Below, one piece after another: positions 1 to 64,000 of a DNA stretch of 64,000 nt. Within the stretch, counting starts at the first letter, position 1; each line of letters opens with the position of its first letter. Made by a program: the position numbers and the translations under genes. Source of the DNA: Mesostigma viride (taxonomy: Eukaryota; Streptophyta; Mesostigmatophyceae; Mesostigmatales; Mesostigmataceae); the NCBI GenBank assembly GCA_009746045.1, contig RPFO01000017.1:1999521-2063520 (forward strand). The letters are read 5' to 3'. The notes beneath the pieces are model-generated. The model was not told the origin of the DNA, made no database searches, and saw only the letters and a list, made by a program, of their open reading frames with translations.

Positions 1-1270
1 GGTGGCTGTCTACGTACATGGATGGCATGTATGTATTTAATGATGAGGATTCAGGCTCCCATGGTGTCATCATGGCTGGCCTACGTACATGGATGTCTCA
101 GAAAAAAAATGATGAGGATTCAGGCTCCCATGGTGTCATCATGGCTGGCCTACGTACATGGATGTCAAAGAAAAAAAAATGATGAGGATTCAGGCTCCCG
201 TGGTGTCATTATGGCCCGTCTACGTGTTGTTGGCATGTATGAAATGAATGATGAGGATTCAGGCTCCCATAGTGTCATCATGGCTGGCCTACGTACATGG
301 TTGGCATTTATGTAATTAATGATGAGGATTCAGGCTCCCATGGTGTCATCATTGCCCGTGTATGTACATGGTTGGCATTTATGTAATTAATGATGAGGAT
401 TCAGGCTCCATTGGTGTCATCATGGCCCGTCTACGTACATGGACCGTGGCATTTATGTATTTAATGATGAGGATTCAGGCTCCCATGGGGTCATTGATGA
501 TCATGGCATTTATGTATGTAATTAATGATGAGGATTCAGGCTCCATTGGTGTCATCATGGCTGGCCTACGTATGTACATGGATGTCAAAGAAAAAAAAAT
601 GAAGAGGATTCAGGCTCCCATGGTGTCATCATGGCCCGTCTACGTACATGGATGTCAAGGAATAGTAAATGATGAGGATTCAGGCTCCCATGGTGTCAGA
701 TGTCATGGCCTGTCTACGTACATGGATGGCATGTATGTATTTAATGATGAGGATTCAGGCTCCCATGGTGTCATCATGGCTGGCCTACGTACATGGATGT
801 CTCAGAAAAAAAATGATGAGGATTCAGGCTCCCATGGTGTCATCATGGCTGGCCTACGTACATGGATGTCTCAGAAAAAAAATGATGAGGATTCAGGCTC
901 CCATGGTGTCATCATGGCTGGCCTACGTACATGGATGTCAAAGAAAAAAAAATGATCAGGATTCAGGCTCCCGTGGTGTCATTATGGCCCGTCTACGTGT
1001 TGTTGGCATGTATGAAATTAATGATGAGGATTCAGGCTCCCACAGTGTCATCATGGCTGGCCTACGTACATGGTTGGCATTTATGTAATTAATGATGAGG
1101 ATTCAGGCTCCCATGGTGTCATCATTGCCCGTGTATGTACATGGTTGGCATTTATGTAATTAATGATGAGGATTCAGGCTCCATTGGTGTCATCATGGCC
1201 CGTCTACGTACATGGGTGGCATTTATGTATTTAATGATGAGGATTCAGGCTCCCATGGGGTCATCATGGC
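1..1270. repeat. Minisatellite array, about 70-bp unit with higher-order duplication
   Basis: About 18 degenerate copies of a 60-75 bp unit are present. Each contains the core GAGGATTCAGGCTCCCATGG followed by a CTACGTACATGG segment. A larger duplication is superimposed: the block starting near position 7 recurs from 711 (offset 704 bp). After one extra unit the offset becomes 773 bp, as shown by the diagnostic TACGTGTTGT at 221 and 994. Several frames stay open because the units are often multiples of three, but no start or codon signal suggests a protein. The array runs off the left edge. Confidence 0.92.
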
Positions 1271-1554
1271 TTGTCTACGTACATGGAGTCATATTGATTC
1301 ATGGAACAATGAGATACCATTCTTAATTGAAAATTGTTCTTGATACTTTCACATGCATGCCCGGAATCGTGAATTTGTGCGGGTTTCCATGATGACAATC
1401 CTCATTGAATTCTTGAGCACACAATATTGAGCAATTTAGGGGCACTTCGGCAATGTTGACCATTTTCATTCATGATCAATAAAATTAACATTTAATGCAA
1501 TAAATACATATTCCACTCATTTTAATAAACCATGCAAAAACTTTACAAGCACGC
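1271..1554. other. Unique AT-rich spacer
   Basis: Single-copy AT-rich DNA between two minisatellites. I see no open frame or recognised signal. Confidence 0.6.
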
Positions 1555-2334
1555 TCAAGCTAGGGGTGGGCTGGCATGCACGCGTGGGTGTGGGGGTGGG
1601 CTGGCATGCATGCGTGGGTGTGGGGGTGGGCTGGCATGCACGTGTGGGTGTGGGGGTGGGCTGGCATGCATGCGTGGGTGTGGGGTTGGGCTAGCCTGCA
1701 TGCGTGGGTGTGGGGGGGGCTGGCATGCATGCGTGGGTGTGTGTGGGGGGCTAGCATGCATGCGTAAGTGTGGGGGGGGCTGGCATGCATGCGTGGGTGT
1801 GGGGGGGGCTGGCATGCATGCGTGGGTGTGTGTGGGGGGCTAGCATGCATGCGTAAGTGTGGGGGGGGCTGGCATGCATGCGTGGGTGTGTATGGGGGCT
1901 GGCATGCATGCGTGGGTGTGTGTGGGGGGCTAGCATGCATGCGTGGGTGTGTGGGGGGGCTGTCATGCATGCGTGGGTGTGTGTGGGGGCTGGCATCCAT
2001 GCGTGGGTGTGTGGGGGGGCTAGCATGCATGCGTGGGTGTGGGGGTGGGCTAGCATGCATGCGTGGGTGTGGGGGGGGCGGTCATGCATGCGTGGGTGTG
2101 TGGGGGGCTGGCATGCATGCGTGGGTGTGTGGGGGGCTAGCATGCATGCGTGGGTGTGGGGGTGGGCTAGCATGCATGCGTGGGTGTGAGTGTGGGCTAG
2201 CATGCATGCGTGGGTGTGGGGGGGGCTAGCATGCATGCGTGGGTGTGGGGGGGCCGGGGCCGGGGCTAGCATGCATGCGTGGGTGTGGGGGTGGGCTAGC
2301 ATGCATGCGTGGGTGTGGGGGGGGCTAGCACGCC
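1555..2334. repeat. G-rich minisatellite, about 30-bp unit
   Basis: Roughly 26 units of 27-33 bp are present. Each has the core GCATGCATGCGTGGGTGTG followed by a run of G (often 7-8) and GGCTAGC or GGCTGGC. The plus strand is strongly G-biased and the GCATGCATGC core alternates purine and pyrimidine. The array could therefore adopt G-quadruplex or Z-DNA structure (inference). Long frames on both strands (Cys/Gly-rich and His/Pro-rich) are by-products of the repeat. Confidence 0.93.
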
Positions 2335-4180
2335 CCACCCCTCCATCGGCACAGCCAGCCTTGTGAGTCTACCCTTAACAACAAGGCTGGTAGGACGACA
2401 CGCCTGAGCAGCATATGTCATGCCTATCTCAGGCTAATAATGTGTGATTTTGTGCCAACAACCAAGTTGTTCCACCCAACAACACATTATAAACCCTCTT
2501 CCAAAATGCCCAACAAGCCGGACACGTGGAGGACCACACACGCAGTATATAAAGAGAAAATAAGCTGACTTTTTATCCAGCCAACCTGTGGCTAGCTGCT
2601 CTGGTTAGCATGACAAATGCTAACATTTACTCAGTGGGAAAGGTGAAGAGACCATTGGAACAGCCTACCTGACGCATGTGCCACCAAAGCATTGTGTCCC
2701 GCAAAATGCACACTGCCTCCTTTCTAACAAGCACGAGCCGCTCTCTTTAGGAGACAGGTGCCAGCTCGTCAGTGTCTGGGGAAAATGATGCCGCTGCTTA
2801 GGAAGACCGCGTGAATTTCCTCGAACACAACTGTCTATAAAGCAAAAGAAATTTCAGAGAAGCATGGAAATAAAAGCATTACACCTTCCCGACAGGTTGC
2901 GGGCCACGCGCTGCAGAAAGCCAGCCACGTCACAGACGATTAACTAGCTAAAAGACACCCAGGAATCCAGCGATGCAGCGCCAGGACCCGCAACTTTCTG
3001 GCTGCATCTGGCCGGAAAGAAGGCAAAAAGCTTACGCTCAACGAGGTAAGAAAGCAGGAAAACGCAAGCTTAAGACGTTTAACACAAGAACGTACCATAA
3101 CGGGCATTTATTCGTGCCCAGGCGCACAAGAAAGTCCACCCTTTCATGGAGTGGTTGGGCAGTACGCATCGCGCAGGGCTAATGTTATCTTACCGCAAAA
3201 TGACGGGAAAGGTAAAGATAGCAGCGGGAATTTTTACGGCTTTAGAAACATCATTAAACTAGCTTTCCTTACGACCATCAAAACTGGCAACAATCGACAA
3301 TCAACCCGGCAGGCATCCAATATACTTTATTCATCCCGACAGAAATTCAGGCCGGACCCCCCCTGCCGATGGCAAAGAAAAAAAGCCCGCGACATTATAG
3401 ATCGCAACCATCCCGCCATAAATTAGAATCAGTAACTAATTTTCTCCAACAATCGAGCATTTCTGCTTTCCGCGTGCCAGATTTGTCACGTTTCGTCTAA
3501 AGGCAGTCGCCATGGCCCCTACCGCAAGGGGTGCGCGCACCATGCCGACATAGCTTTTGGGCCTCAATTTGCACCGAAATTTGGTCCGTACCGTCCAGCT
3601 CAGTCGGATTATGTATGTGGATCGGCCGTGTTGGTTGCATACGCAGGTATATTAATTCTTGCATTCGCCCCGGACCTTCCCCAGGACAGGTCAGGATATA
3701 ACAATAATTCTTGCATTCGCCCCCGCCCTTTCCTATGGCCTGGTCAGGTTTGGGCGCGACGCCACTAGCGCGGCGCCCGCGACAGAGTGGCCAGGCTCGA
3801 GCACGTTTTCTGGATCCCAAGCACCGGATTGGACACTGTCCGAGGACTGGACAGGAATTGGCTGACCAATCGGATGCTTGCTCGTCGTCTCCAAAAACAT
3901 ATATAAAGAGCCAAATCGCGCGAACTACGCAAGGATCCTTTAAGCAGCGTTACTCTGCCGAAATGTCAACCTAGGCCGGTCAAGTGACGCCGAGGTGTTC
4001 ACCGATAGTTCAGGTCAGCCACAGCGCGCCTTCGAATGTAGGCACGGTCGCATTTTTTTTTAGGAAATGTAGAATTGTTGTCGACCAGCTACCAACGCCC
4101 GACCGGACCCATACAACGGAAACATCAAGGCGATGTGATGTAGGTGTGTCTGATATGTCATTAATACACAGAGCATCGTG
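2335..4180. other. No recognisable gene
   Basis: Mostly unique sequence. There are only short unsupported frames near 2973-3182, 3151-3426 and 3984-4181. TATA-like strings (TATATAAAGAG) occur near 2546 and 3899 with no convincing downstream gene. A short local duplication (ATTCTTGCATTCGCCCC) lies at about 3655 and 3707. Confidence 0.5.
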
Positions 4181-4330
4181 AATATAATATATAATATAAA
4201 TTATATAATATACTATAATTAATATATAATTTTAATTTTATGTTAATTTTAATGTTATTTCATATAACATAATATAGCATAATATAATATAATATAATAT
4301 AATATTATATAAAGTAGTATATAAAAAATT
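4181..4330. repeat. AT microsatellite-like tract
   Basis: Nearly pure A/T with repeated AATAT / TATAATATAA units. It marks a sharp composition change before the GC-rich palindrome array. Confidence 0.8.
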
Positions 4331-4642
4331 AAAATGTAAAAGAAAAATATCTACCTTATTGGGGTTTAATGTTCCTTTCCAGTTCAGCATAAGTACACTC
4401 TTGAGTGTGTGCAATGTTTGGTTATACGCCATTGTCTTAAAATAGCAACCAATGTAAACCTCCGTCCTAACCACATTTGGATACAATAAAGACATTGATG
4501 CCTGACACATAGCATTCATTGCTTGAAATACCATGCATATTTTGTGTCAATGTTCTGCAGACCACAGCTTCAAGTGGGCATACTTCGCTTTCCTCAATAT
4601 AATGGCGACATGGCATTTGGTGAAAGTGGTGAGTGCCATGAA

Positions 4643-5195
4643 GTTGCGCCGGCCGTCGTTATCCATGACGAACTGAATGGGTTTCGTGCAAATCAAGTTT
4701 TTTGTTTTGGTGTTCCAGTTGCGCCGGCCGGCGTTTCCAATGGTATCTTGCGCGCACTTGCAAAAGCTTGCACGCTTATCAACATTTTGTGTTGGTAAAC
4801 ATTTTATCACCTCTGGGATTTCCGCCTTCACTACCTGAGTTGCTTCTTTGTGGTTTTCAAATGCAACCGAGTTACGCCGGCCGTCGTTACTCATGACAAA
4901 TTGTAGGGGTTTTGTGCAAATCACTTTTGTATGGTTTATGTACATGCATCCAGTTGCGCCGGCCGGCGTTTCCAATGGTATCTTGCAGTTGCGCAATCAG
5001 GCCCCATTACCAAAAGTGTGTTTGTACATCTTTTTTACACCTGAAGGATTTCTGCCTGCATATCCTGAGTTGCTTCTTAATGGTTTTTAATTGCGCCCGA
5101 GTTACGCCGGCCGTCGTTATTAATGACAAACTGTATGTGTTTCATAAAATCACTTTTGTATGGTTTACATGTATCCAGTTGCGCCGGCCGGCGTT
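4643..5195 (+). repeat. 229-bp tandem repeat carrying paired GC-rich palindromic 18-mers
   Basis: Six 18-bp motifs alternate in two versions. GTT(A/G)CGCCGGCCGTCGTT lies at 4643, 4871 and 5101. GTTGCGCCGGCCGGCGTT, whose centre CGCCGGCCGGCG is a perfect 12-bp palindrome, lies at 4718, 4953 and 5178. Starts within a version are 225-235 bp apart, so three units are present, each with the pair 75-82 bp apart. The text between motifs is also conserved, for example a CATGACAAA or AATGACAAA stretch after the first motif. An intron acceptor-like TCATCCTCAG ends at 5280. The array may therefore lie in, or consist of, intronic DNA of the downstream gene (inference). Confidence 0.85.
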
Positions 5196-5341
5196 ATTAA
5201 TGACGCTTGTCGTTCTTGTTTGATGCCCATCGTTTTCGTCGTGTCTTTAATGGTGATTATTTATCATTACTCATCCTCAGGGCTTTCGGTGCCGCGGGAT
5301 TAAGAGGCGAAAAAAATCAGCTGCCGTCTGACCAAAGTCTG

Positions 5342-8300
5342 ATGGCGCGATCGGGGCGGGGGGCCGTTTCCGACGGTTCGCGTCCCTTGTCCAATGACGA
5401 CCGGGAGCCTGCACTTCGCGGTCTCTGGAGCGACAAGTACATCGAGAACAAGGGGTACAAAATTGCCAATGACATCTTTCCTATCATGGCGGAACGCGTG
5501 AAAGCAAACAACCACAGGACGCCAGAGATGAGCGCGGAGGTTCTGTCTTGCGCAGCTTCAAGACTAAATGCCATGGTGGCGGAGAGCAACGGCATTAAGA
5601 AGAGGAAGAACTGTGACGGCGGGCTTCCTGAAAATTGGGCGGAATCTCTTCGGGATAACATCAAGAAGGCTTTTGGCGACTTGGGAACATCTGAGAAGGA
5701 TCGTGGGCTTAGGTGGGCCTTGTGTGGACTTGTTACGAAGGCAATGGAGGGCGTCCCGGACAGGATTGTGGAGCGCGCGTTCGGGATTGACAGGCGCTTT
5801 GTCGCAACTGTTCGGGGTCACAGGGATGGAATGGAAGAAGGGGAGGACGACCTTTTGATGAGTGCGCCAGAGAGGAGGAGGAGGAAAGACGAGCTTCCGA
5901 CGGAAGTCATTGCCCTGATACAAGCGTGCTGGAGGGATGATAACTTGACGCGGGCGTCTCCGAACATGAAGGATGTTCATTGTGAATGGACCAGAAAGGA
6001 TTACAAACATACACTAGCGTTTTCGGAGGGTGCGCGCTACTATACTGTCTCCAAGTCGAAGATTTACGAAGTGTTCATTTCCCGCCATCCGGAGTTGAAG
6101 CCACCGCGGCGGATGGACAGTAGGGAGGGGGGGGGGGAGGGAGAGGAGGGTGTGAGGGGGGGAAATCAGGTGATTTTGGAGACGGAGGCAGGGATGTCAA
6201 TGCTACGCACGAATCAGAAGAGCACAGTTCATGTGGGATACACTACTTTTTGCAAGCATATGCCCGCATGCGTCAAGGGGCGGTGGAAAATGCGGAACTT
6301 GTGCGCATGCCAGCACCACACTACCATGCAGTCCATGGTTGGGGGGTTGGCCAAATTTCGTGCAACTTTTCATGCCAGATGCGAGTGCGGACCTGAATGC
6401 CACGCGTGCGATCATGGTAGCCAGCTCGACGTGGGGTCGTCCGTGCCCACATGTTCCATTTTCAAAGCCACTCACACGACAGAGTGGGTGAACAAGTTTA
6501 CTTGTGAGGTGGAGGGGATGAGGGAGGGGGGAGGTTCGAGGTCGTCTGTGGGGTCGTCGCGGCCGCAGGTTCAGCCTTTTCAGGGCGAACTTGAGGATCT
6601 GCCCATGCATGGGAGGGTGCTGGACGACGAGGAAGGGGTGCCCGATCATGACCTGGGCGAGGAGTTGGGGGTTTGCTCGATCCGGCGTAAGGCTTGTGTG
6701 TTGGGCACTTGCCTGGCTCCCAAGTGTGGAATTCGGAACTTCATGTTATGCGAACGGGAGGAGGCTTCCAACCACCTGATTTCATGGACCAGATACGAGA
6801 TGCAGGATGTGCCGCCGGGTGCGGTTCTTGGGCCAGAGGTAATTTTTAGTGGAGTGGTTGCGCCCCAAGGCGTTTCTTTTGCAATGTTTCCTGAAGTTCT
6901 TGGGCCAGAGGTAATTTTTAGTGGAGTGGTTGCGCCCCAAGGCGTTTCTTTTTCAATTTTTCCTGAGGTCCTGTCTTTTTTCTTTCTACAGGTCATTGGT
7001 GGGTCGAAGTTGATGTCTTTTCTGTATGTGCACACTGCGCATATGCAGGACGACTGTGACGAGATCGCAAAGGCTGGTGGGCAGCGATTGACGCAAGTCG
7101 ACGTCAAGTCCACACCAACGGAGCTAAAGGAGGCAATTGTGGACAAGTGGCCGGACTTCATCCAGCATTGCTTCAACGCGTGGTGGCAAGCGGACGCCTC
7201 CAAGGAATGTCTCTCAAGGATGCGGGTGGGGGACCTTGTATGCCACACAGATTACGCCGAGAACTACCAGTCTTACACCTATCACAATCTCCAAGCACAG
7301 TATTGGCATCCAGTCACATTCGTCCTTATGCCCTGGATCGTGCGCTACTTGGATCCAGCGTCGGGAAAGGTCGTGAGAAGGGAGTTTCACTTCATCGGAC
7401 AGGGCGGAATGAAAAGGGACGGGCGGGCCCTCCGTTTTGCTATCCTCAAAATCCTGGCGACACTACGGTCAGAAGGGGTAGAGGTGAAGCGCTTCATTGG
7501 GTGGTCGGACAATTGCTCCATGCAGTTCAAGTCAAGGAATGTGATCGCGGAAGTGGCCCGGCTGCTGACGGAGGATCCGCACCTGGAGTCATTTGAGTGG
7601 AATTACTTTGGGGAGCAGCACGGAAAGGGGGAGGTGGATGGAGCTGGTGGGACTGTGAAGTGCATGTTGAGGAGGTGGCACATCAGGGAAGAGAACCAGG
7701 ACAAACAGACGGCCGCCCAGTTGGTGGAGAATCTGGCGTCGGGGGCGGTGGGCGGGACCACAACGACCAGGCGTAACTTCTTCGAGTTCCCCGAGGTAAT
7801 TAAGTGTACAGTCCTCGTTCAGGGAATAGTTACGCCGGCCGTCGTTTCTAGGGCGTTCTTGGAGTCCTGGCGATCAGGAGTGCTTAATAAAACACAACTA
7901 GCTCGATGGTCTCGTAACTTCAACTTTCCCTTGTGCAAATCTTGTCTTCGACGCGCAGGTGCTTCCTTACAGCCCAGGGCGCGGCGAAATCAAAGGAGTG
8001 AAGAAGGCGCACTGGTGGCGCATGGACAAGTCGAATGTGACGCGCTTAATGCTGCGCCAGTATTCCTGCTATTGTGGCGGTGCGTGCGCCGAGGAAAGGT
8101 GGTGGGATTGTCGAAAGGAGTGGACCGACATGGACGGCTGGAATGTGGGAGGTGCTCGGATGAAGCTCCACAAACTGGGGGAGCCAGTGCAAAGGAACCC
8201 AAACGGACAAGGGGGGCACGCAGGGACGCGACTGAACAGACTACAGGCAGAGAGGACGATGATGGGAAGGAGACTGAAGCTGCGAGACATTTTTGCCGTC

Positions 8301-8690
8301 GAGTCCTACTCTGGTGATGAGTCCCACGATCCAGATCATCCATATTGGCTAGCGGAAGTCTTGCAGGAGCCTTATCAGGTGGCCGCTACTTTCGTGAGGC
8401 GAGTGGCCGACAGAAACGGCAAGGTCGATAGGGAGTTGTTCCGTAAGGGACAATGGGTGGTGGGGGTGCGCTACTGGGACAGATTTCCGGGTATGGCGAC
8501 GATGTTCAAAATGGACGCCGATGCGCAAGCTGAACAGCCAAACTTGGTCAATTGCTACCTGTGCATGGACGCGGGGTTCGAACACACCATTGTTGTCAAC
8601 CCAGCTAACAATCGCCAGGCCATCTTGACCATTCCGACAGACGTCGAGAAACGGCTCACGAACTTGGCCAAGAAGAGACCTGTTGAGTAG
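5342..8690 (+). CDS. DDE-like transposase gene of an uncharacterised eukaryotic family, three exons
   Basis: Exons 5342-6838, 6992-7795 and 7959-8690 join in frame to about 1010 codons, ending in TAG. Both junctions are GT-AG, and both splices restore a continuous reading frame with plausible sequence. The start is the first in-frame ATG; upstream exons remain possible because an acceptor-like CAG ends at 5280. A Cys/His cluster (CACQHH, then CECGPECHAC) lies near residues 320-350. A probable RNase H-like catalytic core contains HTDYAENYQ, WSDNCSMQFKSRN and GEQHGKGEVDGAGG. This order of an acidic-AENY block, an SDx2Sx2FK block and an HGKGxVDGxGG block is one I associate with a widespread, poorly named family of transposase-like proteins in eukaryotes. 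The family assignment is from memory and the catalytic acids are inferred. The last exon encodes a PYWLAEV segment that may be a chromatin-reader-like tail. No terminal inverted repeats were found, so it could also be a domesticated copy. Confidence 0.6.
6839..6991 (+). other. Intron 1 of the DDE-like gene, internally duplicated, with a palindromic 18-mer
   Basis: It starts GTAATTTTTAG and ends TTTCTACAG; its length is 153 bp (51 codons with no stop, so it also reads through). A 72-bp segment is tandemly duplicated (6824-6895 and 6896-6967). The duplication brings a second copy of the donor site and of GTTGCGCCCCAAGGCGTT (6857 and 6929). Confidence 0.7.
7796..7958 (+). other. Intron 2 of the DDE-like gene, carrying GTTACGCCGGCCGTCGTT
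   Basis: It starts GTAATTAAG and ends CGACGCGCAG; its length is 163 bp and its removal shifts the frame correctly into the last exon. The 18-mer at 7829-7846 is identical to the copies at 4871 and 5101 in the upstream tandem array. Confidence 0.75.
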
Positions 8691-9300
8691 GCCAGCTCGC
8701 CCGGGCTTGGTTGGACGAGGTGGACAGCCTTGAGAGCACGTGCTTCGTTGTGAGCACTTGCCTTTCAGCCGTGATTTGCAAACGAGTTCCTTGTCCTGAA
8801 TTGTAAAGCTCGATTCATGCTCTTTTAAGGAAGTGTATAATATTATCCAGATCATGTATATATTTAGATCTAGACCTGAGTTCAAATAACATTTCTTAGA
8901 GGGCTGAGATGCGCGAGGTCCAGCATACATGTATATATCCATGGAGACATGTTACAAACTCAAATGTTTCATTGTACGTACCACTAGCTCGTCGACGGGG
9001 GTATCCCATGTAATGTATGATTTATGAATTAATTAATCGCTTAATTGTACAATTTAAATGGATCATGAACTTGTCAAGTGGCCTAATTTGGTTTATTTGG
9101 TTCATCATTTATTGATGTCAATCATTCTTAATTGAATCTCGAGCAATAGCAATCATGAAGCACATCCTAATCATGTGATTCGCATAATGAGAATAGGCAA
9201 CAAGTGCTAAGTACTTTGAGGAATGCGGGGTTGGTCAGGTTATTATAGAGCTAGAGCTACAAACGGCACATATATTGCAAACTTTGCGCTCCAGGCATGG
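8691..9300. other. No gene; 3' flank of the DDE-like gene
   Basis: AT-rich unique sequence. It probably holds the 3' UTR of the upstream gene and the junction with the truncated LINE that follows. I see no repeats shared with other parts of the window. Confidence 0.5.
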
Positions 9301-11254
9301 AATTTCAAAAGTACCAAAATTGGAGCAGTAGATGTTGGGGACGCCCTTCAATGCTGTCACCAAGGCTAGCATCTTTGAGGCCGTCGGCGAGGCGTTCCCT
9401 GACCTTCTTGCGTGGACAGCAGCCTGCTACGGCGAACCCACTCAACTCTCCTTCCTCATGGAGGATGGGACGTTCGCCGACATCGCTTCCCGCACGGGAA
9501 CCCAGCAAGGTGACCCCCTCGGCCCCTTTTACCTGTCTGCTCCGCTGCACAAGGCTCTCCAAGGTGTCCACGCTGCGCACCCGGATGTCGTGCTCCTCGC
9601 CTACATGGACGATATCCATGCCCTTGGCCCGGCCGACGCTGTGGTTGCCGCCCTGGCTGCCCTTGAAGTGGCCATGGCGGCCATCAACCTTCGGCTCACC
9701 CTCCCCAAGTGTGCAGTCTTTTCGCCCCAGGGGGACTGCTCTGGCTTCCCCGCGGCTATCCCGGGGGCATTGGCGCGGGCGCGCGGTTTCTCGTGCCTGG
9801 GCGTCCCTGTGGGTGACCCTGCCTACGTCGAAGAGGAGCTCCGGGCCACCGTGGAACAGCGCACCCATGTCCTTGAGACTTGGGCGCGCCTCAAGGACCC
9901 CCAGACCAAAGGGCTTCTCCTGTGGTTTTGCGCCCACCCGCGGGTGGTTCACTGGCTCCGTGGCGCTCCCCCCCACTTGGTGCGGCTTGCCGCGGAAGGC
10001 CATGACGAGCGCATTCAGGCCGCCTTGCAGGTGCTCCTCCCCGGCCCTAGCCTGCCAGCTCACTCCATGCGCTTGGCCACCCTCCCCTGCCGCATGGGCG
10101 GGTGTGGGCTCACCCGCGCCGCCCGCCTCGCCCCCGCCGCCTTCCTTGGCTCTGTTGCTCAGGCCTGGGCGGAGATCCGCCGGTTGGTCCCCAGCGCCGT
10201 CAGCGCCATTCCCGACTTGGTCACCCCATCCCCCTTTCCCTTTGTGCAGGCTGTGCAGGATTCTTACCTCGGGATCCAGCAGGCTTGCGACCTCGTCCGC
10301 CCCGCTCAGGCCGTCCACCGTCGCCTGCCCCGGGGCACGCCCGGCGTGTCCACTGTCGTCAGTCCTAGTGTCTTCCCTGCCTGCGTTCATGAAAAACAAC
10401 AAAAGACCTACGCGGGTATACTACACTGTGCCGACTGGATGGGTCTGCATGCGAGCTTGAACGATCAGGGGAAGGCTTGGCTTCACTCCGTTTCCCTTGA
10501 GGGGAGCGTGGGGTCCGCATTCCTGCGCGCCCTCCCCATGAGCCCTTTGTTCACACTGGTTCCGGCCCTTTACGCCATCGCTCTCCGCCACCAGCTCTTT
10601 GCCCCGCAACCTCTCATCACGGCGGGTGCGTCCTGCGGCAGCTGCGGGCTTGCTCTGGATACTACTGGGACGCACTACATCGCGTGCATGGGTGGCCAGC
10701 AGAACCAGAACTGGTTCCTCTATCTCCATACCGCTCTCCTCCGGGTGGTGTGTGCCATGGTTCGGTCGGTCTTTCCCCACTCCACCATTAAGTGCGAGGA
10801 CGCGGATGGGGCCGCCCTCTACTCACCCAACCACCGCCCCGACATTACCGTGCTTGACTACGACGGGCAGGGTTGCCACCTGCTCATCGATGTCTCCGTG
10901 GCTCGGCCGCTTTCCGGTCGCCACATCCTCCGGGCGGCTGTGGATGCCGGCGCTGCTGCCGCTGTGGCTGAGCGCGACAAGTTTGCCTCCTACGGCAATG
11001 TGGGGCCCCACCGGGTCATCCCCTTTGTCCTTGAGGAGTTCGGGGCCATGGGCCCCAAGACAGCGGAGTTTTTCCACGAGTGCTGCCAGCGCCGTGAAGA
11101 CCGCCTCGACCTCGAGGGTCAGACCGCCCCGTGGTCGGCCCGCACGTGGTCCTCGTATTGGCGGCAGCGTCTGTCACTCGCCCTCACTCGCACCGTGGCT
11201 GATGTGTTATTCCGCCGCACCCGGGCCGACTTTGTCGCGACCCATGCGGTCTAG
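9301..11254 (+). pseudogene. 5'-truncated LINE ORF with RT and restriction-like endonuclease (R2-like)
   Basis: The main frame (9332-11254, 640 codons) begins inside the reverse transcriptase. It has QGDPLGP at residues 59-65 and the catalytic YMDD at 91-94. The C-terminal part has a zinc-knuckle-like C-x2-C-x9-H-x3-C starting at residue 435. RPDI at 502-505 is followed 14 residues later by D520, matching the R/KPDI-x(12-14)-D signature of the endonuclease in R2-type, early-branching LINEs (family knowledge). A frameshift near 9345 separates VDVGDA (RT motif A region) from FNAV; one extra C in the CCC run explains it. Nothing RT-like lies upstream of about 9300, so the copy is 5'-truncated, as is typical of LINE insertion. 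The rest of the ORF is intact, suggesting a fairly young copy. No other copy lies in the window and no rDNA target is visible. Confidence 0.8.
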
Positions 11255-11464
11255 ATTCCTTCCAGGCCTGCATGGTGGGCCGGCAGCGCTGTTGCTGCGT
11301 GTAGTTTTGTGATGTATAGTTAGTTGTACCTTGTGCCGCTGGCGTGATCCTTGGATGTCTGTGTCAGATTACTATTAATTTCTTCAGGGTTATTCTCCCA
11401 GTTCTCGGGTTTTTCCTTATGTTGCATGCCTATCTCACCTCCGTAATCTATCATTCTCAATGAA
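11255..11464 (+). other. Probable 3' UTR of the R2-like LINE
   Basis: Non-coding, T-rich toward its end. It is followed directly by 3'-end fragments of the other LINE group. The exact 3' terminus and tail cannot be fixed from one copy. Confidence 0.4.
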
Positions 11465-11710
11465 TATATGTAGCACATATCCCAGAGAAGGGGCATACAT
11501 GGCTTTTAGTACATTCTAAGCGCTACTTCCTGCAAGGGTGGGAATGTAAACGACACTTGCTCTAGGTGCACCAAGGGCACCTGCACCCCCCAGAGTCTCA
11601 AGCTCAACCCAACAAAGGGGAGCCTGTCATATGGGGCCGGGGGGAAGATTAATTAATTAATTAGGAACATAACTCCGTTGGGAGTATCTGTAGCACATAG
11701 CCCATGTTGC
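11465..11710 (-). repeat. Two minus-strand LINE 3'-end fragments
   Basis: 11465-11647 matches the ORF1-LINE 3' UTR read on the minus strand (AAGGGGCAT, ACTTCCTGCAAGGGT, GGTGCACCAAGGGCACC). At 11648 a tract of AATTAATTAATTAATTA and the hairpin complement CTCCGTTGGGAG (11673-11684) mark the tail of a second, truncated minus-strand copy. Confidence 0.75.
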
Positions 11711-11719
11711 TCCGGAAAA

Positions 11720-13684
11720 AATCAAAGCCACGAGCCACGAGCCACGAGGTAGCCATGGCTGACGGCGGAGCTCATAACTTTCACGTTTGAGCACCGAATT
11801 CAGCCGTGAATATCACTATCGCTTCGTCTTTCTAAGACGCACATGCTGATATAATTTTCCGAATCCAAAACGCAATATATGACGAGCAAACGTCCTTTGA
11901 CGCAACGCAGTTTAGCGGATGCACTCGCCCATGAAAATGCGGCAGCTGCGGCTGCAGCTTCGCCATCAGGTCCGGCAGGCAGCGGTGACACTAGTCGTGC
12001 ACTGGTGGTCACCCAGCAACCTCCCGGGCTTAATGCCTCGCCATCGGCATCGCCTGACCCGAAACGCACCCGCCCAGCCGACAAAACAGGATGGTCCCGC
12101 CCCTCGGAACCGCGCTTTCGGCCCCAACCTTTCCAGGTCGATGATCACGACTGGACCAACATGTCTCCGTCCGATGCTATGAACTGCATCTTCTACGGGG
12201 ACTACGCCTCGCTTTACGACCTGTGCCTCCATCTCTACGACCAAGGTCGCCTCCTCAGCAGCAACGGCAGCCGCTGGCAAGCCCACGGTGCCATGCTTGG
12301 CTGCCCCCGCCCCCAGCTCCAGCACGCCATCCTCAACTCCCTTCTCCAGCGCTCTGACGGCGAGATCTGGGCTCCATCCATCTCCGCCTCCACCCTCCGT
12401 TCCATCCTCACGGAAGCCTTTCAGCAGCACGTGACCCCCCTTGCTGCTGACGTCGCAGCAATGGGTGGCATGCTGGCTGCTGAACTTCCTCACATTTCCA
12501 CCGCCGCCGCCTCCACCTCCACTGCCATTTCCGCCTCCACTGCCGACATCAAAGCCCAGCTCCTCGACCTCGACCAACACCTTCAAGCCACCGCCAACGC
12601 CCTTGAGAGCTTGCATGACACCGCCGGCCTCACCGCCCAGGCGGTGAAGGACATCGCCGCCCAGCCGGCGCCTGCTGGCCCAGCCGGCAATGCTCGATCC
12701 CTCCACCTGGGCGGACTTGCTTAAGCAGCACACCACCTCCACCACCTCCACCATCTCGGCACAACTCAAGCAACAAGCCCTCGACCTTCGCGAGGAAGCC
12801 GACATCGCCCGGCGCAGCCACAATGTCATCGTCAAGCACTTCGACCAGCACTGAGGCAGGTGAGACCTCCACGAGCCTTCTCGAGGCATTTAAGCGCGCC
12901 ATTCTTGCCCCCATGTTACTCACCGGTGAGCTGGACATGTCGGCTGTCCGCCTCCCCCGCGCGCGGGGGAAGGCTGGCCCGGCACCCGTGCTCCTCACCT
13001 TTAAGTACATGGCGGACAAGCTGGCGTTCCTTAAATGCCGCAAGAAGCTCTCGGAGACTCGCTTCACGCTGGACGACGACTTGACCCTGGCCCAGCAACA
13101 GCGGCAACGCGAGCTATGGCCGACCTACCTCCAGCTCCGGCAGAGCGCAAGGGGGAAGCCGGTATACTGGAGGGGGGCGGTCATCCACGTTGACCACAAG
13201 CCCTGGCAGCCCCCTCCTGCCTGGCACCTCAGACCAGGAATATATACCAGTAGTGTAGATTAGTAAGGCTTAGCCTAGCATGTGGCCCCTGCGTGCATGT
13301 GCGCCCATAATGGCCCCCATGGATGATGCCTTTAGCACTCAGCCACGCCCTTTCTATAATTAATGGTACCCCCATGGATGTCGCATTAAGAATCTAGCCA
13401 TGCTATGCCATGCAGAGAGATGCTCTCTGTCGAGAAGCCATGTCCTAGCTCTTGTATAGCCATGATGATCTTCCCCCACATAACATACTCCCCCTTAGCT
13501 GGGCATAGTGTGAAGATTATGAGGGTGCAGGTGCCCTGGTGCACCTAGAGCAAGGGTCGCTTACATTCCCACCCTTGCAGGAAGTAGCCTAGAATGTATT
13601 AAAAGCCATATGCCCCTTCTCAGGGATATATGTGCTACATTGACTCCCAACGGAGTGATGTTCCTAATTAATTAATTAATTAAT
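11720..13684 (+). mobile_element. Full-length ORF1-only LINE copy (no ORF2)
   Basis: It contains a conserved 5' UTR of about 120 bp (CATAACTTTCACGTTTG and TTTCTAAGACGCAC), shared with copies at 24690 and, inverted, near 22190. One ORF1 reading region follows. Then comes a 3' UTR carrying GGGATATATGTGCTACAT, the hairpin CTCCCAACGGAG (13644-13655) and a TAATTAATTAATTAATTAA tail. No reverse transcriptase lies between ORF1 and the tail. This is the layout of a half-LINE that depends on an RT supplied in trans (inference). Confidence 0.75.
11879..13263 (+). pseudogene. L1-type ORF1 protein gene, two frameshifts
   Basis: The ATG at 11879 opens a frame to 12724. It encodes an Ala/Ser/Pro-rich head, then a helical segment (ADIKAQLLDLDQHLQ) likely to form a coiled coil. 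The next part continues one frame over (12690-12854: LDLREEADIARRSHNVIVKH) and then in a third frame (12823-13263), so two frameshifts are needed. The last part has an RNA-recognition-like core (GPAPVLLTFKYMADKLAFLK) and a C-terminal domain (FTLDDDLTLAQQQRQRELW). This coiled coil - RRM - CTD order is that of LINE-1 ORF1p, which binds its own RNA as a trimer (family knowledge). Other copies at 16010, 20480, 24824 and 33370 support the alignment. Confidence 0.75.
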
Positions 13685-13800
13685 AGCCCAGAGAGGGGGC
13701 ATATGAGCCTATAATACATTCTAATTTCTAACTAAGCTACTTCCTGCAAGGGTGGGAATGTAAACGACCCTTGCTCTAGGTGCACCAGGGCACATGTCTG
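13528..13800. repeat. Tail-to-tail inverted repeat of LINE 3' UTR
   Basis: The left arm (about 13528-13615: GCACCTAGAGCAAGGGTCG, CACCCTTGCAGGAAGTAG, ATATGCCCCTTCTC) is the reverse complement of the right arm (about 13687-13797: AGGGGGCATATG, CTACTTCCTGCAAGGGTGG, CTTGCTCTAGGTGCACC). Between them are the hairpin and the TTAA tail of the plus-strand copy. The right arm is a minus-strand 3'-UTR fragment that lacks its own tail. Confidence 0.85.
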
Positions 13801-13849
13801 CATCCCCATGATCTATCAAGCTATGCCCAGCTAAGCTCTGCTGCTGACC

Positions 13850-15280
13850 CCGGTAACTGTACCGGGGTGTCTGCCTCCAGAGCGCCGCACTGAAGGTCTT
13901 CATGCGCATGATCAGATGCTACAGGTGCACACAGGCTCCGCGCCGCGCTGGACCCACACCTGGGTGAGTCTCACTGATGGGTTTCCGTCGTGGTCGTACA
14001 TAACACTGTCATGGCTGTGTTTGTCGCGCGCCGGTTGATGGAGGAGGTGCGTCGCCTTCCCCCTGACAGTTTGCCGCTGGTCTTCATTTTTGTTGACTAT
14101 ATCAAGGCCTTTGACACGGTCCTCTGGGAGGCTCTTTGGGCCATCCTAGCTCTGGATCGAGTGCCACCTGCGTTTATTGCTGCCATTCGCCGCCTGTATG
14201 AGGGCTCACAGGCAGTAGTGCGGACTGCGGAAGGCACCACGCCACCATTCCCCCTTCACCACAGTCTGGGTGTGGCAAGGTTGTGTCCTGTCCCCATACC
14301 TGTTCATTATTGTCGTGGATCACATCATGCGCCGGGCACGTGCGCGCTTTACTGCTCGGGGTTCGGGCTAGGCTTGGACATCCTTAACGAGAAAGAGCAC
14401 GGCGGGGTTGAACCTGGCTACCGCCTGGCCGACCTGATTTATGCGGATGACACCACCCTCATCGCGCGCCCCGAGCACATTCAGACCTGGCTGGACTGTC
14501 TGGGCCTGGAGGCGAGGGCGGTACGTGGGGTTGGAGATTAGTGTCAAAACTGAGGCGATGGTGATCGGGGCCTCCAGTACACCGCCGCTGCCGCGCGTGC
14601 TCAACGGGACGACGGTCCCGTTCCGCGATCGCTTCAAACTGTTTGGGAGCTGGCTCCCTGACACCGCCGACGATGTGGACACCCGCATTGGCCTGGCCTG
14701 GGCTAGGCTCTGTTCGCTCAACACCTACTGGCGCTCCAAGGGCCTGGGCGAGCACCGCAAGCGAATGCTCTTCAAGGTCCTCGTCCTCATGGTGCTCACG
14801 TACGGCGCCGAGGCGTGGACACTCACACCCACCCTGGCATCTAGGCTAGACGGCACAGTTTACAGGATGCTCCGACAGGTCCTGAACGTAGGGTTTTCCA
14901 AGCGCCCGTCATCAGAGTCTTTGTATCAGGGCATGCCTCGTATTTCGGACGAGATTAGACAGCGTAGGATAGCATTTGTAGGACACCTTGCTCGCACCAG
15001 CCATGTAGACACCGCCCTTGGTCTGGCAGGCCCCCAGCGCCAGCCAGGGCGGCACATTCTGACCTGGCCTGGCCCCAAGGGCATTCCCAAAAGGGTAGGG
15101 AAACATGCCACGAACTACGTCCAGATGTTGTTGGATGACCTACTGGTCCCAGCCCAGTTTGAATACCGCATCCACTCTCTCTCCCTTCTTTGGACTGCCA
15201 TGCAGAACAAGACGCGGTGGCAGAAGATTGTCAAGGTTCACACGCCCGACCCTGTGGGCAAGCCACCTCCCCCCAATTAG
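13850..15280 (+). pseudogene. LINE ORF2 reverse transcriptase, 5'-truncated and frameshifted
   Basis: Readable RT blocks in order: GFRRGR (13982-13999), FVDYIKAFDTV, QGCVLSPYLFIIVVDHI (14276-14326, alternative frame) and LIYADDTTLIA (catalytic YADD near 14443). A C-terminal region follows (LFGSWLPDTADDVDTRIG, VLTYGAEAWTLT, DEIRQRRIAFVGHLAR). These features point to an APE-type LINE of the L1/RTE/CR1 assemblage; the endonuclease domain is absent here. At least four frameshifts (about 14001, 14268, 14366 and 14520) break it, so it is a dead copy. The last frame ends with a stop at 15278-15280, and a 3' UTR of about 165 bp follows. The same C-terminal coding sequence recurs at 35505 and 44635. 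Confidence 0.8.
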
Positions 15281-15445
15281 AGGAGGAGGCGTTTTGATGA
15301 GTAGGGTAGTTAGGATTTTTCTAGACTAGACAGACTAGCTAGAGTTAGGTTAGTTAGATTACGCGGCTCTCCCCACTCTATCATCCATCAAGGAATATGT
15401 GCTACATGATCTCCCAACGGAGGCATGTTATAGTTAAATTTAATT
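15281..15445 (+). repeat. 3' UTR and tail of the ORF2 LINE
   Basis: It contains GGAATATGTGCTACATGA and CTCCCAACGGAG (15411-15422), ending in a TTAAATTTAATTTAATTTAA tract. The same end occurs at 35281-35412 and at 44860-45040. It shares the GTGCTACAT plus hairpin signature with the ORF1-only elements, although the rest of the UTR differs. Confidence 0.8.
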
Positions 15446-17060
15446 TAATTTAATGCCCAGCTAAGGGGGAGCCTGCAGGCTCCATGTCATGGGGGGGAAG
15501 ATCATCATAGCTATACAAAAGCTAGAGCGTGGCATCTCAGCGGAGAGCAGCTCTCTGCATGCATCCATGGGCACAGCATAACTAAATAAAGGCATGACAT
15601 CTGGGGTGTGGCACATCATAGGCACACATGTACATGGCTAAATAATGCTCGTGAATCAGCTGGTATAGTGCCTGTAGGAGGCGTACATGTACATGGCCAC
15701 GGTCTATCTATGCTACACTACTACTGCTGTAGGGCCGGGGGGGGGGATCATCATGGCTATACAAGAGCTAGTAGAGCATGGCATCTCAGCAGAGAGCAGC
15801 GATCTCTGCGTGGGCGCAGCATAACTAGATAAAGCTAGGCATCATCTGGGGTGTGGCACATCATAGGCATGCACGCACACGTGTACATGGCTAAATAATG
15901 CTCTTGAATCATGCAGCTGGTATAGTTCCTGTAGGAGGCGTACATCAGAAAATCAGAATGTACATGGCCACGGTCTATCTATTCTACACTACTGCTGCAC
16001 TGTATTCCCCTAAGCTGGGGCGTCTGGAGTCGCTGCATGGGGCCGCGGGGGTCGCATGCCAGGGCTTGTGCATGGCCGACATATGTAGATGGTCGCCCCC
16101 TTCGGCCCTTCCAGTATACCGGCTGCCCCGCCTTGGTCTGCCGGAGCTGGAGGTAGGTCGGCCAAAGCTCCCGTCGCCGTTGTTGCTACGTGCTGCGCCA
16201 GGGTCAAGTCGTCGTCAAGGGTGAAGTGAGTCTTCTTCTCGAGCCGCTTGCGGCGTCGATCTGAGAAACGAAATCTTGTCCGCCGGGTTCTTAAAGGTGA
16301 GAAGGAGCGGGGGCGCCCCTGCCTTACCCCGCCCGCGGGGAAGGCGGTGGGCGACCAGCTCGATCTCACCAGTAAGGCCCATGCGACCAAGAATTTCTCG
16401 CTCAAACGCACGTGCAAGCTTCTCGGAATTCTCACCTTCCTCCATGTCGAAGTGCTTGACGATGACGTTGAGGCTGCGCTTGGCGAGCTCGGCCTCCTCG
16501 CGGAGGTCGAGCGTCTGCTGCTGGAGCTGTGCTGCGACGGCGGAGGTGGTGGAGGTGGTGTGCTGCTGAAGTAAGCATGTCCGCCCAGGTCGGGATGGGA
16601 GGAGCATCGCCAGCCAGGCCAGCTAGCCGGGGCTGGCTTGGCGGCAATGTCCTTCACCGCGCCTGGGCGGTGAGGCCTGCGGTGTTTTGCAGGACCTCGA
16701 TGGCAATTGCATTGTCATTGAGGCGCTGGTCGATGTCGCGCAGCTGGGCGGTGATGGAGTCGGTGGATCGAGGCGGAAAGGGGGGGGGGAGGCGAGGAGG
16801 GTGGCGATGGCGGTGGGCCGATGGCGGTGGGGAGCTCAGCACTGCCAGCGTGCGCGGCCCACAGCTGCCACATCTGCAGCTAGGGGCGTCATGCACGTGC
16901 TGTGAGATGGCTTCGTGGAGGTGTCCAAGGAGGAGCCTGGGTGGATTCGGTCAAGGGGGTGGGTTTTCAGAGGTCCGCGGAACAGCGCTGAAGGATGGAA
17001 AAAAAAGAGCTGGGCGGCGAGCTGAAGGCACGGTTGCGACTCCAACCAGACAGGTCAGGT
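15446..17060 (-). mobile_element. ORF1-only LINE copy, minus strand, tail abutting the ORF2 LINE tail
   Basis: Read on the minus strand, the ORF1 domains lie at about 16900-16010 and the 3' UTR at about 16010-15455. Part of the 3' UTR is tandemly duplicated: AAGATCATCATAGCTATAC near 15492 recurs as GGATCATCATGGCTATAC near 15746, and GGTGTGGCACATCATAGG lies at about 15605 and 15849. The low-coordinate end touches the TTTAA tail of the preceding plus-strand LINE, giving a tail-to-tail junction. Confidence 0.7.
16010..16900 (-). pseudogene. L1-type ORF1 protein gene copy, frameshifted
   Basis: The minus-strand frames 16896-16654, 16607-16215 and 16657-16010 together cover the ORF1 protein. They hold the coiled-coil segment (LDLREEAELAKRSLNVIVKH), the RRM core (GAPPLLLTFKNPADKISFLR) and the CTD start (HFTLDDDLTLAQ). 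The frame changes within the RRM, so the copy is dead. GC content is higher than in the flanks, as in the sister copies. Confidence 0.7.
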
Positions 17061-17089
17061 GCGCGGTGCTGAAACTGGCCGTCAGACTC

Positions 17090-17190
17090 CAGGTTGGAAA
17101 ATACGTGTGCGGGGTATAATACGTGGACTTAAAATACGCGTATTATACGTGGGGGGTATAAAATACGCGGTGGTAAAATGCGCGACAGTT
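17090..17190. repeat. Cluster of ATACGYG words
   Basis: Repeated ATACGTG, ATACGCG and TATACGTGG words occur here, and again as AAAATACGCG and AAAATACGTC at about 18315-18335, on the far side of the hAT fragment. They could be remnants of transposon ends flanking the hAT sequence (inference). Confidence 0.4.
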
Positions 17191-17377
17191 TTTGTGGTCC
17201 AATTGTCAGTCACCCAATTAGCACGCTCCTTGATGATGGTCATGCAGTTACTACAACTGAAATTTGGTGTATATGCTTATTTATTAACATCTTCCATTTA
17301 TGCCCTGCAATCCTATCTGATTATGATTTGTTAAATGCAGGGGGGAGCATGCTGCAACGGGAATAGTAAGGATTCAA

Positions 17378-17980
17378 TTAATTAATTGATTGTAAGGTAA
17401 GCCATCCACTATATAATGCATTAGAGGACATAAGACACAACTTCCGAGAAGGAGGGGTGACGTGCCCTCCTTTGTACTGGATCATGCCGGCCACCATCTG
17501 CTTGAAAGAGGCGCTCTCAGCCGCATTGAAGGCAATGCCGTTCTCGATAAAAAATTCGGCAGCCAGCAGCTGGACACCTTTCTCGTCGACGGGAACCAGC
17601 CATTTGGTGATGCTCAGCTGGCCTTTGCTGGGAACCGACGACAAGTCAGCCGGCGCAGCCCCTCCCATCTCCGCCTTTGCCCTGTTCAAATTGTGCTGCT
17701 TCTTGGCGTCTGACTGCTGCGACTTGTTGTTATACATCCTAAGAAACCTGCTCCGGATATTCGGTGGAATTTTGTCGCAGGGTAACATCCCTTCCCCTGC
17801 GATTCCGGGAAAGTGTGCACGGACTCGGAATACGCTGATTGCCCCCGCCCCGTATGAGAACTTCTTGTTGCAAAATGAGCAGAACTTATTCGACACAAAC
17901 TGCGTTTTGTTACTAACAGCATCTGTGACTGCTTCTTTCTTCTCGAGAACGGAATCCCATTCTGACAGGCCCTTTCTTCT
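17378..17980 (-). pseudogene. hAT transposase N-terminal fragment with BED-type zinc finger
   Basis: An open minus-strand frame of 201 codons begins after a TGA at 17981-17983 and has no ATG near its start. It encodes a zinc-finger-like segment (CSFCNKKFSYG, then VFRVRAHFPGI), an Asn/Lys-rich linker, and the block FFIENGIAFNAAESASFKQM followed by PSRKL. That block is typical of the entry to hAT-superfamily transposases, where a BED finger precedes the RNase H-like core (family knowledge). Everything after about residue 200 is missing and the frame ends in an AT-rich TTAATTAATT stretch, so it is a truncated relic. Confidence 0.65.
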
Positions 17981-19029
17981 TCATGGCTGCAAATCGAAAA
18001 TGGCTGCACACTGTCGCACAGTCGCACTGGCCTTGTCGTCGCTATATTGCATTACACCGTCAGTAGCACAGCTGGCATTTGCTGGCACACTGTTATTTAT
18101 GCGTTATGTACCTAGTCCTAGCTGTCTCCTACCGGCCAAACATTTTGCAAGGCTTGCGCTTTATGAAAAGAACTGTACGCATCTACAAGTTCTAGTAGTA
18201 AAAATCTCAAATGTGCAGTGAGCGCGCCGCGCCCAGAACCTGGGCACCGCGCCAGTGCCCGCTGCCCGCTGGTACCCCCGAAAAATTCTAAGTCCAAACC
18301 GCGTGGTCAGACGTAAAATACGCGTAAAATACGTCGAGGCCCATAATATGCTTTATCCCGCATTTTATCGCAAAAGTGCGGCGTACAGACCAACCCGGGT
18401 CAGACTGCAGGCTGCGGAAGCAGTTACATATGGCGCCATGGAGGCGCTGGCATAGCTAGTCAAGAAGGGAGGCGTACGACCCGGCCATAAATAAAACACG
18501 AGCTCCAGTATATCCTGATGTGTGGCCAGTCGAAATAGCCGGTTGGTCTGTGGACGTCGAAGGTGGAAAATAACCCGTCAACGTCAAAGTCGTGCTCAGA
18601 CCAGCTAGGTTCGGTCTAGGACATAGTGGCACGCTTAAACGTGACAGGCCTCCCTCAGGCCGGCGTGCATGCAGGTCTTCCTATATACATTAAAAATATA
18701 ATTACTTACAGCAGAGTGAAATCACTCAAACCAAAGCAAACGCCCAGCTATAAACCTATATACAGAGCCATGTCAAAGCTCTATACTACGATAAGACCAA
18801 TGTTAACGCCTAACGGGAGGAACCTAATAGCCCTGCTGCACCGCAAAATCAGCCCGCGTACGGCGGAGCATGATGTCAGCCATGGCCCGAGTCAGTCCTA
18901 TATACATGCAGACAGCCACACACCTCAAACTTCTCAGCACGTACTCTGATCCAATGTACGTGCACAGTATACGACTGGCGTATAATAGCTGTCAAGTGAA
19001 GGTTCCCAATTAATTCAGAAAGAAAGAAA
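17981..19029. other. No gene; unidentified repeat-like sequence
   Basis: I find no supported gene. The plus-strand 107-codon frame at 18626-18949 has no recognisable domain. The string CATGCAGGTCTTCCTA at about 18669-18684 recurs near 23038 and 54323, so part of this stretch belongs to a dispersed repeat. Confidence 0.45.
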
Positions 19030-19845
19030 GAACATATAACTCCGTGGGGAGTATACGTAACACATATCCCTGAGAAGGGGCATATGGTTTTTAATACATT
19101 CCGGGCTACAACCTGCAGGTGGGCGGGGGCCATTTAAACAGACACCTACTCTGGGTGCACTATTATGTGCACCTGGACCACCATGATGTGTCATACCTCA
19201 GAAAAAGGCCTGAGATGGGGTGGAAGATGATTATGGCTCGGCAATCAGTACAGTGTAGCTAGGGCATGGCTTCTCAGCAGAGAGCAACTCTCTGCACCCG
19301 TGGGCGAAGCATGCAGGGCTAACTACTTAAATGCTGGGGCATCATCTGGTGCACATGGATCCCATCATAGGCTAGCTGCCATACATGTACATGGCCATGT
19401 CTGAGCACTACTAAGCTGTCTATTCTACACTACTGCTATAGTCCCCTAGGCGGGCTGGGGTGGCTGGGGTTGCTGGGGTGGCAGGGGTCGCCTGCAAGCG
19501 CTTGTGGTCGACGTAGATGACCGCCCCCCTGGACATGTACAGTATACCGGCTTCTTCCCTGCCGCAGCCTGTCTGACGGAGCTGGAGGTAGGTCGATCGG
19601 CCGGCCATAGCGCCCGGAGCCCGTCGCCGTACGTTGTTGCTGCGTCAGGGTCACTTGAGTTGTCGTCCAGCGTGTACATAGGGAGTCCTCGTGCGAGCCG
19701 CTTGCGAGTTGCGACACTTGAGGAACAGAAGCTCGTCCGCCATGTATACTCAAAGGTGAGCGCAGCAGCGGGGGTGGTCCTGCCTTAGCGAGCGTGGAGG
19801 GCGGTCAGGACCTCCAGCTGGATCGAGCTCGCCTATGAGGGCCAT
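19030..19845 (-). mobile_element. 5'-truncated ORF1-only LINE copy, minus strand
   Basis: Read on the minus strand, the ORF1 C-terminal region (about 19845-19440; frames include TLDDNSSDPDAATT, a damaged CTD) runs into the 3' UTR (19440-19030). The UTR has the GTGCACCCAGAGTAGG and CCCCTTCTCAGGGATATG blocks and a degenerate hairpin complement CTCCGTGGGGAG (19040-19051). Confidence 0.65.
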
Positions 19846-20200
19846 TAAATTAAATTAAATTGGAACATATCTCCGTTGGGAGTACATGTACTATAGCACA
19901 TATCCCTGAGAGTGAGAAGTGGCAGATGGCTTTTAGCTGTACATTCTGGGCTACTTCCTGCATGGGTAGTAGGGTGTAAACTATACACCGGCCTGCTCAT
20001 GGGTCGGAGTCGCCTATGTGGGCTGATTAAATTAAATTAAATTGGAACATATCTCCGTTGGGAGTACATGTATATAGCACATATCCCTGAGAGTGAGAAG
20101 TGGCAGATGGCTTTTAGCTGTACATTCTGGGCTACTTCCTACAAGGGTAGGGTGTAAACTACACCGGCCTGCTCATCATGGGTCGGTGCACAAAGTGCAC
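19846..20200 (-). repeat. Tandem pair of LINE 3'-end segments, 182-bp period
   Basis: The hairpin complement CTCCGTTGGGAG lies at 19871 and 20053. Around both are near-identical tails (AAATTAAATTAAATTGGAAC), the block TGAGAGTGAGAAGTGGCAG, and a GCCTGCTCAT end. The first is a short fragment; the second is the tail of the full-length minus-strand copy that follows. Confidence 0.8.
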
Positions 20201-22200
20201 CTGCACCATGCACTATTATGTATTCCATGCTGAGCAGCTAAGGTGCCGCGGACATAGGGTGTTAATTAGATCATCATGGGTAAACATGTGGCTAGGGCCT
20301 GGCGTCTCAGCAGAGAGTAGCTCTCTGCATCATATAGGCAAAGCTTGGCGCTAAATTCTTAACCCAATGCGTCGGTCATCCGTGGGGAGTCCCATCATAA
20401 ATTAGCGGGCGCACATGCGCTTAGGCCGGTGGGCCACGTGCTAGCTAACTAAGCTAAGCCTGACTAATCTACACTACTGCTATCTATTCCCTAGGCTGGC
20501 CGCGGTTGCTGGGGTGGCCTGGGGGGCGCCTGCCAGGGCTTGTGGTCGACGACGTGGCCGGATGACCGCCCCCCTCCAACTTATACCGGCTTCCCGGCCC
20601 CTATAGCTAGTAGGTAGGCCATACAACTCCCGTCGCCGTTGTTGCTGTGCCAGGGGGCAAGTCGTTACAACAAGTCCATGCAGCGTGTACATAGGAAGTC
20701 CCTGCGAGCTTCTTGCGGCATATTTAACAACAGCTTATCCGCCATGTAATCAAATTGATAATGAGGAGCAGGGGGGGCGGCCCCAGCCTTATACCCCGGC
20801 CGCGCGCGGGGGAGGCGGACAGCCGACATCCGCAGCAGCGTCACCATGCAGTGAGTGCATGCCATGGGGGTAATTAATATCGCGCTTGAACGATATATGG
20901 CAAGCTTCTCGGAGTCCTCACTTACCTGCTGGTCGAAGTGCTTGCCGATGACGACGTTACATGGCTGCGCTTGGTGAGGTCGGCCTCCTCGCGGATGGAG
21001 GTCGAGCGTTTGATTCAATGTTGCTTGATAAGCAGTGTGCCGCGATGGTGGAGGCGGTGCATGGTGGCATGTATAGTGCTTCAGCATCAGTCCGCCCAGG
21101 TCTGCATGGGTGCATGGCCGAGGAGCATCGTCGTCTGGGCCATGCAGCAGGTGCTGCCAGGCCGGCCGGCAATATGAGTCACCGCCTGGGCGGTGAGGCT
21201 TGCGGTGTTTAGCAGGCACAGTCTCAATGGCGATGGCGTTGTCGTACGTGGAGGCGCTTGTCGATGTCAAGGAGCTGGGCGCGGTGATGGCGGCATGCAT
21301 GCAGTGGATGTGGTGGTGGCGGTGGACTCAGGTGCAGGCGGAGGAGGGTGGAGGTGGAGGTGGCGGCACCTGCTGGAAAGGGGAGGGAGCTCAGCAGCCA
21401 GCATTGAAGCTGCCCATATTGCTGCCACATCTGCAGCAAGGCCGGGGAGCTAGTCACGTGCTGCTCGAGGGCGGAGGGAGCGGAAGGTCGGGGTGCGGAA
21501 ATGGAAGGAGCCAATCTTCCATCCGAGCCCATGAGGACTACATAGCAGAGAATGGTGTGCTAGCTGGAGCTGCCGGGCCGGGCGCAACCTTGGTTCCAAA
21601 CAGAAAGTTGGTGCTCATGCATGTCCAGATGCTGTCCGGATGCGGGATGAGGCGGTTGAGGTTGTGGCCGGAGATGGACCCGGCACGGATCATATAAAGC
21701 GACTCAGTGGTGTAATCCCTACATAGAAGAGGCAGTTCATGGCACTGGCTGGGGCTATGTTGGTCCAGTCGTGGTCGTCGACTGACTTTGAAGGGTTCGG
21801 GCCGAAAGCGCGGTTCTGATGGGCGCGATTCTGCTGCATGCATGGGCGACTGCGTAATTTGGTTCTGAGGCGATGCCGAGGGCGAGGCCGCAGGAGCCGA
21901 GTGCACTACTAACGCTTGAGTACTGAGTGTCACTGCTGCATGCCCAGCGAGGTGGCCCACCTCTGCCGGGCAAGCGGCCGGGCGCACTGTACAGCCAATG
22001 ATCCAGAGCTGCAGACGTATTTTCTTGGATCATCGCAGCCGCCAGGCCGGCTGCGTTGCATAGTCGAGCGTTTGCTCGTCAAAATATTGCGTGATAGCTT
22101 CGGGAAAATATATCAGCGTGTGCGTCTTAGTAGAAAGACGAAGCGATTGTGATTTCCACGTCGGCCTAACTCGGTGCCCAACTAAACGTTAAAGTTATGA
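20026..22200 (-). mobile_element. Full-length ORF1-only LINE copy, minus strand
   Basis: On the minus strand it starts with the conserved 5' UTR (CACAATCGCTTCGTCTTTCT, about 22195-22090). It runs through the ORF1 region (about 22033-20480) to the 3' UTR and AATTTAATTTAATTT tail at 20026. No RT is present. The ORF1 frames are broken by several indels (21987-21538, 21532-21224, 21300-20665 and 20692-20480). The RRM core survives only in pieces (for example SAVRLPRARPGYKAGAAPP). Confidence 0.7.
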
Positions 22201-22870
22201 GCTCTGCCGGGCAGCCATGCATGGCTGGCCAGCCTCGGCCGGGCTCGTGGCTCGTGTACGTCGAGTTTTAAGAGAGAGACAACTGATGAGGGTCATGGGG
22301 ACGACTGAGGGCCATGGGGGCAAGGATTTTGTCAAACCCCTTTTGCAAGCCTCAAACCCCTTTTGCAAGCTTCTCGGAGTCCTCACCTTCCAGCAGGTCG
22401 AAGTGCTTGACGATAACGTTACGGCTGCGCTTCTCGAGCTCCGTCGGCCTCCTCGCGAAGGTCAAGCGTCTGTTGCTTCAGCTGGGCGGCGATCGATGGC
22501 GGAGGTGGTGGTGGTGGTGTGCATGGTTCATCAGCATGGCTGCTCACTGCTCAGGTCTGGGTGGGAGGTGCCTCACCGGCTGGGCCAGCAGGGGCTGGCC
22601 GGGCGGCATTGTCCTTCGATCACCGCCTGCCGGCAGTCACTGCATGCGCAGGCCTGCGCGGTGTTTTGCAGGCACTCAATGGCGACGGCCGGCGTTGTCC
22701 TTGCATGAGGCTCTAACTGTCGATGTCGAGGATCGAGCTGGGTGGTACGCGGTGGCCAGCCACCGGTGCATATGGTGGTGGTGGTGGCTTTGGAGGCGGA
22801 GGCAAGGAGGGCGGAGGTGGTGGAGAGAAGGGGAAGCTCGGTGCCCAGCCACTGACTATACTGAGCGTGC
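22200..22870 (-). pseudogene. Partial LINE ORF1 copy, minus strand, lacking the 3' end
   Basis: The reverse complement matches the helical segments of ORF1; GTCGAAGTGCTTGACGATAA at about 22398 mirrors the VIVKHFD region. Neither the RRM core nor a tail remains. The copy abuts the 5' end of the previous minus-strand element. Confidence 0.5.
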
Positions 22871-24689
22871 CGCCCATGAATTAATCATTAAACTCGTAGT
22901 AACGTGCTCCCGGGAGTCACGGAGACGGGCGTTGGGGAGTCACGGAGAATTAATAACCCCGATGGATGGACGGGTACACGCAAATCTACCGGTCTCAGTA
23001 ATAATTATATCTAGATACAAAAAAACTGTCTCCCTCCATGCAGGTCTTCCTACAGAATTGTCTTCTAGCTACAGATAGCCATGCGCGGCCCTCCCGCGGT
23101 CTTCGCGTCTTCGATCCCTCTCAGACAACTACCCTATAGCTAGTCCTTCCACGGCGTTGGATTGCCATGCGTTTATAGGAAAAGTCGTCGATCTCACAAT
23201 TAATTTAGACTAAATAAAAAGTAAAGAGTATACAAGTAATAAGGATATTAACCCAACCCATGGTCCGCCGATGCGGTCCATTTGGACCATGCACAACTCA
23301 CGTAACCTAAATGTAACGCGTAATTCCGTGATCGACCTGCGACATAAGTGACGTAACGTAAATATGTCCGGCCGGTCAGGGCAGACCCAACGTGAATGAA
23401 AATGCTTAGGTTGGGTAGGTAATTGCGCCATAGCCCAGTAAATACCACCACTTTCTTGCAGGCAGTCACGTGACTTTTGCTAACATTTTTTTCCGTTGCG
23501 CGCGCATAGCGAGATATATATGGCTGTCAGCGTGCCATTTTGTGGCAATTTAGGGTTCCGCGGCTTGAAATTGGTCAGATGATGACCCCTGAACGATGAT
23601 GCATTATTTTGGTCACGTCAAGAATGATCAGGTATATGCTGTTGAGGAAACACGCAGTGGCTATCACCTCTGTCTTGGTAGTCACTGTCAGACGAGACTT
23701 CCCGTTTGGTATCGCCGGTTTCCTTTGGTTCTTGGGAGTTTCCATCTGCCTGGGTCTTCCTCCCGCGTCTTTACGAAAGTCCGCTGCGCCATTTGCTGGG
23801 AACGTGGAAGCGATAGACGTCATCTGTGCACATATCTTCAACATGGTAATGATGACGGATGCATAGATCGATAGAGCGGCTAATAATGGCCGCCTCTCCC
23901 ACTAGTAGCTGCATACGTGACGTATGAGCATGCCGGCCAGCGGAACCCGGCCAGGTCATGATCGAGGCAGGTACGGCAATGCGTTTGCACGTTGTTTGCA
24001 GGGAAACTCGTACGTTCTTACATGTCTTTTGATGAGTAGGATAGTGGTTATTCAGCATGCAACAGCTTTCCATGCCTGCTCTAGGAGGGGTATTAGCCAT
24101 TATGGTGCACAATTTGTGGCACTTCTTTGGGGGGTATCGTTCAGTGATGGCAAGTTGGCGTCATGTTTGGATTCCAGCAGGTTTGGCACTCTATTGTGGT
24201 CATTTATATTGCATAATGGTATAGTAGCATGGCATAGTTGGCTGTTTGCGCGCGCGTAAGCCACACATGTACACGCGTGCATTATACCTGTCAAATGGGG
24301 TGTCCGGGTGGTTTGACCGGTTTGGCAAAGGAAAGCACCATTGGACTATCCAACTAAATTGTCCAATGTTGGTATTGAGGTTTCTGACCCACCCCTGAGA
24401 AAAATGGGGGGGTGTACTTTTTCTTGCACGAAAACGATCGTCTTTGGCCAACTTTGGTTGGAGCTATTATCCAAATGCCTTGATATACGAACGGTATTAT
24501 TGCATATTCTAAAAGCCCTTGAAGTGTAGATATTCCTAGTACCGGGGTTGAGGGTATTTGGAGTTGTGGTCTAGGAGTTATGATTTTTTTCATTTTCAGG
24601 GGTCAAAAAACAAAAAAAAAGTGCTGGCGGACCATGGTGAGACAACTATTCCTGGACGCATGGTTATAACGAGGTAGCCACATTGGCTA
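22871..24689. other. No gene; mostly unique DNA with repeat traces
   Basis: A LINE-tail-like string (GTTGGGGAGTCACGGAGAAT, about 22931-22950) and the dispersed repeat CATGCAGGTCTTCCTA (23038) occur at the start. GTGAGACAACTATTCCTGG at 24638 recurs in variant form near 54366 and 54844. The 80-110 codon frames in between (for example 23575-23844 minus and 23924-24259 plus) show no recognisable domain. A T/C-rich microsatellite is absent. Confidence 0.45.
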
Positions 24690-25640
24690 GCTGACAGCGG
24701 AGGCTGCTCATAACTTTCACGTTTGCAGGGCACCAAATTCGACCGTGAATATCACAATCGCTCCGTCTTTCTAAGACGCACGCGCTGATCTCAATTTTCC
24801 CGAAGCTATTACGCAATATTATCATGATGAGCAAACGCACCTCGACGCAGCGCAGCTTAGCGGCAGCGCTGAGCCCTGCAGCTACGCAAGAAGCTACGCC
24901 TAGAGTTCCGCCGCCCGGCCTGGAAGGCAGCAGCATGCACTTACTTCCCATGCAAGCTTTAGTGGTACATTCTGCCCCTTCTTCGGCCTCGCCGTCGGCC
25001 TCTCCTGCTCAAGCCCAAGCGCAGTACGCGTCGTCCCGCCGAGCCACCCAGCCAGTTTCAAGATTTCACCGTCGACGAGCCACACGTTTGGCAGAAAGGT
25101 CCGAGTGTCGAGTGACCAGCTGCACGTCCTGTTTCATGGGACATGGCCGACACGCTTTTGGAATTGTGCTACCGTCGCACGCTGCATGACTGCGGAGCTC
25201 TGGACACACCATCTCCACCGCCACCTCCACGTACCCTCCTCGCCTCCACCACTGCCGCCTCCACCTCCACCGCCGACATCAAAGCCCAGCTCCTCGACAT
25301 CGACTGCGCAGCGCCTCACTCAAGCTAGGACAACGCCATCGCCACCGAGTGCCTGCAAAACACCGCATATGCAGGCCTCATGCACCGCCCAGGCGGTCAC
25401 TGTGAAGGGCATGCATTAATTGCCGCCAAGCCAGCCCGCGCTGGCCCTGCAGGCGATGCTCCTCCCACCCAGACCTGCCCGGCGGACATGCTGAAGCACC
25501 ACACCACCTCCACCACCTCCGCGCCGTCGCAGCACAGCTCCAGCAGCAGACGCTCGACCTCCGCGAGGAGGCCAAGCTCGACATTAGCGCAGCCTTAACG
25601 TCGTCGTCAAGAACTTCGACCTGGTGGAAGGTGGGAACTC
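24690..25640 (+). pseudogene. LINE ORF1 copy, 5' UTR plus N-terminal half
   Basis: The conserved 5' UTR starts near 24690 (CATAACTTTCACGTTTGC, TTTCTAAGACGCACGCG). A frame from 24824 follows whose N-terminus matches the 11879 copy (SKRTSTQRSLAAAL versus SKRPLTQRSLADAL). It then breaks into several frames through the coiled-coil region (ADIKAQLLDID; ARRPSSTLAQP). The copy stops at about 25640, where a different ORF1 subfamily begins. Confidence 0.65.
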
Positions 25641-26044
25641 CGTTCACGAAGCTTGCACAGCCCGCCAGCACAGGCGATTGAGAAAAAAATCCTTGCATGG
25701 CTCTACACCCAGTGCCGAATCCCGCCAACGCGAGTCTATCTTGACCAGCTACTACCAGCGCAGCTTCGGCGACATCCACAGAGAACTTTGGAACGCACTC
25801 AACGCCCCAGCCCCCGCACAGCCGGCAGCCCCATCGGCTTCCTCCCTCTGCAAGGATGACATCCGCGCAGTGCTGGAGGAGCACGTGACCTGGCCGCTGG
25901 CCGAGAAGATGACCTCGCTGAACACCACGCTCAACACGGTCGAGGCCCGGGTCTCCAACGTGGAAACCAAGGTCGTCCACAAGCTACAACCACAGTTCAC
26001 GGCGCTACACACCGCGGCGCAGGCTTCGGAAACGCATGCTGCAC
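25640..26044 (+). pseudogene. LINE ORF1 (second subfamily), 5' half before the copia-1 insertion
   Basis: An open frame (within 25624-26085) encodes a long helical stretch (EEHVTWPLAEKMTSLNTTLN, VEARVSNVETKVVHKLQPQF) expected to form a coiled coil. It is cut at 26044 by the copia-1 LTR. Skipping the element and one copy of the TGCAC target duplication, the frame continues at 33355 without a shift, so the host ORF was open when the element arrived. Confidence 0.75.
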
Positions 26045-26487
26045 AGTTAATAAACGAGTGGACCTCTCAATGCTCAATGGCCTAACGCATGTGTTTATTA
26101 CAATAAATCACAAGCCCCGCACCCAACGTGCACAAGGGCATTTAGCATTGTCGACAAGCAACGCTCTGCCTGGCTGCCACGTCTGGAGCAGCCGACAGTG
26201 GCCGTTGGGCTCTGTGGTGCAGCCTGAGTGGCGCGACGCCACTGCTAGACTCTCAGGACCTTAGTCCAACATCCGACACCTCAATGTCAGTCCCGAGTGG
26301 GTACTGGCGACGCCGTACCGCCAATCCTACTTGGGTACTGGCGTCCGTCACCAGGACTCGGCTATCGAATAGTCTAGCCTGCCGAATCACATATAGCCGG
26401 GACTTCTGACCGAGCCTACACGTGCGAAACCCCAGATAGCACATTGCTATCTGGTACTTAGCCTATGTCCACGACTAGAGGCTAACT
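26045..26487 (-). repeat. Copia-1 3' LTR
   Basis: 443 bp, plus-strand ends AGTTAATAAACGAG and GAGGCTAACT. It matches the other LTR except for one noticed difference (CCCAGATAGC here versus CCCAGAAAGC near 33297). Confidence 0.95.
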
Positions 26488-26525
26488 CCAGTTTTATTCT
26501 TTTTTTTTTTTTTTTTTTTTAAGGC
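26488..26525 (-). promoter_or_regulatory. Copia-1 polypurine tract (A-rich)
   Basis: On the minus strand a run of about 24 A followed by GAATAAAACTGG lies directly upstream of the 3' LTR. This is the position where the plus-strand primer of an LTR retrotransposon is expected. The unusually long homopolymer could also be a replication-slippage expansion. Confidence 0.55.
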
Positions 26526-26852
26526 ATCAGTGCTGCACCTCCAGTTTTTATTCCTTTTTGTTTTTTTCAGGTACTTGGCAATATCATGAATAAGACATTG
26601 GTACAGGAAAACTCATATCAGACCACAATGGACGTTGTGAATTAAAGCGCCCACAGACCCCATTGCCTTTAAATCTGACAGTGTCTTTGAGGTTTCTGAA
26701 CCTAGGATCCCCTGTTTGTACAAGTCAGTGGAGTGATGAGTGGCTATGGAAAAACCAGGGGGCACATCAAGAAATTATTATGTTTGTTGCCAAGTTGCCA
26801 CCAGCTGGGAAAGACCATAGTCTGCACCATTAGTCTGGAGTGCCCTATTTCA

Positions 26853-29800
26853 TCATCCATTTGTCTGACTAGACAGATAGGGATTCATTGCATCACACAG
26901 AAGCTGGTACTGGGTTGCTGCTAATGACGGAATCTTGGTCAATGCGTCAGCCAGGTTCTCCTCGTCTGGCAGATGCTGCCAGCTGGAAAAATAGCTTGTT
27001 TCCTGTTTCAAAATCACCCAGTCCAGATCAGTATGCACAGCAGCAGTCACAGATTTCTTGTTAAGGAAACTAATGACTGACTGACTGTCAGTGTGTAAGT
27101 GAGCATGCACATCAGCCTTGCTGCCAGCCTGAGTTTGCAACCAGGTTAGTATGTGCTGAAGGGATCGAGCATGCTGCACAGCAGACACCACAGCACGGCA
27201 CTCAGCAGAGTTACTGCCAACAGCTTTTCTGCGATGCAATCTGCTGTACCACGACACCATGGACATATAGTCTCCCTTGTTGGTAAGGAAGAACACCCCA
27301 GCCTCCCTGGCATCCATTTTTGTTATTACCCTACTCTCCATGGAGCTGTCCATCAGACAGTTAATGTGAATATCTTCCATGAGGTTGAGTGGATGAATGA
27401 CAAGGGAAGGTCCAGCCTTTAGTAGCTTCTGGAGATCCTTAGGTTTCATGGTTTGTAATACTGTGTCATCAATCCTGCTGACCACTGCCAGATGAGGTGC
27501 ACAGATAGCACTCAGCCACCCTAATTTTCCTTTGACAGTAGCACACATGTGAGCAGGAATGCACGGAATATCAAGCAGCTCTAGGCATTCTTCTAAGTAC
27601 TGGGCAGGCGGGGATAGAGTACACACCCACTGTTCCTGTTGCTCTTCCAGTGCTAGCATTATGCCACAGAACTGTAGGGGTTCTGGCCCCAGCTCTGTCT
27701 GCTTTCCAATCTCATATGACTGCTGAACCTGCTGAATGAACTTGTCAACTTCAGCTCTTGGTCCACAAATCAGTTGGTCATCACCATGCCACACAAACAG
27801 GAGCAAGCCAGAGGGTGTGGGCACAGCAAAGAGACAAGGGTCCAGATCATCATAAGTGGCATTAAGTTTCTTGAACACCTCTTCTGCTGATTTTCTGAAG
27901 ATAGTGGGAGCACTTTGCAAACCTTCCACCCCTAGATTTAGGAGTAGATATGGCTCATCAATATCATGTGCCCATGCAGCAGGGGTGGGAACCACATAGA
28001 CCTGACCCTTCCACACATCTTGCGCTTTATCAGGGTCCCCTCTAAGGAAAGCCCTTTTGATATCAGTAGCTTTGCAGGCATAATCTTGGCCAGCATTGAG
28101 ATGGTGGAGGAAGACAGAGAGCAGTATCCTGAGGGATGTTTGCTGCAGCCCAGGAGTGTAGAGTTCACCCTTGGACAGTTTTGACATGCCTTTTAATTCT
28201 GTCACACATGGCCTAGCATGATATATAGGTGAGCCTACTGGCTGTGCCTTGTGTTTTAGCACAAACTTGAGTCTCAACTTTTTGGCACCTTCTGGAATTT
28301 CCCAGACAGGAGTGACAGGTGGCTTATAGTCAGGATGCTTAGGGTTTGGCAGCACCCACTCTTCGCGGGCTTGGTGCCTAATGGCTTGGATCCATTTTTG
28401 AAACCCTTTTTGTGTTTTGCATTGTTGGATTAGAGCATCATAGTTGTGAGGAGAGTGCATGGCTAAGTCCCACTTTCCAACCCCAAAGGACTGCGGGTGT
28501 GGCCTTTGATTGTGCACCTTTTTCTCTAGGTCAGGGATTTCACCTGGCCCATATTTGATGTTAATGGCCTTGATATAGGCATCTAATCCATGAACCAGTT
28601 GGGACAATGGAATCTTGTAGTGATCCAAGGGAATGGCTCCTACCCCAGTCACACGCAGCTGGCTAGCAGTGATGGTGACACCTGGGTAAGAGATAAAGGG
28701 TTCTCCCAACAAAGCATTGCCCATGTACCCTTCCACTACCTGGAAAGGTGTCTGGATGCCAAGTATGGGGATCATTACTTGACCCAACACATCTAAGGTT
28801 GTTTTGCCTGAAAAATCTTGCACCTGTGTCCATGGTGAGGGTGCAAGTTGCAGACCAGGAATGGCTTGTGCACTGATCACACTGACCTGTGCCTGAGTGT
28901 CCACAGCTAGGATGCAGGATTCCTGGCTATAATCGGAGCACACAGCAGAGACCTTGGCCAAACCTGAGGCTTGTTTAGCCTTGCTCTTGTGAGCCTTATG
29001 CAGAGCTGCCAGGGCTTTTTCTAGCTTGGATTTGAACTCAGCTGGATTGCCTTTGTTTTGCTCTGGTACCTCATGCCTGGTTGAACTCTGCCCAGAGGGA
29101 CTTACACCAGGTTGTGGGGTGACACGTACCTCACTGAGGGGTGGAGGAATGACAGAGGGTGTGGTAGTGCCATCATCAGCTCCTGGTGTTGGAATGCTGG
29201 GTGGTTCTGCTTGCTCACCAGAGTTAAGGAGGGAATCCATGTTCAAGGACTCTTCCCCTGGCACGTCTGCCAAAGGAGGGAAATACTTCTTAACTCTATG
29301 ACTGCTCACCCTGTGTTTTCTCCCTGTTTCCAAACTTCGAATATCCATATTTTTTCCTTTTTTGGTCATTCTTAGAACAGTGCACGGACCATACCACATG
29401 CCTGTCTTGCCATGTTTGGTTTCTTTGAAATATAGGACTTGTTCACCCAGTTGGAATACTGTTCTGGGGTGTGTTATGTCCTTTTCAGCTAGCTTATCAG
29501 CCACTTTAGCTCTTACTGTGTTATACAGAGCTAATACCTCTGGAGGGTACACACCTGCCTGTAAGCCAATGGGAAGGATTTCCCCCCATGGTGCATGCAA
29601 CACAGGTCTAAGGTTAAGTGTAGCACAGATTTCACTGCACCACAGTGCTCTGTCAGCATAGCTTCCAGATGTGGCTTTCAGGTCAGTGGATTTCGCCACT
29701 AAAGTTTTGACTGACCTGATGGTTCTTTCAATGACACCCTGCCCTTCATGATCTTGCAATCCAGCAATCTCAATATTAGCATCCCATCCTTCACACTCAG

Positions 29801-30812
29801 CCAGACAGCTAAACTGTTGATCAAGCAGTATAGTGTCAACTGGGTAGAATCTGGGCAATGCTATCACAAGTGCTGCACGCAGTTGCTCTTTAGCCATGCC
29901 AGGTAGGGGTTCCATGACAGTGAATCTGGACCATGTGTCTTTTAGGATCAGATATTGTTCACCATCGATATGCACGACATCACCCACAATTATTCCCCTT
30001 TGGGTGGGTGGTGTTGCGACATGCCATTTGGGAGGTTTTGGGCCATGGAACTGACATTGCTGGCAGTGTTTTCTAGCCAACCTGACAGCATTCCTGAGTC
30101 GTGAACCTCCTGCTCTTCTGGCAATCTTTTCTGCCACCACCTCATGACCCATGGCTATGTGGAGCTGGGTTGCTAGTTCCCTTAAGTCTACTGTGTCAAC
30201 AGCAGCTGGGGTAAGAGCTTTGAGGTAGGGCAGTATCACATTATACGTGGAGGAGATTTTCTGAGCTGCCTCAAAATCTAGCAGTCCCTTGTCTTTATCC
30301 CCAATGATAATGAGATCATATAAATCCACATAGGCGTGCTGTGAGGACGTACATCCTTTTGGAGCCTTGTCCTGCCGGTCGCACCACGTGCCGGGGGGCA
30401 GATGGCGGGGGTGCTTGCAACCGAAGCAGAGGTCCACGTCGCCTACTGCGGGGTTCCACTTGCAGTCCGCCCGCTGGTGTCCCTTGGTGCCACACCGGGT
30501 GCACTTGTTCTTGGGACCTGCATGGGGGGCTGAGCAGTGGGTGCAGGGGTGGGTGGGGCAGGTGTGGGGGGGGTGGGCCGCCTCCACTGGTTTGGCTTGA
30601 GCTGAGCAGGCTGTCCCGGCTGGCCTTGGGGCTGGTTGCCCTTGGCCTTCTTGGACTGGCCGCCCTGCTGCCCCCCTAGCTGGCGCTTTTTTCCTTGCCC
30701 CTTCCCTTGGGTCTGTTGGACCTTGGGGGTTGGGGTTGCAGACGGAGCACCTATAGCCAGGGGAGTCAGGCAGTCTTGGATATGGTTCATCCCCGCCCGG
30801 AAATCGTTCCAC
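26853..30812 (-). CDS. pol: Copia-1 Pol polyprotein: integrase - protease-like - RT - RNase H
   Basis: The 1319-codon frame overlaps gag in the -1 frame. It begins usefully at the slippery site (codons 41-42, KK). Domains in order: a CCHC-like knuckle (CTRCGTKGHQRADC, about residue 108) and the integrase HHCC region (about 215-255). The integrase core acids are D283, D331 and E362 (EGQGVIERT), followed by its C-terminal part. A retropepsin-like domain follows, with AVDTQAQVSVIS (D638) and LLGEPFI. Next come the RT (ATDIKRAFLRGD; HGDD at 27777-27788, D1011/D1012) and the copia RNase H (SNSAECRAV, TDSQSVISF, LADALTK). In known copia elements the protease precedes integrase; here it follows. The active-site triplet is DTQ, not DTG/DSG, and the catalytic HGDD replaces YVDD. 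The D-to-E spacing in integrase is 30 residues rather than 35. All of this is visible in the sequence; the consequences are inference. Confidence 0.9.
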   Translation of the reverse strand: MERFPGGDEPYPRLPDSPGYRCSVCNPNPQGPTDPREGARKKAPARGAAGRPVQEGQGQPAPRPAGTACSAQAKPVEAAHPPHTCPTHPCTHCSAPHAGPKNKCTRCGTKGHQRADCKWNPAVGDVDLCFGCKHPRHLPPGTWCDRQDKAPKGCTSSQHAYVDLYDLIIIGDKDKGLLDFEAAQKISSTYNVILPYLKALTPAAVDTVDLRELATQLHIAMGHEVVAEKIARRAGGSRLRNAVRLARKHCQQCQFHGPKPPKWHVATPPTQRGIIVGDVVHIDGEQYLILKDTWSRFTVMEPLPGMAKEQLRAALVIALPRFYPVDTILLDQQFSCLAECEGWDANIEIAGLQDHEGQGVIERTIRSVKTLVAKSTDLKATSGSYADRALWCSEICATLNLRPVLHAPWGEILPIGLQAGVYPPEVLALYNTVRAKVADKLAEKDITHPRTVFQLGEQVLYFKETKHGKTGMWYGPCTVLRMTKKGKNMDIRSLETGRKHRVSSHRVKKYFPPLADVPGEESLNMDSLLNSGEQAEPPSIPTPGADDGTTTPSVIPPPLSEVRVTPQPGVSPSGQSSTRHEVPEQNKGNPAEFKSKLEKALAALHKAHKSKAKQASGLAKVSAVCSDYSQESCILAVDTQAQVSVISAQAIPGLQLAPSPWTQVQDFSGKTTLDVLGQVMIPILGIQTPFQVVEGYMGNALLGEPFISYPGVTITASQLRVTGVGAIPLDHYKIPLSQLVHGLDAYIKAINIKYGPGEIPDLEKKVHNQRPHPQSFGVGKWDLAMHSPHNYDALIQQCKTQKGFQKWIQAIRHQAREEWVLPNPKHPDYKPPVTPVWEIPEGAKKLRLKFVLKHKAQPVGSPIYHARPCVTELKGMSKLSKGELYTPGLQQTSLRILLSVFLHHLNAGQDYACKATDIKRAFLRGDPDKAQDVWKGQVYVVPTPAAWAHDIDEPYLLLNLGVEGLQSAPTIFRKSAEEVFKKLNATYDDLDPCLFAVPTPSGLLLFVWHGDDQLICGPRAEVDKFIQQVQQSYEIGKQTELGPEPLQFCGIMLALEEQQEQWVCTLSPPAQYLEECLELLDIPCIPAHMCATVKGKLGWLSAICAPHLAVVSRIDDTVLQTMKPKDLQKLLKAGPSLVIHPLNLMEDIHINCLMDSSMESRVITKMDAREAGVFFLTNKGDYMSMVSWYSRLHRRKAVGSNSAECRAVVSAVQHARSLQHILTWLQTQAGSKADVHAHLHTDSQSVISFLNKKSVTAAVHTDLDWVILKQETSYFSSWQHLPDEENLADALTKIPSLAATQYQLLCDAMNPYLSSQTNG

Positions 30813-32875
30813 AGAGGTTTGAGACCTGCAACCACAGTGGCGTACACAGCTTTGTCCAGGTTAGCATTTGACAACCATGAATACAGCAGGTAGCTAGCAG
30901 GCAGACCCCTGAGATCAGGGTCCTTTTCTACAGCCAACCTATAATTCTTGCAATCAGTGGCATAGTCTTGCTTGTTGACCTGGTAAGCATTAAGCCAGTT
31001 GAAACCACGGATGGATTCAAACTGTGTCCTATCCACCAGCAAGTGCTTAAGCTCATCCATGAAGGCTGGCCACAATGCAATTGCTAGGTTAGGTGTCCCA
31101 GCCTTTTCTTGGTAAATCTGGACCAAGGTTTTAATGGCTGGGGCTGACCTATGGATGGTGGTGGATGCACGCAAGGCACTGAACCAGTTCTGGACATTCA
31201 GAGACTCAAAACAGTAGTTCAGGCTAAACAAAAATTCCTTGGCCTGTTCCTGGGTGTAACCCTCAGGTAAGCCAGGGATTTCTATTTTAGATTCTTTTTG
31301 TTTTGGGTTAAACGTACCTTTGACCGGGTCCTTCTTTTCAGCCAAGAAAGTCTTGACTGCTTGTTGAAGATCAGCCTCCTCCATGTTCGCCCTGCCCCTT
31401 TCCAGCTGGGAGATACTGGCCAGGAGGCCATCCAGCTGGGTGCGCGACAGGTCGTCCATGGGGTTGGTGGCCATGGTCTTGAGCTGTGCCGTGAGTATGG
31501 CAAGCAGCTCTTGGACGTCCCCCTTAAGGGTGGGTGGGGTTGGGTCCACTGGGGTCCCTTTTGCCACCGCCTTGCTCTTATCTGACTGCCCTGGTGTGGG
31601 TGCAGTCTGCTGGGCCTCCGCAGAAGGTGGTTGTGTTCCAGCTTGCTGTGCTAGTGCAGTGGCTGGTGGTGTTCCAGCTGCAGGCGCAGGGTCTTGTTCC
31701 CCTTGCCTTACTCCACTGCTGGTAGGAAAACCCTTGGCCTGGCCAAGCTGCTGCAGCGCTGCTGCTTGGGCTGCCAGGCCGCCCTCACGGGCTATCATGG
31801 CCTCTAGGAGTTTATTCTCCACCACCTTGCGGCGGTGGAGCTCCTGGGCATCCGGGTCACTTGGGGGTTTGCTGGGGGAGCTGGGGACAGTGCCCTGGCT
31901 CTTGCCCTGCAGCACCCTTGGTGACACGGCCCCTCCAACCACCCTTTGGCTCAAATCAGTGCCAGGGGTGGGGAGGGTATGTGCAGGGAGTGCAGGCGTT
32001 TCTGTTGCCTGCATCTTCTCCTGCAGCTTGGTCAGCTGCAACAGGAGGGAATTGAGTTGGTCCGCTGTTAGCGTGACCCCCTCGTCCCCCTGTGCAACAA
32101 CCAGCTCATTGAAGAGGCGCTCATGGAGCACCTCTCCAGCTTGCATGGCAGCCAGCTGCTTTTCAGCAGTCATGTTGCGGGCCGCTGTCTTTTTGCGGTC
32201 CCGCTCTTGCTGTGCAAGACGGCGTGCCTCTACAAACTGGGCGGCGGCCTGTTCGACCGCCTGATTGAGTGGATTCATCTCAATCTCCCCATCAGAAACC
32301 CCTGGGGAGAGGGTGACCTCGTCATCAGACAGCTGAATGCTGCCGATGACGGGTCCTGGGACCTTCTTGGTCCGCATTTTGAACATGTATGCGTCCCTCT
32401 TCAGCTTCCTCTCGTACCCCCCCGCTTTCTGAGCGGATGAGGGGACGATCGGCACCCCCGCTTGTTCTCCACCGCTTTTGGCTATTCCGCCCTCCTCCTG
32501 AGGAGGTTGGGACGGTGCCTTAGCGGGGAGGTCAGCGGGGCTTGCCTGAGGGCTGGGGGACCGCATACTGCTTACGGATTTTTGCGAGCTAGCTGGGCTA
32601 GAAAAAACAGATTTTTCGGCCTGTTCGGCCAAGGAGGTTACCTGTTTTTGCAGGGCTGCCAGCTGCCGCTCTTGGGCGGCTGCCTTGACGCTTTGCTGAG
32701 CCATTGCTGTCGCTAGCTGCCTAGCCACTAGCTGTTCCTGCTCCGCCTGCGCCCTTCTTGCTTTTTTAATTTTCTTGGCCGCAGCCTTCTCCTCTACTGT
32801 TGGCACCGTCTGCCAGCCAGCATCATCTATCCGCTTCTTTTTGAATTTCAGGCCTGGCATAATAGGATCTCCCAT
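30443..32875 (-). CDS. gag: Copia-1 Gag
   Basis: An 810-codon frame starts at an ATG just inside the 5' LTR (32 bp away). The N-terminus is basic (KFKKKRIDDAGW) and is followed by an Ala/Gln/Lys-rich helical stretch likely to be a coiled coil (roughly residues 25-90). A Pro/Ser/Gln-rich linker runs to about residue 470. The conserved capsid-like core (IEIPGLPEGYTQEQAKEFLF through SWLSNANLDKAVYATVVAGL) occupies about 550-690. The tail is Gly/Gln/Lys-rich. No aspartic protease motif lies in Gag, so the only protease candidate is the one in Pol. At 810 residues it is longer than usual copia Gag. Unshifted translation ends at 30443; the shifted product continues as Gag-Pol. Confidence 0.85.
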   Translation of the reverse strand: MGDPIMPGLKFKKKRIDDAGWQTVPTVEEKAAAKKIKKARRAQAEQEQLVARQLATAMAQQSVKAAAQERQLAALQKQVTSLAEQAEKSVFSSPASSQKSVSSMRSPSPQASPADLPAKAPSQPPQEEGGIAKSGGEQAGVPIVPSSAQKAGGYERKLKRDAYMFKMRTKKVPGPVIGSIQLSDDEVTLSPGVSDGEIEMNPLNQAVEQAAAQFVEARRLAQQERDRKKTAARNMTAEKQLAAMQAGEVLHERLFNELVVAQGDEGVTLTADQLNSLLLQLTKLQEKMQATETPALPAHTLPTPGTDLSQRVVGGAVSPRVLQGKSQGTVPSSPSKPPSDPDAQELHRRKVVENKLLEAMIAREGGLAAQAAALQQLGQAKGFPTSSGVRQGEQDPAPAAGTPPATALAQQAGTQPPSAEAQQTAPTPGQSDKSKAVAKGTPVDPTPPTLKGDVQELLAILTAQLKTMATNPMDDLSRTQLDGLLASISQLERGRANMEEADLQQAVKTFLAEKKDPVKGTFNPKQKESKIEIPGLPEGYTQEQAKEFLFSLNYCFESLNVQNWFSALRASTTIHRSAPAIKTLVQIYQEKAGTPNLAIALWPAFMDELKHLLVDRTQFESIRGFNWLNAYQVNKQDYATDCKNYRLAVEKDPDLRGLPASYLLYSWLSNANLDKAVYATVVAGLKPLWNDFRAGMNHIQDCLTPLAIGAPSATPTPKVQQTQGKGQGKKRQLGGQQGGQSKKAKGNQPQGQPGQPAQLKPNQWRRPTPPTPAPPTPAPTAQPPMQVPRTSAPGVAPRDTSGRTASGTPQ
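30686..30692 (-). promoter_or_regulatory. -1 ribosomal frameshift slippery heptamer A AAA AAG
   Basis: In the gag frame the codons read GGA AAA AAG CGC, so the heptamer A AAA AAG has the correct X XXY YYZ phasing. Slipping back one base puts ribosomes exactly into the pol frame (AAA AAA GCG CCA). The site lies in the 370-nt gag-pol overlap, 728 codons into gag. A downstream stimulatory structure is possible in the GC-rich sequence that follows but was not computed. Confidence 0.75.
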
Positions 32876-32906
32876 GATTTTGTCTATGGTAAACGACTTT
32901 AATTCA

Positions 32907-33349
32907 AGTTAATAAACGAGTGGACCTCTCAATGCTCAATGGCCTAACGCATGTGTTTATTACAATAAATCACAAGCCCCGCACCCAACGTGCACAAGGG
33001 CATTTAGCATTGTCGACAAGCAACGCTCTGCCTGGCTGCCACGTCTGGAGCAGCCGACAGTGGCCGTTGGGCTCTGTGGTGCAGCCTGAGTGGCGCGACG
33101 CCACTGCTAGACTCTCAGGACCTTAGTCCAACATCCGACACCTCAATGTCAGTCCCGAGTGGGTACTGGCGACGCCGTACCGCCAATCCTACTTGGGTAC
33201 TGGCGTCCGTCACCAGGACTCGGCTATCGAATAGTCTAGCCTGCCGAATCACATATAGCCGGGACTTCTGACCGAGCCTACACGTGCGAAACCCCAGAAA
33301 GCACATTGCTATCTGGTACTTAGCCTATGTCCACGACTAGAGGCTAACT
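32907..33349 (-). repeat. Copia-1 5' LTR
   Basis: 443 bp with AGTTA and TAACT ends. The TGCAC target duplication follows at 33350-33354. Confidence 0.95.
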
Positions 33350-33354
33350 TGCAC

Positions 33355-34487
33355 TTGTCTCTCGCCTTAATGACCAGGTGGAAGGCAAGTGCGGCGTGCT
33401 CATGAAGAAGCTTGAGGCCATCACCGCCCACACCGAGGCCCTGGCCACACAGGTCCCAAAGCTAGCGGAGCAGACGGCCACCATTGCCTCCCAGCCACCC
33501 CGGCAGGATGCTGGTGACCTCCCGCTCTCCTACGCGGACCTGCTGCGGACAGCGACCGCCTCCACCACCGACGCCATCGCCACGAAGCTCCAGGAGCTGG
33601 AGGACCACCGCCAGGCCCAGCAACGGGAGGTCACCGATCGCGCTCGCCGCGAGTGCCGAGTGGTGCTACGTCGCTTCCCCCAGAAGCCAGGTGAGACGTC
33701 AACCTCCCTTGCTGACGAGATCAAGAAGTACCAGCTTCTTACCCTCATGGGCCTGGTAGGTGAGGTAGAACTGCGTGGGTGCCACCGCCTTCCCCACTCA
33801 CGGGACAAGGCGGCCACCCCACCATGCAGTCCTGCTCACCTTCCTCTCCCCTGAGGATAAGCAGCGGTTCCTCTCTCGTCGCAAGCGGTTGCACGACCTC
33901 ACCTGGACGCTGGATGACGACCTAACCCCCGCTCAGCAACAGCAGCGACGCGACCTGTGGCCGGAATACCTCCGCCATAAGCAGGACCCCCAGAAGCCCA
34001 AGGTGTACTGGAGGGGCGGGGACCTGATGATCAACCACAAGATGTGGACGCCCCCAGCGGGCTAGAATAGCAATAGCCCTAGCTTGTAACCATTGGAGTC
34101 ACTGTCGCTAAGGCAGCCATGCCTAGAATGTTTGCCTAGCTGTGCCAACAAACCTAGTCACGTGCCGCCAACGCACGGTACACAACCAGCCATAGCCTTA
34201 GCCTAGTTCTAGTACAGCCATGCTACGCCCTGGCTATGTTCAGATTACTTGCCCACGCTCCTTGCTATGACATGCTCACATGGGTCTTATTGCACCCACA
34301 GTTTGCCGGATCGTTAGCCTGTCCTTTTAGCTAGCCGCGCCCGATTGCAGCTGTGGCATGCCTTTGGCATGAAGGAGACTGGGGGTCTCTGCCCTTTCTC
34401 CTGTAGTGCACACACAGGGATTAAAAGCACTTCGGTGCTCCGTGACTCCCCAACGGGAGCACGAGTTTAATTAATTAATTAATTAAT
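33355..34487 (+). pseudogene. LINE ORF1 (second subfamily), 3' half, UTR and tail
   Basis: This continues the host ORF1 from 26044. Helical segments (LEAITAHTEALATQVPKLAE) lead into an RRM start (ECRVVLRRFPQKPGE). A frameshift near 33775-33850 moves to the frame holding VLLTFLSPEDKQRFLSRRKR and WTLDDDLTPAQQQQRRDLW, which ends at 34065. The 3' UTR ends with the hairpin CTCCCCAACGGGAG (34446-34459) and a TTAATTAATTAATTAATTAA tail (34467-34487). Again no RT follows ORF1. The same tail type is found at 55142-55184. Confidence 0.7.
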
Positions 34488-34490
34488 GGC

Positions 34491-34988
34491 CCGGCAGTGG
34501 CCTCTGACATTGGTGAGATCAAGCTGGACGCCCACCGCCTTCCCCGCTCGTGGGGTAAGGCGGGGGCGCCTCCGCTGAGCACTGCTCGATCATCTTTGAG
34601 AACCCGGCGGACAAGATTTCGTTCCTCAGACGCCGCATATGCAAGCGGCTCGAGTGGACTCACTACACCTTGGACGACGGCTTGACCCTGGTGCGGCAAC
34701 AACGGTGACGGGAGCTATGGCCGACCTACCTCCAGCTCCGGCAGACCGCGGCGGGGAAGCCGGTGTATACTGGAAGGGGGCAGCCATCTATAGTGTCGGC
34801 CGCCACAAGCCAATGATGGCAAGCGACCCCCGCTGCCCCAGCACCTCCAGACACCCCAGCTTAGGGGACTATTGACTATAGCTGCCAGTAGTAGTGTAGC
34901 ATAGTAGTAAGGCCTAGCCACCGTGGCCCGCTTATACATGTACGCCTATTATCATTGGCCTATTATGGAGTTAATTAATTAATTAATA
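34491..34988 (+). pseudogene. 5'-truncated LINE ORF1 fragment with tail
   Basis: It begins in the RRM (AHRLPRSWGKAGAPP) and includes remnants of the CTD (HLGRRLDPGAATTV in a shifted frame) and the YWKGAAIYS end. It finishes in TTAATTAATTAATTAATA (34971-34988). It inserted directly behind the tail of the previous copy, giving a head-to-tail pair. Confidence 0.65.
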
Positions 34989-35280
34989 GTCACGTGAGCA
35001 TAAGTCCTCAGTGGGAGGGGAACATGGGATGGAATGGATGGTGTACATAAGCTATCTCGGTCCTAGTTACAGGGTTGTGGGCACCGCGGCCCGAATCGCT
35101 ATGAATGCCATACGCGGTCACACGCGGAGCCCCATGCACAGACTTGGGGGTGGTCCCCTTGATCATCACTACTTGCCATATATCCTTGCGTACCATCTGC
35201 CTCCATGATACAGACAAACCAGGAGGCGGCCCGGGTGTGAGCCCGTCACGTCTAGTGTAGCACATGTCCATTATGGAGTT
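34989..35280. other. No gene
   Basis: Short unique spacer between LINE fragments, with no recognisable feature. Confidence 0.4.
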
Positions 35281-35420
35281 AATAATAGCTTATAATAGTT
35301 CGGTTTCGCGGCTTCGCCCACGTCTCCATCCATCCAGCAAGGTATAATACGTGCTACATGATTTCCCATGCAACGGAGTCATGTTATAATTTAATTTTTA
35401 ATTTTTTAATTATGGGCCCC
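35281..35420 (+). repeat. ORF2-LINE 3' end fragment
   Basis: It matches the terminal 3' UTR at 44870-45010 (CGGTTTCGCGGCTT, CCATCCATCCAGCAAGG, CGGAGTCATGTTATAATTTA). The hairpin is damaged by a small insertion (CCCATGCAACGGAG) and the tail is a degenerate TTTAA tract. Confidence 0.7.
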
Positions 35421-35504
35421 ATACCAGATGACGAATCAGCATTATTTAGCCATGTACATGTGTGCCTATTTGTTTTCCACACATAGGTCTTTAGAATCTT
35501 TAAT

Positions 35505-35704
35505 TGTACCAGGGCATGCCTCGCATTTCGGACGAGATTAGACAGCGTAGGATAGCATTATTCGTAGGACATCTTGCTCGCACCAGCCAGGTAGACACCG
35601 ACCTCGGTCTTGCCGGCCCCCAGCGGCTTGGCCAGCCAGGGCGGCATATTCTGACCTGGCCTGGCCCCAAGGACATACCTAAGAAGGTAGGCAAACATGT
35701 CATG
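35505..35704 (+). pseudogene. LINE ORF2 C-terminal fragment, left part
   Basis: It encodes GMPRISDEIRQRRIALFVGH through HILTWPGPKDIPKKVGKH, nearly identical to the 13850-15280 copy. It is interrupted after ATGTCATG (35697-35704), where a SINE-like element inserted. The sequence resumes at 44623 with the same ATGTCATG. Confidence 0.85.
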
Positions 35705-36125
35705 TCAGGCCCGGCACTGAACGCAAATGGTTTTCACCTTTGCGGAGTGCCTGATCAGAATATACGCTTGGCTGATTTCGATAGTACCGGCTACGCCCCC
35801 TTCTAATAAAAGAAGGATCCAGCCGTGTTCAGCCCGTCTCACGTTGCGAGACTGAACAAGTCTCGCGTGCAGACACCTGTGTAGTACTCCTACACACAGA
35901 TCTCGAGTGATTTATCTAGTACCAAATCCGAAAGGCTAGCTTGCATCACTCCCCGGACAGGAGAACTTTTGCGGATGACTGTAGGTGTAAGTTGGCGATG
36001 CCATGGTAACCGGAGGTCTACGTCCGTCCTATATAGTCAGCGAAAGTTGGTGCGAGAGGTCCCCAGTTCGATTCCGGTCGGATTCATTTGCAGATCGCGT
36101 TTTTCCGCGTTTTCCGCGGCCCGGC
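35705..36125 (+). repeat. SINE-like element with tRNA-like region, left part
   Basis: It starts with a copy of its own 3' end (about 50 bp: GGCACTGAACGCAAATGG to TGATCAGAA), then about 170 bp of unique sequence. The body follows from 35925 (AATCCGAAAGGC). The body holds a pol III box-B-like AGTTCGATTCC (36065-36075) and a weak box-A-like TATAGTCAGCG, as in tRNA-derived SINEs. It is cut at the CCGGC (36121-36125) duplicated by copia-2. The rest lies at 44572-44622. The whole is flanked by the 8-bp duplication ATGTCATG. Confidence 0.7.
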
Positions 36126-36772
36126 AGTTAGCGAACAGCCAGAACTGTGAGTTCCTGGTCTCTCGCGCCACACAACGGGATGAGCCAAAGTTGCAAAGGC
36201 AGCAACCTTTTAACCCGTGCACCAAGCCACGACCACGGTGAGCGGTTCCACGACCAATGTGGGAGCCTCGGTTCGTGCTTGCCAAGATAGCTGGTCATCC
36301 CCCATGACCAAGCTATATCCTTTGCGTTGTTCCTCCTTCCCATCGGCGTGACGAGGCACGTGCAGGCATGCAAGCAAATCCCCAACGTCCACTGGCATCA
36401 GTGCAGAGCCAGGACGAACTGGATTTGCCTAGACTCTGCAACCTAGGAAGTACAGGACCTGTCACAAGCCTGCAAGGCCTAGTATCCTTGCAGACCTGTG
36501 CCAGTCCTGTATTCCACCAGCCACAGGCTGCTGCTCCTCTGGTCTACGTGGACCACAGTCACGTGATAGTCAGGCTAAGCCTGTGCAGGCACGGCCTGCC
36601 ACGTGTCCTGTCCACTATACCAGAGGACTGTACCTAGTCGGCCACGGACGGCTAGGACTTCGGGACCTCATATCTTTCTCGTCCCTTGTCTGTTTCAGGC
36701 GGTCAGCACGGCGTTGGAAAGGTCTTTCCAAACTGCATCCACTTAGCATATTGGTTGCCCAAAATGCTAACT
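36126..36772 (-). repeat. Copia-2 3' LTR
   Basis: 647 bp. The polypurine tract AAAAGAAGAAAGGG (minus strand, about 36777-36790) lies directly upstream of it in element orientation. Confidence 0.93.
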
Positions 36773-37781
36773 CCAACCCTTTCTTCTTTTGGAGCTGGAC
36801 CAGCTTGAAACAAGCCTAACCTTGCTTGTGCCCACTCAGCCACAGACCGCTTGGTCCCTTGAGGTTGATCAGACCTTTGAGGGCCCAGGTTCCTGCCTCC
36901 TTTGGGTAACAACATATCTGCCCTTGGACCAGGCTAGGTGTACTGGCCAGTGAATCAGAGGTCACCCCAGGTTATCCCCTGACCCCTTGGTCAGCTCCCA
37001 ACCTTTCCTTGGGAACTTGGTGCTGGATTAAAGTCAAGGCACATTACCTAGTCCAATGGCTGGGATTACAGGATGCCAAGAACGTACTATTGTGAGTTCC
37101 TGATCTTTCACAGTTATCACAGGCGCCCGTTCTTATGGCGCCCGCCTTGGCCAGCCTTTCCCTTTTGCTCAAAGAGACTCAGGTAGCACCTGCACAAATA
37201 CTGCCTTATTGGGGAGCCCATGTCTTCACTGGGTGTTAAGCCCAGGAATCACTCATGCCAGGCTGTGGCTCTGCTGGGGAATTGAACCCCACCCCAACCT
37301 CCAGGTTTATAGGTGACCTGGAACTTTACACAAGAGAAACATTACAACCATGAGAACAACATGAGAATGACATGACATGATTATGTTTTATTCAAGCATT
37401 ATATAACCCAGAATGTGGCCCCCTGGCAACCATGTTCCACATGGTCACACAACCAGGTTCTTTATTAGCAACAGGTTGGAAACAAGCACTAGAAAACATA
37501 TGTACAGCAACCTGTAAGAACCAACATTCGGGTTGCCCTTGCATGGCCTAACTGTTTGAGGCCAAAGGCGTCGACTTAAGTCCTGGCGACTCTTCTGAAC
37601 CCCATGGGGAGGGCCAGGCATGATTCTCAGCTGGTAGGAGTGACATTCCACACCAACTCCTGTCCAGGAGGGTGTACCTAACCCTGAAGGACCGGCTGTC
37701 AACCAGTAAGCACCAGTCACCACTTGGTACTTTGGTCAAGCAGCCCACTGGGGACACCCAAGCTGAAGCAAGGCCTGGTCT
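36773..37781 (-). other. Copia-2 long 3' untranslated region
   Basis: About 1 kb between the RNase H stop and the 3' LTR without a supported ORF. It is markedly longer than the roughly 365 bp in copia-1 and ends in the polypurine tract. Confidence 0.6.
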
Positions 37782-38447
37782 CTATGGCCGCCCGTGTAAG
37801 GGGTCCATGAGCCCACGGAGCAGGGGGTACTGCCTCTCCGCCTTCTCCTCCAGCTTGGTGAGGGCATCTGCAGGGTTGTCCACACCAGGCACATGTTCAA
37901 TGTGAGCTAGGTAGGACATCTCCTTGAGCAACAAGTAGTCAAGGTCCCTGCTCCTGGCCAGCTGCCTGTGCACAAATTGCACCATGCCCATGCTATCAGT
38001 CCTCACCAGTGTGTGCAGCTGCAACCTACAGGAAGCCACTTGACATAGCTGGTAGAAGAGCTCCCTCAAGTAAAGAGCAGTATGCAGCCCTTCACAGATT
38101 GCCCTGCACTCAGCAATATCACTGCTGGGTGTAACCCTGTTCTGCAACCGACTGTACCAGGTAACAAGTGAGGTGTGATCTTGCTCCAGGGTAACTAATG
38201 CTGCTGCCCTGCCCCTGACCTCTGTGACCTTCCTATTGTCCATAGAACTGTCCACATAGAGAACCATGTCAAGGGGCTTGTACAAATCCACAGGACCCAG
38301 TATGAGAGGGGGAGACATCATGACAGCCTGCACCACACTCTCAGCACCCACCTCAACCAGCTGGGAATCAGTAAGTCGACTCAGAACCAGCAAGTCAGGG
38401 GCACATATACTTGCAAGCCATGCCAGCATGCCCTGATGGTAGCACAC
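37782..38447 (-). pseudogene. pol: Copia-2 RNase H region (separate frame)
   Basis: A 221-codon frame with copia RNase H landmarks: VLYVDSSMDNRK, SDIAECRAICEGL, VRTDSMGMVQFV and NPADALTK. It overlaps the RT frame by about 50 nt in a different phase, so one indel near 38430 separates RT from RNase H. Confidence 0.8.
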
Positions 38448-40230
38448 CTAGCCTGCGTGATGGGCTCCTGCAATGCATCACAATCTGCTGTGGGTAGTCC
38501 TTACCACCCTCCATCCTGATGAACCACGAGCCCTTGGCTTGGAACAACGTAGCCTGCATGCCACAGAAGACCATAGGCTCATTCTCCACCATGTGCTGTA
38601 TCTTACCCAGCTCAAACCGCTTCTGGATCTTAGCCAAGACAGCCTCAACCCAGTCTGGTGGACCTATGAGATGCAGGTCATCACCATGCAGTGAGGCAAA
38701 GACAGGAAGGCCATTGTGGGACCCTTGGAACAAACAGGGATCCACTGGAGACACAGAAAACCCACAAGTACTCTTCAAGAACTTCTCTAGGCTCTTTCTC
38801 CAGATAATGGGACTGGACCTGAGACCTTCCAACCCTTTCAGAATTCTCAGGTACCTGGCCTTTATCTCTGCTCTCCATACAGCAGGTACAGTCACAAAGA
38901 AAGGAGGGATATCTCTCCAAGTCTGCCTAGCCTGATCTTGGTCACCCTTGAGAAAAGCCCTCTTGAAATCAATCAGCACAGAGCTATAGGGCACACCCTT
39001 AACCAGAAAAGACAGAAATATACACAGCAGAATCCTCCACGTGTCATGCAGCATCCCTGGAGTATAGAGCTCCTCATCTAACAACTGGCCAGTGCCATGA
39101 TACTCGGTTACAACTGGTCTGACATGTGGCACCTGGACACCATCAACCTCCTTGAGCTTGAGGACAAACATCAATCTGAGCAGCTGGTGAACTTCTGGCA
39201 GCTCATCCACAGGTTCTGCACAGTTGGAAACTATCCACTCATGCCCAGAAGCAACAAAGCCAAGAGTCCATGCCTTAGCCATCTTGGGGCTTTGCATCAT
39301 CTCGACTAGCTGGCGCCAGGGAATAGGACTGTGAGCAGCTATCTGGTACCTGTTTACCCCTAACTGCCTTGGATCAAAGGTGGTTGGGATTATCAACAAG
39401 TCCTCAGCTATGGGCTCCTGACCTTGAGGACCCTCAGCTGGCTGACTCCTAACAGCCTTCACCGCCACTGCAAGACCCTGGGAATAGTGATATCTTTCAA
39501 GGGGGAGGCTGCCCCTGCCTTCTAGTGCCAACTCATCAGAGGTCAAAGTAACCCCTGGCATGCACAAGAAGTTCTGACCCAGAATGGCAGGCCCCTTATA
39601 GCCCTCTACCACACAGAACGTGGTGGGCACCCCTAAGATAGGCACACTCACTTCCCCAAGGATCTTCATGGACACCTTTCCTGAGAAATCAGACACAGCA
39701 AGGCAACTGGGATGGGACATCTGTAAGCCTACAGCATCCTCTTCCCTGATGACAGACACCTGTGAGTTGGTATCTACCTCCATTGTAGCTGCCCAGCACG
39801 ACCCCCACCCCGTGAGCTTGGATACCTTGGGATCATGTTTGCTGCGCATGAGTGCTCGGATGACGTCCGCCATGAGAGGCCCCCGGGCCTTAGGTGGCTG
39901 CCCCGTCCCCTCTGGCCTTGTGACAGTTGCTTCAGCAGCCTCCTGCTCGTCATCTTCCAGCAGGGACAGACCATCATCCACCACCAGAGGATTGTTAGCT
40001 GCTGCTGCCTGGCTCTGGCCTGGCTCCTCAACCCAGCTGGGAGGGCCTGGCCCGTCTGCAGGCCAGATTGCATGTGGCCTTCTTTCCTTGACATGAGCCC
40101 AGGACAACCTGTACACGTGCCTTGGATCCTTTTCCAAAGCCACCAGGCAAGATCTGTTAGCTTCTCCACACGAGTGACAACCCCATCCTGCCACTTCCCC
40201 CGCTTGCCTGGAATAGATGGTTCCTTCCAC
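38395..40230 (-). pseudogene. pol: Copia-2 protease-like and RT region
   Basis: The 611-codon frame carries the retropepsin-like block VDTNSQVSVI (about residue 150) and ILGQNFL. RT follows with LIDFKRAFLKGD and LHGDDLHLIGP, the HGDD variant also seen in copia-1. The protease-like domain again follows integrase and precedes RT. The active-site triplet is DTN here and DTQ in copia-1. Confidence 0.85.
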
Positions 40231-40980
40231 ATCCTGACCTTCAGCCCCACCTGAGGCCTCAGCACATTCCAGTTCTTGTCCTTACGTCTCAGCTGGGCAA
40301 ATAACCTATCTGCCTTCCTAAGACTGGCCTGCACCACGTTCTCAGGCAACAAGCTATACTGCAGGGCCAGGGGAGAGACAGCCACACCATCAAAGTAATA
40401 GTTAACCCTGTGGTTCAGCTGCTCTTCTATCCCCTTACACCAGGCTGCCCTCTCTAAGGCAGATGCCACAAGTGGCACTGACTCTGCTGCTAGCACCACT
40501 GTCTTCACTTCACGTATGGATCTCTCTACAGCCCCTTGCTGCCCATGACTCTCCCTGGGGACTACTACCAGCTTACAAGGCAGCTGGTCCTGATGCTTGA
40601 GCAAACAGTCAAACTGCAAGTCTGCCTGCACACTCTTGCACACCCCAAAGCCTGGGATCAGGGCCTTCATACCCAACAACAAGTGGTGCTCCTGCATACC
40701 AGGCAGAACGTCTATCAGCCTGTATCTGCTGAACCTGTCCACCCCCACCAATATATACAAGCCCCTGATATGCTGGATATCCATCTGGATGTCGCCACGC
40801 TCCCTAGCAGGCTCCCTAGCATGGGACTGAGGTGGGTGAACAGCATTCTCCTGGCAACCACAGTTCTCAGCAGCAGCCTGGCAGCCTCCCACAAAGGCTC
40901 CCTACCTAGCTTCCAAGCAAACATTGCTGCCTGCCCAGAATGCCCAAACATGTGATGCAACTATGGCCAGCCTCAGCATA
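39774..40980 (-). pseudogene. pol: Copia-2 integrase region
   Basis: The main frame starts near 40892. It contains the catalytic candidates D in IQMDIQHI, D in VQADLQFD and E in GAVERSIREVK; D and E are separated by 31 residues. The upstream HHCC part (MFGHSGQAAMF, 40960-40900) is one frame away, and the C-terminal part shifts into the PR-RT frame near 40200. Confidence 0.8.
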
Positions 40981-41343
40981 GCTCAGCACTCTGTCAGTAC
41001 TGACCTGGCGAGACGTCTGAACCGTGTGTGGGGACACATGATCCACTCCTGAGGTTCCAGGGCTTCCCTGCAGGCCATCCTGACGCCCCAAGTCAGGTCC
41101 TGCACCCTGGACCGCTCCAGGCCCTTCCAGCAAGGTCCCTTGGCCCTCCAGGCCAGCACCTGCTGGAGACCCACCACCTGCATGAGGCATAGGGAATTCA
41201 GCTGCAGCATTGTTATTGCAATCCAGTGGAAGAACAACATCTTTACACCCTTGGTGCTGCACAAGGGGCACACCCCCATCCTTATGTACATCCAGCACAC
41301 CTTCCCCAAGGGGTGATTGACTATTTACAGGGGATGATGCTAG

Positions 41344-42689
41344 TCACTGCTGCCCAGACTGGCCCCCTGCCCCAGCAGGCTTGGCCTTCCTGTCAGGACA
41401 CTCACGACGCCAGTGACCTTCCTTGCCACACACAAAGCATGCCCACCCTTCTTCCCAGACCCAGCCCCACCCTTGCCAGGCTTCCCTGGCCTCCCTGAGA
41501 CTGTCCACCCTGCTTGCCCTGGTTGCCTTGAGCTTGGCCCTTGCCTTGCCCTTGGCCACCCTTACCCTGCTGACCACCAGCTTGCTGGCTCCCAACCCCT
41601 CCTTGGGAACCTGCACCCTTGCCACCCTGAGCCCCCTGCCTCTGGCGCCTGAAGCGCTTACGCTTGTTGGGCCTTGCCCCATCACGGGCTGGGTACCCGG
41701 GGACATCACCTTGGCCCTGCACAGCGGAGGTGGCATTGCTGCCATGGGACTGGATAGCTTTGCAGGCAGGATCTGGCTTCCTTATGCTGAGGATTACAAG
41801 CTCCAGAGCACGCAAGGAGCCATCAGTCTGGTTAAGAAACATGCGGGCACCGTTTCCTCCCATCCACACTCAAACCCATACGGTCCAGGAAATAGTCTGC
41901 CAAGGCCCTATCTGTGACCAGGAAGCCATACTTGGCCCCCTTGTCCCTGATACGGTTGAGCCTAGCCCATTCCTCTGCCACAGGGCCCACTATCTCAAAG
42001 GTGTCATACTGATGTTTAATAGTTGGTGAGGTTGAGAACCTTGTCAGAGAACTCCTCCCTCAACCCTCCAGGAACTGTGCCCAGGTTAGCTTATCCTTGA
42101 CAGCAGTCCTAGCCTTTCCCTGACACGCTCTGACGAGTCCCTGTTGCACGTGGACGAGTGAAACACTTGCACTAGGTTGACAGTGGGGTCCACGGAGCAC
42201 ACAACAAGCTCCATGTCCTCAAGCCACTTGTCTAAGCTTCCTGTGCTAGTGGTGGGTTAAGAGGCTTTTGACCATTCATAACAGTGACAGCACTCATGTG
42301 AGGTCTCGACCCTGGCAGCGCCTTCACTGGCTCCACCACAGCGGGTGTCACAACAACACCACTTGGTCCAGCAGGCACAGGGGAGAGCACATCCACGTGA
42401 GGCCTCTTACCATTGCCGTCAGCGGAGGGTCCCTCTTACGCTTCTCCACGGCAGGTTGCCCATTTGCCACCGTTATTGCATCCGTTGGCCCTGTTGCCCG
42501 CACCTTGCGCGCCTCCTCCACCGCGTCTTCATGCCGTCTCTTGCCGCCTGGTCTCTTTCCCCCATCGCCGTCGCTGGCTGGGATCGCCTCTCCCACCAGC
42601 TGCTCCTTGTCTTGCCGAGGCTCCTGGCTTGCTCCAGCCGGTGCCTCCATCTCGCCCTTGTCGCCGTCTCCCGGTTTGCCACGAGGCAT
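41344..42689 (-). pseudogene. gag: Copia-2 Gag, broken
   Basis: An ATG at 42689 opens a Lys/Arg/Glu-rich N-terminus (MPRGKPGDGDKGEMEAP). The capsid-like core is spread over frames at about 42350-41900 (LDKWLEDMELVVCSVDPTVN). A Gly/Gln/Lys-rich tail and a CCHC zinc knuckle (CFVCGKEGHWRREC, near 41430) are readable in the 41745-41344 frame. Several indels separate these pieces. Confidence 0.7.
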
Positions 42690-42741
42690 TATATACAGTG
42701 GGAGGACAAAACAAAACAGGCGACAGACAAGGAAAACTGGC

Positions 42742-43767
42742 TCAAGCGCTGGTGCTGCCTGAAGAAGCCGCTGGCCGTTCCTCAGCTATGGCCTCCTCCT
42801 CACGCTCCTGCGCTGTGCGCGCCACCGGTGTCCCTACGCGCGGAACTGAACGGACCTCCTCCGCGTTGTAAGGACCTAATACCCGGCTCACCGGCCTCCC
42901 GGCTGGTGTCTGCTCCACCGGCAGCCTAGGCGCACTACCACGGCGATACCACTGCAGGTTCCTGACCCACCGACTGCCACCACCCCGCCTGTCGTTCCGT
43001 GACCCCCGACCAATCTCAGCGAAGTCGTGTTCTGGCTCAAACGGGATATGCAACTCCGCCCTACGCCGAGCTGAGTAGCCCTCGTTTGTGCCGTCCCCTT
43101 CGTCAATCTGCTGTGACGAACGAGCTATGATGCCCGTGGGGCGATCCACGAACTCGCTGTGAAAATCCTCGTCGGTGACGTCCCGACCGGTGATGACTGT
43201 CACCGTTGGCCCACACGCCCCCGGCCTGCTTTGCAACCTCGGTGTATCCAAGGTCGACCAAATGCCGGCTGGTCGTGTCGTGATCACCCAGTGATCGGCG
43301 TGACCACGCGCCTCTTGGGTCAAGATATTGACCAGGTGCTCACACGTCTGAGCTACCACTTCAGCCGAATCCCACGGACTGTCGGCTTCACGCGTCTGCG
43401 CGTCCCGTATAATATGTGACGCGTCGGTCCCCTCCCCCAGCGAGCTTGTCGCCACCCAGTGGTTGTACAATCTGGTACCACCTAAACAAATGGCCACCAG
43501 CTGGCCCAGCGTTTCACGCGCTAAGTCCAGCGCCTGAATGGTGACGTGCCCGCCCTGGTACGCGACCTCCAAACTGTAGATCAACGAAGCTATTTCGTCG
43601 CGAATAGCGACAAGCCGCTCCGTGCAGACCCGACCCGTCTCCCCTGGCGACGTCGTCGCCCTTATCCTCATCACCACTGGGTCGTTTGCCGACGGCCCTG
43701 CTGCGTTTCCAAACACAGCAACCCAACCTCCTTCCGCAAGACCCCTCGCAACGTAGGCGGCCTGCAC
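42742..43767 (-). CDS. Copia-2 extra ORF between 5' LTR and gag, unknown function
   Basis: This open frame of about 341 codons has no counterpart in copia-1. It may start further upstream: an ATG at 43916 (MSAEARVETPESS) is one frame away, which implies an indel or a start within the frame. Visible features are an Ala/Gly-rich N-terminal part (VQAAYVARGLAEGGW), a central acidic-basic stretch, and an Arg-rich segment (SRNDRRGGGSRWVRNLQWYR). I recognise no family. It is the longest unbroken frame upstream of pol in an otherwise broken element and has higher GC than gag. It could be an acquired host sequence or an element-specific accessory protein (inference). Confidence 0.5.
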   Translation of the reverse strand: MQAAYVARGLAEGGWVAVFGNAAGPSANDPVVMRIRATTSPGETGRVCTERLVAIRDEIASLIYSLEVAYQGGHVTIQALDLARETLGQLVAICLGGTRLYNHWVATSSLGEGTDASHIIRDAQTREADSPWDSAEVVAQTCEHLVNILTQEARGHADHWVITTRPAGIWSTLDTPRLQSRPGACGPTVTVITGRDVTDEDFHSEFVDRPTGIIARSSQQIDEGDGTNEGYSARRRAELHIPFEPEHDFAEIGRGSRNDRRGGGSRWVRNLQWYRRGSAPRLPVEQTPAGRPVSRVLGPYNAEEVRSVPRVGTPVARTAQEREEEAIAEERPAASSGSTSA

Positions 43768-43923
43768 AAACGTAGAAGCGTTGGATGGGTGGGAATAGGG
43801 GAAAAACGCGTTCTCGCGCGCTGGCGCCTCGGGAGCTGCTTCGTGCCCGGGGATGACTCAGGTGTCTCGACCCGAGCCTCGGCCGACATGAAAAACCTTG
43901 CACAACAGAAATGCAATAGTACG

Positions 43924-44571
43924 AGTTAGCGAACAGCCAGAACTGTGAGTTCCTGGTCTCTCGCGCCACACAACGGGATGAGCCAAAGTTGCAAAGGCAG
44001 CAACCTTTTAACCCGTGCACCAAGCCACGACCACGGTGAGCGGTTCCACGACCAATGTGGGAGCCTCGGTTCGTGCTTGCCAAGATAGCTGGTCATCCCC
44101 CATGACCAAGCTATATCCTTTGCGTTGTTCCTCGTTCCCATCGGCGTGACGAGGCACGTGCAGGCATGCAAGCAAATCCTCAACGTCCACTGGCATCAGT
44201 GCAGAGCCAGGACGAACTGGATTTGCCTAGACTCTGCAACCTAGGAAGTACAGGACCTGTCACAAGCCTGCAAGGCCTAGTATCCTTGCAGACCTGTGCC
44301 AGCCCTGTATTCCACCAGCCACAGGCTGCTGCTCCTCTGGCCTACGTGGACCACAGTCACGTGATAGTCAGGCTAAGCCTGTGCAGGCACGGCCTGCCAC
44401 GTGTCCTGTCCACTATACCAGAGGACTGTACCTTAGTCGGCCACGGACGGCTAGGACTTCGGGACCTCATATCTTTCTCGTCCCTTGTCTGTTTCAGGCG
44501 GTCAGCACGGCGTTGGAAAGGTCTTTCCAAACTGCATCCACTTAGCATATTGGTTGCCCAAAATGCTAACT
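43924..44571 (-). repeat. Copia-2 5' LTR
   Basis: 648 bp. It differs from the other LTR at only a handful of positions noticed by eye (for example CTCGTTCCC versus CTCCTTCCC, and one extra T in GTACCTTAGTC). Confidence 0.93.
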
Positions 44572-44622
44572 CCGGCACTGAACGCAAATGGTTTTCACCT
44601 TTGCGGAGTGCCTGATCAGAAA
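44572..44622 (+). repeat. SINE-like element, right part (3' end)
   Basis: It begins with the second CCGGC and runs through ACTGAACGCAAATGG to TGATCAGAAA. The LINE target duplication ATGTCATG follows (44623-44630). Confidence 0.8.
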
Positions 44623-45060
44623 ATGTCATGACCTACCCACAGCAGTTGCTGCAGCCGACCTCTAGAGTGGTCCCAGCCCCGTTTGAACATCGCATTCACT
44701 CCCTCTCTCTTGCTTAAGGACTGCTATGCAGAACAAGATCTTGAGGTTGAAGACGATTGTCCAGGCTCATAGGCCAGCCCCTTTGGGCAAGCCCCTCCCC
44801 TCAAGAGGAAGGGGCGCTTTACCGAGTAGAATAGTTAGGGTTTTCTAGATTAGATTAGCTTATAGCTCTAGTTAGATTAACTCGGTTTCGCGGCTTTGCC
44901 CACCTCCATCCATCCAGCAAGGGAATATGTGCTACATGATCTCCCAACGGAGTCATGTTATAATTTAATTTAATTTAATTTAATTTAATTTAATTTAATT
45001 TAATTTAATTTAATTTAATTTATTTTAATTTAATGTGTGTCTATGATGACTTGATGAGGC
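44623..45060 (+). pseudogene. LINE ORF2 C-terminal fragment, right part, with 3' UTR and expanded tail
   Basis: It continues the ORF2 reading interrupted at 35704 (PFEHRIHSLSL near 44680). It then has the 3' UTR with GGAATATGTGCTACATGA and CTCCCAACGGAG (44941-44952). The TTTAA tail is expanded to more than ten units (about 44960-45034). Confidence 0.85.
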
Positions 45061-45410
45061 CCACACCAGATGATTAACTAATTAGGAACATAACGTACGC
45101 CGTGGGGAGTACATGCAGCACGTATCCCTGAAAAGGGGCATATGGCTTTTAATACATTCTGGGCTACTTCCTGCAAGGGTAGGCATGTAAACTACACCTG
45201 CTCTGGGTGCACAAAGGGCACCTGCACACCACTGTATTCAGGCACCTCGGGGTGCCGACAGATATCGAGGTGGGAAGATCATCATGTATACAAAGGCTAG
45301 GGCATGGCTTCTCGATCGTTAGCGTGTCCGTTTAGCGTGTCCGAGTGCAGCTGTGGCATGCCTCTGGCATGAAGGAGAAAGGGGGTCTCTGCCCTTTCTT
45401 CCTGTTGTGC
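45061..45410 (-). repeat. Minus-strand ORF1-LINE 3' UTR plus plus-strand UTR fragment
   Basis: 45075-45317 is a minus-strand 3' UTR tail (CGCCGTGGGGAGTACATG, CTACTTCCTGCAAGGGTAGG, GGGTGCACAAAGGGCACC). It abuts the preceding plus-strand tail. 45318-45410 matches the plus-strand UTR at 34309-34405 (CGATCGTTAGC, GGCATGAAGGAGA, GGGTCTCTGCCCTTTC). The gypsy LTR follows. Confidence 0.65.
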
Positions 45411-46191
45411 TGTAACAAGCAAAAATGACTTTGTTGTTACATCCTTTGTTTTGTGAATGTTTGGCTTTTATTTGAGGACTTTTGGATCAGTATTGAGAAA
45501 GTTATGAGGTTTCTAAGACGACGGTACTTGGAGCTGATACTTTGTCAACCAACTGATAGGAACCCTCATTGGTCGTGGCCTGATCCACGTAGGGTTGTAG
45601 TTTGTTGGCTGATACTACTGATAGGAGCCCTCATTGGTCGTGGCCTGATCCACGTGGGGTTGTAGTTTGTTAGTTGGTACTATTGAGTCTTAAATGCTCC
45701 TTTGGGACTTCAGTGCTTACGACAGATTTAGGATCTCATGGAAAGATTCTGCCAGGCTGTGTGTGGTGTTGTTCTGTTCTGTGTGACTAGGATGGATACG
45801 AAGATCTTGTATAGAATCCCATGGTTCTGATTGGTTCTCTTCAGGCTAAGGTTGGAGCAAGTTCGACAAGCACGTCGATATCAAGGACGTGGGGTCGCCA
45901 TTGTTGCTACGTTGGTTTTGATTCACCATGGTATAATAAAGCTTGTCTTTGTTGTCCATTCATAAGAGCCCCTTGGCTATAGACGTCCTTCAGTTCCACA
46001 GAGGTCGTCTATACACGAGCTTGTCTTTGTGTCTACAAGGGGTGTGATTCCCTAAATCACGTGCTGTGGAATTTCCATCTCAACGTTGCTCGGATACTTG
46101 AAGTTCTGCAACTCAAGAAAGCAACCCAGGTAAAAGATCTTTCATATTGGACTGTGGATGATGATGATGATGATCATTTTTAGTCGTTACA
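45411..46191 (+). repeat. Gypsy 5' LTR
   Basis: 781 bp beginning TGTAAC and ending GTTACA, as inverted TG...CA ends. It contains a 65-bp tandem duplication (CTGATAGG at 45553 and 45618) with CATTGGTCGTGGCCTGATCC in each copy, a possible promoter repeat. Confidence 0.8.
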
Positions 46192-46192
46192 T

Positions 46193-46205
46193 TGGTATCG
46201 GAGGA
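46193..46205 (+). promoter_or_regulatory. Primer-binding site, initiator-methionine tRNA type
   Basis: TGGTATCGGAGGA lies one or two bases after the LTR end. The classical iMet primer site is TGGTATCAGAGC, so the match is good with one mismatch. Confidence 0.75.
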
Positions 46206-46419
46206 TCTCTACTTCGGTGTTTCTCTTGAAGTTGTAACCTTCCGGGTAGTACAACGTTGATCAGATGTCTGTCATCCGAGAAGATTCATAGAGTTGCGGA
46301 AAACTTATGGTGTTACAGACTGAGACACATCCTGATGTGACTGTCTTGCTCTGTAACACTAGAAGTCAGCCGTAACCGTTGTCTCTACTAGGCAGACGAT
46401 CGCGACTCCATGTGGTAGT

Positions 46420-48007
46420 ATGAGTAGTTCGAAGACACAATCACATTTACCCCCTACTAATCAAGGTGCAAGCGACCCGTCATCATCTCTTGAACCCATT
46501 GCTAGGGAAGGTGCTGAGACAACTACTCGTACTCCACGGCGTCAACTTGATTTCAACCGTACTTCTATGTCTGAAGTGAGGCGGCCCTCGTTGTCCATAG
46601 GGCCCAAGTTTTCCGTCATTGCATCTGGTCTCCAACCAGGCGAACCATCGCTGACAGGCGTGGGTCGAGGAGCGTCACTGTCGCCCAGGATTCCAAGCGC
46701 GCGAACGAGTCCTGTGCGAGTGCATCATCTTCATTTCTTTTCCCGCTAAATACCACGCCTGGAAGAGACGGGACCAGACTTGCAGCGGATCGCCTCTCAG
46801 CAGCTAAAATCAGATTATTACACGATGAACAACACGCAGCGATGTATAGAAAGATGGTGGAGGAGGTGGAACAGGATGTGGGAAGACTTCGTCAGAGAAT
46901 TGAGGAGGAGGAGGCGGCCATGCGTGACATGGTTGCTGGATTGGGGAGAGAGGCTCCTCGGTTGGGTGACGGAAGGGTTTTACCTAATAGTACCGCAGTT
47001 ACTACGAGGAATGAGACGCAGGATAGCGATAGGCAGGATCCAGCGCAGACGACCTCGGTCACCTTCACCACCCCCGCCAGCGACGTCCCGTGACCGTCAC
47101 TATACCACCGCATCAAGGTTCCGCCCCGCCATTTCCAAAAATCGAATCCGTAGACAAGCTGTCGCTCACCAATCTAACCCACCGCAGTTTCGATCATTTC
47201 TCTACTCGATTCCAGGATGTGTTCGCTATCCACTTTGCTAACTACGGCAAACGAGCGGAAGAACGACTTTCCCTGGACATCCAGAAGAAGATGGTTCGAC
47301 AGCGAATGAGCGACAGTGCAGCCGACAGGTTTGATGAGTTTTTACGATCCTCGGCAGGTAATACTTGCAAGGATTTGCCATCTCTCATGCTTTCATTTCG
47401 ACGTTTTCTCCTTCCCCAGGACCAGCTCCGTCTGGACCGGGACGCGTTGGCCAACTGTACTCAGTCAGGCCTGACACTACCACAATATGTGGAGACGTTT
47501 ACCAACCTGAGGGCCAAAATCCCCCAGTGCTCTGATTCTGAAGCTCTTCACAGGTTTCTGCATGGGCTCTCCCCTCAAGTCAGGGTGGATATTGACAAGC
47601 ATTTCTCCCCTTTCGACTATGTCGAGTGGAAGTGGGATACTGTGCTGTCTTATGCCCTCACGCTGTGCCGTGTCCCTGACTTTTCCCTCAAGTGGGAGCC
47701 TGCTGCAGGCAACCAGGCGTCTGCTGTTAAGAAGCCCCTGAACCAGCTGAACGCTGTGATGGAGGAGCTCAGTGCCATGGAGCAGTCTAAAGGAGCCTGT
47801 TTCACGTGTGGCCAGCTAGGACACTTTGCACGGGATTGCCCCAAGCGAGACCAGTTTCCAGGCGACACCAAGGGTCCTCAGGGGGTGCTTCCATTCACCA
47901 GACCATCCACCCTCCCTCCTGGGGTGAGCCAGAGCGACCACAGGGCACAGCCCGGGTTTAGACCCAACTTCCAGGCTTCGGGCAAGGGACCATTCCAGCC
48001 CAATTAA
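46420..48007 (+). pseudogene. gag: Gypsy Gag, frameshifted
   Basis: Three frames cover it: 46420-46749 (Ser/Thr/Pro-rich N-terminus), 46842-47093 (acidic coiled coil, EEVEQDVGRLRQRIEEEEAA) and 47090-48007. The last holds a retrotransposon Gag capsid region (FSTRFQDVFAIHFANYG to FLHGLSPQVRVDIDKHF) and a CCHC zinc knuckle, CFTCGQLGHFARDC (about residue 232). Indels near 46720 and 47090 separate the parts. Confidence 0.8.
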
Positions 48008-48172
48008 GGGCTTCAGCAGGCAAGACAGGCGTCGGATGGTCAACGCCCTGTGGCACCTCCTAGCAGAGGAGGAGGAGGGAGAAGGGGAGGCAGACGGCAT
48101 AGAGGAGCAGCAGGTGCAGCCTTCAGTGGGGAGCTCGTCTTCAGATCACCCTCCTGAGCTGCCAAAAAACTA

Positions 48173-49984
48173 GTGGAGCCCCCAGGACTACGTCCAGCAG
48201 TGGAGTTAACTGGTTTGCCTGCTGTGCATGTCCGTCCTGTGAACAACTTGTCTGCCTCTGATGCCACCATCCCATTGGGCCCTCCTATTCCCAGTCAACT
48301 CTTGAAGTTCCAGGCTAGGCTGTTGAACGTGCCAGTCCCTTTGGCTCAGCCTTTATGTCTCTTCATGATTGACTCAGGTGCAGGGAGTAACTACATTTCC
48401 ACTTCCTTGGTGCAGGAGCTGCACTTACCCGTGCTTCCCCACCCCGTGCCTGTCAAGGTCCAATATTCTGATGGTAGGCAGAGTAACTCACCTGGCTACG
48501 TGCAACTGCTTTTTCAAGTGTGCTCACGTCAAACCCTGTCAGTCACAGCAGACGTCATTCCACTCACTGCTGCTGATGTGATTCTGGGGATGCCATGGTT
48601 GGAGTCTGCTAATCCTGCCATCTTGTGGTCTGAGAAGGTGGTGCAGTTTCAGGATGGGTCAGTGTGGGACGCCACCACAGTGATTAAGGGGGGAGAAAGA
48701 CCAGTCACAGAGTGCTGTTCTACTAATGAGGCTGTCAATGATGGGAGAGGGGTTGCAGGTGCCAAGGAGGACGTCAAGGTGCCTTCACTGGAAGAGAAAC
48801 GTGCTGCATTACTTAAGCACGTATGGTCTGCCCAGCACACCTTGTCTTATTTGGCTACTTACCCAGTGGACCATGTCTTTCTCTTACATCTGGTTCCTAA
48901 CTCACCCTCTGATGAGACTCATGGCCATACGGTGAATGCTGTGAACCCAGTACCAGCTGTCACGGAGGAGGAGCAGAAGCTGCATGATGCCCTTTTGGAC
49001 AGGTTTGCTGCCATTTTTGAGGACAAAATGCCACAGTACCCTCCTGAAGGGCCAATCACTCATGTCATCAAGCTTGTGGATGGTGCCAGGCCTCCCTTTG
49101 TTCCCATGTACAGGATGGGGCCAGCTGAGATGGCAGAGCTGAAGGTGATTTTGACAGGCTTGTTGGAAGCTGGACTCATTCTTCCTGCCAATAGTCCTTT
49201 CAGCTCTGGGTGTTTGCTTGTCCCCAAGCATGATGGTGGATGGCGGTTGTGCATTGATCTGAGAGGCCTGAACAAGGTCACAGTGAAGTCCAAGTATCCC
49301 TTGCCACGGATTGATGAGCTGCTATAATAGAGAGGACAGCTGGATCATCTTACTTCACCAAGTTTGACCTTAGACACGCGTTCTGGCAGATCAGGATAGC
49401 CACTGAGGACATTCCAAAAACTGCATTCTCCACACCCTGGGGTCAGTTTCAGTGGACTGTGATGCCCATGGGGGCCTCCAACAGCCCAGCTACTATGCAG
49501 ATGTTTGTGAATGCTATCTTTGGCCATCTGACAGGGAACTCTCTGCCTCAGATCTCCCCTGATCTCAGGAATCCCAGGTTCAAAGACATTGCCCACCTGT
49601 GTGACCCTGCAAGACCCGTGTTCAGGACCTGCGTGGTGGCCTACATGGACGACATCCTGGTGCACTCAAAGACGTTCAAGGAGCATCTGGAGAACGTGGA
49701 GGAGGTCCTGAAGGTCATCCAGCATTACCACTTGTCTGTCAAGAGGTCTAAGGTGGAGTGGGGGCATGAAGTGGGGTTCCTAGGGTACAAGTTGAGTTAC
49801 TTGGGTATGACACCTGACAATGCTAAGATTGCTGCCATCCTTGAGTGGCCTGTGTTGCAGTCTGCACATGATGTCAAGTCCTTCCTGGGCATGGTGCATG
49901 GGGTGGTACAGGCGTTTCATCCCTGACATGGCTGCCATCTCTACCCCCTTGCTTGAGTTAATCAAGAAGGATGTTCAGTTTGAG
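48173..49984 (+). pseudogene. pol: Gypsy protease and reverse transcriptase, frameshifted
   Basis: The frame 48173-49327 carries the retropepsin [13 protein letters not shown] and the start of RT ([27 protein letters not shown]), ending at double stops. RT resumes in other frames with FTKFDLRHAFWQIRI, QWTVMPMGASNSPATMQ and VVAYMDDILVHS (catalytic YMDD near 49640). Another indel near 49900 precedes WYRRFIPDMAAISTPLLELI. The frame reaches VQFE at 49984, where the CACTA insertion begins. RNase H continues at 60304. Confidence 0.85.
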
Positions 49985-49998
49985 TGCACTAGGAACTC

Positions 49999-50340
49999 AG
50001 ATCTGAGATTTTTCTCAGTTTTTCTCAGTTTTCTCAGTTTTCTCAGGAAGGCTGCCTGAGATTTCCTGAGATTTCCTGAGATGTCCTGAGATTTCCTGAG
50101 ATTTCCTGAGATCAACTGAGAAAAATCTCAGTTTTCTCAGGAAAACTGAGAAAATCACCTGAGAAAACTGAGAAAAAACTGAGATCAGCCTGAGAAAGTC
50201 GCCTGGCCTGAGATTTTTTTTTCTCAGGAACGAAATTTCTCAGGCGCCCGGTTTTTTCTCAGGTTGCTGCCTGAGAAAATCTGAGACTGAGAATATCTGG
50301 GAAACTTAAGGCCTGAGAAAAACTGAGAAACCTCATGCAC
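49999..50340. repeat. Left subterminal CTGAGA array
   Basis: More than 30 CTGAGA or TCTCAG words occur in both orientations, many as TTTCCTGAGAT units of 10-11 bp. They begin right after the terminal repeat. Confidence 0.92.
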
Positions 50341-50451
50341 ACAGAGAAATCGCATTCATACCACGCAACCAGAAATCACTTTGATTACAAATTATAATAA
50401 TTTCTTGTGCAGTTGGAGTACAGCTCTTCAAGTTTAATAAGAACATCAATT

Positions 50452-50867
50452 TCAGTCACTAGACGAGTTGCTACAATCTGCTTCAGCGTAGCTCACTTTT
50501 CCATACGCCCTTGCACTTCTCCTCGTTGGTGCAAGGTCGCCCCGGCTAGGTTCAGCCACATTCTTGTGCTGCCTACCCCCTCTCCCCCTCTGCCCACGAT
50601 TCCCCCGCGTAGGTTCAGCCGCATACTCGCGGCCATCGCCACCACGGGCAGAATCAGCAGCATTTTCTGCTGCAGGCTGCCTCCTTCCTCTCCCCCTCCG
50701 TCCACGCTTGCCCGTGCAGGTTCAGACGCATTGTAGCTGCATGGGTCATCACTGTCGCTGCTAGGTGGAGCCACATCCTCTTGGCTACCATTATCACTGC
50801 CGCTGCAGATGGAGGAATCAGTTTCTGCTGCAGGCTGCTTACCCCTCCTCTTCCTTGGTGCAGGCAT
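50452..50867 (-). pseudogene. AT-hook-rich protein ORF inside the CACTA element
   Basis: The minus-strand ATG at 50867 starts a frame with a basic hook-like motif (RKRRGKQPAAET) and an acidic Ser/Asp stretch. With one frameshift near 50712 it continues as repeated basic blocks (RRGRGRRQPAAEN, GNRGQRGRGG) and ends at a TGA at 50452-50454. AT-hook motifs are Gly-Arg-Pro-like DNA minor-groove binders; here they are RGR/RGRR variants, so the assignment is tentative. It could be the accessory protein that binds the subterminal array, or an unrelated repeat-encoded peptide. Confidence 0.4.
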
Positions 50868-50883
50868 GCCATCCTCGCTGCCA

Positions 50884-51660
50884 CACTAGGAACGGAGTGT
50901 TGACAAACTTTGACAATTGTTTGTCAAGAATTGTCAAATAGTTCTAGTGTGACCCGCTGGCATCACACAGCCAAAAAAAAAAATAATAATAATCAATTTT
51001 TGGCGGTAGAGAGACCATGGAGGGACTGCCCGCTGCCCGCTGTAGACGCATACTGTAGTTCGTAGAAGCGTACTCCTTCGCTGCACTCCGGAGAGGAATC
51101 GTGACGGACTGACGGTCTCCTTCGCTGCCCTCCAGAGAGGAGGCCGCTAAAGCGGCCGCTCGCTTCGCTCGCTGGGAGCTTTGCGCGGATTGGTTGGCAG
51201 TTCTTCCGTGCGCTTGGCGCGGATTGGTGGTCAGTCAGTCCGCCCCTTCTGGATTGGCCGCGTACTCGGTGATGCCCTGAATAGTGTCGGATTACCTTAC
51301 ATTGCCAAATTAGTAATATAGATTCTTGACATATCAACTGACATGACCTTGGCAAACCTTGACAGAACTTGACAAAAGCTTGACATGATAACATCAAAGG
51401 CTTGACAAACCTTGACAGAATGTTGAAAGGTTGACAAAACCTTGACAATCTTTGAAATATCAACATATCAACACGGAAAAAAATGTCAATACACTGACAA
51501 ACCAAGGTGATGTGTCAAGAAATGTCAAGACGTTAACAAACGAAGGCCAAAAAATTGTTAACATGACAAAATGTCCACAAATGTTAACATGACAAACGTC
51601 AACATGACAACCAAAGGCGTAGCAAACTGACAAATCAACACCACGCACAGGTAAACTTAT
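50884..51660. repeat. TTGACA word array with CACTAGGAAC end
   Basis: CACTAGGAACGGAG at 50884 shares ten bases with the outer terminal repeat. TTGACAA words in both orientations follow, and the block closes with GTTCTAGTG at 50949, giving a 66-bp unit with inverted ends. A second, larger cluster of TTGACA/TGTCAA words lies at about 51325-51640. This looks like the end region of a related element whose array uses a different word (inference). Confidence 0.6.
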
Positions 51661-52407
<747 letters not shown>

Positions 52408-53135
52408 CCTGGTATTCTCACCTAAACTGTCCCTATGTACCTCACAAGATGTAGGGAACTGCGAAACCACAGGAATACCTAGAGAAGAGCGCTTCCTGGC
52501 TCACGAAAAACTCGCCGATTGAGTGCTTGACGTTCACGTTTGATAATGCTGAACTGCGTTATCAAATCATCTGCGTTATCAAATCATCATCTGGCAGAGT
52601 CACGTCACTTGGTTGGTGCCGGGCCCGCTACAAAAAACGTAGCGGGCCCGGTGATGTCGCTATTACACCACCCGACTTTACATCGAGTCACTGTGAATGA
52701 TATGTATATGGCTGCCTACAGCACCGCGCATGGTGTCCAAGTAAAATTATGGCGCTGCCAAGGCTGCGTACCTGCCGTTATCGCCTTGGTCTTTGTCACG
52801 GTGGCGTTCTCCAATTCACGTGCAACGTCCACTTCCTGTGCCAGCTCTGGCGCGGCGCGTGCCCTTCGGGCTGAATTTCAAATTTCCGCGTGCAGTCCGT
52901 TGGAGAGGGGCGCTGCGTCCGGAGTCCGGATTTATAAGGCTGAACTCACAGGTCCGGGGAACAGGTGTGCGAACGGGTGTGCGAACGTGTGTGCGAACAG
53001 GCCGAGTCGGGCCGAGCTAATTATAGGACCGACCTGTTCGCACAAGCGTTCGCAACTGGACCAACCCGTTCGCCAACTCCGGGGTTTTGGAAAGTTGGCG
53101 AACGGGTGCGAACGGGTGTGCGAACGGGTGTGCGA

Positions 53136-55141
53136 ACAGCAGATGGCGCGAAACGATGGACTAGGCGACCAAATCACCTCGTTCTCGCGGGAAGCTAGGC
53201 GAGGCATGCGTATGGTGGTGGCTGGCAGCCATCAATTAATTAATAATGTGGTTATTTACACGTCGACTTCGTCTCGTGGGCACACACCGCGTCCTTAGCA
53301 GGGTGGAAATGGAATGCATATGGGATGAATGACTGTCTAGCTTCTAGTCGCGAAGCCGCGGGCACCACGGCCGACTCGAACCCGCCTGGTTTTCTTATCA
53401 TAGGCGGAGTCCTTCTAAACTAGCCGAAAAAAGGTGAAGGCAGTCCTAGCCAGCAAGAGTTAGGCCCTGACAGCGCCTCGGATAGCAGCGCGGGCGACGT
53501 ATCTTCTATGCAACCTGCGGCGGAAGGCGATTGCGGCGTCAATCAAATACGGCAGAACCAACTTCAGCCGAGCTTGCTATAATCGTTCCGGCATCAACGT
53601 AAAAAATTCCACTCGTCAGATATTGCATGCTGGCGTTGCGGATAGGGAGACGCGGCCGTCCGACGGTAGGGCGGTGGATGTGTTGGTTTGCACGAACTGT
53701 CACGTTGAATTCGACGCATGCTGTTCAATGATTCATGACGTTGGACGGTGGGTCAAACAATTTTTTTGGAATGTTTTCAAGGCATCCTCCCTCTGCAACT
53801 CATCAATCATGCAGCCACATGTAGGTGACCTCGCCGTCCAATGTTTTGTCTCATAAGGTGCCATATCATGTCAGTCTTCTTTATAAAAACATCGCCGTCA
53901 CGTCTTTGCGACAATGGCCAGTGTGTCGAGGAGGATGGCGCTTAGCAAGCGATAATTTGAGGTAAAATCATTAGACACCTGGGTTCAGATGATTGTGTTA
54001 TCTTGATATCAGGTGGCCTAAGCCTTAAACCATCTGGTATAATCCATCAGATCAATCATGCCCTGGGCAGCCCCTTGGCTTTCTTGCGGTGGCATGGTAT
54101 GCCTACTAGGAATGAAGTGCCTTCCAGCCCAGTCAGTACACATATGGAATGGGAGGGGTTGTATAAGAGGTGGAGGGGCTGTTGTGGCATGCATAGCTGA
54201 AGTGCACAGAATCTGGCCCTATACTAACATAAAATTGTGTGCGTGTATTCTCTTTTTCCTTCTTCGTTTGTTTTATTTCCCCCTCAAACCCTTTTTGCTT
54301 TGTTATCGTCTGTCTCCCTCCATGCAGGTCTTCCTACAGATAGCCACGCGGCTCCCGACAAATCAGTGAGACAAGTATTCCTGGACGCATGGCGGTCTTA
54401 CGTCGTGTGAGGACTACTAGTAGTCGTCTGAGAGGAAAGGCGCGAAGATCATGGGGGGGGTCTGTAGGAAGACATACGTGGAAGGAGAGAGAATGGTGAA
54501 CACAAAAGGGCTGACCGGGTGGTGGATGGAAAATAATAAAAGTTAAAACAAAAAATAAAAAGGGGATGAGAAGAAGAATAAACAAAAGGGACAAAGAGGT
54601 CATCCAGGATATGATAATTAATAGGCAATACGTTGGGCTAAGGGTCAGGGGTTTCTAGTTCGTAGTTTGAGCGCCCGTGGTTCCCAGGATCTCCATCCCA
54701 ACAATCTGGGTCAAACGCCTCCTATAACCAGCTAACTCCAGTTCATAGGTGGAAGGTGGAAGAGTGTATCAAGGAGACAACCAGAGATGGAAGAGTGTAT
54801 AACTAAGTTTTATTGAGTCAGACAACTATTCATTTTATTAAGTGAGACAACCATTCATGGACGCAAGTAGTGAAAATAAAAAGAAAAGAAGAATGATAGA
54901 TAAGTAGCACATGATAAGAACAATGTAAGATTACGTTAAAGTAAAGATAAAGAATGCCCAGGTCCCCAAGGACAATGAACCCGCCTCCTGTTGTGGGGAT
55001 GAAGCCTACTTGCGCCTACATGGGAAGAATGGCCTAAGCGACCTAGGAATGCGACCTAGGATCTGGCTCCATCTAGATACAATAGACCAGTAGGAGTGTG
55101 TGCATACCGCCCCCTTCAAGCCATCCATTGGGGTTAATACT
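53136..55141. other. Interior of the nested TIR element, no supported gene
   Basis: It contains a dispersed repeat at 54305-54395 (CCATGCAGGTCTTCCTACAG, then GTGAGACAAGTATTCCTGG), shared with 23030 and 24638, and a degenerate echo at 54820-54865. Short frames show no domains. Confidence 0.45.
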
Positions 55142-55184
55142 CCGTGACTCCCCAACGGGAGCACGAGTTTTATTAATTAATTAA
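55142..55184 (+). repeat. LINE 3' terminus (hairpin plus TTAA tail)
   Basis: CTCCCCAACGGGAG (55148-55161) with GCACGAGTTTTATTAATTAA following. It is nearly identical to the second-subfamily tail at 34446-34487. The rest of the LINE was not recognised upstream. Confidence 0.75.
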
Positions 55185-56210
55185 TCATAATAAATATAAT
55201 AAACATAAAGAAGAAGAAATGAGATTACAGCAATAAGTAAAAAAAAAAAAAAACTACAGAAAAGTTATCTCACTTTATAAGGAAATATAGAAAGTTGAAT
55301 AAATATAAAGTAAAAGCATAGATAATTTAATTAATATGAATAATAAGAAAGATATCGGTAGAAAGAAAATGTGATCAATAAGGTATAAAAAGGTAAAATA
55401 GGAAAAGGAAAACAGGTGGGAAGGAAAACTCCCCACAGCAAAAAGAAAATGGGTGTGCCATGTAAGGGAAATCGAGGAACTTACTTGTAGGAATGTGGGG
55501 GCTCTCATATTTCCTTAGATGCAAGAAAATATGAACACTGTGTGAAAGCCTAGTAGGAAGCCTTCCGTGCATGAGGCGACATCTCCTTATCATTCAATTT
55601 TACAAATGTACGTCTTATGTGGTATGCTACCAAGTAGGTTGCATCATTCACCGCACATACACCGCACGTAGATTGTCATGCACATGTGCAGTGATTGGCA
55701 TGTAATGCTGGCCTTGCGTGTAGCAGTGCAGGTCACCAGAGTGGCATCTGATCCTGGCACCTGGCCCAAAGGCCAAAAGGTGCATGTTGTGAGTGAGGCG
55801 CATGCACGCCCAAGGTACGTTGTCAAGTGTAATGTGATGCCTGTCACGGTTTTTTGTCATGCACAACCCAACCAGCATGCTTACAGTGGTGGTAATGGTG
55901 CATTAGCTCTTACTCATCACAGTGACACCAGCATGAACTTCGCATATTCTACCTGCCATGTACTGTATAAACTCCCGAGAGCACATGATATACACTCGAA
56001 TATATACAAAAAGGCTCCATACCAAGGTATGTGAATGGAAGCAAACATATGCCATTGTGTATGGTAATGCCCCAACCACAATCGTCTGTCCAGCTCATTT
56101 CACCCAGAACCAGCAAGTCGTACAACGCCTTCATCAAAGCTTCCTTAACAAAATCCCCGGCATCGCGCCGTTGCTGCACCGAGTGTGTTGGAAGTGACAC
56201 CGGAACTGAC
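55185..56210. other. No gene
   Basis: AT-rich A-tract sequence, then mixed unique DNA with no recognisable feature. Confidence 0.4.
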
Positions 56211-56423
56211 TCAGTCACAGTTGCGGGCAATATACTTCAGAAAACCCTTTGACGTGGTGTCCGGAGAGACGACGTCACGCCGCACATTGGGACCTCGCGG
56301 GCGCTGAATGACAGGTCCAATCTCGTCAAGAAGATAATCGAAAGCGTCAAGCGTGACCTGAGACGTTTCCTGCATCAATCTCCCGGCCCGCAGTCTCAGG
56401 ATCGCCTCGTCGCCACCTCCTCA
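56211..56423 (-). pseudogene. Possible PIF/Harbinger transposase N-terminal scrap
   Basis: The minus-strand open frame of 71 codons reads RLRAGRLMQETSQVTLDAFD followed by YLLDEIGPVIQRPRGPN, then SPDTTSKGFLKYIA. The pattern of a Met-rich segment, TxDxFDYLLxxIxPxI, and a downstream LxYxA helix resembles the start of DDE_Tnp_4/HARBI1-like transposases. No catalytic core is present and the stretch is short, so the assignment is weak. Confidence 0.3.
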
Positions 56424-57352
56424 TCTGGAACGCGAAGTCATCGATCCTTTCAATGGACTCAAAACCCGGCGTGACACCCGCGCAGTTGCGAGGCCCACGC
56501 CCGGCGGATCATCTTCTCTGACTGCGCGGAACATGTCCTCGCGATTAGCCCCCCCCCCCCCCCCCGGCACGAGCACGTGATGGTATTAACAGATCCCGTT
56601 GCTGGCGAAGCTTCTGCCTTTTATAAAGCGTAGCCATCATCGTACGTATACTTTGCCAACCCATGATTGCTGCCAGAAACGACTAACGAGGAGTGGGGAA
56701 AGGCTATCAAACGGGAAGCAGATCAAGGATACGAACGCCTTTGTCTAACCAGGCCAAGAATCGAGTCACAGCCAAGAAATACGCCAGCCTACTCTAGCTA
56801 AGACGAATGGCTGCCCAATGACGCTTGTAATGTAACTACAGAGAATAACTGACGCGTAGAATGCCAAACTAGAACGCAGGTATATCAGTAACTCTCTCGA
56901 ATAGGATCGGCGCCAGGAGAACGTCATGAACAAGTCACTGTGGCAGACATGCAATGTGGAGGGGAAATGACACAAAACCTTTGGTGCAATCCCAAAAGCT
57001 ACAAAGATCCGTAGCGAGATCACGTTCGTGATGGCTAGAAGCAGGAAGCACTGATCAAGTGTCGGCCATAGTTTGGAATGATGACCATGAACGCCGACGA
57101 TGTCACTTGGTTGACACAAGCTGGAACGTGCAGTTTGTGGCCAGGATCGGTCCGCGCCAAGGTGCGCCGACTTTCCCGCGCAAATTTTTCTGTGACCTTC
57201 CCCAATGAGCATTTTCCGACCCTGTGAGTCAGTGAACGGGTGTGCGAACAGGCCGGCGAACAGACGCGACGAAACGGTTCACACGGCCGTTCGCAAACCC
57301 GTTCGCACACCCGTTCGCACACCTTGTTCCCCCGGACCTGTGAGTTCAGCCT

Positions 57353-58944
57353 AATTAGGGAATTCGGAGGCTGCTGGTCGCACAAAAGATCGTTGTTGGC
57401 TGTTGAGTGATGTCCGACTGGCACGATGGAGAGGGCTCCATCACATTGGCGACCTCACCAGTGGCCCACATGTACCGACGAGACCTGCATCTCGAGCTTG
57501 TCGGCCCTCACGCTGCAGCTGTCGCCATGCGAGACGCCCTGAGACTCTCGGCATGGTTTTTCGCGTGCAATATCACGCCCTCGATTCGCAGCAAGGCCCG
57601 TCTGCTCCAATATGGCCGACTGCGGGCTGTGCCGTAACAGGAAATGTCCGGGTGATGGCAGGCAGTGCCTACCCATCCCACCGCACGCACCGCGTCAAGC
57701 AATATTTCCACTTCCGCTGCTGCTGGGCACCGGGCTACTGCCTACATTTCTTCAATCGCTCCATCGCCTCCTCCATGGTGCCTCGCTCCCTGCGGCCCCT
57801 CCGCCACGCCGGATATCCATGGCAATCAAGCCTACCGGCTACCACCATACCGGCCACGAGCCCTTGCTGCACCAAACGAAGTGTGCGGCCCCGAATTAAG
57901 TGAAGTACACGGCAGGACTGGGAACCACCTGAAATTACATCGGGGTCTCCAGTGGACTTGGCGTCACATCTTGCTAACGTTGTCACTGTCGGCAGTTGTC
58001 AGTTGCTGTTGGTTGTTGCATGCTGAGGGTTGCAGATGTTCTAGGAACAGCTGGTCCAATGTTGCTATGCATGCAGTTACTCTTGCCATTACGTGTGTCC
58101 GTGTGCCTCCAACCATCCCGCCACAATGCCAGCACCCTCCACCCCGCTAACTCCCACTCGCCCCACTCCCCTGCCTGTTCCATACCCGCCCCAACCACAA
58201 ATATACGTCACAGACATCCACATGCCGTTATCCATCCCCACCTGACTACGGACTACTCTCGCCCCCACGCTGAGGTCCCCCACAACACCGTAACACCGCC
58301 CTCCTCCCCCAAACCATCCGATGACCCACCCGACCATCCACCTTGAGTCCCCCCAAACCAACCTATCTGACTACCACCCTTCCGTATTACATACACCACC
58401 TTCCACACCAACATAACAAACCACCTACTAAACAAACCTACCGCCCCACAACGAGGTTCCCCTACACCACTGCACCCCGCCCACCCCGCCCCCCGCTGCC
58501 CCAACATACGATGACTCCACCCCACCATCCACGTGAAGCATAACCATCCACCCCGGCCTCCGGGGCAACCAATCAGCTGTCCACTCAACCATAACTGACA
58601 CTGCTGCACCGACCACCGGCAAGCCCGCCTACGTACCATACCCAAGCCACCCACGCAACCCAAGCATCCCCAACCCTCACACGAACCTGTGACCTACGCA
58701 CGAGCTACCTACAACTGCGACTCACAACTACTACATAATCAACCCATAACAATGTCCCCCATGACCCCCGCCAAAGGGGGGGGTCCCCCCAATAGTCCAA
58801 CACACACACACACACACACACACTCTACAATACCCAGGACCACGAGTACCCACCCAATTCACCTCCCACAACGGTATCACCCACGAGTCCAGTGCCCCAC
58901 CCATGTCCACAGCGACACCCCGGAGACTTCACCACGCCCACCGA
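57353..58944. other. No recognised gene; compositionally odd C-rich DNA
   Basis: 57407-57903 has overlapping frames on both strands with no domain. 58100-58780 is strongly C/A-rich on the plus strand, with a CA dinucleotide run at about 58801-58822. Nothing supports translation. Confidence 0.45.
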
Positions 58945-59240
58945 CTGCACGCACGCACACCTAGCTGCACACTCCCACGCACCTACCCTCGCACGCACGC
59001 ATGCACGCAGCCATCAACCCACCCACCAAGGCACGCCTGCACAAACGCGCACATGCACAAGTGCACGCACACGCACACATAGCTGCACACTCTCACGCAC
59101 CCACTCACGCACGCACGCATGCACACAGCCATCAACCCACCCGCCAAGGCACGCCTGCACAAACGCACTCATGCACAACTGCACGCACTCGCCCACGCAC
59201 GCACACCTAGCTGCACGCCTGCACGCAGTCACGCAATGCA
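58945..59240. repeat. CA/CG-rich minisatellite, about 118-bp duplicated unit
   Basis: Blocks such as CACACCTAGCTGCAC, GCATGCACGCAGCCATCAAC and AAGGCACGCCTGCACAAACG recur at about 118-bp spacing. Smaller GCACGCAC words lie within. Confidence 0.8.
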
Positions 59241-59688
59241 TGGCAGCATGCCCGCCTTCTATATCATTCTTGGAATATCATGTTTCATATGGCATTATTA
59301 TCATGTTTGTAAATTTAACTCCTTGCTTTCTGTATGCTTTCTTTCTTTGGGGGATGACTTGATGCAGATCGTGGAGCATACAAGCTCGACGAGAAGACGT
59401 ACACATCAATATTGAGTGAAACCACCGTTGCTGGGCTCTGGCATGCCAGCTGTTATATGGCCATGAGCCATCAGCTAGCAATCCAGAAATAGGATGAGAG
59501 CAGTTTTGAGTCGATGTTTTATATTTTGATGGTATTGAAATGATGAGTCACAGAATGCCACAATGAAACATAAGTTCATTACTATCAAACAGCGTGATGC
59601 CATGAATGCCACGCCTAATACCACAAGATGTGCTAATAACATATTTAATTCATTAATGAATTGTTGGATTTATTGCATGATGGTGTTA

Positions 59689-59921
59689 TTCTGATCAGAC
59701 ACTCCGCAAAGGTGAAAACCTTTGCGTTCAGTGCCGGGCCGCGGAAAACGCGGAAAACGCGATCTGCAAATGAATCCGACCGGAATCGAACTGGGGACCT
59801 CTCGCACCAATTTTGCTGACTATAGGACGGACGTCTCCGGTTACCATGGCATCGCCAACTTACACCTACAGTCATCCGCAAAAGTTCTCCTGTCCGGGGA
59901 GTGATGCAAGCCTTTCGGATT
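59689..59921 (-). repeat. SINE-like element, complete independent insertion
   Basis: A 233-bp minus-strand copy is flanked by the perfect 8-bp duplication TGGTGTTA (59681-59688 and 59922-59929). It contains the box-B-like sequence (complement GGAATCGAACT, 59782-59792) and ends in TTCTGATCAG (its 3' end). It matches the body of the element at 35925-36125 plus 44572-44622. Confidence 0.85.
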
Positions 59922-59967
59922 TGGTGTTATGCTTGTAAGAATACACATTTAATTCTGGCAATGGCAT

Positions 59968-60291
59968 GCCTGAGAAAATGCCCTGAGATTTTAAGCGCCT
60001 GAGAAAATGCCCTGAGATTTTCAGCCTGAGAAAAAAAAATCTCAGTGTCCACGTAAAATCTCAGTTTCCACTTAGCCCTGAGATTTCCTGAGATTTCCTG
60101 AGAAAAAGCCAATTTTCTCAGGCCAATCTCAGGAAATCTCAGGTCACTTTCTCAGGAAATCTCAGGAAATCTCTGGAAAATCTCAGGAAATCTCAGGAAA
60201 TCTCAGGACATCTCAGGAAATCTCAGGAAATCTCAGTTTTTTTCTCAGGAAATCTCAGGAAATCTCAGGAAATCTCAGTTTTCTCAGTAGC
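59968..60291. repeat. Right subterminal CTGAGA array of the CACTA element
   Basis: A dense array of CTCAGGAAAT units and their complements ends just before the right terminal repeat. It mirrors the left array. Confidence 0.92.
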
Positions 60292-60303
60292 GAGTTCCTA
60301 GTG

Positions 60304-62739
60304 TGGACAGATAGGTGTCAGCAGGCCTTTGACCTGTTGAAGCAGAAGCTCACATCCACCCCTGTGCTAGTGGGTCCTAATCCAGATCTACCTTATCAGG
60401 TTAGGTCAGATGCCTCTCAAGGCGCCATAGGTGCTGTGCTGATGCAAGACCATGGCTATGGACCACAGCCAGTGGAGTACATGTCTAAAACCATGAGCTC
60501 AGCTGAACGTAACTACCCTGTACACGAGCAGGAGTTGCTGGGTTTAGTGGTAGCATGTCACAAGTGGGAGCATCTGTTGAAGGGAGCTCAGTTTTCTGTG
60601 GCTAGCAGTGCTACAGATGGGCTAGGGCAAGAGTCTATCACCCTGATGACTGACCACAGGCCCTTGGTGCACGTGCTAGAACAGAGTAGGATGAGTAAGA
60701 GGATGGCTGGGTGGATGGAGTACCTAGGGGGATTCTATCCTTTCTCTGTGCAGTACGTCCCAGGCTCACAGAATGTGGTGCCAGACGCCCTCTCTAGGAG
60801 AAGGGATCTGATGGGAGCATTTCACGAGGATCTGGATATTTGTGCTGCCATGGTTTCTGTAGTAGAGTGTGGTGCTGTCACCAGGGCACAGGCAGCTAAC
60901 CAGCAAACCTCCAAGCCGAGTCCACCCCCTGTAGAGGCTAGCTTTAGTCACGAGATGCTCATTGACCAGGGCTCTGTCCCAGGGTCGACAGGCGTCCAGG
61001 GTGGGGATCAGTCACTGCAGGGCAGTCTTAGGGAGGGCTCTGCTGGTAGCCAGTCCACTCTCACAACACAACCAAGCACAGAGAATCCTAGGAGCTAGGG
61101 GGAAGGGACGGCCCAGGAAGTGGATACTGGAGCCAGGGATGCTGGCCAAATCTAGAGGATTGGCAGCTGAGATCAAGGGGAAGTCACGTACACCTGTGGC
61201 TGATGTTCTGTCATCCAAGCATCTAGTCACTAGTCACCTGCAGGAGGGTGAGGTGCTGCAACTGCAGCCTTTAGGACCTGGCAAACAGCTACTAGTCCTG
61301 CCTAACCCTATGAGTATTGCCCTGCTGGACGTGATTAAGGCCTTCACTAAAACTGAGGACCTGGCCACTAAGGCCATTCAGGAAGGAAGCTTTGGTAACA
61401 GGCCTGTGGAGTACTGGGAGGGAGTCCTTTATGTCCACACCCAGGATGCAGATCATGTAGTGACCAGGAAGGTCTATGTGCCAGAAATGGCCATTCCCAC
61501 TGTGTTGCATTGCTTCCATGACGACGTGACTGCGTGTCATCCTGGGTATGCTAAGCTTCTCCATGAAGTACAAGAAAGGTTTTGGTGGCCTGGCATGTTT
61601 CGTGATATATCAAAGCCTATGTGGCTTCCTGTGACTCATGCCAAAGGAATAAGGTTAGGACTCAGGCAGTGCCTATCTTTCAGTATGGCCATGCCTATTC
61701 CCCTTCGACCCTGGATCAGTGTGACCATGTGGACTTCATTTGTGGCTTGCCTGTTTCTGATGCTGGCAATGACAGGATACTGGTGGTGATGGACAGGCTG
61801 TCTAGAATGTGCCATCTCATCCCCTGCAATGCCCATCTCACAGCTGCCCAGTGTGTAGAGTTGTTCATGAAGGAGGTGTACAGACTGCATGGCATGCCAC
61901 GTGTAATCATCACTGACCAGGATCCCTTGTGGATGTCTGGGTTCTGGAAGTCCTTCTTTGACATCCTGGACACTAAGTTGGCCTTTGGAGTAGCATACAG
62001 GTGTGCCAGCACGGGGGCCGGCTGTGGAGAGGCTGAACCGTATTGTACGGGAATGCCAGAAGCACTATTGTACCCATGATAACAAGGAATGGGACAAGAA
62101 ACTTCCCTTCATAGAGTTTGCCATCAACAACTCACCCCTGGCTCCTCACCAAATGTCTCCATTTGTCATTTGCCCGATGGCCAGTGCCCCTTGACTCCCT
62201 TTGACCTGGAGTTACCTGACAGGGATGCTGAAGGCCCTTTCAGAAGACGCCTAACCTCTATCCACCAGCTGATAGCATCCTTCCAGGAAGCTCACAGTAT
62301 ATGGTTGCTGCTCAGATGTTGCATGCACAGGACAAGTATTTAAACAATGCTTGGCAACAGATGTTGGCTACACACACCTTTGTGGCTCCTGGTGACCTGG
62401 TGCTCTTGGAGGCTAATCGTGTGCTACCTGAAAAGGAGCAATGCAGGAAACTGCAACCCTTGTGGTTGGGACCTTACCCTGTCCTGGACACCTTCCACTA
62501 TGGGACTGTAGTTCAAGTCCAGGTGCCTTCCCACTGGAGGCTTAAGACTAATGTGTTTCACCTGGCCCATGCAGCTCAAGCTGACAGCTTATACAGTATA
62601 AACGCAACACCTTGCAGGGACGCCTTTCTGCCCCATTACCATTTGAGCTGGATACTGAGGGGGAGAGGATATATGAAGTGGAGCAGCTGGTGGCTCACAG
62701 AGTCAAAGGAAAGGGTAGGACCAAGCAGCTGCAGTTTAA
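60304..62739 (+). pseudogene. pol: Gypsy RNase H, integrase and chromodomain-like tail
   Basis: RNase H: SDASQGAIGAVLMQD, ERNYPVHEQELLGLV and DALSRR in the frame ending at 61098. Integrase follows in shifted frames: the HHCC finger (FHDDVTACHPGYAKLLHEVQ, then CDSCQRNK), the core with CDHVDFICG, ITDQDPLWMSGFW and VERLNRIVRECQ, and the C-terminal NKEWDKKLPFIEFAINNSPL. The last readable peptide, YEVEQLVAHRVKGKGRTKQL near 62671-62730, looks like the start of a chromodomain, suggesting a chromovirus. It is cut at 62739 by piggyBac. At least three indels (about 61090, 61620 and 62010) break the frame. Confidence 0.85.
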
Positions 62740-64000
62740 CCCCTAAACCGTCCTCGTGCCGATTTTCGACTGCGAGTTTTTCTCATGCCTCACATTCGGC
62801 ATGAGTTTGTGCGCCCTGTAGGGATTTGGCGGGAAGGTTTTGGCGGGAACCAACTAGACCACCGAAAAGATCTAGATTCACTCTATCCGTAGGACACTTG
62901 TCTGACCGTATTTGACCACCGTATCAGGGTGGAAACCCTGGTCAAAGTCAACAGGGTACCCTGGTGCGTGCAGGTTTGGGCGGTAAAAAAAATTGACAAA
63001 AACGTACGAAAACGAAGGATGCGCAAAAAGGGGGGAGCGCGGACGTAGACATGGCGGACGAAATGCAGGCAGATATACGGACTTTCAAGGTAAAGAAGGG
63101 CATTTTCATGGCAGTGCCTGTGGAAAAATTCGGACTAGACTGGGCGATAGAGCAGTATGGGGAAAAACACAGCGAGGTACGTTTGCCGGGCAAGGTAGTG
63201 ACAGTGAACAGGTCCGGAGATGGTGCACGGTGCTATTTCCCGGACGACAAGCTCACGTACCCATTCACCCGTGAGCAGATTTTCATATATTCGTGCAGAT
63301 CAGATGAGTACGAAGCTCTAGTGAAAGAATGCGCAGCCAGGAAGGTCCCAACGGCAGGTAGCAGTGACGATGATAGCGAGCAGGGCCAGGATAGCGATTC
63401 TGACGCCGGCGAGGACGACGACGACAAATCCGAGGATATCGAGCTGCCCACACCGGTCAAGCGACGCGAGCCGGGGAAGCGCGCTGTCGGCAACCCGAAG
63501 AAGAATCCAGCCATCAGCCACGCCCCGAAAAGGCGCCGTCAGACCAAGGCGGCGGCCAGCGAGAGCGTTGTCTCGGACGCTTCCGATGACGACTTTGTTT
63601 ACCAGAAGGGTGCGGAGGGTCCGGTGCCGAGCGGTGAGGCTGAGCTCGATGCCAGGTGTGTTTCCTTTTCCCGATACTCCGGTGCTGTCGCCGATGACGG
63701 GTACCGCCTGCTATCAAAACCTTTCCCCTGCCCAGCTCAAGTTTGGGCCCCTCGGGCTGTTCTCCCTTTTCTGGTCCCAACGTGATGTCGTGGCCAAGAT
63801 TGTCAAGGAGACCAACGACTATGCTGAGCTCAAGGGGGCGGGCAAGCCAGGTGAGCGTGAGTGGCACCCCTTAACAATGCATGAGATGGGCAAATTTCTG
63901 GGTGGAGCAGGTGCTGTGCCAACTGTGCTGGGCGCAAGGCAGGAAGCACAAGACCTCGGTCATGTGCGAGCACTGTGACATGGCGTTCTGCAGCAACAGC
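62740..64000 (+). mobile_element. piggyBac element, left part, running off the window
   Basis: TTAA (62736-62739) is followed by CCCCTAAACCGTCC, matching the TTAA target and CCC(T) start of piggyBac ends. A subterminal hairpin (CTCATGCC, 8-nt loop, GGCATGAG, about 62783-62806) follows. The transposase gene starts at 63051. Confidence 0.75.
63051..64000 (+). pseudogene. piggyBac transposase with catalytic core missing
   Basis: The ATG at 63051 opens a 244-codon frame. It has a leading globular part, then an acidic Asp/Ser stretch (SDDDSEQGQDSDSDAGEDDD) and basic clusters (KRREPGKR, PKRRRQTK) that may be nuclear localisation signals. The piggyBac family block (KFGPLGLFSLFWSQRDVVAK, KETNDYAEL) lies from 63739 one frame over. 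An intron (for example GT at 63656 or 63687 to AG at 63735) or an indel must join them. It runs to KFLGG at about 63905. In another frame there follows immediately LCQLCWAQGRKHKTSVMCEH, the Cys-rich C-terminal finger of piggyBac transposases. The several hundred residues with the DDD catalytic acids that normally lie between are absent, so this copy is internally deleted. Confidence 0.7.

Follow-up and report, generated by a model that had tools for sequence, protein, structure and literature searches.

Two related LTR retrotransposons with a retropepsin-like domain between integrase and a copia-type reverse transcriptase

The order of domains within Pol is one of the main characters used to classify LTR retroelements. 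The locus described here, a window of 64,000 nucleotides of Mesostigma viride DNA (contig RPFO01000017.1), raises the question of whether an element with a copia-type reverse transcriptase (RT) can carry its protease behind integrase rather than ahead of it, as an earlier note on this DNA had claimed for a single copy (element 1).

Element 1 has exactly the boundaries given for it (Table 1) and is intact: Gag and Pol are open, the LTRs differ at one of 443 positions and the 5-bp GTGCA duplication is exact. Pol lies in the −1 frame relative to Gag and is free of stops back to position 30860, with a stop codon at 30861-30863. Besides the A_AAA_AAG heptamer, the Gag/Pol overlap holds a second in-phase heptamer, C_CCC_CCC (30572-30566). 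No stimulatory structure was evident, the 81 nt 3′ of A_AAA_AAG folding no better than shuffles (z −0.08). Gag drew no Pfam match of note (top E values 3.4 and 3.8).

Residues and profile matches together bear out the claimed domain order of element 1, namely Gag, zinc knuckle, integrase, protease-like domain, copia-type RT and RNase H. The RT is copia type, with an RVT_2 match above the cut-off that spans Pol 837-1037. Integrase is placed ahead of RT by its zinc-binding residues and the triad D278/D331/E362, the profile support being sub-threshold and from element 2, the related element described below; searched by itself against Pfam, the integrase of element 1 matched 0 families at E≤10. 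C250, C253 and the triad are kept in element 2, where H218 and H223 fall outside the alignment. The earlier note had given D283 as the first catalytic Asp, but this residue is Arg in element 2 whereas D278 is kept, and we therefore assign D278; D331 and E362, also kept there, stand as proposed. The C-terminal module of the integrase appears by eye to resemble the GPY/F type. RNase H of element 1 gave no RNase H profile match.

A second element in the window belongs to a related family; it was absent from the earlier note, as were the atypical LTR ends and the HGDD motif. Its LTRs differ by four mismatches and one gap over 650 aligned columns (two of these columns being the GG before the LTR), and its frame is broken twice, at the junction of integrase with protease-RT and at that of RT with RNase H. 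Its RT matched RVT_2 with E 8.2e-5 (22.8 bits, below the cut-off of 31.6). LTR retrotransposons usually, though not universally, end in TG..CA. Both elements combine LTRs with a target duplication in the 4-6 bp range of LTR retrotransposons, and neither has TG..CA ends.

Table 1. Features of the two elements (window coordinates).
Feature	Position	Strand	Profile match
Element 1, complete LTR retrotransposon, 7305 bp	26045..33349	−	
Element 1, 5′ LTR, 443 bp, ends AGTTAGCC..TTAACT (minus strand)	32907..33349	−	
Element 1, 3′ LTR, 443 bp, 1 mismatch with 5′ LTR	26045..26487	−	
Element 1, target site duplication GTGCA, 5′ side	33350..33354	−	
Element 1, target site duplication GTGCA, 3′ side	26040..26044	−	
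Element 1, Gag frame, 810 aa	30443..32875	−	
Element 1, Pol frame, 1319 aa	26853..30812	−	
Element 1, A_AAA_AAG heptamer in Gag phase, candidate −1 frameshift site	30686..30692	−	
Element 1, CCHC zinc knuckle, Pol 104-117	30462..30503	−	Pfam E 0.025, below cut-off
Element 1, integrase, H218/H223/C250/C253 and D278/D331/E362	29727..30161	−	
Element 1, integrase C-terminal module, WYGPCTVLR..HRVSSHRVKKY	29262..29405	−	
Element 1, retropepsin-like domain, Pol 628-735, D638-T-Q-A and LLGEPFI	28608..28931	−	
Element 1, RT, copia type, motif C HGDD	27702..28304	−	RVT_2 E 7.5e-9
Element 1, RNase H, D1155/E1204/D1242/D1289, all kept in element 2	26862..27539	−	
Element 2, related family, same LTR ends	36126..44571	−	
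Element 2, 5′ LTR, AGTTAGC..GCTAACT	43924..44571	−	
Element 2, 3′ LTR	36126..36772	−	
Element 2, target site duplication GCCGG, 5′ side	44572..44576	−	
Element 2, target site duplication GCCGG, 3′ side	36121..36125	−	
Uninterrupted copy (93-96% identical) of element 2's target repeat, GCCGG once	59689..59849	.	
Element 2, CCHC zinc knuckle	41395..41442	−	E 1.6e-6
Element 2, integrase frame, triad kept	39777..40901	−	rve E 0.014, below cut-off
Element 2, retropepsin-like domain, DTNS and ILGQNFL	39478..39804	−	
Element 2, RT, HGDD	38578..39192	−	
Element 2, RNase H	37785..38447	−	RVT_3 E 0.051, below cut-off

What, then, is the domain between integrase and RT? The interpretation of it as a retropepsin draws on a sub-threshold match to Pfam gag-asp_proteas, but not on its motif. 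The match is in register in both elements (18.1 bits, E 0.0043, model positions 12-90 of 92 in element 1; 14.8 bits, E 0.045, positions 11-90 in element 2) yet below the curated cut-off of 28.2 bits, and this is the sole Pfam family at E≤10 for either isolated stretch. It fades in longer sequence, to E 0.092 in the whole Pol of element 1, and the 611-residue frame of element 2 gave no protease match at E≤0.1. Across 97 stop-free frames of the window, those of the elements included, two matched gag-asp_proteas at E≤0.1 (best E 1.3e-8); the scan returned counts only, and we take the two to be the frame of a gypsy protease and element 1 Pol. The catalytic-loop glycine is replaced, the motif reading DTQ in element 1 and DTN in element 2 instead of D[ST]G. 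In an aspartic protease that still works, the absence of this glycine would be unusual.

By hhalign, no significant similarity to the in-window gypsy protease emerged (probability 0.2%). Two further alignments were equalled by 123 and 22 of 2000 shuffles, the former placing the two Asp in register and the latter covering a non-equivalent stretch, and 39 of 100 column shuffles scored as well. As the earlier note had held, no candidate protease was found upstream of integrase or in Gag, either by profiles or by a D[ST]G scan: the three minus-strand frames of the internal region of element 1 contain three such motifs, all outside the Gag and Pol frames, and the corresponding region of element 2 contains four, all outside the frames assigned to its gag-like, integrase, protease-RT and RNase H parts, the coding frame at ∼40.9-42.7 kb being unsettled. 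We read the domain, from its sequence, as retropepsin-derived and perhaps an atypical protease.

The two elements are diverged. Matches by tblastn had E values of 1.6e-103 (protease-RT plus RNase H) and 9.4e-21 (integrase), and blastp identities were 36%, 35% and 31%, the first covering protease-like domain and RT. In untrimmed alignments identity was 42% for the protease-like domain (47% when trimmed to the domain), 41% for RT, 35% for RNase H and 31% for integrase. Ratios of pS to pN were 2.21, 1.66, 1.86 and 1.64, respectively, each reached by none of 500 shuffled pairings; synonymous sites are near saturation, and the values are therefore qualitative. By these measures the protease-like domain is no less conserved than RT.

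On balance we lean towards a single lineage that has a copia-type RT and a Pol made up of integrase, a retropepsin-derived domain, RT and RNase H, the displaced domain likely being its sole protease. A retropepsin descendant that no longer cuts, kept for the folding or dimerisation of the IN-RT polyprotein while processing falls to a host enzyme or does not occur, is a less likely alternative. The loop glycine is indeed Gln or Asn in the two families, as inactivity might leave it, but both are amides, as if loop chemistry still mattered, and the Asp and Thr of the motif persist in each. Conservation at least at the level of RT would also suit a structural role, compared with a plant survey in the available text of which PROT is more variable than RT, RH and INT (PMC6317226); no other protease candidate was found, however, that could replace the domain. 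Most likely the displaced domain is the element's only protease rather than a structural pseudoprotease.

It is more doubtful still that Pol 628-735 is a linker or adaptor fold peculiar to this lineage, the protease having been lost from the element. Such a fold could account for the sub-threshold profile scores and for a weak rival match to acetylornithine transaminase (NCBIfam E 0.042; PDB profile E 0.51). The search of PDB profiles returned no protease among its matches, and AlphaFold models of the domain were of very low confidence (pLDDT 36.9 with two sequences, 33.1 with the in-window gypsy protease added). Yet a single retropepsin model aligns with both families along almost all of its length, with D-T-x-x-Q-V-S-V-I and [LI]LGxxF[IL] in place. 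Other weak matches arose too: RNase H matched beta-lactamase models (E 5.9e-5) and IMPa_N_2 (0.01), and several DUFs were matched by other frames of the window. A tRNA search yielded none, and nothing reached the gathering score in Rfam.

Both elements have the same Pol order, and because the second family is diverged we regard this order as a trait of the lineage and not an accident of one copy. That the order arose by a single rearrangement, or by misassembly of a defunct copy, is highly improbable, though the broken frames of element 2 might lend it colour: the earlier note had argued against it from the open frames and near-identical LTRs of element 1, and the second family tells against it as well unless both elements are misassembled. 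The elements also share LTR ends AGTTAGC..TAACT, 5-bp duplications and the HGDD motif, and probably represent two families within a single lineage of LTR retrotransposons that has a copia-type RT. The atypical ends, HGDD and the second family point toward an undescribed copia lineage. That this is a deep lineage, defined by a third Pol order (IN-PR-RT-RH), an AG..CT terminal signature and a retropepsin with a D-T-[QN] loop, we propose only tentatively. No relatives were confirmed by tblastn among viral contigs (9, 44, 91, 84 and 26 pattern matches over five scans) or genome contigs (13 and 54 over two scans), and phage and plasmid collections gave no match; the collections searched were viral, prokaryotic and plasmid, and the negative result therefore carries little weight for eukaryotes.

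In the lineage that we favour, the life cycle would otherwise be ordinary. A single LTR-driven transcript would yield Gag, and Gag-Pol would arise through −1 frameshifting, for which A_AAA_AAG is the probable site. Within particles, RT and RNase H would copy the RNA into DNA, which integrase would insert at a 5-bp stagger by means of the AG..CT ends. The displaced domain may be active as a dimer whose catalytic loop has the altered form D-T-[QN]. As to priming, neither element has TGG in the first 30 nt 3′ of its 5′ LTR, a test that an internal-tRNA primer might escape, and in neither do the 45 nt next to the 5′ LTR share a match of at least 8 bases with the LTR, as sought for self-priming.

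The elements resemble Ty1/copia (Pseudoviridae) in their RVT_2-type RT, integrase before RT, RNase H last and 5-bp target duplication. They differ in placing the protease-like domain behind integrase, in DTQ/DTN as against D[ST]G, in their AG..CT LTR ends and in HGDD, the usual RT motif of Ty1/copia being YVDD. As in REM1 of Chlamydomonas and Gmr1 (Ty3/gypsy), a displaced domain breaks the Pol order of the superfamily; the available text of one study names REM1 and Gmr-1, along with copia, as needing integrase moved for alignment (PMC2774666). There, as far as that text goes, it is integrase that is displaced in a gypsy Pol, whereas the present elements have an RVT_2 RT, and their protease and integrase have traded places. 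Troyka LTR retrotransposons likewise keep non-TG..CA ends across a lineage, but these are CG..CG with 3-bp duplications, unlike the AG..CT and 5 bp seen here, and the accessible part of their description proposes them as sister to the gypsy/retrovirus group (PMC12440569). We found no description of an IN-PR-RT order in the literature searched, which was mostly outside subscription journals and Repbase.

At least one large survey, in its available text, discarded elements that break the Pol domain order (PMC6317226). If our reading is true, surveys with a domain-order filter would drop IN-PR-RT-RH elements, taking them for mispredictions. A recently mobile lineage whose protease and integrase have changed places would demonstrate that polyprotein processing does not dictate this order; it would also permit testing which cleavage order a retroelement needs.

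Element 1, an LTR retrotransposon on the minus strand, occupies exactly the span noted earlier (26045-33349), with termini AGTTAGCC..TTAACT and a flanking 5-bp duplication, GTGCA. It encodes a Gag of 810 aa and a Pol of 1319 aa, the Pol frame being stop-free back to 30860 and -1 relative to Gag, and the Gag/Pol overlap contains two X_XXY_YYZ heptamers in Gag phase. Since folding of the 81 nt 3' of A_AAA_AAG was no better than that of shuffles (z -0.08), frameshifting is a mere candidate. The leader is just 31 nt, and TGG, the tRNA 3'-end complement, was absent next to the 5' LTR both here (32876-32906) and in element 2, the related family described below (43864-43923; both minus strand).

Searching the whole element 1 Pol against Pfam gave RVT_2 at residues 837-1037 (E 7.5e-9, above cut-off) and, below cut-off, a zinc knuckle at 102-118 (E 0.025) and gag-asp_proteas at 635-707 (E 0.092), together with two weak, unrelated matches, PH_17 and IMPa_N_2. 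The integrase matched no Pfam family and was identified through H218/H223/C250/C253, D278/D331/E362 and alignment to the element 2 integrase, which matches rve below cut-off (E 0.014). In that alignment C250/C253 and the triad are conserved, H218/H223 lying outside it; the first catalytic Asp, previously assigned to D283, must be moved, as that position is Arg in element 2 and D278 is the conserved residue. An RNase H profile search of element 1 gave no match; D1155, E1204, D1242 and D1289 are all four conserved in element 2. In both elements RT motif C is HGDD (27777-27788 and 38677-38688, minus strand), which by eye takes the place of the usual YVDD. Also judged by eye, the integrase C-terminal module of element 1, WYGPCTVLR..HRVSSHRVKKY (29262-29405, minus strand), is closer in appearance to a gypsy GPY/F module than to the tail of a copia integrase.

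Element 2 was found on the same strand by tblastn of the element 1 Pol against the window. Its termini, AGTTAGC..TAACT, are as in element 1 and its duplication is GCCGG; these ends are supported by an uninterrupted copy of the insertion-site repeat at 59689-59849, in which GCCGG is present once. This dispersed repeat, inside one copy of which element 2 lies, has several partial copies in the window (35711-35763, 36001-36126, 44572-44621 and 59689-59849). The encoded order is integrase, protease-like domain plus RT, then RNase H, with one frame break close to the C-terminal end of the integrase and another separating RT from RNase H. Judged by eye, the closing part of the integrase module (..RHVYRLSWAHVK..) picks up again in the protease-RT frame, so that in element 2 as well the protease-like domain follows directly on integrase.

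Features of the two elements, in window positions
Feature	Position	Strand	Detail
Element 1 LTRs		-	443 bp each; 1 mismatch between them
Element 1 heptamer A_AAA_AAG	30692-30686	-	Gag phase, in Gag/Pol overlap
Element 1 heptamer C_CCC_CCC	30572-30566	-	Gag phase, in Gag/Pol overlap
Element 2 LTRs	36126-36772 and 43924-44571	-	650 aligned columns with 4 mismatches and 1 gap
Element 2 integrase	39777-40901	-	
Element 2 protease-like domain and RT	38398-40281	-	
Element 2 RNase H	37785-38447	-	

The window also holds a gypsy-type element (47033-49324, plus strand) that carries Retrotrans_gag and CCHC, followed by a protease with the canonical IDSGAG motif and the beginning of a Ty3-like RT. A scan of 97 stop-free window frames (at least 125 aa) further matched RT_RNaseH_2, Integrase_H2C2 and rve, by family. 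An RVT_1 frame with YMDD (9332-11254, plus strand; E 2.2e-7) is probably a non-LTR retrotransposon fragment. A 1036-aa frame (5207-8317, plus strand) had no Pfam match at E<=0.1; its HTDYAENY and SDNCSMQFK stretches suggest, by eye, a DDE-type transposase. Tandem arrays at 3-2330, 58944-59196 and 60077-60282 have 71/139-bp, 30-bp and 118-bp units, with CCTGAGATTT-type runs.

Is the domain between integrase and RT a retropepsin? In isolation it matched gag-asp_proteas and no other Pfam family, over nearly the whole model in both elements (positions 12-90 and 11-90 of 92), albeit below cut-off (E 0.0043 and 0.045 for elements 1 and 2), and both copies carry the hallmarks D-T-x-x-Q-V-S-V-I and [LI]LGxxF[IL]. 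In the 97-frame scan gag-asp_proteas, among the 25 of 38 families listed, matched two frames at E<=0.1, presumably, going by other Pfam searches, those of the gypsy protease and of the element 1 Pol; the 611-aa frame of element 2 gave no protease match at that threshold. Similarity to the window's single gypsy protease was not significant. No protease turned up in a search of PDB profiles, and confidence was very low in the two AlphaFold models (pLDDT 36.9 and 33.1). Also against a retropepsin are a weak match of the domain to acetylornithine transaminase (NCBIfam E 0.042; PDB profile E 0.51) and the chance matches, as large or larger, that other regions gave. We consider a retropepsin origin likely.

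The earlier note had proposed a copia-type element with its protease relocated between integrase and RT. We lean slightly towards two families belonging to one lineage with copia-type RT, whose Pol comprises integrase, a retropepsin-derived domain, RT and RNase H; our confidence in this is a little reduced by the transaminase matches and by the fact that the domain's edge in conservation varies with trimming. Element 1 probably works like a copia retrotransposon, yet its domain order departs from the defining Ty1/copia order, PR-IN-RT-RH, so we do not class it as an orthodox member. No relatives were found in the scanned viral, prokaryotic and plasmid collections. A plant survey (5410 and 8453 elements) discarded all elements of unexpected order as likely mispredictions (PMC6317226), the gypsy elements REM1 and Gmr1 provide a precedent for a displaced domain (PMC2774666) and Troyka one for odd LTR ends (PMC12440569).

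Whether the domain is an active protease is a separate matter. In place of its glycine the D[ST]G loop has Q in element 1 and N in element 2. D[ST]G was absent from the Gag and Pol frames of element 1; in any minus frame it occurs three times in element 1 and four times in element 2, always outside assigned frames, a count limited in element 2 by the unsettled coding frame at ~40.9-42.7 kb. As neither element has D[ST]G in an assigned frame, no protease candidate other than the middle domain emerged. In the excerpted text of PMC6058741, endogenous retrovirus-K proteases have this glycine changed to R, E, D, V or A, none to Q or N, some being predicted potentially active and others inactive.

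Untrimmed (129 columns), the protease-like stretch is 42% identical between the elements, compared with 41% for RT, 35% for RNase H and 31% for integrase; trimmed to codon pairs 21-121 it is 47% identical. With that trimming, integrase cut to pairs 5-225 and RT and RNase H kept whole, pS/pN was 2.21 for the protease-like domain, 1.66 for RT, 1.86 for RNase H and 1.64 for integrase, values reached by none of 500 shuffled pairings for each domain. The protease-like domain is thus at least as conserved as RT, 'better' depending on trimming. This contrasts, for one pair of families, with the plant survey, in which PROT varied more than RT, RH and INT (PMC6317226). Conservation of the middle domain shows function, not proteolysis.
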